Positions 1 to 64,000 of a stretch of 64,000 nucleotides of DNA are shown here, in pieces; the stretch's first letter is position 1; every line of letters begins with the position of its first letter. This DNA is from Cymbomonas tetramitiformis (lineage: Eukaryota; Chlorophyta; Pyramimonadophyceae; Pyramimonadales; Pyramimonadaceae), in NCBI GenBank assembly GCA_001247695.2, contig LGRX02034421.1, positions 40,723-104,722 of the forward strand, in the 5' to 3' direction. The translations under genes were made by a program, and so were the position numbers. The notes beneath the pieces were generated by a model that saw nothing but the letters and a program-made list of their open reading frames with translations, was not told the origin of the DNA and searched no databases.

Positions 1-222
1 GCCAGCGCGCTCGCCTGGGTTTGCGCCGCCGACATCATGCGCTGCAGCTTGCCCGCTAGCTCGCCCACCTCTCGCTGCAGGGCCTCCCGAGCGACGTCGC
101 CGTCCGTCACGCGACCCCTGAGCACCACCAGCTGCTCCTGGACCCCGCCTAGCGCCGCCGCCAATCTCTGCTCCTCTCCTCTCGGCAATGCCTCATGCCT
201 CTCGCTTGACACATCCTGCAGC
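1..222 (-). CDS. Coiled-coil exon leaving the left edge
   Basis: On the minus strand this stretch reads as an uninterrupted hydrophilic helix rich in Glu, Gln, Leu, Ala and Arg, with segments such as EEQRLAAALGGVQEQLVVLR and ALQREVGELAGKLQRM, continuing past base 1. A possible acceptor AG lies just upstream at about 223-224 (minus-strand CTGCAG), although the sequence before it is purine-rich, which is poor for an acceptor. Composition matches the giant coiled-coil gene just upstream, so it is probably a further 3' exon of that gene; a separate coiled-coil gene is the alternative. Function unknown beyond the coiled coil. Confidence 0.5.
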
Positions 223-1050
223 CCCCCTCCCCTCCTCCACCCTCCCCTCCTCTACCGAATCATATCTCTCGATGACCTAGCGTGCTCCTGCCCCCCTGAT
301 CAAACCTCGGATCCGACCATGTGGTAATCCACACGTCACCAAAAGTATACTCTCCCCCCGGAGCTCAAGTCACACCTGCGCGCATCTCTGACCTTTCGAT
401 GCGCGGACTTGCGTGCTGTGCTGAACGCGCTGGATGAATGCCCCTTCTGCACGATCAACGGACCCAAACCTGGGGCCGAGGCGCGCAGCAGGGTTGGGGC
501 CCCCACGAACAACAGCACGCTGCGGGGCCGCGGCCATAGGGCTCCATGAAGGGCGATCCGGAAGCCTCCAGATCTGAGCATTTCTCACAGAAAGGGGCCC
601 CAAGAGTGGGCGTCCTGAAGAGCCTCAACAGCTCCGCCACAGGAACAGCGCTCCCCCATCTCGCTTTATAACAGAAGGGCCTGGACGGCCGCAATATAGC
701 GCCCAGAGGGTCGTCACAAAGGGGCCACGCAAGCGCATCGCAAGGGGCCAGGTGGCCGCCACACAGGTGCCCCGAAGGCCCCCCGAGGGTGTGGGCATCC
801 AGCGATGCGAGCCACACTCGAAAAGGGCGCCTCGTCCGGGGGCAAGGGGGTGGGCACGGCGGCACAGAAAAGAGATAGCGCCTGGTACTGTGGCGCGGAA
901 CGAAAGCGACACCTCCACTAACCGTCAAGCGCCATGGGAATTGCATATTTCGTGCCGCGCCAAGCCTCTCACGTCTCCAGATGTACAATGCCGTGCTCAC
1001 GATACACGCGAGGGTAACCCGGCACGTGGGCCACACCTCTGCTGGCTCAA
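223..1050 (-). other. Probable intron between coiled-coil exons
   Basis: The coiled-coil reading frame loses its character below about 1,050. On the minus strand a possible donor, GCAGAG followed by GTGTGG, occurs near 1,030-1,040, after the residues GYVEPAE. The frame stays open to 455 but then encodes a Cys/Pro/Trp-rich tail unlike the rest, which looks like translated intron. The interval 190-290 is a long pyrimidine-rich tract on the plus strand. No other feature is seen. Confidence 0.35.
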
Positions 1051-4000
1051 CGTAGCCATCCACCACCCTGGCCTTGCACTCCTGTGCTACGTAATGCACA
1101 ACCCGCCCGTCCTCGGCCAGGCCGGTGGCATCCGCTTCTGTCGCCCCTCCTCTTGATCCAGCGGCGGCCATTGCCGGTTGCATGCCGACCATTTCACCCT
1201 TCGCCATGTCGCAGTCCGCCACGTCAGATACCTCTTGCCCTGCCCTGACAGATACCGCCACGTCAGATACCTCTTGCCCCGCACTGACAGATGCCGGGAG
1301 CACCGTGTGGGCCTCTTCCAGGACCATGCACACCTCTTCTCCCTTCCAGGAGGATGCGGCACTCTGCACCACTTTGACAGCTGACTGCCGCTGGGCTGCA
1401 TGCTCAGCGGTCGAGCTGACGGCGCTGTGCCCTTCTGGCGCCGGTACGGTGCACTCCACCCGGGCAGCGGCCACCTGGAGGGCCGTGCCTTTCTGCACAG
1501 CTCGGGCAGCAGAAGGCGACCTTTCCCGCTGCGGCACCTCCCCGTTCAGCAGCGAGGCCGCCGGGATCATGTCCGGTGCCAGCTGCTGCCTTAGCGACGC
1601 GAGCTCCTGAGACACGTCAACCTCCCGCGCCTGCGCACGGCTCGCGCGCTCCTCCAGTGCAGCGTTCACCTGCCGCGCCTCCGTGAGCTGCTCCGCCACC
1701 TGCGCCTCCGTGGCGCGGGCGGCCACCACCTGCTCCGCCAGCACCACCATCTCTGCCTGCACCCCGGCCAGCTGCTGCGCAAATACCAGGGCCTCCTCCA
1801 GCGCCCCCGCCAACGCTGCTGAGGGCATCTCTTCCCCCATCCCCTCCTCCAGCGGTGCCAGAGCCTCGATTGCCTCGCTGTCCGCAGCTGAGCCCTCTGC
1901 GGGCTGCGGCCAGGTCTGCGCATCTGCTCTCCGTGCCGACGAGGGGGACAAGGGCGCGTGGAGCGCGCGCAGCAGCTCAGCTTCCCAATTGTCCTGAGCA
2001 TCGGCACCAAGATCGCCTGCAGATGACGTCCCACCCTTTGCATCCGGGTGTGCTTCTTGCAGCTGGGCCTCCGCGTGGCGGGCGGTTCCATCCTGCGCTG
2101 CCTCATCCAGTCGCGACGCCGGCTGCTGCTGGAGGGCGGGGCCTCGCTCACGCCCGGAGCCGGCCGCCTTCGAGAGCACCAGAATCTCCTCGAGTGCCGC
2201 AGCCAGCTGCTCTCCCAGCGCCGCCCGCTCCACCTGCGCCCCTGCAAGCTCCTCTGCAGTGGCCCCCTGCCGCTCCGTCAGGCTGTTTGCCCGCGCCTCC
2301 AGCACCGTTCCCTCCTCCCGCGCTGCCGCTAGGTCGCTGCCGGTCGCCGCCAACTCCCGCCTTACCTCCGCCAGCTGCAAGGAGGATGCCTGCTCAAGTG
2401 CCTGCGCCGCCCCAACCTGCTCCGCCAGCAACTGCTTCGCCTCCGCTGCGGCGGCCACATCGCGCAAAGCCGCCACGCGCTGCTGGCGGGCCAGCTCTGC
2501 CTCCGCCACTGCAGTCGCCGCACCATCCTCTGCCGCCACCACTTGGCTCGCCAGATCGACAGTCGCCTCCATCATGGCGGACAGCTCCCGGGCGGCCGAC
2601 GCCTCGTGCTCGTGAGCGGCGGCCAGCTGTTCCTCCATCATGCCCCCCACCTCGTTGAAGGCGGCCAACTGCTGCGCGGCGCCGGTCTCCCACTCGCTCG
2701 CCGCCGCCAGCTGCTGCGACAGCTCCGCCTTCTCCCCTTGAACCTCCGCCAGCTGATGGGTCATGGCTCCGTGCTGCTCCCGCAGCAATGCCAGCTCAGC
2801 GTGCGCGGCAGCCTCGACCGCCTGCTGCTGCCGCCGCGCCGCGCTACCCTCTTGCCGTGACGTCTCGGCCTCAGCCTTGGAGGCTTCCCATGCTGCGCTC
2901 ACCGAGGCCAGCTCCTCCCGCACTGCCTGCATGTCCTCCTCCACGCCAGCCAGCAGCTCGGTCGCCTCCTCGACCCTCTGCTGCGACGCCTCCTCCCGCT
3001 CTGTCAGCATCAGCATCTCCTGCAGCGCTGCGGCCAGCTCCTCCCCTAGCGTCACCTTCTCCTCCTGGACGGCTGTCAGCGCTTGCACCGCATCAGCTTC
3101 GGATTCCTGAGCCGTTGCCAGCCCTTGGATCAGGTCCACCCTCGCCTGATTCGCGGCCACCAGCTGGCATGCCAGGCTCGCCTGCTGCGCGTGCGCCGCA
3201 GCTGCTGCGCTCTCCAAGTTGGCCCGCTCGTGGCGCAGAGCCTCGGCGTGCTCCACGGCTGCCTGCTCCGCTGCCCACGCCGCGCCCGCCTTCTCAGAGC
3301 ATGCCGTCACCTGACCCACAAGCCGGACCTTCTCAGCCTCCAAGGCAGTCACCTGCTCCTGTAGCGATCTCTCAACAGTTGAGGGCTTCTGGGTCGCCGG
3401 CGCGTGTTGCACTTCCCCGGCAGATGCCGCCTGCACTGGCTCAACCTTCTCTGCCTGTGCCTCCGCCAGCTGCTGGCATGCTGCACCACGCTCAGGCTGC
3501 CCGGCAGGCTCCCACGCCTGATCCATCTCAGATGCTCGTATCCGCACATACACTTCCGCCGGCTGCGTACCGCCTGCCCCCATCGCATCGACTTCCGACG
3601 TCGCCGCGTCCTCAGGTATCGTCACTCGGCGGGGACGCGTCTCTGCTCCCATCACTGCTGGCGCGCGCTGCTGTGGCAATGCGCCTGCTTCCGCGAGCAG
3701 GAAAATCTCTCCTGTGATTGGTGGGCCAAGATCCTGCCCTGAATTCTCTCCCGGTGCCTCTTGAGTCCCGAGATGTGCACCGTCCTGCTCCAGACCTGAG
3801 ACCTTGGGCTCCTGCTCCGATAACTGTGGCTGCTCTTTCGCCAGAGCTTCGCCCTGCGGAGCTCCAGTTTGCGGCGGATGCGCGCTGTCAGCCTTCTCGA
3901 TCGACGCCTTCTTCGAATCTGCAGCCGCCAGCTGTAGCTCCGCTGCCCGCATTCGCTGCGTGACCTCAGCCAGCTTCATGGAGGTCTCCGCCTCCCTCTG

Positions 4001-5140
4001 CTGGGCCCCGGCGCCCTCCTCTGTCACTGCAACCATCTCCTCTAGTGCCGACGCCATCTGCGCCGCGAGCACTTCACGCTCGCTCTGCGCTATCACCAGC
4101 TCCCTCGCCACCTCTGCCTCCTGGCCGATCACGGTGTCCATGTGCTCCAGCAGCAGCGACTTCTCCTGCTGCAGTTCCGCCGCCTCGAGGGACGCCTCCG
4201 CCTGCCCCACTTCTGCATCAGCTGCCATCTGCACGAGGTCCGCGTGCGTTTCATGCGCTTCGGACAGATGCGCGCCTAGCTCAGTGGCAACGCCCTCCAA
4301 GTTCTCGGCCGCTTCCGACTGCGCTGCCCACTCAGCCTGCAGCTCCGCAACCCGCGCCTGGAGATCTTCAGAGCCTAGTGATATGGAGTCGTTCTTAGCG
4401 TGAGACGCGTCTAACTGCGTCTCCATATCCAGAAGCTCCCTCCGCGCCGCCTGCAGTTCTGCAAACGTCACAGCCTCCCGGGCTGACGCCTCGGAGCCAT
4501 CCGCTGTAACCGCCCGCCTCTCCTCCTGCGCTATTGCCAGCTCCGTGCCCATCTCAGCCTCCCTCCCCTTCGACGCCTTCAGAGCCTTCACCGTCGCCAC
4601 TTGCTCCGCCTTCAGCTCCGCCATCTGCTCCTCGGCCGCCGCCGCCGACTGCTGCATACCCTGCAAGTCCGCCGACACCTTCGCCTCCCGGGCTGACGCC
4701 ACCGCAAGCGCCACAGTCAGTGCCGACGTCTCCTCCTGCGCCGCTGCCAGCTCCGTGTCCACCTCAGCCTCCCTCAGCTGCGCCGCCTCCATGGCCTGCA
4801 TGGTCGCCACCTGCTCCACAACCGCAGCCGCCATCTGTTCCATGCCCTGCAAGTGGGCAGACCCCTGGGCCTCCCGGGCTGACGCCTCAGTAATCTCCGC
4901 AGTGAGCGCCTGCCTCTCCTCCTGCGCCGCTGCCAGCTCCGTGCCCACCTCAGCCTCCCTCCCCTGCGCGCCTTCAGAGCCGTCACCGTCGCCACCTGCT
5001 CCCAAGTTCAGCTCCGCCATCTGCTCCTCGGCCGCCGCCGCCGACTGCTGCATGCCCTGCAAGTCCGCCGCCATCTTCGCCTCCCGGGCTGAGCCCTCAA
5101 TGACCTCCGCAGTGAGCGCCCGCCTATCCTCCTGCGCCGC
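455..5140 (-). CDS. Giant coiled-coil protein, segment 4 (C-terminal part)
   Basis: Open minus-strand frame of about 1,560 codons, almost entirely Ala/Glu/Gln/Leu heptad-type sequence with phrases such as AAAQEERQAL, AVREELASV and LAGVQAEMVVL repeated in varied form. No enzymatic motif is seen, so the only safe call is a long structural coiled coil (golgin-, rootletin- or SMC-arm-like in appearance, with none of their diagnostic domains recognised). The frame is continuous with segment 3 apart from a 2-base deficit at 5,141-5,143. There a repeat unit reads CGCCGCTTAGCTCC instead of CGCCGCTGCCAGCTCC. The C-terminal 190 or so codons below about 1,050 are probably intron read-through. The + strand ORFs across this region are antisense shadows. 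Confidence 0.7.
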   Translation of the reverse strand, partial: AAQEDRRALTAEVIEGSAREAKMAADLQGMQQSAAAAEEQMAELNLGAGGDGDGSEGAQGREAEVGTELAAAQEERQALTAEITEASAREAQGSAHLQGMEQMAAAVVEQVATMQAMEAAQLREAEVDTELAAAQEETSALTVALAVASAREAKVSADLQGMQQSAAAAEEQMAELKAEQVATVKALKASKGREAEMGTELAIAQEERRAVTADGSEASAREAVTFAELQAARRELLDMETQLDASHAKNDSISLGSEDLQARVAELQAEWAAQSEAAENLEGVATELGAHLSEAHETHADLVQMAADAEVGQAEASLEAAELQQEKSLLLEHMDTVIGQEAEVARELVIAQSEREVLAAQMASALEEMVAVTEEGAGAQQREAETSMKLAEVTQRMRAAELQLAAADSKKASIEKADSAHPPQTGAPQGEALAKEQPQLSEQEPKVSGLEQDGAHLGTQEAPGENSGQDLGPPITGEIFLLAEAGALPQQRAPAVMGAETRPRRVTIPEDAATSEVDAMGAGGTQPAEVYVRIRASEMDQAWEPAGQPERGAACQQLAEAQAEKVEPVQAASAGEVQHAPATQKPSTVERSLQEQVTALEAEKVRLVGQVTACSEKAGAAWAAEQAAVEHAEALRHERANLESAAAAAHAQQASLACQLVAANQARVDLIQGLATAQESEADAVQALTAVQEEKVTLGEELAAALQEMLMLTEREEASQQRVEEATELLAGVEEDMQAVREELASVSAAWEASKAEAETSRQEGSAARRQQQAVEAAAHAELALLREQHGAMTHQLAEVQGEKAELSQQLAAASEWETGAAQQLAAFNEVGGMMEEQLAAAHEHEASAARELSAMMEATVDLASQVVAAEDGAATAVAEAELARQQRVAALRDVAAAAEAKQLLAEQVGAAQALEQASSLQLAEVRRELAATGSDLAAAREEGTVLEARANSLTERQGATAEELAGAQVERAALGEQLAAALEEILVLSKAAGSGRERGPALQQQPASRLDEAAQDGTARHAEAQLQEAHPDAKGGTSSAGDLGADAQDNWEAELLRALHAPLSPSSARRADAQTWPQPAEGSAADSEAIEALAPLEEGMGEEMPSAALAGALEEALVFAQQLAGVQAEMVVLAEQVVAARATEAQVAEQLTEARQVNAALEERASRAQAREVDVSQELASLRQQLAPDMIPAASLLNGEVPQRERSPSAARAVQKGTALQVAAARVECTVPAPEGHSAVSSTAEHAAQRQSAVKVVQSAASSWKGEEVCMVLEEAHTVLPASVSAGQEVSDVAVSVRAGQEVSDVADCDMAKGEMVGMQPAMAAAGSRGGATEADATGLAEDGRVVHYVAQECKARVVDGYVEPAEVWPTCRVTLACIVSTALYIWRRERLGAARNMQFPWRLTVSGGVAFVPRHSTRRYLFSVPPCPPPCPRTRRPFRVWLASLDAHTLGGPSGHLCGGHLAPCDALAWPLCDDPLGAILRPSRPFCYKARWGSAVPVAELLRLFRTPTLGAPFCEKCSDLEASGSPFMEPYGRGPAACCCSWGPQPCCAPRPQVWVR

Positions 5141-6190
5141 TTAGCTCCGTGCCCATCTCAGCCTCCCTCCCCTGCGACGCCTTCAGAGCCGTCACCGTCG
5201 CCACCTGCTCCGCCTGCAGCTCCGCCATCTGCTCCTCGGACGCCGCCGCCGACTGCTGCATGCCCTGCAAGTCCGCCGACACCTTCGCCTCCCGGAGCTG
5301 ACGCCTCACCTCAGCCTCCACCTCCAGCGCCTGCCTCTCCTCCTGCGCCGCTGCCAGCTCCGTGCTCATCTCTGCCTCCCTCCCCTGCAACGCCTTCAGA
5401 GCCGTCACCGTCGCCACCTGCTCCGCCTGCAGCTCCGCCATCTGCTCCTCGGACGCCGCTGCCGCTTGGTTCCAACCTTGTGCGACCGCCAACACCTTCG
5501 CCTCCCGGGCTGACGCCTCACTGACCTCTGCCATCAGCGCCTGCCTCTCCTCCTGCGCCGCTGCCAGCTCCGTGCCCATTGCAGCCTCCCTCCCCTGCAA
5601 CGCCTTCAGAGCCGTCACCGTCGCCACCTGCTCCGCCTTCAGCTCCGCCATCTGCTCCTCGGACGCCGCCACCGACTGCTGCATGCCCTGCAAGTCCGCC
5701 GCCATCTTCGCCTCCCGGGCTGACGACTCACTGACCTCCACCTCCAGCGCCTGCCTCTCCTCCTGCGCCGCTGCCAGCTCCGTGCCCATCTCAGCCGCCC
5801 TCCCCTGCAACGCCTTCAGAGCCGCCACCGTCGCCAGCTGTTCTGCCTGCAGCTCCGCCATCTGCTCCTCGGACGCCGCCGCCGACTGCTGCACGCCCTG
5901 CAAGTCCGCCGCCATCTTCGCCTCCCGGGCTGACGACTCACTGATCTCCACCTCCAGCGCCTGCCTCTCCTCCTGCGCCGCTGCCAGCTCCGTGCCCATT
6001 GCAGCCTCCCTCCCCTGCAACGCCTTCAGAGCCGCCACCGTCGCCACCTGCTCCGCCTTCAGCTCCGCCATCTGCTCCTCGGACGCCGCCGCCGACTGCT
6101 GCATGCCCTGCAAGTCCGCCGCCATCTTCGCCTCCCGGGCTGACGCCTCACTGACCTCCACCTCCAGCGCCCGCCTCTCCTCCTGCGCCG
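4330..6190 (-). repeat. 70-residue (210-bp) tandem repeat within the coiled coil
   Basis: The phrase encoding ELAAAQEERQAL recurs near 4,530, 4,740, 4,920, 5,131, 5,341, 5,551, 5,761, 5,971 and 6,181, with a strict 210-bp spacing in the last six copies. Each unit also carries SAREAKMAADLQGMQQSAA and AEEQMAELKAEQVATV. Seventy residues is exactly ten heptads, so adding or removing units keeps the coiled-coil register. High similarity between neighbours implies recent unit turnover. The unit near 5,131-5,143 carries the frame-breaking deletion. Confidence 0.8.
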
Positions 6191-9100
6191 CTGCCAGGCA
6201 ATCCTCCAGCTCAACCTTCTCCCCTTTTGATCGTTGGAGCGTGTCAGCCATTGCCGTGTGCTCCGCCTGCACCACTGCGAGCTGCTTGCCGAGCAGTGTT
6301 GCCTCCCGTTGGGCTGCCTCCAGCGCGGCAGATGTCTGGCCCTCCCGGGCGGCTGCGGCCAGTGCTTGCTCCTGAAAGTCGCCCATCCTCTGTTCCGCCT
6401 CAGACAGGCGCCGGTCCGACTCGCCCCACTTGCGCTGAGACTCCTTCAGCGCAGCGGCAGTAACCGCCTGCCTCGTACGCACAGATGCCAGTTGCTCTTC
6501 GAGCACCAGCTGTTCCGCGTGAGCTCCTTGCTGTGCCGTCTCTGTCTGCCGCTCGATGGCTGACAGGCGATCTTCCATCTCGCCCTCTTTGTCCTGCGCC
6601 GCCCTCCGTGCCACCTCCGCGGCGACCCTCTCCGTGTGCGCGGCCGCCAGCTGCTCAGCCAGCAGCGCGACCTCCTCGCGCGCCAGTGCCGCGGCGTCCG
6701 CCGCTGTCGCCTCTCGAGACCGCGCCGATGCAATCTGCTGCACCAATGTCTCCCCCTCCTGCTGCGCGCTCGCCAGCTCCACTCTCAGCTCACCCTCGCT
6801 CTGACGAGACACGCTCAAAGCTCCCTGCGCCGCCGCATGCTTCGCCTGCGTTGCTGCGAGCTGCACTCCAAAAAGGGATCTCTCTTCCTCCAGCAGCTCC
6901 ACCTGGTCCGAGGCGGCCTGCGCCCGCGCCTGCATCTCCATCTGCTCCGCCTCTACCCGCTTGGACATCGCCGCCTGCTGCAGCAGCGCCTGCCGCAGGC
7001 GGCTCTCCAGCGCCTCGCTCTGCTGTAGCACAGCCTCCATGTGTGAGCGAGCCCTCGCCTCTTGGCTGGCCGCCGCAGACGCCTCCCCTTGCAGAGCGTG
7101 CACAGCGGCCGCCTCCTCCGCGCACGCAGCCTCCAGCTGCTCGCCCAGACGCCCCTGCTCTCTCTGCGCCGCCCGCAGATCATCACACACTGCGCCTTCC
7201 CGTGCGCTTGCAGCAGCCGCCTGCTCCGCCAGCGCCTCGCTCGCCTCCTGCGCCACCATCAGCTTCTTCCCCAGCGCCTCCTCCCGGTTCCCCGCTGACG
7301 TCAACCTCGCCTCTATCGCCGCGTTCCCGCGCTCCGATGCCACCAGCTGCTCCCCAAGCGCTTCCCGCTCGCACCGCGCTGCCTGCAGGTCGTTGGACAT
7401 CGCTGCCTCCGAGTCGCGCGCCGCGGCCACCTGCAATGCCAGCCCCTCCATCTCATGTTGCGCCGCCGCCAGCTGCGCGTCCAGCTCGGCTTCGTGCACA
7501 CGCGCCGCCCGCAGAGCCTCCGTCTTCGCCGCCTGATCTGCCGCCGTCTCGCTGAGTGTCTCCCCGAGTATCTCCTTCTCTTGCCGCAGCGCCTCGAGCC
7601 GCTCCGTTGTCCGAGCGCCCTCAGCAGCCGCCACCGCGGCCGAACGCTCTGCCTCTGCGGCCCACTCCTGTTGCGCCGCAGCCATCTCACCGCCAGCTCG
7701 TTCTGCTTCCAGCCTCGACGCATCCAGCTCCAAGCTCAAGCGCGTTGACTCCTCCACTGCCGCCTCGACTGCCGCCGCCGCCGCCGCCGCCGCCGCCTCC
7801 ATCGTAACCAGCTGCTCCTCGGCTGACGCGAGCTCCTGCTGCATAGCTTGCAGCGACTCCGCCGCCTCGGAGGAGCTCATGTGCGCCTCCGCCGCCTGCG
7901 GCATCAGGGCCGCATTCTCCCAGCGTGTTGCAGCGATGGTGTCCTTCAGCTCCGCCTCCTCACTCCTCGCGGCGGCCTCTTCTTCTGACACCGTGGCCAG
8001 TGCACTCTCCAAAGCTCGAAGCGCTTCACTCCGAGTGCGCGCCTCCTCCTGCATCCCCCTGAGCTGGTCTTCTGCCTCTGCGCGCGCCGCGGTTGCTGCC
8101 GACAAGGACTCCCGGGTGCCGGCGTGATCCGCCTGCGACGCCGCCAACAGCTGCTCGGTTGCCGACTTCTCCTGCTGCAAGGCCGTAAAGCTCTCAGCCG
8201 CCTTCTTCACCCGGGCGGTGGCTGTGGCAATCTCCTCCATCAACGCCAGTCTCTCCACGTGCACCTCCTCCAGCTCCATCATCAATGCCGCCTCCCGCGC
8301 TTGCGCGGCTTCGAGGCGCTCCGACACGACTCCCTGCTCTGACCGTGCTGTCGCCACCTCACCTCCCACCAACGCCTCCTCCTGCTGTGACACTGGGGCG
8401 GCATCGGCGGCGATGATATCTTGGCCGCGCGCATGGTCCGCCCGCACCTTCAGCGGTTGGCCCTCCGCAGGCGCGGCTGCCAGGAGCGCCTCCAGCTCAG
8501 TCTCACGTCCCGGGGAGGCACCCGCCGCTCCGGACGCAACCGCCGAGCTCGAGGGCGCCTCCTCCTCTTTGGGCACTACGGTGCTGTCACCTGCTTCCAG
8601 CCTCCACCTCCCCTCTGGTGTTGCTGCTAGCTCCACGCCCATCGCCGCCCCCCGGCCCTGCGATCCCTGCGCCTGCTGTTGGAGCCGCGCTTGGTCTGTC
8701 TGAAACAATGTCTCCGCGTGGTTCAAGACACCCTCCCCCCGGGCAGGACCCGCGGAGACCCTCCCTATCTCCATCACCTGAGGCTCCTCGGCGTGGGTCG
8801 CTGCTGAGGGCGGCTGCTCCGCCTCCCTCGGCTTCCCCTCCACCAAAGCTGCTTGCTGCAGCGCGCCCCCTGCTGATCTCTTTGACGGAGCAACAGCATG
8901 ACTCGGCATGAGCTGCTCTGCCTCCACGGCCGTAAGCTGCGATTCGTGGGGCTCATTGGGGGGGCGCCTCGCCGCCAGCGCCACCTCCGAAGCGTTCCAC
9001 GCCCGCAGCTGCTCCTCGAACAGCACCTTCTCCTGCTGCAGCACAGCCAGCTCCTCCGCAGCTTGCTGAGCCCGCTCCTGGGCACTTGTGATCTCATTCG

Positions 9101-12100
9101 CCATCAGGGCCCCCTCACGCTTGGCTGCGGCGAGCTGCTCGGTCGCGTCCTTCTCTCTGGCCACCGCGGCCGCGCAGCTCTCCTCCCCGTGTGCTTGTGC
9201 CTGCTCCGCCAGCACCAGCTTCTCCCCCAGCTCGGTGCGAACAGCCATCGACGCGTCGAGCTCGTCTACCAGCACGCCCATCTTCCTCTGCGCCACGGCC
9301 AGCTCCTGCGCCACGTGGGACTTCTCCGTCTCCGCCAAGTTCAGCCGCTGCATCACGGCCGCCTCCTCCGTCTGCGATTCCTGCAGCTCCCCCAGCAGCG
9401 CCTCCTGCTCCGCATGCGCTGCCACGAGCGCCTCCTCGAGCTGCACCCTCTCCCCCCGCAGCGCCTCCTGCTCCGCCATTGCCCCACTCTCTGCAACCTG
9501 CACTGCTTCCAGCTCCGCCACCAGCCTGAACCTGTCATGCTGCACCGCCTCCAGCTGAGCCTTCAAATCCTCGACCGAGTGTCGCGGCACCTCCGGTTGG
9601 CCGGCGCTGTCAGGATCCTGGCTGAAAGAGGCGCGAGGCTCCTCGCCGACCACCAAGCGCGGCTGCCTCTTCAGCGCCACGAGCTCCTCCAGAAGCAACG
9701 CCCCCTCCACCTGCGTGCACCCCAACTCCTCCGCGAGCTCCTCCTTCTGGTCCTGTGCGGCGCGCAGCTGCTGGCTGACCAAACTGCGCTCCTGGCGGAG
9801 CCCCTCCAGCTCCTCGGCGGCCTGGCTCTCTCGCAGGGCGGCCGCGGAGACGCGGGCGCTCGCGTCCGCCTTCTCCTGCTGCAGCGCAACCAGTTGCCGT
9901 CGGGCCTCGGCTTCCTCGGCCGCCACCTCCGCCATGCGAGACGCAAGCCCGGCCCGCTCGCGTTTTGTCTCGCTCAGCTCGCGCCGCATCTCCGCCGCGA
10001 GCAGATTGGCGTCCCTCAACTTGGCCCCAAGCGCAAGCCCCTCCTCCTGCACAGTCGCCAGCTGCTCGCTCATGTCCACTTCCTCCTTGCGCGCCCTCGC
10101 CACTTCCTTCAGCAACGCCAGATTCCTGGACTGCGTCGCCGCCAGCTGCTCATCAACGCTGTTGACTACCTGCGGCGCGCCCGCGCCGTCCCCCTGCACA
10201 CGCACCAGCGCCACCTGCTCCGTCACCGTCTTCGTCACCTGGTCCGTCAGCATGAGCATGGTGTCCAGCACCGACTCCATCTTGGAGGAGAACCCGGTCT
10301 TCTCCTCCCGCAGAACCTGCATCTCCTGTGCCACCTCCGCCTCCGCGTTTCTCATCCCAGACACCTCCTCTGCCAGCGCCTCCTTCTCTTGCTGCAGCGA
10401 GATCATCTGCTCGCCTGCGACCCCCTGCCAGTGCTGTATCCTTGCAAGCTCCATCTCCAGACCCTCCCTCTCCGACACGGATGTCTGCAGCTCCTTCTTG
10501 AACAGCGCACTCTCCTGCTGCGCGTCCGCCAGCTTCTTCCCAGACTCCTGCTCCTGCGCCTTTGCCACCTCCAGCTCCTCCGCCACCACAGCACACTTGG
10601 CGCGCGCCTCCGCCAAATCTTGCTCCAGAGCCTTCTTCTCTTGCCGCACAAGTGCAAGGTTCCGGGTGGCATCCTCCTCCCTCCCCGGCTCCCCTGCAGC
10701 CACCTCCTCCACCTGTGGATGCTGCGCGGCCACCTCCTCCACCTCTAGATGCTGCGCAGCCACCTCCTCCACCTCTAGATGCTGCGCGGCCACCTCCTCC
10801 ACCTCTAGATGCTGCGCGGCCACCTCCTCCACCTCTGGATGCTGCGCAGCCACCTCCTCCACCTGTGGATGCTGCGCAGCCACCTCCTCCACCTCTGGAT
10901 GCTGCGCAGCCAGCTGCTCCATCAGCATCAGGTTGTTACCTCGGGCCTCGGCTGCTGCCCGAAGGGCTTCTGCCTCCCTCTGCCGCACCTGCTCTGTCTC
11001 GGCCATCAGATCGGTCACCGTGCCCTCTGCGGATGAAAGCTGGCGCGTAAGGTCGGACGTGGCATCCAAGGCCAAGGCCAGTTCCCGGCTTACTGCCTTC
11101 TCCTGCATCTGCGCTGCGGCTAGTAGCTCGTCCAGCACTCCAATCTTCTCCCTCGAGACGCGCAGCAGCTGTGCGGTGGCCGCCTCCCGCTCCTCCGCTG
11201 CGGCCGCCTGATCCACGATTGCACGTCGCTCCTCACGCCATTTCTCCAGCTGCCGCGCAAGCGCCTCCTTCTGCTGCATCTGCTCGAGCAGAACCTCACC
11301 TGCCATCGCCTCCAGCTCCTGCACAATGGAACTACTGCTCTCCGAGCCCGGCTGCCCTTCCTCCTTGCTCTCCGCCATCGACCCTTGCCCGCTTACCACC
11401 ACCTGCTGCTCCACCTCACGCACGATCACCATACTGTGCGCTGCGGCGCCTGCGCTCGCAAGGCCCGCATCAGCGGCTGGGGGAGAAGCAGCGCTCTCCA
11501 CCGACAGATCGAGAACCCCCCTGTCCTCGCATGCGCGGATTCGGATGTGGCTGTCGCTGAGCTCGGACCTGCATGTGGGAGACCTGGGGGTCGCAGGCGA
11601 GACTGGCAGCGACTCTGGTGCGGCGTACCGCCGCTCGCGGCCTCTCCGCAAGGAGGCAATCTCCGCCCATAGCACCTCCGCCTCAGCAGTCACCGCCTCC
11701 ATCTCCTGCCTCGCCTCATCGCGCTCCGCAGCCAGAAAATGCGAGTGCTTTAGGGCCCCCTCCTTCTCCTCCAGCGCACCCTGCAGACTGTAGGCCATAG
11801 CCGCCTCATGCTTCGTCACTTCCGCCAGTTGCTCCTGTGTCGTGCTCATTCCAGTCTCCGCCTTCGCCAGCGTGTCCTGCATCTCACTCACCTTCTCCCG
11901 CGTCTCCTTCTCCTCCTCCAGCGCTGCTTCCATCACACTCTCTGCTGCCACCACCTGCTCCAGCAACATCGCCTTGTCTTGCACCGCTGATGCCAGGTGC
12001 CTCGCCACCGCCACGTTCTCCTCCCGCGACGTGGCCAGCTCCTCCATCGCACTCTCCGCCTCCTCCTCCGCAGACGCCAGCCGCTTGTACAGCACCTCCT

Positions 12101-12539
12101 TCTCCTCGGTCATCAGCTCCAGCTTGATCTGCGCCTCCTGAGCCTCACACTCCGCCACATTTACCATCTCCTCTAGTGCTCGCACACGCCCGTTCTCCAT
12201 CTCCGCCGCCTCCGCCCCTGCGGCGCCCCCTACGCAGTCCGCACTAGGCGGCTGCTGCGCTTGCGCATGCTCCTCCCCTTGAGGCGCCGCGAGCCTCGCC
12301 TCAAGGCCGTCCCTCTGGTCAAGTGCATCTGCCAGCAGCTGCACCGCCTCCGCGCTCTCTGTCTCCGCCACTCTCACACGCTCCCGCAAAGCGGCTTCCT
12401 CCGCCTCAACACCTCCACTCTCCCAGCAGGTTCGCGGCTGTCTCCTCCCACTCCCTCCCCATGAAACCCCCCTGCAGCCCCTCCCCCCGCCGCCCCCCTC
12501 CCCCCGCCCGCATCCCCTCTGATCCCACATCCCCTTCAC
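5124..12539 (-). CDS. Giant coiled-coil protein, segment 3 (central rod)
   Basis: A single 2,471-codon open frame on the minus strand, nearly all heptad-type coiled coil (for example VEDLKAQLEAVQHDRFRLVA and RLVAELEAVQVAESGAMAEQ). The first 45 or so residues are Gly/Arg-rich out-of-frame reading of the preceding segment; the true protein probably enters this frame near 12,425 at ESGGVEAEEAALRERV. A short linker region around 11,340-11,640 (Ser/Pro-rich) separates two rods. No catalytic domain is visible. It ends at 5,124, after a 2-base deletion in a repeat unit, and continues in segment 4. Combined with the other segments the rod would exceed 5,000 residues. Confidence 0.75.
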   Translation of the reverse strand: MKGMWDQRGCGRGEGGGGGRGCRGVSWGGSGRRQPRTCWESGGVEAEEAALRERVRVAETESAEAVQLLADALDQRDGLEARLAAPQGEEHAQAQQPPSADCVGGAAGAEAAEMENGRVRALEEMVNVAECEAQEAQIKLELMTEEKEVLYKRLASAEEEAESAMEELATSREENVAVARHLASAVQDKAMLLEQVVAAESVMEAALEEEKETREKVSEMQDTLAKAETGMSTTQEQLAEVTKHEAAMAYSLQGALEEKEGALKHSHFLAAERDEARQEMEAVTAEAEVLWAEIASLRRGRERRYAAPESLPVSPATPRSPTCRSELSDSHIRIRACEDRGVLDLSVESAASPPAADAGLASAGAAAHSMVIVREVEQQVVVSGQGSMAESKEEGQPGSESSSSIVQELEAMAGEVLLEQMQQKEALARQLEKWREERRAIVDQAAAAEEREAATAQLLRVSREKIGVLDELLAAAQMQEKAVSRELALALDATSDLTRQLSSAEGTVTDLMAETEQVRQREAEALRAAAEARGNNLMLMEQLAAQHPEVEEVAAQHPQVEEVAAQHPEVEEVAAQHLEVEEVAAQHLEVEEVAAQHLEVEEVAAQHPQVEEVAAGEPGREEDATRNLALVRQEKKALEQDLAEARAKCAVVAEELEVAKAQEQESGKKLADAQQESALFKKELQTSVSEREGLEMELARIQHWQGVAGEQMISLQQEKEALAEEVSGMRNAEAEVAQEMQVLREEKTGFSSKMESVLDTMLMLTDQVTKTVTEQVALVRVQGDGAGAPQVVNSVDEQLAATQSRNLALLKEVARARKEEVDMSEQLATVQEEGLALGAKLRDANLLAAEMRRELSETKRERAGLASRMAEVAAEEAEARRQLVALQQEKADASARVSAAALRESQAAEELEGLRQERSLVSQQLRAAQDQKEELAEELGCTQVEGALLLEELVALKRQPRLVVGEEPRASFSQDPDSAGQPEVPRHSVEDLKAQLEAVQHDRFRLVAELEAVQVAESGAMAEQEALRGERVQLEEALVAAHAEQEALLGELQESQTEEAAVMQRLNLAETEKSHVAQELAVAQRKMGVLVDELDASMAVRTELGEKLVLAEQAQAHGEESCAAAVAREKDATEQLAAAKREGALMANEITSAQERAQQAAEELAVLQQEKVLFEEQLRAWNASEVALAARRPPNEPHESQLTAVEAEQLMPSHAVAPSKRSAGGALQQAALVEGKPREAEQPPSAATHAEEPQVMEIGRVSAGPARGEGVLNHAETLFQTDQARLQQQAQGSQGRGAAMGVELAATPEGRWRLEAGDSTVVPKEEEAPSSSAVASGAAGASPGRETELEALLAAAPAEGQPLKVRADHARGQDIIAADAAPVSQQEEALVGGEVATARSEQGVVSERLEAAQAREAALMMELEEVHVERLALMEEIATATARVKKAAESFTALQQEKSATEQLLAASQADHAGTRESLSAATAARAEAEDQLRGMQEEARTRSEALRALESALATVSEEEAAARSEEAELKDTIAATRWENAALMPQAAEAHMSSSEAAESLQAMQQELASAEEQLVTMEAAAAAAAAAVEAAVEESTRLSLELDASRLEAERAGGEMAAAQQEWAAEAERSAAVAAAEGARTTERLEALRQEKEILGETLSETAADQAAKTEALRAARVHEAELDAQLAAAQHEMEGLALQVAAARDSEAAMSNDLQAARCEREALGEQLVASERGNAAIEARLTSAGNREEALGKKLMVAQEASEALAEQAAAASAREGAVCDDLRAAQREQGRLGEQLEAACAEEAAAVHALQGEASAAASQEARARSHMEAVLQQSEALESRLRQALLQQAAMSKRVEAEQMEMQARAQAASDQVELLEEERSLFGVQLAATQAKHAAAQGALSVSRQSEGELRVELASAQQEGETLVQQIASARSREATAADAAALAREEVALLAEQLAAAHTERVAAEVARRAAQDKEGEMEDRLSAIERQTETAQQGAHAEQLVLEEQLASVRTRQAVTAAALKESQRKWGESDRRLSEAEQRMGDFQEQALAAAAREGQTSAALEAAQREATLLGKQLAVVQAEHTAMADTLQRSKGEKVELEDCLAAAQEERRALEVEVSEASAREAKMAADLQGMQQSAAASEEQMAELKAEQVATVAALKALQGREAAMGTELAAAQEERQALEVEISESSAREAKMAADLQGVQQSAAASEEQMAELQAEQLATVAALKALQGRAAEMGTELAAAQEERQALEVEVSESSAREAKMAADLQGMQQSVAASEEQMAELKAEQVATVTALKALQGREAAMGTELAAAQEERQALMAEVSEASAREAKVLAVAQGWNQAAAASEEQMAELQAEQVATVTALKALQGREAEMSTELAAAQEERQALEVEAEVRRQLREAKVSADLQGMQQSAAASEEQMAELQAEQVATVTALKASQGREAEMGTELSGAGG
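10690..10915 (-). repeat. 30-bp tandem repeat encoding AAQHPEVEEV
   Basis: About seven consecutive 30-bp units encode the decapeptide AAQH(P/L)(E/Q)VEEV inside segment 3. The period is 30 bp throughout, so frame is kept. The unit is not a multiple of seven residues and contains Pro-His, so it probably makes a stutter or flexible break in the coiled coil. Confidence 0.85.
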
Positions 12540-15500
12540 GCCCGCCTCCTATCAGGCCTCTCTTCTCCACCACAGGACCCTGCTCTCCGGACGCCGAGCC
12601 CTCCAGCCGCGCCTCTGGCGAGGAGCTCAGCTCGAGCAGCCGCTGGGCAGACAGCAGCTGGCCCTCCAGCTTGGCCTGCGCGCTCTCCAGGCGCCGCCGC
12701 TCCGCCTGCCACTCGCTCTGGCTCTGCGACCGTGCTTGTAGCTCTGCCGACAACCCCGTCTCCAGCATCTCCACCTTGGACATCAGCGCCTGCTCCCGCC
12801 GCGCGGAGCGCTGCGCCTCCTCGGGGGGAGTGCCCGTCGCGCTGCGGGGAGTCCCCGCCTGCTGGGGCGTGCGCAGAGCTGAGCCGGCCACATCGCCGCG
12901 AGCGCCGTCGATAGCCGTGGAGGCATCTGCCCACGGGTCGAGGCGGGGCTGCCTGAGGCCAGCGGTTGGCGTACCAGACGGCGCGCGTCTCCCCTCCAAG
13001 ATCACCGACTCCTCCTCCTCGAGCGCCGCCTGCGCCCTGTCCAGCCGCGTCCTCACCCACAGGGCCCGCTTCCGCGTCTCCCGTCGCCGAGGGTCTTGGC
13101 CGCCTCCGTCTGCCAGCAGCTCCGCCTGCAGCGCCTGGGCCTGCCGATGCAGGTCCGTCGCCACCTGGCGCACCCTCCAACCGGCGTTCTCTCCCCTTGG
13201 TGTGCCCGCTACCTCCTCCGCCTTCGTCACGTATCCATGAAGCTCGCTTGCTGCGGCGGCCAGCTCCGCCACCTCCACATTAAACTGCGCGGCGCGGCGC
13301 TCACTTGCCCCCCGCAGCTCCACGCACTGCGCCGCCAGTTGCTCCCGCGCAGCCTCCACCTGCTCGGCGTGCTGCACGCGGCTCTCTACCCTCCCGAGCT
13401 CGCCCGCAAGGCCCTCCACCTGGGCTTGATGCCGCTCCTCCAACTCGCGCATGTACTCTTCCCGTTCCGCGGTAAGCCGAGCGGCCGCCTGCACCTCCGC
13501 CGCCTCCACCCCAAGCAAGCCCTGCAACAGCTCCACCTGCACCTCCAGCTCCGCCAGCTGCCGTCCCGAACGCTCGCCCGCCTCCGCGTCCCGGCCCTCC
13601 GCCGTCTGCTCCGCCATTTTCAGCTTCACGTCGGCCTCCACCAGCCGCGCCACGAGCTCCCCCGTCTCCCGCTTCAGCTGCACGCGCAGCGACTCCGCCT
13701 GCGCCTCCCACAGCTCCGCTCGCTCGGCCCGCTCCCGCAGCTGCGCCAGGTCTGCCGCGCTCCACTTGCTCGCCACGATGCTCTGCAGCAGCACCTCGTC
13801 GACGTGCGCGGCTCGAGCGCGCGCCGCCGCGTCGCCGGGGTCCGGCGCCGGGCTCGCAAAGTAGCGGTCACACTCAGCACTGAGCGCCGCCTCCGCGGAC
13901 TCCAGCTCGGCCCGCAGCTGCGCCACCCCCGGCTCGCCCTCCTGCAGCGCCACCTCGCCGCGGTGCACCGCGGCTTTCCGCCTCGGAGTGCTCGGGGAGC
14001 TCGGTGCGGGCTCCTCCATGAACGTCATCGCGTGCTTCAGCGCCATCTTGCACGCCGACACCCGCTCCACAAGCCTTGCTACGCTCACCGCACCTTGGCA
14101 CCCCTCACCCTCCTCGCTCCCACCCTCCATTGAGACCCCTGAGGCCGCCCCGGCGGAAGCCGGCTGCCGGGGGGGCGCCCGCCGCAGCGCCGCCTGACGT
14201 GCCGCATGCCACCAGCCTGAGCCCTCCTGGGGGCGCGAGGCCATACCAGATCCCAGCATGGGCATGCTCTCTGCCCTCCCACGCCCAGCATCCCACTCCG
14301 GGGACCCCACAGCCTGCCTGCCCCCCCCCGGCACCCGCGCTAATGCCGCCAACCTGCCCTCCGACTGGCCTCGGCTCCACGCCACCGACCAAGCGTCCGC
14401 CGCGTTGGCTCTCCTCAGACTGTCGTCGAAGGATTGCCGGAAACCTTCCATCCAATCCCTCTGCTCCACCGGCTCCTCCGGCGTGGCCGCGTTGTCCTCC
14501 GCCCCGTCACGGCCGGCCGTCCAGGCTCCGAGAGATGGCAGGGCAAAAGGCCCACGAGGGACAACCTCCGCCACAGCGTTGGTCCACATTGTCACACTCC
14601 TACCCGCATCCGCTTCCGCATATGCAGGCGAGCTCGCCTCAGAAGGCGTCCCCGCCACTGCCCCACCGGCAGCCAGAGGGCTCTCCGCACCCACAAGCTG
14701 CTGCCTGCTGCCCGTGCTCCTGACCTCCTCCTCGCGCCCGTCGTCCTCATCATCGCCGATCAACTCCCCATTTCTACCTGTGTTGTTCTCCCGAGCGAGA
14801 TCCCATGATTCGTCGATATTCGCCGCCCCATTCGTCCAAAGCGTGACGGACTGCAAGGACGCGGGAGGAGTGGCGGAAGGCAAGGTCAGCCCGAAGGTGC
14901 TCGCCGATGCCGGAATCTTGCGGAGGCTGTATACTGCGCCGCCTCCAATACCCCCTCCCATCCGCTCGGCCGTCGCAACCTCCGCCATCCCCGTCCCTCC
15001 TGCGCCCTCGTACTGCGCCCCCATCCTCTCCGATGGTGCCCATCTTGGGGTTGAGCCATCCCTCCCCTCATCCTCCTCGTCCGCATCCGTTGCTCCGTCC
15101 TGCTTCTCCGGGGCCCTGGCACATTCTGCACCAGCGAGGGCAGACGCTGTGGACAGCACCGCGCGCGGCGTCTCCACCAGCAACTGCTCCATCTCTGTCT
15201 GCTGAACCGCCACCATCTCCGCCCACGTTCCTCGCCGGTTTCTCTTCTGCCAGAGCCCGGTGGGGGCAGCCGGGCCCGGCCTTTCCCCTCCCTGCTGCTC
15301 TGCATGCTTCCCCCTGAGAGCCTGTAGCTTCGCCTCGAGTTCAAGCACCGCATGCCCCACCTTCCCTTCAGAGGCCGAGGCCCGCTCCGAGCCCTTCGGA
15401 GAGAGTCCCGCCACATTCCCTTCACTGAGGCGCCTCCTATGGCCGCTTACCTCCTGCGAGCCCTTCACCGAGGCCCGCTCCGAGCCCTTCAGAGAGAGTT

Positions 15501-15549
15501 CCATAGCCCCAAAGTTCCCATCACTGAGGCGCCTCCTATGGCCGCTCAC
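12406..15549 (-). CDS. Giant coiled-coil protein, segment 2
   Basis: Open minus-strand frame of 1,047 codons. The N-terminal third is low-complexity and Ser/Gly-rich, with two related phrases SVTLWTNGAANID and SVTMWTNAVAEV. From about residue 560 it becomes coiled coil (LRVQLKRETGELVARLVEAD, QLAELEVQVELLQGLLGVEA). It starts inside the HRRRLSDGN repeat shared with segment 1 and ends at NLLGEWRC followed by a stop, where another frame resumes the rod (EAEEAALRERVRVAE). The join near 12,425 needs a one-base shift or a small intron. No function is recognised. Confidence 0.7.
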   Translation of the reverse strand: MSGHRRRLSDGNFGAMELSLKGSERASVKGSQEVSGHRRRLSEGNVAGLSPKGSERASASEGKVGHAVLELEAKLQALRGKHAEQQGGERPGPAAPTGLWQKRNRRGTWAEMVAVQQTEMEQLLVETPRAVLSTASALAGAECARAPEKQDGATDADEEDEGRDGSTPRWAPSERMGAQYEGAGGTGMAEVATAERMGGGIGGGAVYSLRKIPASASTFGLTLPSATPPASLQSVTLWTNGAANIDESWDLARENNTGRNGELIGDDEDDGREEEVRSTGSRQQLVGAESPLAAGGAVAGTPSEASSPAYAEADAGRSVTMWTNAVAEVVPRGPFALPSLGAWTAGRDGAEDNAATPEEPVEQRDWMEGFRQSFDDSLRRANAADAWSVAWSRGQSEGRLAALARVPGGGRQAVGSPEWDAGRGRAESMPMLGSGMASRPQEGSGWWHAARQAALRRAPPRQPASAGAASGVSMEGGSEEGEGCQGAVSVARLVERVSACKMALKHAMTFMEEPAPSSPSTPRRKAAVHRGEVALQEGEPGVAQLRAELESAEAALSAECDRYFASPAPDPGDAAARARAAHVDEVLLQSIVASKWSAADLAQLRERAERAELWEAQAESLRVQLKRETGELVARLVEADVKLKMAEQTAEGRDAEAGERSGRQLAELEVQVELLQGLLGVEAAEVQAAARLTAEREEYMRELEERHQAQVEGLAGELGRVESRVQHAEQVEAAREQLAAQCVELRGASERRAAQFNVEVAELAAAASELHGYVTKAEEVAGTPRGENAGWRVRQVATDLHRQAQALQAELLADGGGQDPRRRETRKRALWVRTRLDRAQAALEEEESVILEGRRAPSGTPTAGLRQPRLDPWADASTAIDGARGDVAGSALRTPQQAGTPRSATGTPPEEAQRSARREQALMSKVEMLETGLSAELQARSQSQSEWQAERRRLESAQAKLEGQLLSAQRLLELSSSPEARLEGSASGEQGPVVEKRGLIGGGREGDVGSEGMRAGGGGRRGEGLQGGFMGREWEETAANLLGEWRC

Positions 15550-15670
15550 CTCCTTCGGAGCCCTTCACCGAGGCCCGCTCCGAGCCCTTCGGAGAGAGTC
15601 CCATCGCCCCAAAGTTCCCATCACTGAGGTGCCTCCTATGGCCGCTCACCTCCTGCGAGCCCTCCATCGC
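15370..15670 (-). repeat. Tandem repeat encoding SGHRRRLSDGNFGAM-type units
   Basis: Three to four units of about 85-95 bp encode variants of EVSGHRRRLSDGNFGAM followed by LSPKGSERASVKGS. The basic RRxLSDGN pattern resembles a basophilic kinase target, repeated, which is an inference from the pattern only. One unit has CTCCTTCGGAGCCC where its neighbours have CTCCTGCGAGCCC, an extra base near 15,551-15,557 that causes the first frame break. Confidence 0.75.
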
Positions 15671-16687
15671 TTCCGCACCCACGGCCACACGCTCTTCAGG
15701 AACGTGCAGCAGGTTGTCCGTGGACGACCCCCGCGAGCCTCTTGCAAGCGGCGTCACATCCCCGACCCCTTGCAAGCGGCCCGCGTCCTTCACCATCGCC
15801 TCGTGCTCCTGCAGCTGCGCCTGGCACATGAGCAGCTCCTCCAGCAGCGCCTCCTCCACCACGCGCCCCTCTGCCACAGGAGCGGCATGCAGGGGGAAAT
15901 CACGCGGGCCAGCCCCGTCCATGCCGCTTTCCCTCGGATCTGCCGCCTCTGCCTCACTGCTACCCTGCGCCTGGCCGTCGAGACTTGGAGACGCCACTGC
16001 AGCGTCAGCTCCGCAGTCTGGGGCGCCCAGGTCATCCACTCTCGTGCTGGAGCCCGCTTCGCCCTCTGGATCGCCCTCACTGTAGGACCGCTGACGTGGG
16101 GCTGGGGGTGGTGCCTTGCCGCCCGCAGGCCCCCCGCCTAGCGGAGTCGCCTGCGGCGCGTCGTCCGCGGGTGACTGGCTGAGCAGCCGCGCGGACCACC
16201 GGAGGAGCCGGTCCCGATTCATGCGCTCCAGCTTCTCCACGAAGGACCCGACCTTTGTCTCGGACGCGCCCCCGGCCCGCGGCTTGCTCGCCGCCTCTCC
16301 AACGCTCTCCGCCTCCTCTTCCCGGTGCGTCCCGCCAAGCAGGCGCTGTATCTGCGGCACCCCCCTCCACAGCCGGGACAAGCGGGTCCAGGCGGGTGGA
16401 CCGCCAGCCGTCTCCGACTCCGCGATCGCCGGTGCCACCGGTGCCGCGGCCTTGGTCTCCAGCGCAGTGATGATCTCCGTCACCTTTGAGCCTCCAGAGG
16501 GCCTCCGCCGGTGCCGTTGCCACGACGGGTGGGCTGCGACACGCACAGCGGGTAGGCCGGCCTCCTCCCCCGGCTGCAGCTGACCCATGTCCACAGAAAT
16601 GCTGCGTCGATGCTCTTGATTTCTGTGCCATCCACCCCCAACCCCATTGCTATCTAGGACTGTCCGTGGGTTGATATCTTCTACCAT
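15536..16687 (-). CDS. Giant coiled-coil protein, segment 1 (N-terminal region)
   Basis: Open frame of 383 codons from an ATG at 16,687 (MVEDINPRTVLDSN). It is Ser/Gly/Pro-rich and mostly disordered, with a basic stretch (AHPSWQRHRRRPSGGSKVTE), a short hydrophobic-basic region (TRLSRLWRGVPQIQRLLGG) and a helix near residue 275 (ALLEELLMCQAQLQEHEAMV). It ends in the HRRRLSDGN repeats, where one extra base moves the frame into segment 2. The ATG may be internal if the upstream exons at 17,640-18,840 are spliced to it. No known domain is recognised. Confidence 0.6.
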   Translation of the reverse strand: MVEDINPRTVLDSNGVGGGWHRNQEHRRSISVDMGQLQPGEEAGLPAVRVAAHPSWQRHRRRPSGGSKVTEIITALETKAAAPVAPAIAESETAGGPPAWTRLSRLWRGVPQIQRLLGGTHREEEAESVGEAASKPRAGGASETKVGSFVEKLERMNRDRLLRWSARLLSQSPADDAPQATPLGGGPAGGKAPPPAPRQRSYSEGDPEGEAGSSTRVDDLGAPDCGADAAVASPSLDGQAQGSSEAEAADPRESGMDGAGPRDFPLHAAPVAEGRVVEEALLEELLMCQAQLQEHEAMVKDAGRLQGVGDVTPLARGSRGSSTDNLLHVPEERVAVGAEAMEGSQEVSGHRRHLSDGNFGAMGLSPKGSERASVKGSEGGERP

Positions 16688-16779
16688 CTTTCAACATGCT
16701 GTAGAGCCATCTTCTCTCCCCCGCCAGAAACCCTGCAATCTGTCCATATTCCCATGTCACAAGCCCGTGTCCCCCTCCC

Positions 16780-17335
16780 TGCATCTTACGACGCTCCTTC
16801 CAGCTATCACGCCAAATGCCTGTCTCCTCCTGCTGCAGAGCCACATCCTCCTCTTCCAGCTACCTCCACGCCACGTGCCTGTCTCCCTCCTAATCTTACA
16901 TACCCACACTCTTCAACCACACTCCATCACGTACCCTGTGTCTCTCCCTCCTGCTGCAAGCCACATACCCCTCTTCCAACTACACTCCGTCAGTGCCGTC
17001 TCCCTCCCTGCTGCAAGCCACATACCCCTCTTCCAACTACACTCCACGCCACGTACCCTGTCTCCCTCGCTGCTGCAAGCCACATACCCCTCTTCCAACT
17101 ATACCCCACGTCATGCACCTCGCCTGCCACCCTACTGCATGCCAAATATATACCTTCCAACCACACCCACGTGACATGCCGCGTACCCCATCTACTGCCT
17201 GCCAAACAGCCCTCTTCCAACTACACACAGCGTTGCGTGCCGCATACCCCATCTACTGCATGCCACGTACCCCTCCTCCAATTACATTCCACCTCACATA
17301 CTGTGTATTTCACACTATTGCGTGCCAGGTAAACA
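16780..17335. repeat. ~60-bp minisatellite, pyrimidine-rich
   Basis: Roughly nine imperfect units with the core CCACATACCCCTCTTCCAAC followed by variants of TACACTCCACGCCACGTACC and CTGTCTCCCTC. The spacing of ACCCCTCTTCCAACT is about 59-62 bp at 16,968, 17,027 and 17,086, and less regular outside. It lies between the N-terminal segment of the coiled-coil gene and its probable upstream exons, so it is likely intronic. No coding signal. Confidence 0.75.
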
Positions 17336-17639
17336 GTCCGCTCGGAAAAGAAAAGAATAAGAGAAAAAAAGCACGCCTCCAGTTTAGTCTTTTACACAGC
17401 ATCTTTTATACAGCATCTCTGACATGTAACTGCTTGCCTCCATATGCAGGGTTTCTGAGAGAAAATCACCGGCCTCCAGGGTCGGGTTCCATGCAGGGTC
17501 TCTCGGCTTGACCCCAGCACCCCATTCTAATCCACGCGATTCCCAAGGAGCCTCACTATCCTTGGCACAACCCCTGCCATCTTCCATAATGTGCCACACC
17601 ATGCTCCCTGTCCCCCACCAAGCTCCATGCAGTGCTCCC

Positions 17640-18840
17640 CGTCCCCATCCATCGTCGGAAGCGGTCTTTGACATACGGGGAGATGTACATGGCGGATGCG
17701 CCCACCTTCGCCGTTCCGGACGCCGTGGTGATCGTCTCTGAAGCGTCCGAGCTGACGCGCATCAGCTTCACTTCAGGCGGAGTTCGGTGCAGGGGTGGAT
17801 GGCCCTCGGGGGAGGGGGAGGAAGACAGGAGCGAGGCCAGGCCCTTCCCTTGCCCGGTCCCTGCTCTGTACGATGTGCGCGGCGCTCCTAGCGTGTGGCT
17901 GCCACGCGCAGTGCCCCGGGGGGTGGTCCCGATGCTTCCCACCCAGCCCAGGCGCACCATACCACCAAGCTCGAGGATCAGCGCCGCCACCGCCTGCAAG
18001 GCTTCCGCGCAGCCCCTGACCTCCCGCCCTGCGGCCGCACGCCCCCTCCGCGCCGCACCTCGCCTGATCGGCCCGAGACACGGGGGCGGCCTTCACTCTG
18101 AAAAGAAAACATGTAACCTCTGGCACGATCGGGCGCTCGAGCAAGCGATGCCAGGAAAGAAAGAGGACGACTGAGGACGGCAGAGGCAGGTACCTTGACC
18201 ACCCTTCGCTGCGGACAGAGAGACCAGGGCCTCCTCCATTTTGATATTCCAAGCTTCGATCTCTTGCGAGCCGTTCGTAAAGATGCCCTGCATGGATAGA
18301 ACGCCCTGTGCCGCCATCAGGCAGCCTGCACAAAGAGATGTTTGTGGCAGTCCGCGTGAAGGTGCCTCCGCAGTGGCGCCTGCCGAGCAGTCGTCCCGGT
18401 GGACTGCGCCGCGACGTCTCAACCACGGCCCGGAGGGGTGTGTCGCCACGGCTTGTGCAAGGCGCACACGAGAAGAGACAGGGGCTGGGTGGGGGCGAAA
18501 AGGGTAGAAGGGAGCAGAAGTGTGGGGCACGGCGTAGGCGGGAGCGGAGTTTAAGGAGAGGGTGAAAGCGTGAAGGAAGGAGAAAGGGCGGAACTGCAAG
18601 GTCTAACCGTGTGCAGACTCCCTTTTGGGTCGTGGCTGTGGCGCAGCAGGTCTTCCAGCTGCTGCTTCACTCGACGCACCTGCCCCACCAGCCAGCGAGG
18701 AGCCCGCACTTGGCTGCAAGCGGAGGAGAAAGCGAACACAGAACGGGACACGGGCGCCTCGTGACGGCCCGCGCTAACATCCCCACAAACGTGCAAGAAG
18801 GGTCATTGGCGATGGATGGCAAGTTGATTGAGCTCATGGC
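17640..18840 (-). CDS. Probable 5' exons of a minus-strand gene
   Basis: Several short coding-like stretches with splice-like borders follow one another on the minus strand. They are MSSINLPSIANDPSC (ATG at 18,837), VRRVKQQLEDLLRHSHDPKG (about 18,608-18,714, donor ACG|GTTAGA) and IFTNGSQEIEAWNIKMEEAL (about 18,194-18,328). The last lies between an acceptor TTTGTGCAG and a donor AAG|GTACC. Next are an exon beginning at 18,097 after TTTTCTTTTCAG, and EVKLMRVSSDASETITTASG (about 17,640-17,780). They may be the start of the coiled-coil gene or a small independent gene. Exact junctions and phases are not resolved. No family is recognised. Confidence 0.35.
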
Positions 18841-18879
18841 GTCTATCCCGAGGACGTCGGAGCAAGTCTCCACGTAAGG

Positions 18880-19553
18880 CCAGTCGTGCGTGCGCGAGGG
18901 ACTTGTGGACCGCTTATCCAGTGGAGCGTGCCACGTGGCGCGGCGCGGAGTGTTTCAAGTGTCGTTGCCTAGAGCGCATCTTGCGTCGATGGCTGGAGCA
19001 CACTGATGAGCACGGGGCTATCAAGCCGCTCGAATGGCCCTTAAAGCTCGTTGCCTTGCGGCAAGGAAGGCGGCGGTCGCCGAGCATGCATGGCTTTCAT
19101 CCGTTCAAACGCGCACTTACGGCGCACACCCCGAGCGCGGCACTGCTACGCGGCGTTCTCTATGGGGCGCTTTCAGTCCGAGAATGAGAACCGCAGCGTC
19201 AGATGCCAAAGGTCGATTCAGCCATGACCCTCATCTCACCGCAAGCTCGCCCCAGACCTGTTGAAACACTGCAAGCGGCTACCGAGCACGGAGAGAGGAG
19301 GCTTCAAACTAGGGCTCTCGACAGTGCTATCCAGAGAAGAGCGAAAACCATGTTCAGGTGGTAAAGAATAAATCCACACGGTATTCTGTAAGCGTGTCGC
19401 TCAAGCTCCTCCCAGGTTCACGGAAACTAAGGACCGCTGCCGAACGCGATGATGGCCGAAATCCCGTTTCGCTTCCTGGAGGGCCTGGGCAGCCGACGTG
19501 TAGCACCCACGCTGCTAACACCGATCGCGTATGAACGAGTTCCAGTCGAAACC
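18880..19553. other. No recognisable gene
   Basis: Mixed-composition sequence with only short ORFs on either strand and no motif I can assign. Confidence 0.4.
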
Positions 19554-20151
19554 CTAACACGTCAGCTCTTCCGCCGAGGACGTTTTCTGCCGACTTTGGT
19601 ACACGAGTTCGGCGTGGGACTCGTCTGGAACCTCTGCGGACGGTTGCACGATGACGTGTCGGAGCCGGGTTGGGCGAACCTCTTTGGCTCTGTTCTCAAG
19701 CTTCAGAGTGCCGCCAGTCCGCACGTAAGCACGCTCCAGAATCTCCAAGGTCTGCACATCATTGATATTGGAGGTATGCCGGAAGCTGTCCAGAAGCTGG
19801 AGCCCAGTCTCAAAGGACTTGACGGCAGAATTAATTCTCGCCACCACATCCATTGGGTGTGTTCTGGTTGAATCCCTCAACCGAGCTGACCCTGATGGCC
19901 AAAATTCCTTGAGAGATAGCGGTGTCCTTCACGAACTCAAATATCATGCAGTGCAAATGCGCGTTTCTGCATGTGAATTGCGATGGCCGACATCGTATAA
20001 AGAAGACGGACAGAATTTGTGCGGCGCAGCGAAAATTTGACCTTTTCTCTATATGCCGTTTTACAAGATCCGGCAAGAATTCATATTCGGTTTGCAGATG
20101 AAATGGGCACAAGTCAACCTCGTTCCGCGTCAGAATGACGTTGATCTCCAA
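19554..20151 (-). pseudogene. Possible broken gene, unknown function
   Basis: Two overlapping minus-strand frames read like real protein. 19,831-20,151 gives EVDLCPFHLQTEYEFLPDLV and IFEFVKDTAISQGILAIRVS. 19,554-19,880 gives THPMDVVARINSAVKSFETG and LQTLEILERAYVRTGG-like sequence (SNINDVQTLEILERAYVRTG). The frames overlap by about 50 bases, so one protein with a frameshift, or two exons, would explain both. No domain is recognised. The plus strand is also open here (19,449-19,871) but looks less protein-like. Confidence 0.3.
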
Positions 20152-20504
20152 TATGGCAGGTGTAGAGGTTTTACTTTGTCGGTGTGGCTCCCGTCGCTAT
20201 CCTGCAATCAAGGGCACGTCGCCGCAGGGGGAGAGGGGGAGTGGGCAACTTCCGGACTGCGCGAGTGTGTGAGTCTCTCACTATATTTTAGTCATCATTT
20301 TTCACTCGTAGAGTGGCAACACAAACCCTCGTGGGATGTGGTATTCCGTGCATCGCTAAGTGCAGTCCTAAGAAGAGCTCACTCGCAATTTGAAGTTTTG
20401 GCTTGTTACTCAAACTGTAACAGTATTGTGTATTCAAAACATTCGATTGATGCAACGAATAATAGGCTCTGAACTGAAAACATGTACATGAAAACACTCG
20501 ACTG

Positions 20505-20512
20505 TCGCTGCG

Positions 20513-20549
<37 letters not shown>

Positions 20550-20556
20550 GCGCGTC
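20505..20556. repeat. (TCGCTG)n microsatellite
   Basis: Seven or so near-perfect hexamers CGCTGT/TCGCTG in a row, ending in CGCGCGTCGCG. Confidence 0.9.
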
Positions 20557-20724
20557 GCGTTGTGTGACACACCCGACTGACAATGACACAGAAAACTGGG
20601 AGGCGGAGGGGCGGGGCGCGGGCGGAGCTCGGCGGGGCGGGTGCGGGCGCGGGCGGGGCACCGGGGATAGGATGATATGACTGATAGACAGATATATATG
20701 ATATGATAGATATTGATAATCAAC

Positions 20725-21627
20725 CAAGGGCCAGTATCGCCTAAAATTTAAGGGATCGATATTTCCCGACTTCTCAACAATTCGAATCGATTGATACTGA
20801 TAGTTTACAAAGCCCAACTCGATTGATAGTGATAGTAGAATGCTATGGAATCGACGGATACCTATTTTGTATTTTCACGAATGTTACTATCGATTGATAG
20901 TGATAGTGAAAGTTTCACCATTGACTGATAGTGATAGTGCGATTGCTTAACCAATAATCAACGATAGTTCAATCATACCGATAGTGCCGATAGTGGCTTC
21001 CGCAGTGAGTGCCACCCACACACGCAGGATATCAACTTCAACGAAGGATATCAACTACTCAGAACTACGTGTTATTTAGCTTGACATCTCCGGTACCCTG
21101 CACCTTGACGACCGGCCGAAAGGACGATCTTTTCCAAGTTTTCCTGAGCCTGGAGTTTCGGACTCTACACGTTCACTATTATCTTATGGACGCTTCTGTC
21201 CCCTGCGTGGGTTCGTCTTGTGTGTAGGCATGATCGATGCCGGGCTTTGTGCCGTGACGATTGTTTTATGGTCTCAAGACTGTCTAAGGTTTGTGACGGG
21301 AAGCCTCGCGTCGTCGCGTGACGGCGGCCTAGGTAATAATATTTGTAAAATGGCCTTGCTGTCGAACGATAGTGGTGACACGGGAATTCGAAATCGATAC
21401 CTCGAAATCCGCCGACCAATCGACTGATGACATAGTCGTGTACGTTCAAATCGACTGATAATGATAGTTCGCATATTCGAGTCGACTGATAGTGATATGT
21501 GGCAGGCGACGAATCGACTGATAGTGATATTTCGCGATAGCTAAATTCACGGGATCGACTGATAGTGATAGTAGCGATACTATCGATATGTCCGGCGCGA
21601 AGTCGGCACTATCGATACTGGCCCTTG
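20725..21627. mobile_element. Non-autonomous hAT-like element, GATAGTGATAG type
   Basis: The ends are perfect inverted repeats (CAAGGGCCAGTATCG at 20,725, its complement ending at 21,627), flanked by an 8-bp direct duplication TAATCAAC at 20,717-20,724 and 21,628-21,635. An 8-bp duplication with CAAGG ends is the hAT superfamily signature. The 903-bp body has no transposase. It is dominated near both ends by dispersed copies of ATCGACTGATAGTGATAG-like motifs with variations. It sits inside dispersed repeat D: the sequence around the target also occurs at 25,586-25,612 without this element. Confidence 0.85.
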
Positions 21628-21635
21628 TAATCAAC

Positions 21636-22160
21636 CATGCGCCGGAGCCAAGGATATGGCCTGAGCATTTTAAATGTAACATGGTGCACCCACTATACAG
21701 CGGGCCCCGGAAAACATCGGGAGGCATACATTCTGCGTGAAGGGGTTCCATGATGAAGAAAGAGATATATATGAATATATATATATATAACTGCAGGGGC
21801 GGAAACGGACTACGTTCGGGCTTCGCCGGTAGTGTGCTAAGGTAGATAATAAAATACCGGATAGTGTTTTATTGTCTATCTGAGGGACAGACAGACAGGC
21901 TGGCAAGATGCAAGTGACACTACACGGCGAGGGGTGACACAGGAAGAGACAGTCACCCTCAATTTATGGGGGGGCGAAAGTCGGTCTCTCCATGACACCA
22001 CCTCACCCCGAAGGTGTGAGGTGCCACGATGCTAACTTGCCAGGCCAGGCCTAACATCCTACGGCAGGCACGAAGGCAAAACCCTAAGGAAACATACATC
22101 ATGTGAGACCCATGGGGTTCTTTCCAACCCAACTAGCGGTGGCTCCGCCTGCGTTGGTCT
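21636..22160. repeat. Dispersed repeat D, copy 1
   Basis: From CCATGCGCCGGAGCCAAGG the segment matches the DNA that flanks retroelement A (left flank ending 25,612; right flank from 28,876 GGATATGGCCTGAGC). Bases 21,754-21,999 match 23,950-24,199 almost exactly (an (AT)n tract, then GCAGGGGCGGAAACGGACTA, then GACAGACAGACAGGCTGG). The part ACACCACCTCACCCCGAAGG near 21,995-22,015 is the uninterrupted version of the site where B1 is inserted. It is probably an old, non-coding retroelement; its ends are not resolved. Confidence 0.6.
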
Positions 22161-22535
22161 CTAGATGCGTGCTCTAGGGGCTTATGCCCATGCATGTGCT
22201 GCGGGGATAACTACTCCCGCAGGCCGACCGCTGACACTAGGCTCCAGCTGTCGAGGGTGGATGGCGGCGGCGTTCTCGATTGCGGAACAAGACGAGCGCC
22301 GCCAAGACGAGGTCAACCAACGCCCACGCGGTGTGGGGCAACGGCGGGTGGCACCACCAGAGCGCATGCGTCAATGAAGAGGAGGCAGGGAGGTGGAAGG
22401 TGAAAAATGCGGCGAGGGGGCGCGATTGTGCGAATGGGAGCAAGGTCGAGAGGAATGATAGGGAGGGGGAAGGCAAGTGCGATGGCACCACCACGCGCCA
22501 CTAGGTGGCGGCCCGAAGGGGTGTGCATGGCGAAG
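22161..22535. other. No recognisable gene
   Basis: GC-rich stretch with short overlapping ORFs on both strands, none convincing. Bases 22,528-22,535 (TGGCGAAG) are the left target duplication of the next element. Confidence 0.4.
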
Positions 22536-23258
22536 CAAGGTTGTCAATCAGACATAATCAGAATCGGATCAGATCAGATCAGATCAGATCAGAATCAGAT
22601 CAGAATCAGACGAAAATCAGACGGGTAGTAACGATCATATGTCGAGTGATACCGTAACGAAATGGAATACTCATTCGTTGGTACGGGGAATATTTCGATA
22701 AATTATCGATGTTGATTGATAATATTTCGATTTTGTCGATGGATATTGACATGTGTCGATAAAATTTCGTAGTTTGCCGATAAGATATCGATGTTTACCG
22801 ATAAACGTATTTATGAGTCGACATATATCGATAAATCATCGACACATATCGATAAAATATCGACACGATTCTGTTGGCTTTTCGCGAACATGCTTTCGAG
22901 TGTGTCCTTACAGCCCACAATGGTCGATAATTTATCGATGTGTGTCGATACCTTCATGTTTTAATGATAAATATCGACATTATGCGATTTTATCGATACT
23001 CGTCGATAATTTATCGATAACCGCCGATATTTCATCGATGAATCGGATTCTGAGAGTGCGCCGATGTAAAATATCAGATGTGACGTTTTAATATGGGTAA
23101 AAAATGTCCAAAATGTCCCCAAAATCGAGTCCCTTCAGGCACCCATATGTTCCCGTGCCTCCCACGATCAGACGAATCAGAGGTATCAGAGGTATCAGAT
23201 CAGATCAGACCGATCGAGATCTGATATCAGTCTGATTTTTATCTGATTGACAACCTTG
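22536..23258. mobile_element. Non-autonomous hAT-like element, ATCAGATC/TATCGATA type
   Basis: Inverted ends CAAGGTTGTCAATCAGA at 22,536 and its complement ending at 23,258, with a perfect 8-bp duplication TGGCGAAG at 22,528-22,535 and 23,259-23,266. The 723-bp body has no protein. It has (GATCA)n tracts just inside both ends and a core of degenerate ATATCGATAAAT-type motifs at about 22,690-23,045. Class: hAT-type by duplication length and CAAGG ends. Confidence 0.85.
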
Positions 23259-23266
23259 TGGCGAAG

Positions 23267-23921
23267 GCGACGAAGGTGGAGAGGCGAAGTCGCACGAGTC
23301 AAGGCGCGTGTCGCCGATGATGCAGGTGTTGGAGTCATAATTGGTGCTTGGCGTGGAAGCACCACCAAGCACCACCAGACCATAGCCAGCGGTAAAAAGT
23401 TGCCGATGTCCTCGGAAAGATGCCAGGGCAGCACGAATAGCGGCCACGCGTGCACGCTGGTGCGCGGTGGACATGGCCGACAGCAGGCTGCAGAATTCTG
23501 CGATACCCTTATAGGGTTCCGAAGCAAAGACCCAACTTTTCGTAAAATTAACAATTTCAAGCGATGAAAAAGTCAAATTGGGGTGAATTTTGACGGGGGA
23601 GACGCCGGTGACGTCAAAAAAGTCGTGCGGTAAGCCAATTTTCCTGCAGAGACGGTGTTGTTGTCCAGAGAAGCAAAGGCGATGGAGATGATGTCGAACT
23701 CGTAGCTTGTGCGTACGCAAAAAGTTGTAGGGTGCTGGTGCTACCCTGCGCTCGGATGGTTCAACGAGCAAAATGTCCTCGGCCGCGATCGTCAACGGTG
23801 GCCAAAGATGAGGAGAGGCTGGTGCCGAATGTGCGAAGCTGGTGCTTGACGCCAAAAAATGTTGCGAGAGGCGTTGGTGCAGCCCCAAGGACCAAAGCCG
23901 CATACCAAATGCCACGAACAC
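23267..23921 (-). CDS. Unassigned ORF, truncated by the hAT-like element
   Basis: Minus-strand frame of about 215 codons with protein-like stretches (GLPHDFFDVTGVSPVKIHPN, FTKSWVFASEPYKGIAEFCS, TAHQRARVAAIRAALASFRG). It runs into the right end of the hAT-like element, and the apparent C-terminus is element sequence, so the original end is lost. I do not recognise a family. Moderate GC and no homopolymer bias; a captured or decayed gene is possible. Confidence 0.3.
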
Positions 23922-23949
23922 AATCCAAGTGGAACAGGCCCATAACCTG

Positions 23950-24199
23950 ATGGAGAAAGAGATATATATGAATATATATATATATATATAATTGCAGGGG
24001 CGGAAACGGACTACGTTCGGGCTTCCGGTAGTGTGCTAAGGTAGATAATAAAATACCGGATAGTGTTTTATTGTCTATCTGAGGGACAGACAGACAGGCT
24101 GGCAAGATGCAAGTGACACTACACGGCGAGGGGTGACACAGGAAGAGACAGTCACCCCCAATTTATGGGGGGGGCGAAAGTCAGTCTCTCCATGATTCC
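23950..24199. repeat. Dispersed repeat D, copy 2 (250-bp segment)
   Basis: Near-identical, same orientation, to 21,754-21,999, differing mainly in the length of the (AT)n tract and a few bases. Matching stops at TCTCTCCATGA on the right and GAAAGAGATATAT on the left. The two copies could be terminal repeats of one element, but no matching target duplication flanks the pair. Confidence 0.7.
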
Positions 24200-25585
24200 A
24201 ACGCCCCCGATGTGTACGAAACGTGTTGACTCACATGACCAGTATCATGGTTCACGTGCGTCGCTGAGGTATCCTTACAATGTCACCATACGATCCATGA
24301 ACATAACATGGTCACACATGATGGGCCATGGGCTATGATATAATATCACATACCGTCGAGCGCGGGCGTGGGCGAACCGCGCTATATAATGGCAACGTTG
24401 CATGGTGTGGATGGCGACGCGCCGGATGCATGCATACATGGCATGCGCATCGTTGTGTAATGTATGTAACCTACACAACACTATATCAATCTAGGCCGAC
24501 GAAGACTCTCTCTTTCGCCCGTTACTGTATCCGCCCGATGAGACGTTCGCGCTAGAATACTACGATAATGATTGGCACCAAACGATTTTGCTGAGCAATT
24601 AGACTTGTGCAAAGAGCATGCGCACGCACCATGATTGATGTAGTAGAACGATGTTCATACGATACGACCGTACGAGGTGGCATCGTACTGACGAGGAACG
24701 GCAATTGTCGTCTCGTCGTCGTGAGTGTGAGCAAATATTGTCACACACATCGTCATGTCGATGACATGACTGCTCAGCAGTCGTCCCCAAATGAAATGAT
24801 CACTGGTGACGCCGTTTATGATTGTGTCATCCATCCACCATCGTACTAATGACAATGACCTCGTTTCAAGTACGCACCGATTTTATCGACAACTTGGGCG
24901 ATGCATGCCACGCGCGGAACATTGTCTACCGCGTAAACTAGTAAGCGCGTAGTCGTATGTAAAGCACTGCGTGGGCATTAATGTCAGCAAGGAGCGAAAT
25001 CAAGCGTCCGCGTGATCAACGGCGCAAAATTAGATCGCCGCTCGCAATATCAAATCCGACCATGCATGTGATGATACGTTGATATGTATACTCCTGCGGG
25101 GATAAGGTGTATCCCATGATGCGAGGGAGCAGCCCCATATGATCGTCATTGGTTATGTACGATCATTGGTAAGCGACGACAATGATTATCATCACCATCG
25201 ATCGCATGTTGTGCGCGTCACGCAGTGTACGCAATGACGAGATAAGTATGCGCACATGGAGCCATGGGAATCAAGGGCAGTGGTGTGCACATGCCGCATG
25301 TAAATCCCGTTTCATATCAACATGCGAAGGAAATCACCTCGCAAAGCATAGACAGGGTATTACGACTATGCCGTCTCGCGTGCCCGTTCGCGCGTAAGTA
25401 TACATGGTTCATCCGTGATATATTGGCACCCGCGGGGATGACGAATCGTGCTAGATTCCATCCAGCATCGAATATTGCATGACTCTGAAATGTCAGTGCA
25501 TGTATCAGAGGAAGCATCGATGCGCCCATTGGTCGAGACGTGGAAGAATCTCGAGTCAAATTGATTTAGTGTGCTATGAAATAAA
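24200..25585. other. No recognisable gene
   Basis: AT-moderate sequence with only short ORFs and scattered short palindromes (for example around CATGATGGGCCATG at 24,317). Nothing supportable. Confidence 0.4.
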
Positions 25586-25652
25586 TTGATAATCAACCAT
25601 GCGCCGGAGCCAAGAACAGGTGTTCCGCTCGGTACCATGCGCCGATAATAGG

Positions 25653-25875
25653 TGTTCCGCTCGGTAAAACAAACTGGCTAAGCTCCCATAAACAGTCCGG
25701 CCGAGTGCTTTTATCATGCATCTCGGAAACCCGGATAATACGAAGTAATGACTGACAGTACAGTAGTACTGTACTGTCATCCTAGCTACTAGCGGAGTCA
25801 CGGTTCCGATCAGAGACAGGTCAGGCTAGGGGCTACCAGAGCCCATAATAATAACCCTGAACCTAAAGTCCAGCA
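25653..25875 (-). repeat. Terminal repeat of element A (3' copy)
   Basis: 223 bp, identical base for base to 28,653-28,875. It contains a near-perfect palindrome with 13-base arms TGACAGTACAGTA. Confidence 0.85.
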
Positions 25876-26023
25876 CACCACCCGGAGCTGTGACTGTAGC
25901 CAATAGGGCTAGGCAAGCGGAGCTAACTAAACAGATAACAAACAGCACTTCACTGGAAACAGATATACTTTTAGCTGGGTGCCCGGGGACTTGTCCCGGC
26001 ACAACCCACCACTGCGGCTAAGG

Positions 26024-28468
26024 CTAATCACACCTCCAGGGTTTGAAATAAGCAGACTCAGCCACTGTAAAGCCGGTCGGCATAGCCGAGTTCAGCTGAC
26101 GGATCCCAAGGCAGGAAGACATCCGAAGTAAGTTGAGATGAGACGTACCATGATTGTTGACACCACCAGACCCAAGTGGGTCAGGCGGATCCCAGAGTGG
26201 AGTGGCAAAATCATCAGATTGCAAAGCCGCTGAGGTCGATTGAGAAAAGAATTGTGCCACATCCCGCGGCGGCAATGACGAACCAGCGGTAACCACAGGC
26301 GGGCAAGGAGAATCCAGCACCGCATCACCGGGATGAACTGCACCGTAGCCGTAGGTGGCTCCGGGCTCAACCAGGCCCCTGACACCACCGCCGACCACGA
26401 GGGTCGGCATCGCCGTAGCACTGAATAGAAACGTAGCCACCATGAAAAGAGTGAGTGCAAATTCACCAAAGCCAAATGGCCTGGAGCCTCTGGGGACTCC
26501 GAACCGCCGAAATGCTGCAGCCGTCGGCGGTGCACCCCCCTCAATCTCAGTCAGGCAGACACCAGGAGGGCAGTCGGAGCCCTCCCCATCATCATCGGAA
26601 TCACACACCTCAACAGGCTCAGGGTCAACGTCAAACCAGTCAGGGTGGACAGTGTTGAATGTTTTGAAAGAGCTGTCAGCAGGAGCCATCGGGCCGAGAG
26701 CCAGAGAGGCAGGCGGCGGCACAAAGGCGGCACGGTTGACTTCACGCAAGTCAACCGGCTCATCATGCACAGGTGCAGAGGCCTTCGGCAGCAGCTGCTT
26801 GTCAGTGGTCGGCTCAGCGACACCACCAGCAAGCGGACCGCTGACCTCAGCAAATGCAACACGGCCAATGGAAAGATGCTCAGCAGGTGCAGACTCAGCA
26901 GAGGCAGCAGCATCCTTGAACTGCTGCAGAGCCGTAGGCTCTGGAGCAAAGGAATGCGCAGACAGTTCACAGATTTCAGGTTGCCCCACGAGAGCACACA
27001 AGTGCTCCATGGACCCCTCATCCCCAGCGTCATAGTACCGCTGAAAACGAAGGGCAAGCACGTCGGAGTCATAAGACTCGACGGCTTGGCAGTAGGATGC
27101 CGAGATGGACAATGGGTGAGTGTCTTTGTGAGGACACTCACTCAGCCAATGCTTTGACCCAACGGCGCGGCACTTCTCGTGCCTGCACGCTGGGACAAAG
27201 GTGCCAGACCGCTTGTCAAAAGCCACCTCCGGAGAGGCGGAGTGAGCAAGCGGTTGCACTCCAGGTCGGTGGAAGTTGCGCGGAGTGTGTTTCCCAGGGG
27301 GCGGCTTGGAGCCACCCCTCTTAAGGGAATCCACATCCCGCTGCAACTTGACCAACTGAGCACTGAGCCGATCAATGGCCGAAGCCAGGCCAGTGTCAGT
27401 GGTGCAAGATGCGACAGACATGGGGCGCCCTGCAGTGCGCTTGCCCGAGAGCCGCCCGCAGCGGTACTGCTCGCGCACGCGTGCCTGCAGGGTGAGCAGA
27501 CTCACAGCCGCACGCTGGTCAGCTCGAGCAAACGAGTCAACCAGCGTGGCGTAAGCCGGTCCAGACAGGGCAGAGAGGAATTGCCTTTTAACAGCGTCTT
27601 CGGGCAGCGTCGTCAGACGCTGTGCATCCCGAAGGCAGCTGTTGAAGAGGCGAATCCCCGCATCAGGGTCATATTCGTCAGAAATCCTCACTTCAAGCAG
27701 CTCAGTCAGAGCGTCGAACGGAGTCGACGCGTCAGCAAGCATACGCACCACCTCCAGGGTGGCGCGTTTGCCATCAGCAGGAACATCCGCACCAGAAGCC
27801 TCCACCCAATTACGGGCAGGAGACCCTGGCGCAGTCAGCAGCAGCAGCACAGAGTACAACAGTTCATTTGCAGCAGGCAGAACAGGGGTGTCAGCAGCAG
27901 TCAGGTCAAACAGGGGTGCGAATGCCGTCGACTGCAATGTGAAGAGTTGCTGAAGCTCGGACACCAATTGAGAAAAAATGTCCGAAGCCGATGTTTCGTC
28001 CCCACGGAATTTTGCGACCTTGTCGCGCAGTACTTTTGTCGCTGCTGTTTTTGAACTCTGAACGTCAAAAGAATCCCTGCGCAGCCGATGCACGAGAGTG
28101 GCTGCCGCAGTCGAAGCCTCCGACGCAGCCGAATCCAAATGTGGAGTAGTGGGCGTGGCTGCATTTAAGGCACCAACATCATCGAAAATTGTCGCTAACT
28201 TACGCGCTCTAGCGCGAGTACGTGGCTTGTGTGGCGTATCCATGATAAAAATGACGGTGAGATGGGAACGCGGGCTAGCGGTGCGACAGTAGTGGATAAT
28301 TCCGCAGCGGCCAATCCCTGCAGGAGTCTCAGTAAACAATAACACAACCAGGCAGGTCATGAGCCGAGTGGCTAATCGTGGGAGCGACCCACAAAACGCG
28401 GAGTGTCCTGCCCGCTGATCAAACGGAACGTAAAACATAACCATACCCAGCGACGATTCCGCTGCCAA
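26024..28468 (-). CDS. GAG-like protein of element A, intact
   Basis: Open frame of 814 codons. The likely start is the internal ATG at 28,243 (MDTPHKPRTRARARKLATIF); the 75 codons before it hold a hydrophobic stretch (RLMTCLVVLLFTETPAG) also open in copy C. The middle is an Ala/Leu-rich helical region resembling a capsid domain (DAVKRQFLSALSGPAYATLV). A degenerate zinc-knuckle follows at about residue 440 (C-x4-C-x6-H-x4-C: CRHEKCRAVGSKHWLSEC). After an acidic linker comes a hydrophobic segment (FGEFALTLFMVATFLFSATA) and a tail of about 130 residues. No protease or polymerase motif. Expected role: coat assembly for the retroelement. Family assignment rests on architecture, not on a database match. 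Confidence 0.65.
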   Translation of the reverse strand: MAAESSLGMVMFYVPFDQRAGHSAFCGSLPRLATRLMTCLVVLLFTETPAGIGRCGIIHYCRTASPRSHLTVIFIMDTPHKPRTRARARKLATIFDDVGALNAATPTTPHLDSAASEASTAAATLVHRLRRDSFDVQSSKTAATKVLRDKVAKFRGDETSASDIFSQLVSELQQLFTLQSTAFAPLFDLTAADTPVLPAANELLYSVLLLLTAPGSPARNWVEASGADVPADGKRATLEVVRMLADASTPFDALTELLEVRISDEYDPDAGIRLFNSCLRDAQRLTTLPEDAVKRQFLSALSGPAYATLVDSFARADQRAAVSLLTLQARVREQYRCGRLSGKRTAGRPMSVASCTTDTGLASAIDRLSAQLVKLQRDVDSLKRGGSKPPPGKHTPRNFHRPGVQPLAHSASPEVAFDKRSGTFVPACRHEKCRAVGSKHWLSECPHKDTHPLSISASYCQAVESYDSDVLALRFQRYYDAGDEGSMEHLCALVGQPEICELSAHSFAPEPTALQQFKDAAASAESAPAEHLSIGRVAFAEVSGPLAGGVAEPTTDKQLLPKASAPVHDEPVDLREVNRAAFVPPPASLALGPMAPADSSFKTFNTVHPDWFDVDPEPVEVCDSDDDGEGSDCPPGVCLTEIEGGAPPTAAAFRRFGVPRGSRPFGFGEFALTLFMVATFLFSATAMPTLVVGGGVRGLVEPGATYGYGAVHPGDAVLDSPCPPVVTAGSSLPPRDVAQFFSQSTSAALQSDDFATPLWDPPDPLGSGGVNNHGTSHLNLLRMSSCLGIRQLNSAMPTGFTVAESAYFKPWRCD

Positions 28469-28652
28469 ATAAGTGCCAAAAAAAAACTGATCTCCACTTC
28501 AAAAGGAGGCCATACTGCGGAGAGAAAGCCACTGTCTAAGGGGGCGCCCACCCCATCTCTGTGTCAAAACTTAGCCAATCATGGCAACAGCTTGGCGCTG
28601 TGCCATCAGAACTACCGGGAAAGTGGTGACGCGCATAACCTGCGAGAACAGG

Positions 28653-28875
28653 TGTTCCGCTCGGTAAAACAAACTGGCTAAGCTCCCATAAACAGTCCGG
28701 CCGAGTGCTTTTATCATGCATCTCGGAAACCCGGATAATACGAAGTAATGACTGACAGTACAGTAGTACTGTACTGTCATCCTAGCTACTAGCGGAGTCA
28801 CGGTTCCGATCAGAGACAGGTCAGGCTAGGGGCTACCAGAGCCCATAATAATAACCCTGAACCTAAAGTCCAGCA
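28653..28875 (-). repeat. Terminal repeat of element A (5' copy)
   Basis: 223 bp, identical to the other copy, implying a recent insertion. In coding orientation it starts TGCTGGACTTTAGG and ends CGGAACA. The adjoining CCTGTTCTCGCAGG shows no obvious tRNA primer site. Confidence 0.85.
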
Positions 28876-29044
28876 GGATATGGCCTGAGCCTAGACAAAA
28901 TAACTCCCGTTGTTTTGGGGATCGGAGCCGGGAAGCATCATGTGACATGTGGCACTGCAGGTGACAGCCGGGCGAGGGGTGAAAATGAGGTACACCACTC
29001 CCCACCCTTAGGGGTGGGAAAGTTGGTCTCCGCATGACACCACC
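28876..29044. repeat. Repeat D fragment between elements A and B1
   Basis: Begins GGATATGGCCTGAGC, as D copy 1 does at 21,651, and ends GCATGACACCACC, the D target site of B1. D resumes at 34,790. Confidence 0.6.
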
Positions 29045-29240
29045 TACTGGAATATCCTAGTTCACTAGATATCGGAAACTCCCGAACTGTGTGGATAAAC
29101 TCATAAGATAAATAAACCCTAAGCTAGATATACCCGGAACGGTCTCGGACGGTTTCGGAGTCTAGCCTACCTGTGACACACGCTGTGTCACAGCACGAAC
29201 CTATAGATCAGTCAGCAGTCCAGTGTTGGTCGTCTATAGG

Positions 29241-30326
29241 TGGCTACTATCCAAATTATTGGTCCTCCCACAAGGACCACATTGTAATGGTTATATTGAC
29301 CATTGTTTTACCCTTTAAAGCACGTTTGAGGTTTTTCACATCATATTTATGAGTTAAATGAATATTATTTTGCATGGGTTTGTCACCGGAGTGAGCTTGG
29401 GATGGTGTGTTGTAGGTGTGCTTTGGGGAGGTGATTTCACACAAATCAACGAAAAAAGCTTGGTCCTCCCACAAGGACCAAGGTCTTCGCGTGATATGGG
29501 GGGTGGGGGGTGGGCTCTAGGGGTGGCCCATGGCCCCAAACTTCGAAAGCATGACCAAATAAAGAAACCTAGTAGGATAGTGCACGATATACTCGTTGTT
29601 ACACCTCACTTTCATCGTGTCGTATGCTCACCCCCCAGCATAATCCGATTTTCGTGAATTTTGCACTTTGAAAAATGTCGGTTATTCAAGTTGGCGAGTG
29701 TGCACTGCTCACAAAATACCATGTATGGATGATGTTAAGCTTTCATAAATTCCCTATGTGCATATATATGAAGTTTTGGTGCGTCATGTGGACCATAAAC
29801 ATGATGTATGCCTTCAAGCGAGCATCATCGTGTAACCGGTTTCGCAAAAAAACATTTTAGACCTTCCGATGATAAATGTTTTTTCCACATGTACGGTTGA
29901 AATATAGCATCGGAGAGAGTATATATACGCATTCCAACCGGGCCTGCGACCCAAATATGATTGGAACACATGTATGGGTTGAATATTATCACATGCCACC
30001 AAGCTTAGCCTCGATATCGATACTATTGGTAAAAAATTATTGAAGATATGGTATCGGTCGGTTTGCAACATTTTGAATATTTTTAAAAAAGCAAATTCAA
30101 AATTCCGTCAGTGACATTCACAAATGCAATTCGTGTGGATATATTGAGCGGATCTAGGGCAAGCCAGCCATCATACTACTTAGTATAGGTCCCATAGAGA
30201 CTATCTTTAATTGGACACGCCTCCCACAACGGTCGGGATGCCCAATTAAATTCTCTGAAAACAGGTCCTTGTGGGAGGACCACATCCAAATGTGGTCCTC
30301 CCACAAGGACTGCGGGATAGTAGCCA
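29241..30326. mobile_element. TIR element with 4-bp duplication (TGGCTACT family), 1.1 kb
   Basis: Ends TGGCTACTATCC at 29,241 and GGATAGTAGCCA ending 30,326, flanked by TAGG on both sides. The unoccupied site is seen in the B2 terminal repeats (GTTGGCCTAGGAGTCTG), which confirms both borders. Just inside the ends and internally are copies of the palindrome GGTCCTCCCACAAGGACC. No transposase is seen. Four-base duplications occur in Sola and Academ-type elements; the superfamily cannot be settled here. Confidence 0.75.
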
Positions 30327-30705
30327 TAGGAGTTCTGTCATAGGGGCCTGACCGACCAGCCGTGGCTGTTTGAGCATAGATAAAGACACCACCCCAGCAC
30401 TGTGGGTGGTGACTGTCTAGGAGAGTCAGATAATGTAAGATAAGTTAGGGCAGGAGCCAGGCTGACAGACCTAACTGCTAATCCAACTGTGCAATTCTGA
30501 AACACAAATTGGAAACCCTCTAGCTAGCACAGGTGCAGAAACCTACGGGCATTGTGCACCCGCTAAACAACCGAAAAGCACCGAGCTAGCAAGCCAGAAT
30601 ATAACTTGTAGATGTCAAAAGCAAAAGCATAAACCATAAAAGTTGTTGAAGTCACCGGAGTTCCGCACACCACCATGTTGGTGTGCATCCAGAGTGAACA
30701 AGAAG

Positions 30706-33052
30706 TCAATCGACAGCACCAAAGTAGCCAGCGGTGGTCTCAATCAAGTCCGACCCGAAGGGAGGGTTCCCGAAAGGACCTCTCTCATGTAGAGCCACAC
30801 CGTAGAAGAAGGCCATGTCGAAGCTCAAATCTGCCTGAGCAAGATCCTGAAAGATGTCAGGGGGCTCAGGCGGCTCAAGCGGTGGCACATTGTCAGCCAC
30901 AAAGAAACCCTGAGCCGGGATCACGGATTCAACAAATTCATTCGCGGAGAAAATTGACGGAGTCTCCCAATCGAGATCACCACCAGGCGAAGGCAATCCC
31001 GCAGCCGACTGAGCATCGGGCACAGCTGCCACCCCCATGATCGAGATGCAAAGAACGAGGGAAAGGAGGAAAGGAATTCCCCACGGTCCAACCGTGGCAG
31101 GAAAGCCCCAGGGCGGCTTCCCACAACCGTAGGTCCTCTGCTCGTCCACGGGCGGCCCGGAAACATGATTGGCCGACGGAGGCGAACCCCGCGGCTTCAG
31201 CCGGAAGCTGCCGTCGGCAAAGTCCTCGTAGTCGTCGGTGTCGTAGCCGGTGAGGTCATCCGGCGCGATGGCGGCGTGGTTGACAGTCTGAACGAACCCA
31301 GGGAACTCACCGTCCGTCGTGGCAGTCACCCGCGCCGATTGAAGCGGCACGGGCTTCACATCCTCCTCCTGCGAGACAGGTATAGCAGGGGCCGGCACGG
31401 CGGATGCCGATGCCGCCGCACCACCTGCCGGAACCTGCTCCTCCGGCATGTTCCCCGCTGCCGCGGGGCCGCACACCAGAGCCGATGCATGCGGCTCGAG
31501 AACCGCCCGTGGTGGGAAGGATGCGTGGGTGTAGTGCACCTTGCAGTTTGCCGCGGCATGGACCTCCGCGGCGAGATCGCCCAGCCGCTGATGGATGTCG
31601 TCACCTGCGGGCTCGTCAGCAGGCTGCTGCGGCTCTACCGTGAAGCCGTAGGCGGACACGTCGATCCCGCCCACCGCATCCGCACAGCGTACCGCAGGCG
31701 GCCCGTGCGTAGATGCCGCAGTGGCAAAAGCCTCGGCCCCATCATCCGCCGCCTGCTGGAACAGGGCACACATGGCCAATGCACGCACCCCCTCCGCGTC
31801 CTCCTCGTCGATGGGAATGCAGAATGCCGCGGCCGAGTGCGGGGGATGCTGACGCCCGCCCAACGGACAGTCGCGTTAGAAGTGGTACTGCTCACCTTAT
31901 TTTCCCGCCTTCTTGCACCTCCCGCAAAAGGGCTTCGCCTTTTGGTCGTCACGGTCGAAACCGACTGCAGGCAGCGGGTGCGTGCCGACACGGAATCCCC
32001 GCTGCGTACTGCGCTGCTGCTGCTGCCGCTGCTGCCGCTGCTGCCGCTGCTGCCGCTGCGGCTGCTGCCGCTGCTGCTGCGCCGGCAGCGCGTCCGTCCC
32101 GCGTTGCTGCCGTAGCAAGTCTTGAAGCTCGTTGGTCTTGTTGAGAAGGGCGCCGTACTCGGTGCTGGAGAGCTGCGCGGAGATGCCGCTCTTGCCCGAG
32201 ACTGCCTTCCCCGCCCCCGTCTGCGCCCAAGCCTGATGAATCTCCACCACAAGGGAGCGGAGAGACGCCAAGGAGACATGCGCGAGATCGGCCGCGAGAG
32301 GGTACCGCACCTTGACCGCGGTGTAAAACACCGGGTCCAGCCGGTTGTACAGGGATAGCTTCCTGGTCTCCTCGGTGGGTGTCCAGTCCGTAGCTTTGTT
32401 ATCCCGCACCAGACGCTGTTCCCGAGCCAAGATGGGCTGCGGGTCAGTGTCTGCGGGATAACGCAACGCGGCGTGCTCCTCCTGGTGCGACTCACGCAGC
32501 GCCACCGGTACGCAGCCCTTGATGATGTCCACCAGGGCTCGCCGTCCATCACGGTCAGACGAGGCGTCGGTGCCAGTCAACCAGACGTAGGCGTTGCTGT
32601 GCTTCTCGATAACCAGAGCCAGAACGTCGAAGAGCAAGCCGTTGAATGACCTTGGTCACCACACGAGCCAGAGGGTCGTCGAGGTCAAAGGACGCCAGCT
32701 CCAGTCCAGCCGAATGAAACTCCGTACGCAGCTGCACCACCAGCTCGGAGAGGAGGCCAGCGTCGTCCGTACCGCGGAAGTGGTGCTTCTTGTCCCCAAG
32801 GACATCCTCGCGGACACCCTTGGCCCATTGGCGGTGCAGACGCGCTTTGTAGATGTCGTCAACCAGCTTGCTCTGCTCCTGTAAGTACTTCCTGGTCGCC
32901 ACGTCTGCATCCTCGTTGGAAGTCGGAGCGGGGGTCGGAACAATTGGCGTACGCACCGTCGGACTGTTCCGAACCCCGTCTAATAGCCTCAGTGAGGCGT
33001 CGATGTCACTGTCCCTGTCCAGGGACTTCTTCGCTCGGGTCAACATACCCAT
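30706..33052 (-). pseudogene. GAG-like gene of element B1, disrupted
   Basis: The protein begins MGMLTRAKKSLDRDSDIDAS at 33,052. It is in three frames here. A 4-base duplication near 32,643-32,650 (CCGTTGAATGACCTTGG; B2 has CCGTTGACCTTGG) shifts the frame. A base change at about 31,877 creates a stop where B2 encodes Tyr. The three parts are 32,555-33,052, 31,897-32,637 and 30,706-31,863. Visible parts: helical capsid-like region, Gln/Arg tract from a CTG-rich repeat (32,022-32,085), zinc knuckle CGRCKKAGK, an acidic linker, hydrophobic segment WGIPFLLSLVLCISIMGVAA, and a tail of about 100 residues. Confidence 0.7.
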
Positions 33053-33184
33053 ACTCTGAAAAGCCAGAGGGGAGGTGGTACGCAGTCGCGCGGTTGGGTG
33101 TGGTAGCGGGAAAATGGTAATGGTCAGCAGCGGAGAGGAGCTAAGAGGGTGGAGCGGCGAGGGGCACTCGAAGATGTCGTCGAA

Positions 33185-34263
33185 CAGTGCCGACAACGGG
33201 TCCGGGTCCGACCCGTACCCGTTGAACGGATCGCTAATTTGCTCAGGCTCCGGCCCCATCCGTCACCGACGGATCATGAAAAATCGCAGGCTCCGTTGAA
33301 GTCCGTCTCTGCCGGATTCTGGAAAATCTCAGGCTCCGAGCGCATCCGTACCCGTCGGAGGCGCAAGCTGTTGAGGCCCCGTTGAAATCCGTCTCCGTGA
33401 AATTCTGCAATTTGCTGGATCCGTCTCCGTGATCCGTCGGATCGCCGGTGGCCTACACTAGTCACAGCTCGCAGACGAGACGAGAGCAGACGAGAGGCCC
33501 AGTGCGCAGTGGCATCGCATTTTATTTATTCTCGCACCCCCAACTTGGACAGTAGCACAATACTGTCTCTCTCGCTCCCCCCTAATAGAAATACATAGGT
33601 CATACGCAATTTTGGATAATTCATAATAGAGAATAATGCGACGTGCAGTTGCCGTTCCAGGCGCCAATGCACCAAGGCCGGGCGGGGCCACACGAAGTGT
33701 ACAAAGCTCGCTGACATGCGAGATAGTTAAGAAGTACCCTGGTCCTCAACAGGTCGAGCTGGCAGTCGAAGTGAACATTCCAGGCAGATGGTTCAATTCA
33801 GCAGACATGACAACAGCGGAAAAGAGCCACTTATTTAGGTGTATCGCAGTAGAGAATGCCGAGGTTCGGCAATTTGGCACCGGGCGCAACGCATCGAAGA
33901 CTGAGGCTTTGCGCTTTCAGGTATGAGTGTTCTATATTCGTTCCGGGGGCATGTCACTGGGGCAGCTCACTGGGGCATGTCTGGATGTCACTGAGGCGTT
34001 AAAGGCCATCGGGATCCGTTTGGACCCGTTTCAAGCGGAGCCGGGAAAAAATCAGGCTCCGCCATTGCCCGTCCCCGGCGGAGCCGGAAACAATCGGGCT
34101 CCGCCGTGATCCGTCCCCGGCGGAGCCGGGAAAATCCCAGCATCCGTAGTGATCCGTCCCCGTCGGATCTTGAAAAATCGCAGGCTCCGCATTGACCCGT
34201 CCCCGGGGATCCTTTGCAGCCTCAGGCTCCGACGGAGACGGATTGGACCCGCTGTCGGCACTG
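33185..34263. mobile_element. hAT-like element with GC-rich subterminal repeats and an exon-like ORF
   Basis: Inverted ends CAGTGCCGACA(A/G)CGGGTCC, 19 bp with one mismatch, and a perfect 8-bp duplication TCGTCGAA (33,177-33,184 and 34,264-34,271). B2 keeps the unoccupied site (GATGTCGTCGAAGTCG at about 46,067). Both subterminal regions carry repeated GATCCGTCCCCG...GGAGCC...AAATCGCAGGCTCCG modules in the same orientation (33,255-33,440; 34,005-34,245). The middle holds a plus-strand exon-like ORF. 1,079 bp. Confidence 0.88.
33636..33922 (+). CDS. Exon-like ORF carried inside the hAT-like element
   Basis: Plus-strand frame from ATG (MRRAVAVPGANAPRPGG) through KKYPGPQQVELAVEVNIPGR and KSHLFRCIAVENAEVRQFGT, then TTTCAG|GTATGA, a good donor at about 33,921. 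Composition is balanced and protein-like. It may be the first exon of the element's own lost transposase or a captured host exon; no BED or hAT motif is seen, so capture is a real possibility. Confidence 0.4.
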
Positions 34264-34538
34264 TCGTCGAAGTCGAAGGTGTCGCGAACACCAGCCCAGA
34301 AAACAGTAACCAGCAGGGCCAGTGCCGGTGCAAAACTGGATCCGAACATTGCTAAGACTAGTCCGTAACGAGGCGCGGTCCCCATGGCCGCCACTCCCAG
34401 CTGCTTACCGCAAACAATTCATACCATAAATCCTAGTCGCACCCAAACGCGCCCGCGCGCACCACCTCTCCAAGCGGCCGTTTAGCCAATCATGGCCAAA
34501 TCAGCAAGTGGAATAAAAGCGTGGATGGGGCCACGACC

Positions 34539-34789
34539 TACTGGAATATCCTAGTTCACTAGATATCGGAAACTCCCGAACTGTGTGGATAAACTCATAA
34601 GATAAATAAACCCTAAGCTAGATATACCCGGAACGGTCTCGGACGGTTTCGGAGTCTAGCCTACCTGTGACACAGCGTGTGTCACAGCACGAACCTATAG
34701 ATCAGTCAGCAGTCCAGTGTTGGCCTAGGAGTCTGTCATAGGGGCCTGACCGGGACTCCCAGTCAGGGCTGCCTATACAGATTTCAGCA
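34539..34789 (-). repeat. Terminal repeat of element B1 (5' copy)
   Basis: 251 bp, TACTGGAATATCC to CAGATTTCAGCA, closely matching the B2 copies. Contains the palindrome-like TGTGACACAGCGTGTGTCAC. Confidence 0.85.
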
Positions 34790-35029
34790 CTACCTCACCC
34801 CGAAGGCGGGAGGTGAACTGCAGGGCCTGCCGGTACTCCCGGACAGGCGGCTAAGAAATGTAATGCTTTCAGCTCAAAGGGGCCATACCAGCCCAGCTAG
34901 ACGCAATTCCACGATGCTTTGGGCGCCAGCTGAAAGTTGCATCGAAGTCTCGATCCTAATCTAATTCTAGGGTTTCTGGCGGTTGCTCAATCGGAACGGC
35001 ACCCATGGAGCGGCTGGCGGAACGTAGAT
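34790..35029. repeat. Repeat D resumed after B1
   Basis: Continues the D sequence interrupted at 29,044 (CTCACCCCGAAGGCGGGAGGTG-like, compare 22,005-22,022), then unassigned sequence up to the hAT end at 35,030. Confidence 0.45.
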
Positions 35030-35320
35030 CAAGGTTCGGTATCGGTTGTGCCGATATTCCGATAAATCGATTTATCGGAATATCATAATCGATCGATTAC
35101 TAATTGTAAAAATCGGAATTAATCGATGAACAGATCTGAAAATCGGAATCGGTTCGTGACTGGAGCGAACAAATCAGAATCAATTGATGACGGAAGCGAA
35201 AAAATCAGAATCAATTGATGACTGAAGCGACCGATATCGAAATCGATCGATGATACCAATGAATTTGCGTAATCGATATTGTATTTGAATAGTCGATTAT
35301 CGAAATCGATCTTGGATGGT
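35030..35320. mobile_element. Left end and subterminal block of the chromodomain-hAT element (candidate)
   Basis: Starts CAAGGTTCGGTATCGGTTG, resembling the left end of the 50,269 element (CAAGGCAGGTGCCTAATCGG followed by TTGTGCCGATAT in both). It is followed by about 280 bp of degenerate ATCGATCGAT / AATCGGAATC motifs. The transposase gene starts shortly downstream. No matching right end or 8-bp duplication was found, so the border is tentative. Confidence 0.5.
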
Positions 35321-35502
35321 TCTCTGTCTTAAGTTCTCATTGGTCCAAACTGCGGATCGATATGAAGGCAATGGAAATCGGTGGAGTTTAAAACCTCGTT
35401 TGAACTTGTGGCACGACCATAACCATTTCACCCCACCTATCGATTCCTTGAGTGTTACTAAATCCGTATGTAAGGAACGCGTATCACCGAGTATGACCAA
35501 AT

Positions 35503-35849
35503 GTGGACGAGGCACGAAAAGGAAAAAGCAGCTATGGCGTTACTCTGGTCGCCCAGAAACGAGGCCCGATCAAACGAACTCAGCAGCCTCCTTTCGACCC
35601 TGCTGGCGGTGACGACACAGAGTACGTTGTTCGTGAAATAAAAGCCGAACGCCTCCGTCGTGCTACCCCACAATGGTTGATAGGATGGGAGGGCCTCTCC
35701 GACAGGGCGGACACTTGGGAACCAATAGAACATCTAGTAGGTCACGAGCAGGATCTCAGGGCAACGGCGGAAAGAGGAGGCCGAGAATGCAGAGGCAAGC
35801 GCTGAGGCCCAGAAAAACAACGTCTAGAGGAGAAGGAGCGCACTCTTCA
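35503..35849 (+). pseudogene. Chromodomain exon of hAT transposase gene
   Basis: Encodes a chromodomain: EYVVREIKAERLRRATPQWL then IGWEGLSDRADTWEPIEHLV, with the typical W..W..TWEP pattern. It is followed by a Glu/Ala-rich helix (EEAENAEASAEAQ, then QRLEEKERTLQ) that becomes continuous only if one A is removed near 35,771 and one added near 35,815. These are homopolymer positions, so read errors or decay are both possible. Removing the TIR element at 35,850-38,494 restores TTCAAG|GTATGCC, a strong donor. The join to 38,663 is then in phase (G+AG, Glu). The start codon is not identified. Confidence 0.6.
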
Positions 35850-35988
35850 TGGCTACTGCCCCGCAGTCCTTGTGGTAGGACCGAATCGACGATTTGGTCC
35901 TACCACGAGGACCATTGTTCCGATAATTTAATTGGCCATCTCCCGTGATTTGTGGTGTCTAGCCAATGAAAGGGTAGCATAATGATTC

Positions 35989-37514
35989 AGGAATAGAAAA
36001 GTGCATAATGGGGAATATAAATTATGTCCTGTTTTTGGGGAATAGATTATATGTCACATGCCATCGAGCCTTGCCATCTATCGTTTGTACTATGAACTAT
36101 CACTAGGTACCCCGCGCCGGAGGTACAAGCGCAATAAGCGGTTCAGCGTGTGCAATATTTTGCGTCTGGCACACCCCCTTCTTCTAAACATTTTTTTTGC
36201 ATGTAGCATGAAGCATACATGCCAAATACAATACATGCCAAACTGAAACTGCACACGCGAGACAACACTGAGTATTACAGTCTGAAAATACTTAGAGAAA
36301 ATACTCACTGTCTGATTTGTTAAATATGCAATTTTAACTAAAGGCGGAAGGCTTTCTCTCCGGGAGTGTGCCCCTGTCCAGCGAAATAAAGATCTCTAAT
36401 ATTGTATACTAATCTGAGTAATCTTTTGCTTCAAAATATTATCACATATTCCTACTTAGTATGATGTGGGTACCCGTTTCGCAAAGAAGATGAAAATCCA
36501 CAGCGCAACTATTGCGGGTTTCAAATTCCACCCGCTTCCGCCAAATGAACGCGTCATCCCACAACGAGATGTGTGGTTGACCGTTCAGTTTGTGCAATTT
36601 GTTTAGGGAAAACAACGCATACGAAATACTATTTTTGCTAACGCTTCCCTCATCCGTTGCCCAAGCTCTCTTGCAAACGAGCGCGCGAATGAGGGAAGAA
36701 ACGCCTAGCGGAAACGTGGACGCGGTTGACATCCGCGTTTCCGCTAGAGGTGAAATTGCACTGCCAAACGGTTAGTATGTGTTTATTATGCTTATATGAT
36801 ATGCGTGATATGTTCATGCTATGCAGGATGCGTCCCTGTTGGGCGTGAGTCGAGTTGGTTGGCTCGAATCACGCCCATTACCCCCCTCACAAGAACCGTC
36901 CAGCATCCTAGATTCCGAACGGATCTTGCTTCCAACCCTTTCTAATTTAAGCAGAATTGCCTGCACACTCGGTATCGTGGTCAGGAACTCGTGTAGAATT
37001 ACGTATATGGTTGCTTGGTTCAACGAAAGCCACGTATCTAGTTCAACGAAAGCCCTGTATCTAGTTCAATGAAAGCCCCGTATCTGGTTCAACGAAAGCC
37101 CCGTATCTGGTTCAATGAAAGCCCCGCAATCTTGCTTGCGCAAAAAAAGTTGTTCCTAACACTTATTATGTAGTCAACTGTACAAGTGAACCGTGGAAAG
37201 CAAGGGCAACGCACCTTTCATTTTTGATGGAGAATCTTTTACCATGTCCTCTTTCTTGAATAGAGGACAATAAAATGCATACCATCAGTGTGTTCAACAG
37301 TACAACGATACCCGCCGTTCGTTGTCGCAAGAAAGGCACACCCTGCCGTACTTTTTCGGAGGCTTCCTCATGTTTGCAATAACCAAGTGAACATCGGTGG
37401 GGTGGGGGCAAAATAATACAAACGGTGATATTACACGCATGTGCTTGTGTCACAAATTTATTCCCCAAAAACAAGACATAATTTCTATTCCCCATTATGC
37501 ACTTTTCTATTCCT
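35989..37514. mobile_element. Nested foldback element with ~57-bp inverted ends
   Basis: About 57 bp beginning AGGAATAGAAAAGTGCATAA at 35,989 recur inverted at 37,457-37,514 with few differences. CCAATGAAAGG stands as a direct repeat just outside both arms (35,963-35,973; 37,530-37,540). Inside are a hairpin around 36,705-36,750 (CTAGCGGAAACG arms) and a short tandem array. No coding region is supported. Confidence 0.6.
37014..37130. repeat. ~22-bp tandem repeat
   Basis: Five units of GGTTCAACGAAAGCCCCGTA plus TCT, with small variations. Confidence 0.85.
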
Positions 37515-38526
37515 CGATAACCATTTTCCCCAATGAAAGGTGGTATATATAGGTCCTATATTAATTTATTTGAACGCTGGTTTGGCCTATATCCATCCTA
37601 TATATCCATGACGAACGCATTTCAAACCTCTACACTCAAAATTTTCAAAACGGATTTTTTGGAACATTCAAAATGTGGCAAATTAGTGACTCGTCCTCAA
37701 TAATTTTTTACCAATCATATATCAACACTACACCTGCGCGGATACCATCAAATCGAACCTATACATATGTCCCAATCATATTTGGGCGGTAGGCCCGGTT
37801 GGAATGCATATATTGGCTCGTTGGCTCGTTGGCTTCCCCTCTAATATATTGGCTCGTTGGTTTCCCCCTAAAACAGTGGTCACGCGAGCTAACCAGCCAG
37901 CCATCATAATTGCTTGCTAGAGGGCATATATCGCAAGGCTGGTGTGTGCGGCACATTAAATCTTCAAGTATATATGTATTGCGAATTTCTGAAAGTCTAA
38001 CATCATCCACATATCTTATTTTTCGACTGGCGTGTACATTTTAGAATGGATGAATGCCACTTTCTAAAGTCCGAAATTCACTAAATTCGGAATTTGCATT
38101 GTGTTGAACATGCGCCATGCTGAAATAGAGCGGAAATGATGATGAGGGTGCGAAGTGACCGATTCAGTTATCTTATTTGGTCATAAACTCAAGATGTATA
38201 ACCATGAGCATCACCGTGAGCCCCCCATGTGACTCCTAATACTCAAAATAACGGTGGTCCTTGTGGTAGGACCTCCATTTTCTTCAAGCTTTTGGTGAAA
38301 TTGCACCCCTAAAGCGTGTCGTTCAACCACGCACCTAAAGTCTCACGGGGGCCGCCGCTATAAGAAATAAAATTCGTTTAACTCGTAATTATCATGTGCA
38401 AATGTTGCCTGTGCCTCAAATAGTCGATTTGGTGATCGAAACCGCAATTGCCCATTGGTCCTTGTGGTAGGACCATGAATTTGGGTAGTAGCCATTCAAG
38501 GTATGCCACGCCCGCAGAATGCTTCT

Positions 38527-38672
38527 TTGTTGTGTTGGGCTACTTTTGAAACCCTTGTTGGATTTTGTTGCGCGCAGCGTTGGATGTGCATAATATGGAA
38601 TGCTTCGTCGGTTGTTGTGTTGGGCTACTTTTGAAACCCTTGTTGGATTTTGTTGCGCGCAGAGTTGGATGG
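38527..38672 (+). repeat. Duplicated intron end, ~55 bp direct repeat
   Basis: TTGTTGTGTTGGGCTACTTT through TTGTTGCGCGCAG occurs at 38,527-38,580 and again at 38,611-38,662. It creates two candidate 3' splice sites for the intron before the BED exon. Only the second joins in phase. Confidence 0.75.
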
Positions 38673-41438
38673 ATTTGAGGAGGCATCTGGGGGCAAGCGA
38701 CGAGCTGCTTGCTGGAAGCATTATAATATTCTGAAGGATGAGAGCGGCAAGGTCACCCATGTCAAGTGCCTTCTTTGCCCCGCTGAAAACAAGTCCATAC
38801 CTTATTGTGGGAACACCACAAACCTGCGGTCTCATCTCTCCTCTGTCCACAAGAACGAGTTCTGCAAGATGGTCAGCGCTGACAATGACAAACCGGCAAC
38901 CGACGGGATGGACAAGGATAACGCGGACTCCTCAGTGTCTCAGGTGCGCTTGACGCTTTGCTTAACCTCGACATCCTACCTTCATCGTGACATATATTTC
39001 CCCCACAATTTATGGCTGTGTTGTATACAACCAGGGCAGAAGTCCTCTCCGGAGGTCTTTCGGCCAGTTTTCGAGAAAACATTTGTTTTTTCTTGTTTTG
39101 ACGTCTTTCTTCATACTTAAGGGTTAAGATTCTTTCGGCCAGTCTTCGGCCAAATCCTCTTTTTGGGAGACTCGCTCGGTCAGGGGCCGGTCAATCGCGA
39201 CAGGACTTCTCCCCTGTATACAACTAGCTTACATGTATTTATTATGCCTCGTTTGTAGCATGCATTTATTATGCAAGTCGACCTTGTATCTGATGCATGT
39301 TTACCCTAGCGCACTTACACACAAGGGTGTTTTACCCTCGCGTACTAACACACAAGCGTGTGTTTTGATGTTATGGGATGCTTTCTTGAATAAGGGGAAG
39401 ATCGACGCCATGGTGCCCTGCGTCACTCCAGACAGACGTGATGAGCCGCATAAGCTTATCACGCTATGGCTTGTTCGTTGCCGCCGCCCACTTTCGCTTC
39501 CAGAGCACGACAAAGAGTTCCGCGACATTTTCGAGTCCATCTTCAAGGGGAAATACATCCCCCCTACCTTAAAGCTTGTGATGCAAAATGTGTTGCTTTT
39601 GTCTGTTGAGGGAAAGCAACGGCTGATGCACGATCTGAATGAGTTGTTGGCTGAGGGGATCCTCCCTAGCATGGGCGGGGACATATGGTCTCAGAGCGGT
39701 GCTTCCATCTTCGGCATTCGGGTGTACTGGTTGGACAAGGACTTTCATCTCCGCGAGAGGCTCTTGGTCGCGCTTCCTTTCTCCACAGTTCGACATACTG
39801 GCGAACAATTAGAGAAGGCCACGAAGGAGGCTTGCGCGGACATGGGCCTAGGTGAATATCGCGAAGTTGGTGGTCTCGGTGAGAATGTGGACGCTGTGGA
39901 CACCGTCACAGACTTCGTCCATGCCACTTGCTCAGACAACGCATCAAGCATCATCAACGGTTGGAAGAGCTTCGATGGTCACGAGTGCTGCGACCACACC
40001 ATTGCCTTGGTAGTGAAGGCCTATTTGGAGCATCCCGTGACCAAGAAAGTGTTCTCAAAACTTCGTGGTATGACCACACATTTTAACCATTCCATGATCG
40101 GCGGGAACCTTCTCAAGGAGTGTCAACGACGTCACCAATTATCCGAGTCAAAGCCGCCCCAAGATAATGACACCCGCAGTGGTTGGGGCGGTGCTTGCAA
40201 GCAAGCAACGTGGTATCATGCGAACCAGGTCAGAACACCCTGCTAGCCTTACCCTTACTTACCCTAGCAACCCCTACTGCTCCGTAGCTTCCCCAGCCAT
40301 CCGCTGCCACACCACACGAGTTGATGTTTCTTTTGCTAAGTTTACGGCGTGTGTTCCATAGGTCGCCGTCCAGATGTACGATGTCGAGAGACCGACGAAG
40401 GCGGCAACTGCAATCGAAAACCCTGATGGCAGCGTTTACAGAACGCACCAACTGGTGGCAGATGAGTGGAACATAGTGCGAGAATCCATGTATGTTCTGG
40501 CCTACGCCAAGATCGCGGTGGACCTTTTGCAGTCTACAAAGAAGGTGACCTCCAACTTGGTCATGCCTGTTATTGGTCGTTTGGTGTACGCGTTTCACGC
40601 GGACACGATTCTCAAGCATGAACGGCAACCTGTCTTCATCAGCAACGAGGCGGTGAAAGAGGCCCGCGAGTTTGCATACAATGACATCAGTAAACGTTTT
40701 TTCAATGACCTGTTGGATTGTAAATTGGAGGACTTCGCCATCGCTACACTCCTCGATCCTCGTTACAAAAGCTTTAAGTTTAAGTATGCGGGAAAGTGGA
40801 TGCGAGGCGAGTCTTTGAAATGCCCGAACCTCGCTCCTTTTGAGTTCCCACCTTTTTTGCCTCCATCATGTTTCTCCATCACGACGGGCTATGCTTACAT
40901 GTACGATACCTACATACACTCATTATCGTGTTGGCATGTGGACGCAACAGGGCGTTTTTCAAGGAAACAAGCGGAGTCCTGGGCAACTGCTACATACGCG
41001 GCCGACTGGAAGCCCAAGGATGATCCTTCGGTTGCCATGCCCGCACGAGGAGTCGCGGTGGATGCTGCAATGACTGAGGCCTCCTTTCTCGCAGATGATG
41101 ACTCAGATGACGAGGTTTTCCCTAGCGCACAGGAAGATGCTCAGGTCCGTGACGAGATGCGGGAGTATCTGGACATGCCAGATGCTAAGCCAGATGTCGA
41201 CGTCTAGGAATGGTGGAGGAAGCGCACCTCCGTGTTACCCTCTATTGCTCAGATGGCGCGCCAATTTCTCGGGGTGCATGCTTCCACAACAGGAGTTGAG
41301 CGGACTTTTTCAGCAGTATCAGGAATGCACTCTGACCTGCGCAAGAGATTTGAAGAGGGCACGATTCAACATACCGACATTTGTGAAGAATTTTACGATG
41401 CAATTGCGGATTGGGATGGGTCAACGAAGAACGAGTAG
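38663..41438 (+). pseudogene. BED-hAT transposase gene, exons 2-4, with an in-frame stop
   Basis: Exon 2 (38,663-38,943) encodes a BED zinc finger: CWKHYN, CLLC, then GNTTNLRSHLSSVHKNEF. Exon 3 (start uncertain, about 39,326, to 40,228) holds the hAT catalytic region, including GGDIWSQSGASIFGIRVYWL and CSDNASSIINGWKSFDGHEC. Exon 4 starts at 40,362 and carries the rest, ending in the hAT dimerisation domain (TTGVERTFSAVSGMHSDLRK) at 41,438. Introns are GT-AG with matching phase 0 at 38,944 and 40,229. A TAG at 41,205-41,207 interrupts the protein just before the dimerisation domain; the related copy at 50,740 has Met there. With the upstream chromodomain exon this is a chromodomain-BED-hAT transposase, now probably inactive. 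Confidence 0.8.
39032..39216. mobile_element. 185-bp hAT-type MITE in an intron
   Basis: Ends CAGGGCAGAAGTCCT and complement of CAGGGGAGAAGTCCT, with a perfect 8-bp duplication TATACAAC (39,024-39,031; 39,217-39,224). It lies in the intron after the BED exon. Internal repeats CTTTCGGCCAGT occur twice. Confidence 0.85.
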
Positions 41439-41580
41439 AGCCCTAACAGTAAGCAGTCACGCAGCGGCAGCTGCAATGGTGTCCGCGATGTCGATGTGTT
41501 CACCGTCTGCTGCCGGCGACGTTCATTGCGGTCACTGTGTCGCGGTCTCACGCGATAGACGCAATCGTGACATGCAGTCA

Positions 41581-42251
41581 ACATATGTATGGCCGTCTGT
41601 CCTCAGTAATTCAGCCGTCACTGAAGGTCTGAATGTATATATATTTCCTAGACCTTTCCCTATTGCCTTTCCCCATTTTTTACACGATTCGACGATCAGA
41701 TTCCCACGACACGAAGAAAATGGACGATGCATAACGCACGCGCGCCATGCGCTCAGGGACTTATTGGAGGAATCTGTTCAGTGACCGGTTCAGGCTTTGC
41801 GATTGGTTACAATGCACAATCGTAATATGCTATGCGATTTTTTCTGTTTATAATTACGGAAATCCGAGCACACCATGTGGAAGCCCGCGGAGAGCGCTAC
41901 AAAGTTACTTGCTCGGAATCTAAATTTAGAGCAGTAACGGCACTGTAACGGCTAAGTACGAAGTCCTTGCCCAAATCAAGATTTCGAGCAAGTGACTTTA
42001 AAGCGCTCTCCGCGGGCTTCCACGTGGTGTGCTCAGATTTTCGAAATTATAAATAGGAAAAAATCGCATAGCATTTAACGGTTTCAGTTTTAGATATGCA
42101 TTTGTTAATGAAATGACTCGAGAACCACACGTGAATCTAATCGGTAGATCGGAAAAGCTTACAGCGCGCGAAAGTCACATGTTTTGACGCGCGATACAGT
42201 GTTAAGGACGATTCCGGCTGAATTACTGAGGACAGACGGCCATACATATGT
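41581..42251. mobile_element. Element or foldback with perfect 37-bp inverted ends
   Basis: Bases 41,581-41,617 (ACATATGTATGGCCGTCTGT...) recur exactly inverted at 42,215-42,251. The interval contains another foldback element. No duplication or transposase is seen; the class is unknown. Confidence 0.55.
41827..42074. mobile_element. 248-bp foldback MITE
   Basis: Long imperfect inverted repeats of about 95 bp per arm, from ATGCTATGCGATTTTTTC to its complement ending GAAAAAATCGCATAGCAT. Includes GGAAGCCCGCGGAGAGCGCT in both arms. Spacer about 55 bp. Target duplication not clear. Confidence 0.7.
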
Positions 42252-42339
42252 CATTATTGTCAAGTTCCCAGCGCCCATACAGTGACACCCTGTCCCATAA
42301 GTAAAAAGACATGCGAAATTCCAACGTCAGTAGCATTAG

Positions 42340-42488
42340 CCAGCGTTCGGCGATCGCGGAATTTTGCGATACGATCACCTTGTTCGCGATCAGATCGTAT
42401 AAGTCAAACATACGATCAGCTTGACCAAAAAACCGAAATTTATACGATCATGATCGCGATCAGATCGCGATAAGATCGCGATCGAAGC
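42340..42488. repeat. GATCGCGATC-rich block 1
   Basis: Starts CAGCGTTCGGCGATCGCG and ends GATCGCGATCGAAGCACTG, with dense GATCGCGATC/TACGATC motifs between. The ends are weak inverted repeats of CAG type, like a tiny hAT derivative, but no 8-bp duplication is visible. Confidence 0.5.
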
Positions 42489-42553
42489 ACTGAAAATCGG
42501 GATTTTCGCGCGCCGAGCCGCGGAGACGAGTTGCTGAAACGTTGAGACTCACT

Positions 42554-42768
42554 CATGCCGTGGAATGAGAAATTGAGGTCAACAGGTCATATGCAATCAT
42601 TGCGGTGATATGAAATGAACAAATAATGCCGTGAAATCGGAAATTGCGGTCATATGCAATCCCCTTGCGGTGATATGAAATAAACAAATAATAGTGCCGT
42701 GGAATGAAAAATTGCGGTCATATGCAATCCTCGCGGTGATATGAAATAAAGTAACACTAAACAAATGA
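42554..42768. repeat. ~65-bp minisatellite, left part
   Basis: Three units beginning TGCCGTGGAATGA and containing TTGCGGTCATATGCAATCC and GCGGTGATATGAAATAAAC. The array continues at 46,605 on the far side of element B2. Confidence 0.8.
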
Positions 42769-43019
42769 TACTGGAATATCCTAGTTCACTAGATATCAGA
42801 AAGTCCCGAACTGTGTGGATAAACTGATAAGATAAATAAACCCTAAGCTAGATATACCCGGAACGGTCTCGGACGGTTTCGGAGTCTAGCCTACCTGTGA
42901 CACAACGTGTGTCACGGCACGAACCTATAGATCAGTCAGCAGTCCAGTGTTGGCCTAGGAGTCTGTCATAGGGGCCTGACCGGGACTCCCAGTCAGGGCT
43001 GCCTATACAGATTTCAGCA
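42769..43019 (-). repeat. Terminal repeat of B2 (3' copy)
   Basis: 251 bp; in coding orientation it starts TGCTGAAATCTG and ends ATTCCAGTA, so the 3' end is TA rather than the usual CA. Confidence 0.85.
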
Positions 43020-43338
43020 CACCACCCCAGCACTGTGGGTGGTGACCGTCTAGGAGAGTCAGATAATGTAAGATAAGTTAGGGCAGGAGCCAGGTTGACA
43101 GACCTAACTGCTAATCCAACTGTGCAATTCTGAAACACAAATTGGAAACCCTCTAGCTAGCACAGGTGCAGAAACCTACGGGCATTGTGCACCCGCTAAA
43201 CAACTGAAAGGCACCGAGCTAGCAAGTCAGAATGTAACTTGTAGATGTCAAAAGCAAAAGCATAAACCATAAAAGTTGTTGAAGTCACCGGAGTTCCGCA
43301 CACCACCATGTTGGTGTGCATCCAGAGTGAACAAGAAG

Positions 43339-46158
43339 TCAATCGACAGCACCAAAGTAGCCAGCCGTGGTCTCAATCAAGTCCGACCCGAAGGGAGGGT
43401 TCCCGAAAGGACCCCTCTCATGCAGAGCCACACCGTAGAAGAAGGCCATGTCGAAGCTCAAATCTGCCTGAGCAAGATCCTGAAAGATGTCAGGGGGCTC
43501 AGGCGGCTCAAGCGGTGGCACATCGTCAGTCACAAAGAAACCCTGAGCCGGGATCATGGATTCAACAAATTCATTCGTGGAGAAAATTGACGGAGTCTCC
43601 CAATCGAGATCACCACCAGGCGAAGGCAATCCCGCAGCTGACTGAGCATCGGGCACGGCTGCCACCCCCATGATCGAGATGCAAAGAACGAGGGAAAGGA
43701 GGAAAGGAATTCCCCACGGCCCAACCGTGGCAGGAAAGCCCCAGGGCGGCTTCCCACAACCGTAGGTCCTCTGCTCGTCCACGGGCGGCCCGGAAACATG
43801 ATTGGCCGACGGAGGCGAACCCCGCGGCTTCAGCCGGAAGCTGCCGTCGGCAAAGTCCTCGTAGTCGTCGGTGTCGTAGCCGGTGAGGTCATCCGGCGCG
43901 ATGGCGGCGTGGTTGACAGTCTGAACGAACCCAGGGAACTCACCGTCCGTCGTGGCAGTCACCCGCGCCGATTGAAGCGGCACGGGCTTCACATCCTCCT
44001 CCTGCGAGACAGGTATAGCAGGGGCCGGCACGGCGGATGCCGATGCCGCCGCACCACCTGCCGAAACCTGCTCCTCCGGCATGTTCCCCGCTGCCGCGGG
44101 GCCGCACACCAGAGCCGATGCATGCGGCTCGAGAACCGCCCGTGGTGGGAAGGATGCGTGGGTGTAGTGCACCTTGCAGTTTGCCGCGGCATGGACCTCC
44201 GCGGCGAGATCGTCCAGCCTCTGATGAATGTCGTCACCTGCGGGCTCGTCAGCAGGCTGTTGCGGCTCTACCGTGAAGCCGTAGGCGGACACGTCGATCC
44301 CGCCCACCGCACCCGCACAGAGTACCGCAGGCGGCCCGTGCGTAGATGCCGCAGTGGCAAAAGCCTCGGCCCCATCATCCGCCGCCTGCTGGAACAGGGC
44401 ACACATGGCCAATGCACGCACCCCCTCTGCGTCCTCCTCGTCGATGGGAATGCAGAATGCCGCGGTCGAGTGCGGGGGATGCTGACGCCCGCCCAACGGA
44501 CAGTCGCGGTAGAAGTGGTACTGCTCACCTTTTCCCGCCTTCTTGCACCTCCCGCAAAAGGGCTTCGCCTTTTGGTCGTCACGGTCGAAACCGACTGCAG
44601 GCAGCGGATGCGTGCCGACACGGAATCCCCGCTGCGTACTGCGCTGCTGCTGCTGCGGCTGCTGCCGCTGCGGCTGCTGCCGCTGCTGCTGCGCCGGCGG
44701 TGCGTCCGCCCCGCGTTGCCGCCGTAGCAAGTCTTGAAGCTCGTTGATCTTGTTGAGGAGGGCGCCGTACTCGGTGCTGGAGAGCTGCGCGGAGATGTCG
44801 CTCTTGCCCGAGACTGCCTTCCCCGCCCCCGTCTGCGCCCAACGCCTGATAAATCTCCACCACAAGGGAGCGGAGAGACGCCAAGGAGACATGCGCGAGA
44901 TCGGCCGCGAGAGGGTACCGCACCTTGACCGCGGTGTAAAACACCGGGTCCAGCCGGTTGTACAGGAAGAGCTTCCTGGTCTCCTCGGTGGGTGTCCAGT
45001 CCGTAGCTTTGTTATCCCGCACCAGATGCTGTTCCCGAGCCAAGATGGGCTGCGGGTCAGTGTCTGCGGGATAACGCAACGCGGCGTGCTCCTCCTGGTG
45101 CGACTCACGCAGCGCCACCGGTACACAGCCCTTGATCAGGGAACATATCAACCCCCTATGGCCGGTCTGTGGCCGTACGATGAGGGTTGTGGCCGAGGTT
45201 TGGCCGAGTGTGCTTTTGCTTGTTGGCCGAAACGAATTATGTAAAATTTTGAAAATTCCCCCGAATTTTTGCGATTTTTATGAAATTGCCATACATAAAA
45301 TTAAAATTTTACGCCTGCGGCGGGCGATTTTAGATTTTGGCCGGGATGGCCGAAATTTGGCCGATGGAAATTTTGAGTGTTGGCCGTACGACATAAAAGT
45401 TTGATATGTTCCCTGCCCTTGATGATGTCCACCAGGGCTCGCCGTCCATCACGGTCAGACGAGGCGTCGGTGCCAATCAACCAGACGTAGGCGTTGCTGT
45501 GCTTCTCGACAACCAGAGCCAGAACGTCGAAGAGCAAGCCGTTGACCTTGGTCACCACACGAGCCAGAGGGTCGTCGAGGTCAAAGGACGCCAGCTCCAG
45601 TCCAGCCGAATGAAACTCCGTACGCAGCTGCACCACCAGCTCGGAGAGGAGGCCAACGTCGTCCGTACCGCGGAAGTGGTGCTTCTTGTCCCCAAGGACA
45701 TCCTCGCGGACACCCTTGGCCCATTGGCGGTGCAGACGCGCTTTGTAGATGTCGTCAACCAACTTGCTCTGCTCCTGTAAGTACTTCCTGGTCGCCACGT
45801 CTGCATCCTCGTTGGAAGTTGGAGCGGGGGTCGGAACAGTTGGCGTACGCACCGTCGGACTGTTCCGAACCCCGTCTAACAGCCTCAGTGAGGCGTCAAT
45901 GTCACTGTCCCTGTCCAGGGACTTCTTCGCTCGGGTCAACATACCCATACTCTGAAAAGCCAGAGGGGAGGTGGTACGCAGTCGCGCGGTTGGGTGTGGT
46001 AGCGGAAAAATGGTAATGGTCAGCAGCGGAGAGGAGCCAAGAGAGTGGAGCGGCAAGGGGCACTCGAAGATGTCGTCGAAGTCGAAGGTGTCGCGAACAC
46101 CAGCCCAGAAAACAGTAACCAGCAGGGCCAGTGCCGGTGCAAAACCGGATCCGAACAT
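43339..46158 (-). pseudogene. GAG-like gene of element B2, disrupted
   Basis: Same protein family as B1. The frame is open from MFGSGFAPALALLVTVFWAG (46,158), which includes a hydrophobic N-terminal stretch, through MGMLTRAKKSLDRDSDIDAS. It is then broken by the MITE at 45,137-45,415, and again by one extra C near 44,849 (CGCCCAACGCCTG; B1 has CGCCCAAGCCTG). The rest (about 44,850 down to 43,339) is intact: Gln/Arg tract, zinc knuckle with C-x2-C, His and Cys (CGRCKKAGKGEQYHFYRDC), acidic linker, hydrophobic segment WGIPFLLSLVLCISIMGVAA, tail. No polymerase. Confidence 0.75.
45137..45415. mobile_element. 279-bp hAT-type MITE inside the B2 GAG gene
   Basis: Perfect 15-bp inverted ends CAGGGAACATATCAA and a perfect 8-bp duplication CCCTTGAT (45,129-45,136; 45,416-45,423). 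B1 retains the unoccupied site at about 32,516-32,523. Internal TTGGCCG motifs occur in several copies and GGCCGTACGA near both ends. Confidence 0.92.
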
Positions 46159-46351
46159 GTCTAAGCCGGACTAGTCCGTAACGAGGCGCGGTCCCCATGG
46201 CCGCCACTCCCAGTTGCTCACCGCAAACAATTCATACCATAAATCCTAGTCGCACCCAAACGCGCCCGCGCGCACCACCTCTCCAAGCGGCCGTTTAGCC
46301 AATCATGGCCAAATTAGCAAGTGGAATAAAAGCGTGGATGGGGCCACGACC

Positions 46352-46604
46352 TACTGGAATATCCTAGTTCACTAGATATCAGAAACTCCCGAACTGTGTG
46401 GATAAACTCTCATAAGATAAATAAACCCTAAGCTAGATATACCCGGAACGGTCTCGGACGGTTTCGGAGTCTAGCCTACCTGTGACACAACGTGTGTCAC
46501 GGCACGAACCTATAGATCAGTCAGCAGTCCAGTGTTGGCCTAGGAGTCTGTCATAGGGGCCTGACCGGGACTCCCAGTCAGGGCTGCCTATACAGATTTC
46601 AGCA
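46352..46604 (-). repeat. Terminal repeat of B2 (5' copy)
   Basis: 253 bp, differing from the 3' copy by a 2-base insertion and a few substitutions. Confidence 0.85.
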
Positions 46605-46720
46605 AATGATGCCGTGGAATGAAAATTTGCGGTCATATATATGCAATCCTTGCGGTGTTATGAAGTAAACAAATGCCGTGGAATTAGGGTCATATATGCA
46701 ACGAGGAGGCACTATTCACA
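46605..46720. repeat. ~65-bp minisatellite, right part
   Basis: Two further units beginning TGCCGTGGAAT, the second decaying. Confidence 0.7.
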
Positions 46721-46833
46721 ACATGTTTGATAAATGCAAAGATGGCAAAGAGGGATAAGACATTATTTCCGATATTTCATGAAATATTGCTACTTGTACA
46801 TATATTACTTCCGAGTGCCATATATGAAATATG

Positions 46834-47250
46834 TTAAGCACACTCATCATCATCATGAGCTACCGACGTCGCAAACTGCTGTCTACTAAGATGGTTGAAG
46901 TTGGTAGGAGTGTTGTTCTGAATGGACTCGGGATCAATGGGCGCGTGAGGGTCAACTTCGGGCTTGTCAGAATCAAGCTCGGCGGTTTGCTCAACAAGCT
47001 CAACCGACTCGACCTCACTGGCTATCACGACGAGCGCCTTGTTGTTTTCAGGCTCAACTTCAAGTTCCGGTACGTCACACACCGTCTCCATCTCACTTTC
47101 AGGGTTTAACGGTGACCGAAATTCTGCCTCGGTCTCCATGTCCATCATACAATTCAAACACGGATATATGAAAGAAGCAGCGACGGCCTCCACGCTCCAT
47201 GCAAGCCAAGGGATCGGTTCTGCTGTCCGGCGATGAAGCAATGAGACCAA
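46834..47250 (-). CDS. Small acidic ORF, unknown function
   Basis: 138 codons from ATG at 47,250 (MVSLLHRRTAEPIPWLAWSV). After a mildly hydrophobic N-terminus (WLAWSVEAVAASFIYPCLNC) the protein is strongly acidic (VPELEVEPENNKALVVIASE, VESVELVEQTAELDSDKPEV). It may be a fragment of a larger gene; the upstream end borders a GATCGCGATC repeat block. No family is recognised. Confidence 0.35.
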   Translation of the reverse strand: MVSLLHRRTAEPIPWLAWSVEAVAASFIYPCLNCMMDMETEAEFRSPLNPESEMETVCDVPELEVEPENNKALVVIASEVESVELVEQTAELDSDKPEVDPHAPIDPESIQNNTPTNFNHLSRQQFATSVAHDDDECA

Positions 47251-47279
47251 GAAAAGCGCCGGAACACCGACAGAGTAAA

Positions 47280-47416
47280 CCCGATTTTTGATCGCGATCA
47301 GATCGTATAATCACCAAAAATAGGGGTGATCGCGAACAGACCATATTTTATACGATCAGGCCTGTTCGCGAACTGATCGCGATCATGATCGCGATCAATT
47401 TTGCGATCGCCGAACC
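47280..47416. repeat. GATCGCGATC-rich block 2
   Basis: Same motif vocabulary as 42,340-42,488 but in the opposite orientation. GCGATCGCCGAACCCTGG at its right end mirrors the start of block 1. Confidence 0.55.
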
Positions 47417-48440
47417 CTGGCATTAACCTATTTCATTGGAACAGTCAACAGTGTGCCTCCACATCAGTGAACAGTGAACAGTGAATCGCATCAATTAAAT
47501 ACATTGAATATAAGTATATAATCAAATAAATATTGAGCATAATGTGATGCATTATGTTGATATCTTGATAAGTCAGCAACAGCATGATTTACTGTTGCTT
47601 ACTTATTTATTACATAAACCATTTAATTGTGAGATATTCTGCGCTATTTTGGCATATATAATCCCTATATTTTAAGCTTATATAACCCCCAAAACAGCTT
47701 ATATAACCCCGAAACAGCTTATATAAGTATAAGTATAAGTATAAGTCAAAACTTTGGGGTTATATAAGCAAGGTATAAGGACTCATTGGTCCCAAAGTCT
47801 GCTTTATATAAGCTCTAGGACTTATCGCAAAAATATGACCCTTCCCTATATGATATGACAAATGTTCATATATGACATATATTGTAACATATTATTGTTT
47901 TGATATGTTTTTAGCCTGCCGATTGATTTGATTTGATCGGACGACGTGTTTGTTGAAAACATATTGTCTTAAATATGGAGCATGTGATGCCTCAGGATGT
48001 GGAGAAACATGTGCTTTCTTCTCCTTCTTTTCCATTTTCGGACGAGAGCGGAATAGATACACCTTCGGTGCGATTAAATATGTCGAAAACTCACGGCAGC
48101 GGCACCCTGAGAAAGGTCTTAACCAGCCGTTTATATACAACTTCAAACCCCCCCAAAAAAAATTGTCAATCGCTCCACACTAATTATATTCCGCACCGTA
48201 TACAATATAATTTATACAAAATATGGCGACATCTTATATCTTAGAAACATTTCACTTTTCAGTGACAACTTAGAATTCTAACGTCTAACGAGTGTCCACT
48301 TGTCGTCATGTGTCGCGAATTCGAGACGTTACATTTCTCAACATCCTGAACCATAAATCTGGTCAACGGTGACTAAAATTACCATTGAAATTGTCACTGT
48401 GTAACACTTGACTTGAGTTCCCTGTTAGTGCTAGTATTCC
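47417..48440. other. AT-rich, no recognisable gene
   Basis: Contains short direct repeats of GCTTATATAACCCC and a (ATAAGT)n microsatellite at about 47,720-47,746. The last 200 bases are the upstream region of the DUF1330 gene. Confidence 0.5.
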
Positions 48441-48452
48441 TCAACTCTCGCC

Positions 48453-49124
48453 ATGTCCGTAAAAAAAGGGTATGTCTACGGCTTCTTCGACCTTAAAGAT
48501 GCCGCAGAGTTTAAGAATGTCTACAGCCCTATGGCCGAGCCGACCCTCAAGCCTTACGGAGGTAGGTTTGTAATGAAACACGCGCTCCCGCCCCCAATGG
48601 CCGCCAAGATGGGCATGAAGGAGTCCAAAGGTTTTGGAACTACGGGCATGATGTCTTTCATGTTGGAGTTTGACACATTCGACAAGGCCATGGGCTGGTT
48701 CACGGGCCCCGAGTATGCCGCTGTGCTTAAGAAGCGAGACGAAGTCTCCGACTTCAGAATGGCCGTCGTCGAGGGTACACCTGACTCATATGTCCATTCC
48801 AAGGCCGGCCTTGTGGTTGGCTTCTTCGACCTGAAGGATCCTCAAGAGTTCATGAAAGTCTACAGCCCCATGGCCGAACCAACCCTGGACCCATACGGAG
48901 GCAAATTCATGATCAAGTACCCGTTGGCACCCCCACTTGCGGCAAAAATGGGAGTGAAGGAGTCCAAAGGCTTTGGAAAAACCGGAATGATGGCCTTCAC
49001 ACTGAAGTTTGAGACCTTCGAGAAGGCTATGGGCTGGTTCACGGGCCCCGAGTATGCCGCTGTTCTCGCGAAGCGCGACGAGGTTTCCGACTTCAGGATG
49101 GCCGTTGTGGAAGCCATGCCTTAA
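48453..49124 (+). CDS. Tandem DUF1330-like protein
   Basis: Intronless 223-residue protein from ATG at 48,453 (CGCCATGTCC context) to TAA. It has two copies of a domain of about 100 residues: GYVYGFFDLKDAAEFKNVYS ... AMGWFTGPEYAAVLKKRDEV ... DFRMAVVEG, and LVVGFFDLKDPQEFMKVYSP ... AMGWFTGPEYAAVLAKRDEV ... DFRMAVVEA. The pattern (beta strand G-x-F, a helix, YGG-(R/K)F, F-x-T-F-(D/E)KA-W, PEY, R-D, VVE) is that of DUF1330, a small dimeric alpha-beta barrel usually found as a single domain. The fused pair could fold as an internal dimer. Biochemical function unknown. The copies are very similar, so the duplication is recent or homogenised. It is the best-supported host-like gene in the window. 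Confidence 0.85.
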   Translation: MSVKKGYVYGFFDLKDAAEFKNVYSPMAEPTLKPYGGRFVMKHALPPPMAAKMGMKESKGFGTTGMMSFMLEFDTFDKAMGWFTGPEYAAVLKKRDEVSDFRMAVVEGTPDSYVHSKAGLVVGFFDLKDPQEFMKVYSPMAEPTLDPYGGKFMIKYPLAPPLAAKMGVKESKGFGKTGMMAFTLKFETFEKAMGWFTGPEYAAVLAKRDEVSDFRMAVVEAMP

Positions 49125-50260
49125 GTGGACTTTGAGCGCCGTCTCATATGCGGTTTCTGTTTCGATTCCGCAATTCGCTTGAACTCACTATTCGTTAGCG
49201 TTTCCGAAAGTGAGGCTTAAACTTTCTCACACGCACGCTGCAAGCCTACCTGGGTCGCTAGTGTACTCTCGCAATTCTGCAAGATTCGAAGTTGGGAAAG
49301 CTTGCTTGATAGACACGCTATTCGCGACTTCAACACATAAGAAGAGAAACATTTTGTGCACTGCTAACAAAATACCTAGCCGGTGAGCTGAAGCCTCCGG
49401 GGTGTAAGATGACCGGCTGACACTGAGATGATGTGCACAGCCACGTGGCTACTTAGCAAGATGTGAAATAGTTTTAGTTGAATTGTGTGTATATCGGATG
49501 ATGAAGTATCGATCGGTACCAGGGATCAAGATGTATCCACGCGTTATTTATGTCCGTTGTAGACAAGGTGTTGGTGTCCACCTAGTCGGTGTGTATGTGG
49601 GGCAGACTACTTCCACAATTTGTGATATTGTGAGAACGTCTCGAGATCCAAAGTTTACTATTGAATAGAAGTTAAACGAGTGGATGCGGGTAAGATGGAT
49701 CCGAATCCACGTGCTCTAGGAAAACTAGATATTGTGATCCACACAATGACCGAGTGTCTTCTCCCATGTTCAACTTGTTGGTCAAAGCCATCTTGGGAAG
49801 CTCTGTCGACACCGCCACGGTTCCCTGCTTCCCTCTTAGCTCTCACCATGCTATAAAACTTCATCCGTCCCTAGCAGCTATAATAAGTCCTTCAGCTATA
49901 TGAGCAACTACAATTCCATATCCCACCTGCCGGGTGAACCCCGAACGTACCGCGTCATAATCGTCTGAGACCAACAAAGCACCTGCTACTCGTGCAATAG
50001 TTGACTAAAATTAACGTGCCGATCGTTAAAGGTATAAATGTTGTTGTGAAGCAGATTCTCGTACACTCTTCGGGAGCCGTGCTTGCTTGAGCAGAGCAAA
50101 GATGGTTATAATCTATTGAACAGTCCAGTACATAGCACAACGCCAAGGTTGATCATAAGTTTCAACATTAAAATCGATTTCAAAGTATTCATACAAGTTT
50201 TACAATCGACTTTTTGTACCGTGTGTAGTAAATTGTAGTTGTGGGTGGTACGGACTACTG
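49125..50260. other. No recognisable gene
   Basis: Downstream of the DUF1330 gene; only short ORFs. Bases 50,261-50,268 are the left duplication of the next element. Confidence 0.45.
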
Positions 50261-50268
50261 AAGTACTG

Positions 50269-51333
50269 CAAGGCAGGTGCCTAATCGGTTGTGCCGATAT
50301 ATCGGGAATATCGGTATCGATCGATATGGTTTTGCACACATATCGGAAACATCAGTATCGATCGATACGGTCGTGAGGAATATCGATATCGATCATAAGG
50401 TGACATATATCAGTATCGACCAATCACCAGTTTGCTACATATCGGAATCGATCGATACCGATCGTGGGATTAGCATACCAGACTGCATCGATATATCGAA
50501 AATCGATCCTGCAACGTAATGTTCTAGCGTGATGATCGGAGACTGTTTTGGATCCAAATTATCTTTCATCGAGCGATCGTTCAAGCTCCGATCCGAGGAT
50601 GTTCGCATTGGTTGGCGGTGTGTCCAAAAATTGGATGGGGGTGAGGGTGAGGCCTCAAAACCACCTCCTGCTCAATCTGAGTCAGAGGAGATGGATGAAT
50701 TGAGGAAATACTTTGCCTTCCCTGATGCCAAGCCAGATGTAGATCCTATGGTGTGGTGGAAGGCTCCTTTCTTAGCTTCCCAACCTGGCTCGCATGGTAG
50801 ATGGCACGTCCGTTCCTAGTTGTTCCTGCTTCCACAGCAGGTATCGAGCGGGCTTTCTCGGCTGTGAGCAGCATGCACGGTGACTTACGCAAGAGTTTGC
50901 AAGAAGGCACGATCCAACACACACCTTATGGCAGCAATGTAATAGTAACTTAGTACGTAAGTAATTAGTCAAATATATAACTTGTTTTTGTGTGGCGGAG
51001 CCAATTATTGCTTGTGTTGTGTGCATATCCTGGTACCCGTGTGACACCCGTACCTCATTGTGCCGATCAACATCGGTTGAATCGATTACACCGATACGTA
51101 TCGGTATATCGGTTTTTACACCTTGGATATCGGTATCGATCGATCAGGGAAACAAAAATATCAATATCGATCGATTTTAAACAGAGTGATATCGTTTTCG
51201 ATCGATAATCGGCAGGTTTTCAAGGGCAATATTGAAATCGATCGATATTGCGCTCATATACATTGGAATCGATCGATTTAATACGGTATCGATATCGATC
51301 GATATAGCTTTTCCCAACCGAGTAGGTGCCTTG
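50269..51333. mobile_element. Internally deleted hAT element, ATCGATCGAT type
   Basis: Ends CAAGGCAGGTGCC at 50,269 and GTAGGTGCCTTG ending at 51,333 are imperfect inverted repeats. Both are flanked by a perfect 8-bp duplication AAGTACTG (50,261-50,268; 51,334-51,341). About 240 bp inside each end are packed with degenerate ATCGATCGATA/TATCGGTATC motifs. The middle holds the last part of a BED-hAT transposase. 1,065 bp. Confidence 0.88.
50560..50935 (+). pseudogene. hAT transposase C-terminal fragment
   Basis: Reads SEEMDELRKYFAFPDAKPDV then DPMVWWKAPF, then after a frameshift RPFLVVPASTAGIERAFSAV and SSMHGDLRKSLQEGTIQHT. It is the same region as 41,130-41,380 of the larger gene and is clearly related. 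The rest of the transposase is deleted, and the piece is non-functional. Confidence 0.8.
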
Positions 51334-51341
51334 AAGTACTG

Positions 51342-51649
51342 ATTAGGCAGGACCGAGTCTATAACCTCAGAGCCTTTACACCGAGTCTCTCGGGAGGGGG
51401 CGCCTGGCCTAATTCTAGCACACCACCTCCGTGTCACTTTTAGGAGGTCGGCACCAGTCGTAGGTTCAATCGGTCACGAGCATATACCCAAGTCCAAAAT
51501 AATGGTTTTCTAGGTTGCAGCGCATGATGCGATTACTCGGACCAGGAGTCAAATTTCTCTTTAAAACGCCGTCGACCTCCTGGTTATACAACAATGGGCG
51601 CGTGAGTGTCACGCCACGCATGCGGGGCGGGGCACCGCGCTGGGCTTCT
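51342..51649. other. No recognisable gene
   Basis: Unassigned sequence with short ORFs. Confidence 0.4.
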
Positions 51650-51917
51650 GTGCTACCTTCGTACCTTGGCCGGGCAGGTACAAGGGGACTCCGAGGCGGT
51701 AAAGGCCCTCGCCGAGATCATTTTACAACTCGGCAAGCAGCTCAAGCGCCTGGAGGACAAAGTTAATTCGCACGGTTTCACGCCGCGGGCGGAGAAGCCG
51801 AAGTACGATGGACAGGAGCCGAAGTATCGATTCGCGGGGAAGCCGCCGAACGAAATAAAACGGGAACTTCTCGCAGACCTACTACAAGAAGGTGGCGTTC
51901 CACAAGGAATCTGGTAA
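51650..51917 (+). CDS. Possible exon, unknown
   Basis: Coding-like stretch after an acceptor-like CCGGGCAG: VQGDSEAVKALAEIILQLGK, QLKRLEDKVNSHGF, then AEKPKYDGQEPKYRFAGKPP and a helix EIKRELLADLLQEG, ending in a stop at 51,917. It has a short coiled coil followed by a basic linker. It may be a fragment of a retroelement or host gene; no domain recognised. Confidence 0.35.
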
Positions 51918-52730
51918 CTGTATACCCAAGTTCCAGCACTCATGAGAAGCCTGATATTATTGACTATAGCTACATATTGGGGGACGAAAAGGGGAATATG
52001 ACGAACACTGCAGGTGATACACATGCAGTGCAAGGACTCTGTCGGCGATGCTATTACAGAAGCGAAGCTGGCGGCTTACGCCGCCAAGTTGTTGCTTTGG
52101 GAATATTGTAAGAGATGGGCGCGTCGCACTGTCATCGTCATAACGCGTGACACCACGACCGCGACTCTACGATATGCTTCAGGCTGAGTGTCACAAGGAT
52201 TCTGTGTCAGATTCACCTAGTACTAGATACTCGACTATTATAGGGCAACAAATATTGGTATCTCCATGAAGCACCAAGTTTGCGTTGCGGAGGGCGCGCG
52301 GCACTTTCACCGTGCTTGCCCAAACGGGGGGGCTTGCGGGGCGCAAGCATGGCGTCTTTCGTTCCCGAGGACGTCGAGTGCGACGTGTTGGCTGGGCATT
52401 TCCAACTGGCGTTGGATTTGCGGGATGGAGACAGGTTCTCTGCGCGCGGTGTTTTGTGCATGAGATGTTCACCGCGGTATCCGCGTGCTCGTTCAGCGCA
52501 GTGGAGCCGCCAGCGCCGAACCCTCTCTCCGCGTACGTGCCGTATCGCCAACCGGCGGCTGCGGACGGCTACGCGGTGGGTCATGCGTGCCGGAAAGCGG
52601 CCTCGCGCTTAACACTTTCAAGTGTGCCGCCGGGGAGCCACCGCTGTCACGGTCCTGTATGGACCAGATGTTTAGCACGGTTATTATTGAACAGTAACCG
52701 CAACGTGCGAGTATATGGTGCGGGAACAGG
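51918..52730. other. No recognisable gene
   Basis: GC-rich part (52,270-52,650) with overlapping ORFs in several frames, none with clear protein character. Confidence 0.4.
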
Positions 52731-52951
52731 TGTTCCGCTCGGTAAACAAACTGGCTAAGCTCCCATAACAGTCCGGCCGAGTGCTTTTATCATGCATCTC
52801 GGAAACCCGGATAATACGAAGTAATGACTGACAGTACAGTACTACTGTACTGTCATCCTAGCTACTAGCGGAGTCACGGTTCCGATCAGAGACGGGTCAG
52901 GCTAGGGGCTATCAGAGCCCATAATAATAACCCTGAACCTAAAGTCCAGCA
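52731..52951 (-). repeat. Terminal repeat of element C (3' copy)
   Basis: 221 bp, differing from the A copies by two single-base deletions and a few substitutions; keeps the TGACAGTACAGTA palindrome. Confidence 0.85.
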
Positions 52952-55603
52952 CACCACCCGGAGCTGTGACTGTAGCTAATAGGGCTAGGCAAGCGGAGCT
53001 AACTAAACAGATAACAAACAGCATTTACTGGAAACAGATATACTTCAAGCTGGGTGCCCGGGGACTTGTCCCGGCACAACCCACCACTGCGGCTAAGGCT
53101 AATCACACCACCAGGATCTGAAATAAGCAGACTCTAGCCACTGCAAAGCTGGTCGGCAGAGCCGAGTTCAGCAGACGGATTCCAAGGCAGGAAAACATCC
53201 GAAGTAAGTTGAGATGAAACATCATAAGTGTTGACACCACCAGACCCAAGTGGGTCAGGCGGATCCCAGAGTGGAGTGGCAAGACTACCAGATTGCAGAG
53301 CCGCTGAGGCCGATTGAGAAAAGAACGGTGCCACATCCTGCGGCGGCAATGACGAACCAGTAGTAACCACAGGCGGGCAAAGGGAATCCAGTAATGCACC
53401 ACCGGGATGAACCGCACTGTAGCCGCAGGTGGCTCCGGGCTCAACCAGGCCCCTGACACCACCGCCGACCACGAGTGTCGGCATCGCCGTAGCACTGAAC
53501 AGAAACGTAGTCACCATGAAAAGAGTGAGTGCAAATTCTCCGACGCCAAATGGCTTGGAGCCTTTGGGGACTCCGAACCGCCGAAATGCCGCAGCCGCCG
53601 GCGGTGCACCCCCCTCAATTTCAGTCAGGCAGACACCAGGAGGGCAGTCCGAGCCCTCTCCATCATCATCGGAGTCACACACCTCAACAGGCTCAGGGTC
53701 AATGTCAAGCCAGTCAGGGTGGACAGTGTTGAATGTTTTGAAAGAGTTGTCAGCAGGAGCCATCGGGCCGAGAGCCAGAGAGGCAGACGGCGGCACGAAG
53801 GCGGCACGGCTGACCTCATGCAAGTCAATCGGCTTACCATGCACGGGTGCAGAGGCCTTCGGCAGCAGCGCTTGCTGGCGGTCGGCTCAGCGACACCACC
53901 AGCAAGCGGACCGCTGACCTCAGCAAATGCAACACGGCCAATGGAAAGGTGCTCATCAGGTGCAGACTCAGCAGAGGCAGCAGCATCCTTGAACTGCTGC
54001 AGAGCCGTAGGCTCTGGAGCAAAGGAATGCGCAGACAGTTCACAGATTTCAGGTTGCCCCACGAGAGCACACAAGTGCTCCATGGACCCCTCATCCCCAG
54101 CGTCATAGTACCGCTGAAAACGAAGGGCAAGCACGTCGGAGTCATAAGACTCGACGGCTTGGCAGTAGGATGCCGAAATGGACAACGGGTGAGTGTCCTT
54201 GTGAGGACACTCACTCAGCCAATGCTTCGACCCAACGGCGCGGCACTTCTCGTGCCTGCACGTTGGGACAAAGGTGCCAGACCGCTTGTCAAAAGCCACC
54301 TCCGAAGAGGCGGAATGAGCAAGCGGTTGCACCCCAGGTCGGTGGAAGCCGCGCGGAGTGTGTTTCCCATGAGGTGGCTTGGTTGGAGCCACCCTTCTTA
54401 AGGGAATCCACATCCCGCTGCAACTTGACCAACTGAGAACTGAGCCGCTCGATGGCCGAAGCCAGGCCAGTGTCAGTGGCGCAAGATGCTACGGACATGG
54501 GGCGCCCCGCAGTGCGCTTGCCCGAGAGCCGCCCGCAGCGGTACTGCTCGCGCACGCGCGCCTGCAGGGTGAGCAGACTCACAGCCGCACGCTGGTCAGC
54601 TCGAGCAAACGAGTCAACCAGCGTGGCGTAAGCCGGTCCAGACAGGGCAGAGAGGAATTGCCTTTTAACAGCGTCTTCGGGCAGCGTCTGCAGACGCTGC
54701 GCATCCCGAAGACAACTGTTAAAGAGACGAATGCCAGAGTCAGGGTCACTTTCATCCGAGATTCTCACGTCAAGCAGCTCAGTCAGAGACTCGAACGGAG
54801 TCGAATCATCAGCGAGCATACGCACCACCTCGAGGGTGGCACGTTTGCCGTCAGCAGGAACATCAGCCCCAGAAGCCTCCACCCAATTACGGGCAGGAGA
54901 CCCTGGCGCAGTCAGCAGCAACAGCACAGAGTACAGGAGCTCATTTGCAGCAGTCATGACAGGGACATTAGCAGCAGACAGCTCAAACAGGGGTGCAAGC
55001 GCCTGCGACTGCAGCGTGAAAAGCTGCTGAATTTCGGAGACCAGCTGCGAAAAAATGTCCGAAGCCGACGATTCACTGCCATGAAACTTTGCCGTTTTGT
55101 CTCCCAGAACTTTAGTGGCTGCTGTCTTTGCGCACTGAACATCGAACGAGTCTTTGCGTAACCGCTGTACGAGCGTCGCAGCCGCAGCCGACTCGTCAGC
55201 CGAAGCCAAATGCGGCGTTGTGGGGGTAGCCGAATTCAATGCCCCAACATCATCGAAAATAGTCGCTAATTTACGCGCCCTAGCGCGTGTACGTGGTCTT
55301 GGCGGTGTGTCCATTCCAAAAATGACAGTGAGATGGGATTGCGGGCTAGCGGTGCGACAGTAGCGGACAATTCCGCAGCGGCCAATTCCTGCAGGAGTCT
55401 CAGCAAACAATAACATAATCAAGCAGGTCATGAGCCGAGTGGCTAATCGTGGGAGCGACCCACAAAACGCGGAGTGTCCTGCCCGCTGATCAAACGGAAC
55501 GTAAAACATAACCATACTCAGCGACGATACTCTGCCGAATAAATGCCGAAAAACTGATCTCCACTTCAAAAGGAGGCCATACCGCGGAGAGAAAACCACT
55601 GTC
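52731..55603 (-). mobile_element. GAG-only retroelement C, cut by the CACTA-like element
   Basis: Same family as element A. The 3' terminal repeat is at 52,731-52,951 and the GAG-like gene follows on the minus strand. The match to A continues to about 55,603 (GAAAACCACTGTC; A has GAAAGCCACTGTC at about 28,530) and then stops where a GAAGAC-rich element begins. The 5' repeat is therefore expected beyond the right edge of the window. Confidence 0.75.
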
Positions 55604-55698
55604 CCTACATTCTGGGAAAACCAGAAGACGCGTCTTCTGAACGTCTTCTGGACGTCTTCTGAACGTCTTCTGAGACGTCTTCTGGGTCCAGAAGACAC
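53134..55698 (-). pseudogene. GAG-like gene of element C, frameshifted
   Basis: Starts MDTPPRPRTRARARKLATIF (about 55,314). The N-terminal 300 codons are intact and closely match element A. Frame breaks occur near 54,370-54,390 (extra bases relative to A in the Pro-rich linker) and near 53,865 (bases missing). The zinc-knuckle region, hydrophobic segment FALTLFMVTTFLFSATAMP and tail remain readable in other frames. The span above about 55,600 is sequence of the invading element. Confidence 0.7.
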
Positions 55699-56280
55699 CC
55701 AGAAGACGTCCAGAAGACGTCTTCTGCGCGCATTCTAATGTCTACCATCTTCTGGTTTCCAGAAGACGTGCAGAAGATCTTCCGGGAAGACGTCCAGAAG
55801 TTATCTTATGGACGTCTTCTGTATGACTTCTGTACATCTTCTGAATTCCGGAAGATGTCTTCTTGATATCTTTTAGGTGTCTTCTGTACATCTTCCCGGA
55901 AGATCTTCTGGACGTCTTCCAGAACTCAGAAGATGGTAGACATTAGAAGTCGCGTAGAAGACGTCTTCTAGATGTCTTCTGGATATCTTCTGGAATCCAG
56001 AAGACGTATAGAAGACATCTTCCGGAATCCAGAAGATGTACAGAAGTCATGCAGAAGACGTTCAGAAGATATCTTCGGGACGTCTTCTGGACGTCTTATT
56101 ATATATATACATATCATTATACAGACATTAGAAGACGTCCAGAAGATGTCTTCTGGACGTCTTCTGCACATCTTCTGGGATCCAGAAGATGTCCAGAAGA
56201 CGTCTTCCGGAACCCAGAAGATGTGCAGAAGACGTCAAGAAGACATCTTCCGGACGTCTTCTGTAACTCTACCAAAAGTC
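55612..56280. repeat. Subterminal GAAGAC/GTCTTC palindrome array
   Basis: Tens of copies of AGAAGACGTC and its complement, often as the full palindrome AGAAGACGTCTTCT, with point variants (GAAGATGT, GACGTCTTCC). Spacing is irregular. Inside it, 55,733 to 55,948 is bounded by a 22-bp perfect inverted repeat that includes TTCTAATGTCTACC. In position it corresponds to the subterminal transposase-binding repeats of EnSpm elements. Confidence 0.85.
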
Positions 56281-56394
56281 GCTATACGTATGCGTCCAGG
56301 TTACACGCATGCATGCAGTTCGTTGGCAGGATGATACAAATGGAACAAAGAAGAAGGTTTTTTTACAAAGCTATTTATTTACATATTTACAGTT

Positions 56395-58289
56395 TCAATC
56401 ATCAGAACCGTCTTCACTACTAGCACTAGAAAGGATTTCCTTCGGAGACCCCGCTTCGGAGCTGGTGGTTTCGTATGCCCGATGCAAGTTCTCCTTGAAG
56501 ATGGGGCGGAGGTGGCTGATGGGAACCACCAGGCCCCACTTTGACTTGTCCCCGAAGGGGTACGTCTTCTCCTCCATCGCAGTGAGAAGTTGGGACCCGA
56601 GGCCACCCGGCCCGGCGATCTTGTCGTTCGCCTTGAGGCCCTTGCCGTACAACTTCTCCAACCCGACAAAGGCCATTTCCATGCCATTTTGCCAGGCGGA
56701 CAAGAGCAACGGGGCGTTGTCAAAGCCAACGTCGTCCTTGTCTACGGCCAAAGAGAGCACCTGGGTGCAGTCACACAAAAGTTTACGATCAGCTGCAAAT
56801 GTCACTTACGTAATTAAAGAAACTAAATACATATCCAGAAGACGTGCGGAAGATACCCAGAAGACATATGTGATATCTTCTGGATATCGTGTATTCTAAG
56901 GGTTGTGCTTGCAGAACCATACCTTGATGCCAACATACTCGCCATTCAAGTGAAGGGCGGTGACCGACTTCTTTTTCGCTGTACCCGACTTCAAGCCATG
57001 GGCGGCCACATCCTTTGAATTGGGTGGGTGCGTTATCACCCCCGTGAGAAGGGGCATGTCCGCGGTCCATATCGCGGACTTCCCCTTCTCGTGGTAGAAC
57101 CCCGTGGGGAGTATCTCCGGATCGTTCACCAGAGACTCCACCACGCAGTACAATACCACGTGGCTACCCACCTCAAACCCCTCTTCAGCATCCTCCGCCA
57201 CCGCCTTCTTCTTCCCCTTCGGGTCCTCCGCCACCGCCTTCCCCTTCGGGTCCACCGATGCCGCCTTCCCCTTCGCCTTGTTGTCCTCCGCCACCGCCTC
57301 CGCCACCTTCCTAACCTTAGAGCTGCCCGCCTTTTTTTCCAGCTCCTCGATCTGCGTCTTTGACTCCAACTCGAGCTGCAAGCATGCCGCCACTGAAACA
57401 GGCATATGTTAGTATGTTATACAAGAAGACACTCAGAAGACACTCAGAAGACACTCAGAAGACAGTCAGTCATACTTGCCTATTAGCTAAGCCCTATTAA
57501 CTAAGGAAGACGTGCAGAATACTCTCAAAACGTCTCTGAGGTGTCCTGGTGACGTCTTCTTGGTGAGACAACAAAACAGGTGAAACAGAAATTAATTAAG
57601 CAAATTAACGTACCCATCTCATCCTTCGCCTCACCGTCCAAGGCGTCCAAGGCCTTGGCGGGCAGCTCGTGCAGCACCAACCCGTCGATGCTGAGCAACG
57701 CTGCCTTTTTTTCCTCGTGCGTTGGGTACTTGGTTCGGGCGTCGGTCTCAATGACCAACGCCTGAATGGCGTCCGTGTGCTTGCGGTAGTATGGGTGGGC
57801 GGTCCGGGAGGCTTGCCAAACCCACTTTCCCTTTTCGGTGCCCCTCCCCGACACACAGGTATACACCCCATACCTCCAAAATATTCTAAAATCGCAAATC
57901 ATGTTCCTGAGGCGCCTGCTCACATCACGAACATCGTAGTCGTCGCTGCAGGCCAGGACTTCCTCCCTGAAGGCCGTAGCCGCAAACGCTTGGTCCGTTA
58001 CGTTAAGCAGCGGGTCCAGCCGCCCGTCGCAAATCCGCTCCACCATGATGCGGGTGAAGTCCGCTTGGAAGTGGAGCCCGCCCGTCTTGGACAACTTCTT
58101 CTTGGACTCCCCGCGTTGGTTTCCCCCACCGCCTCCGCTCCCCTCCTCCCCATCCCTTGCTACGAGCCACTTGATGAAGTTTTCGTCGCTGGCGGTGCCT
58201 CCCACCGCCGCGACGAACGACTCAAACTTCTCCCGGAGGTCACCCTCCTTCACCCCGCTGGCATTCTTTCGTTTCAAGGAATTAGACAT
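56395..58289 (-). CDS. Second gene of the CACTA-like element, unknown charged protein
   Basis: Exon 1 is 57,614-58,289 (MSNSLKRKNASGVKEGDLRE...). It has a helical N-terminus, a Gly/Lys linker, an Arg/Tyr-rich part (DVRDVSRRLRNMICDFRIFW) and a C-terminal helix. A GT-AG intron of 221 bp joins in phase (G+TG, Val) to exon 2 at 57,392: coiled coil LQLELESKTQIEELEKKAGS, then AEDPKGK-type acidic/basic repeats, then GFEVGSHVVLYCVVESLVND and NGEYVGIK. A third exon, 56,395-56,794 or so (ADRKLLCDCTQVLSLAVDKD ... ASSEDGSDD), follows, but no donor/acceptor pair in the usual places joins it in frame, so an indel or unusual splice is likely. No domain recognised. By position it could be the element's DNA-binding partner protein, as TnpA is in EnSpm. 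Confidence 0.6.
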
Positions 58290-58614
58290 TTTGTTTTCTG
58301 AGTTCTTTAAAAAGTCAAACTGTGCTGGAAGTATCGTTAACGGGTACTTTTTAGCGCCGCAAAGATGCCTGGAAGACGGGTAGAAGGTCTTTCGCGTGTC
58401 TCTGACGCATCCTGTTCCGTACCCCGGTGATCGTACCGGTATCGAAACGACACCAACGTTCAAACAGGGCCGTCGATCAGCGAGCCCCTTTACCTATCGC
58501 GTCGGATCGGTCGAGTGAACTCTAGATGGTTTTTTACGGGAAAATCGAGGACTCTCTGTAGGGAAACGCGATTTTATTGAATATAACTTTTGCCGTGCAG
58601 CGAGTTTCCATCAT

Positions 58615-58860
58615 CGTGGGTGCATGGCCGAGTGGTCAAATATGGTAAGCCGAACGCGTCTCGCGCGAGGGTGAGGGGTTCGAATCCCCTTGGAGGCATG
58701 GGCATCCACGATACCCCTTGTGTTCTAGCGATATGAGGCGATTACCGCCAACGACGCCGCTAGTGCACAAGGGGCGTCGTGGGTGCCCACCCACGCCTTC
58801 ATGCCATTTTAAGTTTCTGTAACTCATGGAGACCGTCCGATTAAGACGGGGGGGTTTTTC
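58615..58860 (+). ncRNA. Candidate Pol III transcript with tRNA-like head
   Basis: A box-like TGGCCGAGTGG at 58,625-58,635 and B box-like GGTTCGAATCC at 58,677-58,687, spaced as in a tRNA with T-arm AGGGG/CCCCT. The head is closed by CGTGGGTGC (58,615) pairing with GCATCCACG (58,702-58,710). A 17-bp stem with two mismatches follows (58,714-58,730 with 58,758-58,774), then GTGGGT-GCCC-ACCCAC and a small hairpin before TTTTT at about 58,853. A normal tRNA acceptor stem and anticodon arm are not formed, so it is not an ordinary tRNA gene. It may be a tRNA-derived SINE or a structured RNA. Confidence 0.45.
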
Positions 58861-59148
58861 TGGACCGCAGATTGCACTGTCCGCTGCGCGCGTGATCGAC
58901 TCTTCGACCGTTGCTAGGAGCGATGGTGCTCTAAAACAAGAGCAGTTTCTTCTACCAAATTAGGCGGCCGTTTTAACTTAGTAACTTGGTACGTTTGACC
59001 CTCTCCCGAACAAACCACTTGTTTTTTTGCAATTCTACCTTCACAGTACGGTTTTGCCCAATATTGCGCACCTTATATGTTTTTTTGTTTTTTCGCGATT
59101 TTTTATAGTTTTTTTTCAAAAAATACAAAAACACCCAAAAAAACATTC

Positions 59149-59460
59149 GGAAGATACCCCAGATATCTTCTGTGCATCTTGTTACCCTCCAGAGATGTCT
59201 TTGAGGAAGACATGTCTTCTGGAAATCTGCAACTTGTAGAAGTTCCACCGAACGTCTTAACACCCCTCTCGCTAGGTAGACATTAGAAGAAGACGCGTAG
59301 AAGATCGTCAAAAAAATGAGGAAGACGCCCCTAAGAGGGGTGTTAAGACGTTTGGTGGAACTTCTACAAGTTGCAGATTTCCAGAAGACATGTCTTCCTC
59401 AAAGACATCTCTAAGACAACCGGAAGATGTACAGAAGATATCTGGGGTATCTTCCGCAAA
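59149..59460. repeat. ~130-bp-arm inverted repeat upstream of the transposase
   Basis: GGAAGATACCCCAGATATCT at 59,149 through CGTCTTAACACCCCTCT at about 59,270 recurs inverted at about 59,332-59,460 with few mismatches. The spacer is about 60 bp and contains GGTAGACATTAGAA. The arms include GAAGACATGTCTTC. Confidence 0.8.
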
Positions 59461-59700
59461 CACAGTCAAGAAGACGTCCGGAAGATGTCAAAAAAATGTC
59501 TTCCGCGTGTCTTCTGCGTGTCTTCCACGTGTCTTCCGCGTGTCTTCCGCACCTCTTCTGGGTTCAGGAAGACATATATTCCCCGAAGGTGTTCGGAAGA
59601 TGTACAGAAGGTATCTGGGGTATCTTCCGCAAGCACAGTCAAGAAGACGTCCGGAAGATGTCGGGAGATGTCTTCCGCGTGTCTTCTGAGTGACTTCTGA
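59437..59700. repeat. Direct repeats of ~90 bp with GAAGAC motifs
   Basis: ATCTGGGGTATCTTCCGCAA ... CAAGAAGACGTCCGGAAGAT at 59,437 recurs at 59,610 (about 173 bp apart). It lies directly upstream of the transposase start and may be promoter or transposase-binding region. Confidence 0.7.
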
Positions 59701-59774
59701 ACGTCTTCTGAGTGTTTGTCTTCAGGATGCCCTCCGCACTACCTTGGCCAAGTGTCCTTTGTATAGGAGATAGA

Positions 59775-62700
59775 ATGGCAAGTAAACGTGCCGCGCATCT
59801 CCAAAAGGGGGAAGCGCCCCCAAAGACCAAAATGTCGTCCTTCAAACGAGCGATGCTCACTAAACCCCCCCCCGAATCCGCGGCGGAGGTCTTCCGTCAA
59901 TCCAAGCCGGAGGTCTTGAAGGGGAAGATGGCAGCGGTGCACGATTGGTTGTCTACGGTGTCGCCATCCCGCGAGCTGGATCATGAGATGACGGCATGGC
60001 TCGGGGAATCCGTCTACATTCATGAGCATTCCCCTGCAACAAGGTGCTTGCTTGTCTCCATAACCCACATGCATCTATCATGCACATTTATGCAGTTTGG
60101 AATGCATACAACCGAAGATGTGTGGAGCATCTTCTGCGCGACTTCTAGACGTCTTCCACGTGTCTTCTATGAATTCACCATCACAATGTTTTCGCAGGGC
60201 TGAAGATCATGAGGACGCGGTTCGTATTTGCGTGCCGCGTCAAAGCAACCGGCCACCTTTCGGCTTAGCCGAGCCCACTAATGTGCCTTTCTCGGTTCAA
60301 GAGTTTTTTGGCTATGTGCAAGCAATTTCAGACTTGCATGAACCGGGCTTTAAGGAGCATACGTGGGAGGACATTTTCTCCGATCCATTGGACTTGGCCG
60401 ATGATCCGGGCACGGTGCACTTTCGACAACATAAGTGGCTGCTTGAGCCTCCCATTGGCATCAATCTCCAAGGAATGGTGTTGAAGATACGGGATGCAAT
60501 CGCATCGGGCGAACCATATCATCGTCCTCCGGAGCTTGTGAGTGATGGGGATAGGCGGATGAATCCGCAAAGGCTTACACCTTCACCTCCGGCCCCAATG
60601 GATGAAGTTGTGGACATGACCTATACCGAAGTCCATGAGCCCGAGGACCCTCCCCCGGAGATGCCAACACGAAGGTGCGAACCGGTTGGCACGGCATGCC
60701 CGTATCTCCATGAAAGATGTATGCCTGCACGCTCCGTCGGAAGTCGATCCGAAGACGTCCCGAGCGTCTTCTGCGCATCTTCCGGGCTCATTCCGGTCAA
60801 GCTTATTCCCGGCGGATGCGTGTGCCATGCTTGCGCAGGCGGATGAAAGGCCCCGTAGCACACCGCAACATGCCTCCCACGCCCGTCGAGTTGGCGGGTG
60901 AGACGCAAGAAGATGACGGGGCCGCCGTTGGTACCACGTCCAACCGTGACCCCCTCCCCCCGGAGAGGCCAACACGAAGGTGCGAACCGGTTAGCACGGC
61001 ATGCCCGTATCTCCATGAAAGATGTATGCCTGCACGCTCCGTCGGAAGTCGTTCCGAAGACGTCCCGAGCGTCTTCTGCGCATCTTCCGGGCTCATTCCG
61101 GTCAAGCTTATTCCCGGCGGATGCGTGTGACATGCTTGCGCAGGCGGATGAAAGGCCCCGTAGCACACCGCAACATGCCTCCCACGCCCGTCGAGTTGGC
61201 GGGTGAGACGCAAGGGGACGCCGGGGCCGCCGTTGGTATCACGTCCAACCGTGACCCCCTCCCCCCGGAGAGGCCAACACGAAGGTGCGAGCCGGTTGGC
61301 ACGGCATGCCCGTATCTCCATGAAAGATGTATGCCTGCACGCTCCGTCGGAAGTCGTTCCGAATACGTCCCGAGCGTCTTCTGCGCATCTTCCGGGCTCA
61401 TTCCGGTCAAGCTTATTCCCGGCGGATCCGTGTGACATGCTTGCGCAGGCGGATGAAAGGCCCCGTAGCACACCGCAACATGCCTCCCACACCCGTCGAG
61501 TTGGCGGGTGAGACGCAAGAAGATGACGGGGCCGCCGTTGGTACCACGTCCAACCGTGCCCCCCTCCCCCCGGAGAGGCCAACACGAAGGTGCGAACCGG
61601 TTGGCACGGCATGCCCGTATCTCCATGAAAGATGTATGCCTGCACGCTCCGTCGGAAGTCGTTCCGAAGACGTCCCGAGCGTCTTCTGCGCATCTTCCGG
61701 GCTCATTCCGGTCAAGCTTAATCCCGGCGGATGCGTGTGACATGCTTGCGCAGGCGGATGAAAGGCCCCGTAGCACACCGCAACATGCCTCCCACACCCG
61801 TCGAGTTGGCGGGTGAGACGCAAGAAGATGACGGGGCCGCCGTTGGTATCACGTCCAACCGTGACCCCCTCCCCCCGGAGAGGCCAACACGAGGGTGCGA
61901 ACCGGTTGGCACGGCATGCCCGTATCTCCATGAAAGATGTATGCCTGCACGCTCCGTCGGAAGTCGTTCCGAAGACGTCCCGAGCGTCTTCTGCGCATCT
62001 TCCGGGCTCATTCCGGTCAAGCTTATTCCCGGCGGATCCGTGTGACATGCTTGCGCAGGCGGATGACAGGCCCCGTAGCACACCGCAACATGCCTCCCAC
62101 GCCCGTCGAGTTGGCGGGTGAGACGCAAGAAGATGACGGGGCCGCCGTTGGTATCACGTCCAACCGTGACCCCCTCCCCCCGGAGAGGCCAACACGAAGG
62201 TGCGAATCGGTTGGCACGGCATGCCTGTATCTCCATGAAAGATGTATGCCTGCACGCTCCGTCGGAAGTCGTTCCGAAGACGTCCCGAGCGTCTTCTGCG
62301 CATCTTCCGGGCTCATTCCGGTCAAGCTTATTCCCGGCGGATGCGTGTGACATGCTTGCGCAGGCGGATGAAACGCCCCGTAGCACACCGCAACATGCCT
62401 CCCACGCCCGTCGAGTTGGCGGGTGAGACGCAAGAAGATGACGGGGCCGCCGTTGGTATCACGTCCAACCGCGGGTCCGGGATGGTGGTGTGTGATTGTG
62501 GCGCGTGTCACTCATCCATGCGCTTCGTCACCATGAGGACACGGTCTCGACATAGGACTATGTTCAAACAGATTGTATGCCTTCCGACGCTTCCGGAAGA
62601 GGCTGTGGACGACGATGAGCAACATCCCGATGGCGAGGAGTCGGATCAGGTGTGCAAATCCGGGTAGAAAGACTATCATTCTCAGGTAACCCTCGCGGAA

Positions 62701-64000
62701 GGTACCCGGAAGACGTGCGAAAGGTCTTCCAGGTATCATCCGCATGTCTTCATGAGAATGAAGGTACATATCAAAATCGGTTACTCCTGATAGGTAATGC
62801 AGTCGTCCTTCACAATTGGCACGTATGTATCTCGTGCCCATTGAAAGTGATTGTGGTTGGCAGGAAGATGCCGATTCCGGTTCCCTTGACGATGCCGATG
62901 CCGATGGAAACTTGCCGGACCCGGAAGCCGTTCAAGAAGAGCTCGACGAATTACTCGACCATGTCGACCCGGAACTTGCTAGAAAGGTGACGGAAGAAAT
63001 CGAAGGAAAATTAAAGTCGTTGGAGAACTTGGTTGATATGGAGGTAACGTTCGCTGTTTGAATTTTTTGCTCAGAATTGAAAATTGTATATAGTGTGATG
63101 TCTTTTGTACCCGGAACACGCCCGGAAGTAACATAGGACGTCTTCCGTGCGTCTTCCTGACGTCTTCCGTTTTATCCTTCGATGACAGACCGCAGCGACG
63201 AGCTCCGAGGATACCCTACTCGACTTATTGGAGTGGAATCTGGATGGCAATATGACTCAAGAATCCTTTGGGCAACTGCTGCACATTTTGAAAACTAATC
63301 ACCCGGACGTGTTTTCTAATTTGCCCGACTCCTTCAAACAAAGCATTGCTCGGTTTAAGGTCATGGATATCCCACTCCTAGTGGTGGACCTTTGCCCGCA
63401 TGGGTGCGTGATGTTCGAAAAACAATTCGCGGACTTTGACCACTGTCCAAGGTGCGGGGCATGCCGTTGGGAGGAAGGTGCGGATCGGTGCGGTGCGGTG
63501 AATGCCGAGGGTGCGGACGACACCCGGAATGCCGAAGCCACCCCGAGTGCAAAGCGAGGGAAGGCGAAGTGCCAATTCTATCATTGGCATTTAAAGGATT
63601 TACTTCAAGCAATTTACAGCCATCCCGGCGTTGCTGGGCTCATGCGTTCGCACGCCACGCGGGAAAAGTCTGAGGAAGGCATTCTGGAAGACATTCCCGG
63701 TGAGTAACACATTGATAGAGCATATCCTGCATTGCCCCGAAGACGTACAGAAGATGTACAGAACGTCTTCCGTACATCTTCCGTACGACTTCCTGATTCC
63801 TACTACTTGAATGAATTTAAGTTGTATTTATGTATCTTGCAGATGGATCTGAGTGGAAGGCGAAGCAAGCTGCATATCCTGACTTCTTCAAGGACCCTCG
63901 CAACGTCATCCTCATGCTTTGCGCCGACGGGGCCACCGTTTGGAAGGACAAGTCGGGGGTTTTCCCTATTTACTTTCAAGTGTTGAACTTGCCACCGGAA
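59775..64000 (+). CDS. tnp2-type CACTA transposase (3' end outside window)
   Basis: Proposed exons: 59,775-60,043 (MASKRAAHLQKGEAPPKTKM), 60,198-60,701, then five 168-nt exons at 60,839-61,006, 61,144-61,311, 61,449-61,616, 61,754-61,921 and 62,059-62,226, then 62,364-62,649, 62,864-63,043, 63,189-63,699 and 63,843 onward. All junctions are GT-AG with matching phases, giving over 900 residues so far. Exon 62,364 ends with a Cys/His cluster (CDCGACH ... RTRSRH). Exon 63,189 carries LLVVDLCPHGCVMFEKQF and CPRCGACRW, the Cys motif that opens Transposase_21 (tnp2). The last exon has DPRNVILMLCADGATVW and FPIYFQVLNLPPE, matching the family's DPRN...DG...NLPP block and its first catalytic Asp. It would bind element ends and cut DNA in the nucleus. 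No stop or frameshift is seen, so the gene may be functional. Confidence 0.82.
60655..62470 (+). repeat. 305-bp tandem repeat = one exon plus one intron
   Basis: Six units with exact 305-bp period (GATGTATGCCTGCACG at 60,716, 61,021, 61,326, 61,631, 61,936 and 62,241). Each unit is a 168-nt exon (56 codons, phase 2 on both sides) and a 137-nt intron. Units are about 97-99% alike. One intron copy has GAATAC instead of GAAGAC at about 61,363. Each exon encodes RMKGPVAHRNMPPTPVELAG, ETQEDDGAAVGTTSNR and PTRRCEPVGTACP. Confidence 0.9.

Follow-up and report, generated by a model that had tools for sequence, protein, structure and literature searches.

The EnSpm-like element and its genes

The window, the whole stretch of DNA analysed here (64,000 nt; positions 40,723–104,722 of the forward strand of contig LGRX02034421.1, assembly GCA_001247695.2, from the green alga Cymbomonas tetramitiformis), ends within an EnSpm-like (Transposase_21) DNA transposon, which is 11.1 kb long in the copy having both ends. 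Since the window stops at the contig end, the right part of the element was read in another copy, C23273. The features are as follows, in window coordinates:

55,600–55,602: TGT, flanking the left terminal repeat
55,603–55,616, plus strand: left terminal inverted repeat CCCTACATTCTGGG; its inverted copy lies at the right end of C23273, where AAC flanks the element on both sides
55,617–56,280, both orientations: left subterminal array of 11-bp units CCAGAAGACGT (31 GAAGAC in 55,612–56,280)
56,395–58,289, minus strand: minus gene, 503 aa, exons 58,289–57,614, 57,392–56,923 and 56,760–56,395
57,393–57,613, minus strand: minus-gene intron 1, with array
56,761–56,922, minus strand: minus-gene intron 2, with array
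58,290–59,148: mid spacer, almost without the motif (one GAAGAC)
59,149–59,774: array upstream of the transposase gene (18 GAAGAC)
59,775–64,000, plus strand: transposase gene, truncated by the contig end, start codon inferred; exons 59,775–60,043, 60,198–60,674, five of 141 bp among the tandem introns, 62,364–62,649, 62,864–63,043, 63,189–63,699 and 63,843 onwards
60,044–60,197, plus strand: intron with array
60,675–60,838, 60,980–61,143, 61,285–61,448, 61,590–61,753, 61,895–62,058 and 62,200–62,363, plus strand: six 164-bp introns, each with array
62,650–62,863, plus strand: intron with array
63,044–63,188, plus strand: intron with array
63,700–63,842, plus strand: intron with array, aligned to the same column as a sister-family intron

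The transposase core, taken from C23273, matches PF02992 (Transposase_21, tnp2; E = 1.2e-19, 70.8 bits, cut-off 28.6), and a match to DUF4218 (PF13960, E = 1.2e-5) beside it scores 25.6 bits, under the cut-off of 27; precomputed domains assign DUF4218 to P0001. Both elements in which the two ends could be read are flanked by a 3-bp target-site duplication (AAC in C23273, TAT in C500), and the subterminal repeats are direct as well as inverted and closely spaced, as in EnSpm/CACTA elements. The original prediction of a CACTA-like element of the EnSpm type holds for EnSpm but not for CACTA: the termini are CCCTACATTCTGGG, from 55,603, and CCCTACATTCTGAC, so that the element ends in CCCTACA, and the core CACTA, given for the terminal repeats of that superfamily in the accessible text of PMC1636069, is absent. 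We therefore name the element EnSpm-like and do not place it in CACTA.

The minus-gene protein matches CYMTET_5965 over its full length (displayed as 100% identity, with two residue differences visible) and has no Pfam or PDB match, which counts against the reading that we favour below. EnSpm/CACTA elements also encode a second, TnpA-like protein with affinity for their subterminal repeats; the minus gene is the second gene here. Within the transposase gene, 60,675–62,363 is a 305-bp exon–intron unit in tandem. Five of the seven predicted introns were placed exactly, while 'about 56,800–56,920' proved to be 56,761–56,922 and '60,702–60,838' to be 60,675–60,838. A search of the mid spacer for tRNA found none, and each of the 24 Rfam hits with E ≤ 1 falls short of its gathering score, most of them being miRNA models on the arrays.

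Distribution of the motif and its fate among copies

The window contains 100 GAAGAC/GTCTTC sites, whereas 100 shuffled versions average 29.9 (sd 5.3). By sequence class, with the mean of 200 dinucleotide shuffles as expectation, GAAGAC reaches 46.3 per kb at the left end, 55,612–56,280 (2.0 shuffled), 28.8 in the spacer 59,149–59,774 (1.3), 20.9 in the minus-gene introns (0.8) and 12.8 in the plus-gene introns (0.4; 14.6 when one tandem copy is kept), and in each of these classes the count is reached by 0/200 shuffles. The dense packing proposed for the left end and the pre-transposase spacer is thus borne out by the count that had been suggested as its check. The same is true of the claim that every definable intron carries the motif: all 12 distinct introns examined do, including five further ones in the right part of the element in C23273. 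The 11-bp unit CCAGAAGACGT is found in the element ends, in the pre-transposase spacer and in each of these 12 introns of what we call family A.

Exons had been described as nearly free of the motif. GAAGAC is indeed low there (1.3 per kb in minus exons and 0.8 in plus exons, 0.6 shuffled in both), but this is background and not depletion, and plus exons are enriched in GAAGAY (4.3 versus 1.1 per kb, 0/200 shuffles). The remaining window, 1–55,600, has 0.3 GAAGAC per kb (0.5 shuffled), the non-coding stretch 56,281–56,394 has none, and the single site in the 859 bp of the mid spacer amounts to 1.2 per kb (0.5 shuffled). With so few sites in the mid spacer, the idea that the motif spread wherever coding does not forbid it is not upheld. 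As a separate observation, the 13-mer CCAGAAGACGTCC occurs 919 times genome-wide.

Eleven loci were collected, as the original prediction had proposed; L054 and L058 run past contig ends, L059 and L061 yielded no introns, and intron 1 of L060 was excluded because its donor string differs. The minus-gene introns are kept in 8/8 copies giving intron 1 sequence and 9/9 giving intron 2 sequence, the window included. Divergence was compared in six copies (L053, L055, L056, L062, L063 and L064; L057, near-identical to L056, was omitted), and intron divergence is lower than that of four-fold sites in 4/6 and than that of upstream DNA in 5/6. This constraint spans the whole intron, beyond the motif core, a point against the favoured reading, and it is not seen when the comparison is with L062 and L064, the closest two, which leaves room for a contribution from sequence exchange among copies. 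Among close copies divergence is patchy in exons and introns alike, and in minus-gene intron 1 the 11-bp tandem units vary in copy number. L053 has lost the AG of this intron and is probably decayed.

A sister family with its own unit

The same genome contains a sister family, B, whose transposase core is 63–67% identical to that of family A and whose unit, CCCAAACACGT, is found at its ends and in 17/17 introns examined. For the comparison, which covers these two families in one genome, motif matrices were trained on element ends only and then applied to introns and exons. Family A introns have 27.6 sites per kb by matrix A and 3.5 by matrix B, family B introns 31.4 by matrix B and 5.6 by matrix A, while exons have 1.9 by their own and 0.2 by the other matrix in A, and 0.5 and 0.8 in B. 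At least three own-family sites are present in 12/12 A and 17/17 B introns, and own sites outnumber those of the other family in 12/12 and 16/17, with one tie. The mid spacer of family B is again poor, its three sites in 615 bp (4.9 per kb, shuffle maximum 3.3) lying far under the intron level. Some cross-talk speaks against a clean separation and so against the favoured reading: family A ends score 21.0 sites per kb by matrix B, family B introns exceed shuffles by matrix A (5.6 versus 0.4 per kb), and family A exons are slightly over shuffles by their own matrix (1.9 versus 0.6).

That the introns of the two families carry different units, each being the unit of its own ends, suggests that a protein of the element itself may read the introns; with one host for both families, a host factor would require two specificities. 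Related elements lacking the motif had been named as evidence against the original prediction, and family B is literally such a case, being almost without GAAGAC, yet it has its own unit at the same places, which turns the case into support and favours a motif that would act beyond the element ends.

Nine A/B intron pairs were treated as orthologous, five by script and four by inspection; a sixth C-terminal pair found no script match because C500 breaks frame there (six stops in the joined exons). Eight of the nine are nearly unalignable (z 0.7–2.1; A9/B14 has z 4.1 and exons 28.9), and in each member of these a convergent, 11-bp-phased array of its own family's unit is kept. Introns at positions common to A and B are older than the family split. 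The offset from forward to reverse units is 5 mod 11 in 31/31 intron cases versus 5/18 and 4/8 at the ends, and in almost every case an intron has its forward units ahead of the reverse ones. Only 6/51 and 12/87 intron 11-mers are identical to end 11-mers; the core is common to both, while the flanking letters differ (p-values of this comparison are naive, as tandem copies are not independent).

Possible roles of the intron arrays

We propose, with a probability of roughly 0.5, that the 11-bp units are family-specific sites for an element-encoded protein that binds double-stranded DNA, serving transposition at the ends and self-regulation in the introns. The protein of 503 aa encoded by the minus gene would be one candidate, the transposase, through its divergent N-terminal part, another. 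At both ends the units would load the protein for transposition, as the subterminal repeats of EnSpm, regarded as transposition sites, are thought to do, while through the separate arrays on an 11-bp grid in the introns and before the transposase gene the same protein would control the two genes of the element. Control would act on DNA, through transcription, pausing or chromatin, and thereby on output or splicing, and a shift in protein specificity between families would move ends and introns together. More tentatively, each intron may be tagged by a dedicated array, with a geometry unlike that of the ends, which the element's DNA-binding protein must recognise for proper gene expression; such a self-recognition code in gene bodies would co-evolve with the protein and separate expression from that of sister families.

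Alternatively, the protein could coat and compact the element, binding all along its 11 kb, folding the DNA and joining the ends, so that introns would merely be room for sites and genes would not be regulated. Sites are distributed along the element outside exons, and 11-bp phasing would fit cooperative binding on one DNA face. However, the mid spacer was available and holds few sites, every intron examined has an array even where several lie ~140–150 bp apart, and intron arrays follow a spacing rule different from that of the ends; we consider coating rather unlikely. Less probable still is a passive origin, in which end repeats gave rise to the introns or inserted themselves into them, gene conversion homogenises ends and introns within each family, and the introns have no function. 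Tandem units that change copy number could recombine, and the patchy divergence among close copies agrees with this; the pre-split intron positions, the differing flanking letters (on naive p-values) and the separate spacing rule do not. Gene conversion is thus disfavoured as the whole account, and seeding of introns by the repeat, also suggested originally, fails as a full one, since introns at shared positions carry different units under their own spacing rule.

Much the same low probability attaches to control at the RNA level, in which the arrays would work within the pre-mRNA, either by forming hairpins or by binding a protein that the element encodes and that governs splicing. An array in all introns examined and the forward-before-reverse order, by which an intron could fold on itself, speak for it, and z ≤ −2 is reached by 4/16 folded introns (lowest −4.99). 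But the folds range from −4.99 to +0.61, with 2/16 worse than shuffles, the unit is present in both orientations at the element ends, and an intron's own arms have no pairing advantage over swapped ones (0.451 versus 0.470 in A; 0.474 versus 0.481 in B, on 12 of 17 introns with tandem copies dropped). This lack of arm covariation argues against an RNA hairpin, which arm swapping and folding leave unsupported; in the favoured reading, DNA would be what is read. GAAGA-type and TCTT-type sequences are also familiar splicing motifs, so GAAGA and TCTTC might be generic host signals, but the sister family in the same host has a different core at common intron positions and over its remaining 55.6 kb the window has just 0.3 motifs per kb; family B contradicts this explanation, which is very improbable.

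The use of a transposase-gene intron as a control point recalls the P element of Drosophila, in which host proteins act on one intron, whereas in the present transposon every intron examined contains the unit of the element's own ends. With maize En/Spm and soybean Tgmt* elements the transposon shares Transposase_21, a second gene, the 3-bp target duplication and dense bidirectional subterminal repeats. It differs in its terminus and in that arrays also precede the transposase gene and occur in every intron examined, while in known EnSpm/CACTA elements sites are, to our knowledge, confined to the ends. Introners likewise tie introns to DNA transposons in an alga, with terminal repeats at intron ends in some families but not all, according to the accessible text of PMC9860276. 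Introners are numerous, near-identical and scattered across host genes. The present introns start with GT and end with AG, lack both CCCTACA and terminal repeats where they are spliced, differ from each other outside the internal arrays and occupy positions common to two families, and we reject an Introner identity.

We found no prior description, in the open-access literature as far as its accessible text extends, of end-unit arrays in the introns of a DNA transposon; if these arrays regulate genes, the introns would be working parts of the transposon read by the element itself. Family-specific subterminal motifs are reported for soybean elements in the accessible text of PMC2613891, which raises as an unanswered question how quickly such repeats and their reader protein co-evolve. 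A and B, which share a genome but differ in unit both at their ends and in every intron examined, form a natural pair for a co-evolution test. A deletion derivative of family B (L069; 72.5% over the joined hit, 80–88% in parts) has two introns, each with two sites of the B type and one of the A type that scores 7 bits.

The element, its copies and their gene structures

The window, bases 40,723–104,722 of contig C24323, reaches the contig end, which cuts the transposase gene. The left terminal repeat of the EnSpm-like element, CCCTACATTCTGGG, begins at 55,603, so that 8,398 bp of the element lie inside, and for the part beyond we used C23273, a copy of the same family (family A) that measures 11,120 bp, carries the inverted repeat at each of its two ends and is flanked by AAC on either side. 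The transposase core from C23273 matches Transposase_21 with E 1.2e-19. The genome searched comprised 851.7 Mb in 25,745 contigs; a published Cymbomonas assembly is given in PMC10675990 as 914.3 Mb in 35,945 scaffolds with 51.4% GC. A 1,137-bp piece of the element has 40 full-length matches (40 of 255 candidates scored) and since these are 99–100% identical, family A copies tell little on conservation. Four loci (L006, L007, L008 and L012) share the family A left end and motif array with different interior sequence and are probably non-autonomous subfamilies.

Gene structures were defined by open frames, GT-AG sites and alignment, and for the minus-strand gene also by a public model, CYMTET_5965, which the spliced 503-aa protein matches over its full length (displayed as 100% identity, with two residue differences in the alignment), supporting the two introns of this gene. 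No domain was recognised in the minus-gene protein. Over both genes family A has 12 distinct introns, seven in the window, with six tandem copies counted once, and five in C23273. The tandem units lie in the N-terminal part of the transposase, and related introns are found in C500, an element of a sister family (family B) in the same genome:

Tandem introns in the transposase N-terminal part
Window, 60,675–62,363: exon-intron units, 6 copies of 305 bp
C23273 (L051 and L052 joined), 6,123–7,200: exon-intron units, 4 copies, one exon a base shorter
C500 (L065), 4,860–7,274: 8 related introns

Copy number thus varies, and the expansions look independent. In the joined C23273 sequence there is also an array with intron-type spacing at 11,679–11,750, downstream of the transposase stop codon but short of the right end, either a 3' untranslated region module or an unrecognised intron.

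GAAGAC/GTCTTC, the core of an 11-bp unit, reaches 46.3 per kb in the left end, 28.8 in the stretch before the transposase gene and 20.9 and 12.8 in minus- and plus-gene introns. The respective exons have 1.3 and 0.8 per kb, the mid spacer has 1.2 and the remaining 55.6 kb of the window has 0.3. Across the genome we counted the 13-mer CCAGAAGACGTCC 919 times (twice in the window), against 23 occurrences for its letters in backward order. Within the motif-poor mid spacer, 58,620–58,700 resembles a tRNA, with look-alikes of what we take to be A-box and B-box motifs; ARAGORN and Rfam found no tRNA there. Long open frames of 1,561, 2,474 and 1,052 aa, at ~65–72% GC, occupy 455–15,564 on the minus strand, with no Pfam match besides a weak coiled-coil one below cut-off.

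Two families, each with its own unit in ends and introns

The sister family was reached through P0001 (CYMTET_3985), with 66% identity over 64% of the transposase core. Its element C500 spans 10,991 bp, with terminus CCCTACATTCTGAC and target duplication TAT. By tblastn segments it is 63–67% identical to family A in the core, 36–49% in N-terminal parts and 36–37% in the minus gene. GAAGAY is scarce in C500; the repeated unit in its end arrays is CCCAAACACGT, also at 11 bp intervals, which has 8 of 11 letters in common with CCAGAAGACGT of family A. From GT-AG contexts we defined 17 introns, 15 plus and two minus, several of them tandem copies.

Position weight matrices were derived from the subterminal regions only of the two families (78 sites in A, 43 in B) and scanned at a threshold of 7 bits, with 30 dinucleotide shuffles.

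Sites per kb with the family's own matrix (other family's matrix in brackets)
Introns: A 27.6 (3.5); B 31.4 (5.6)
Exons: A 1.9 (0.2); B 0.5 (0.8)
Mid spacer: A 1.2 (1.2); B 4.9 (0.0)
Spacer upstream of transposase gene: A 44.7 (4.8); B 37.1 (5.7)
Ends: A 69.2 (21.0); B 45.1 (2.1)
First 55.6 kb of window: 0.52 with matrix A; 0.65 with matrix B

At least three sites are present in all 12 distinct family A introns and, of the CCCAAACACGT type, in all 17 of C500, and the own matrix finds more sites than the other in 12/12 A and 16/17 B introns (one tie). Some cross-talk, greatest at family A ends, is expected because of the eight common letters. Our searches of an open-access library turned up no earlier description of such sites in introns.

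Conservation and geometry of the intron arrays

For A5/B10 to A9/B14, five transposase introns, comparison by script gave a shared column in the alignment of the A and B proteins; A4/B9, A10/B15 and two minus-gene pairs were matched by inspection. Outside the arrays these nine pairs are nearly unalignable (z 0.7–2.1 in eight, 4.1 in A9/B14), compared with z 28.9 for an exon. Same-orientation neighbours in introns stand at 11-bp multiples in 25/26 (A) and 46/49 (B) cases, and the forward-to-reverse offset is always 5 mod 11 (12/12 and 19/19). In the ends it is 5 in 5/18 (A) and 4/8 (B) and 7 in 12/18 and 4/8, so introns mostly hold one convergent array with a separate rule. Intron and end units have a common core with unlike flanking letters.

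Among divergent minus-gene copies (window included), intron 1 with its array is in place in 8/8 extracted and intron 2 in 9/9, and the count of 11-bp units in intron 1 differs. In the comparison with locus L053, identity is 88.2 and 85.1% for the introns and 77.5, 73.3 and 66.7% for the exons. Intron divergence compared with that at four-fold sites is 0.131 vs 0.347 for L053, 0.022 vs 0.095 for L055, 0.030 vs 0.106 for L056 and 0.043 vs 0.168 for L063; upstream DNA is more diverged than introns in five of six copies and equal in L064. The low divergence spans the whole intron, the motif core not being singled out, and is absent in the two nearest comparisons, L062 (0.029 vs 0.031) and L064 (0.026 vs 0.018), so exchange between copies may account for part of it.

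Double-stranded DNA or RNA, and a candidate reader

If the arrays acted as RNA hairpins, the arms of one intron would be expected to match each other better than arms swapped between introns. Own arms were no better matched (A 0.451 vs 0.470; B 0.474 vs 0.481), the own-arm value being reached in 1,740 (A) and 1,230 (B) of 2,000 permutations. Single-intron folding (n=16) gave z from -4.99 to +0.61, at or below -2 in 4/16. Both orientations are retained without covariation, which points to the intron arrays as putative double-stranded DNA sites; some role in RNA is conceivable. As both families live in one host, a host factor reading them would require two versions; the simpler reader would be a protein encoded by the element itself, with a different specificity in each family. 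Candidates would be the minus protein or the transposase N-terminal region, each strongly diverged between families. A minus-gene-like part, 70% and 63% identical over ~30% of the query, also occurs together with protein kinase domains in P0016 (CYMTET_16502) and P0017 (a EukProt entry), possibly by capture or domestication.
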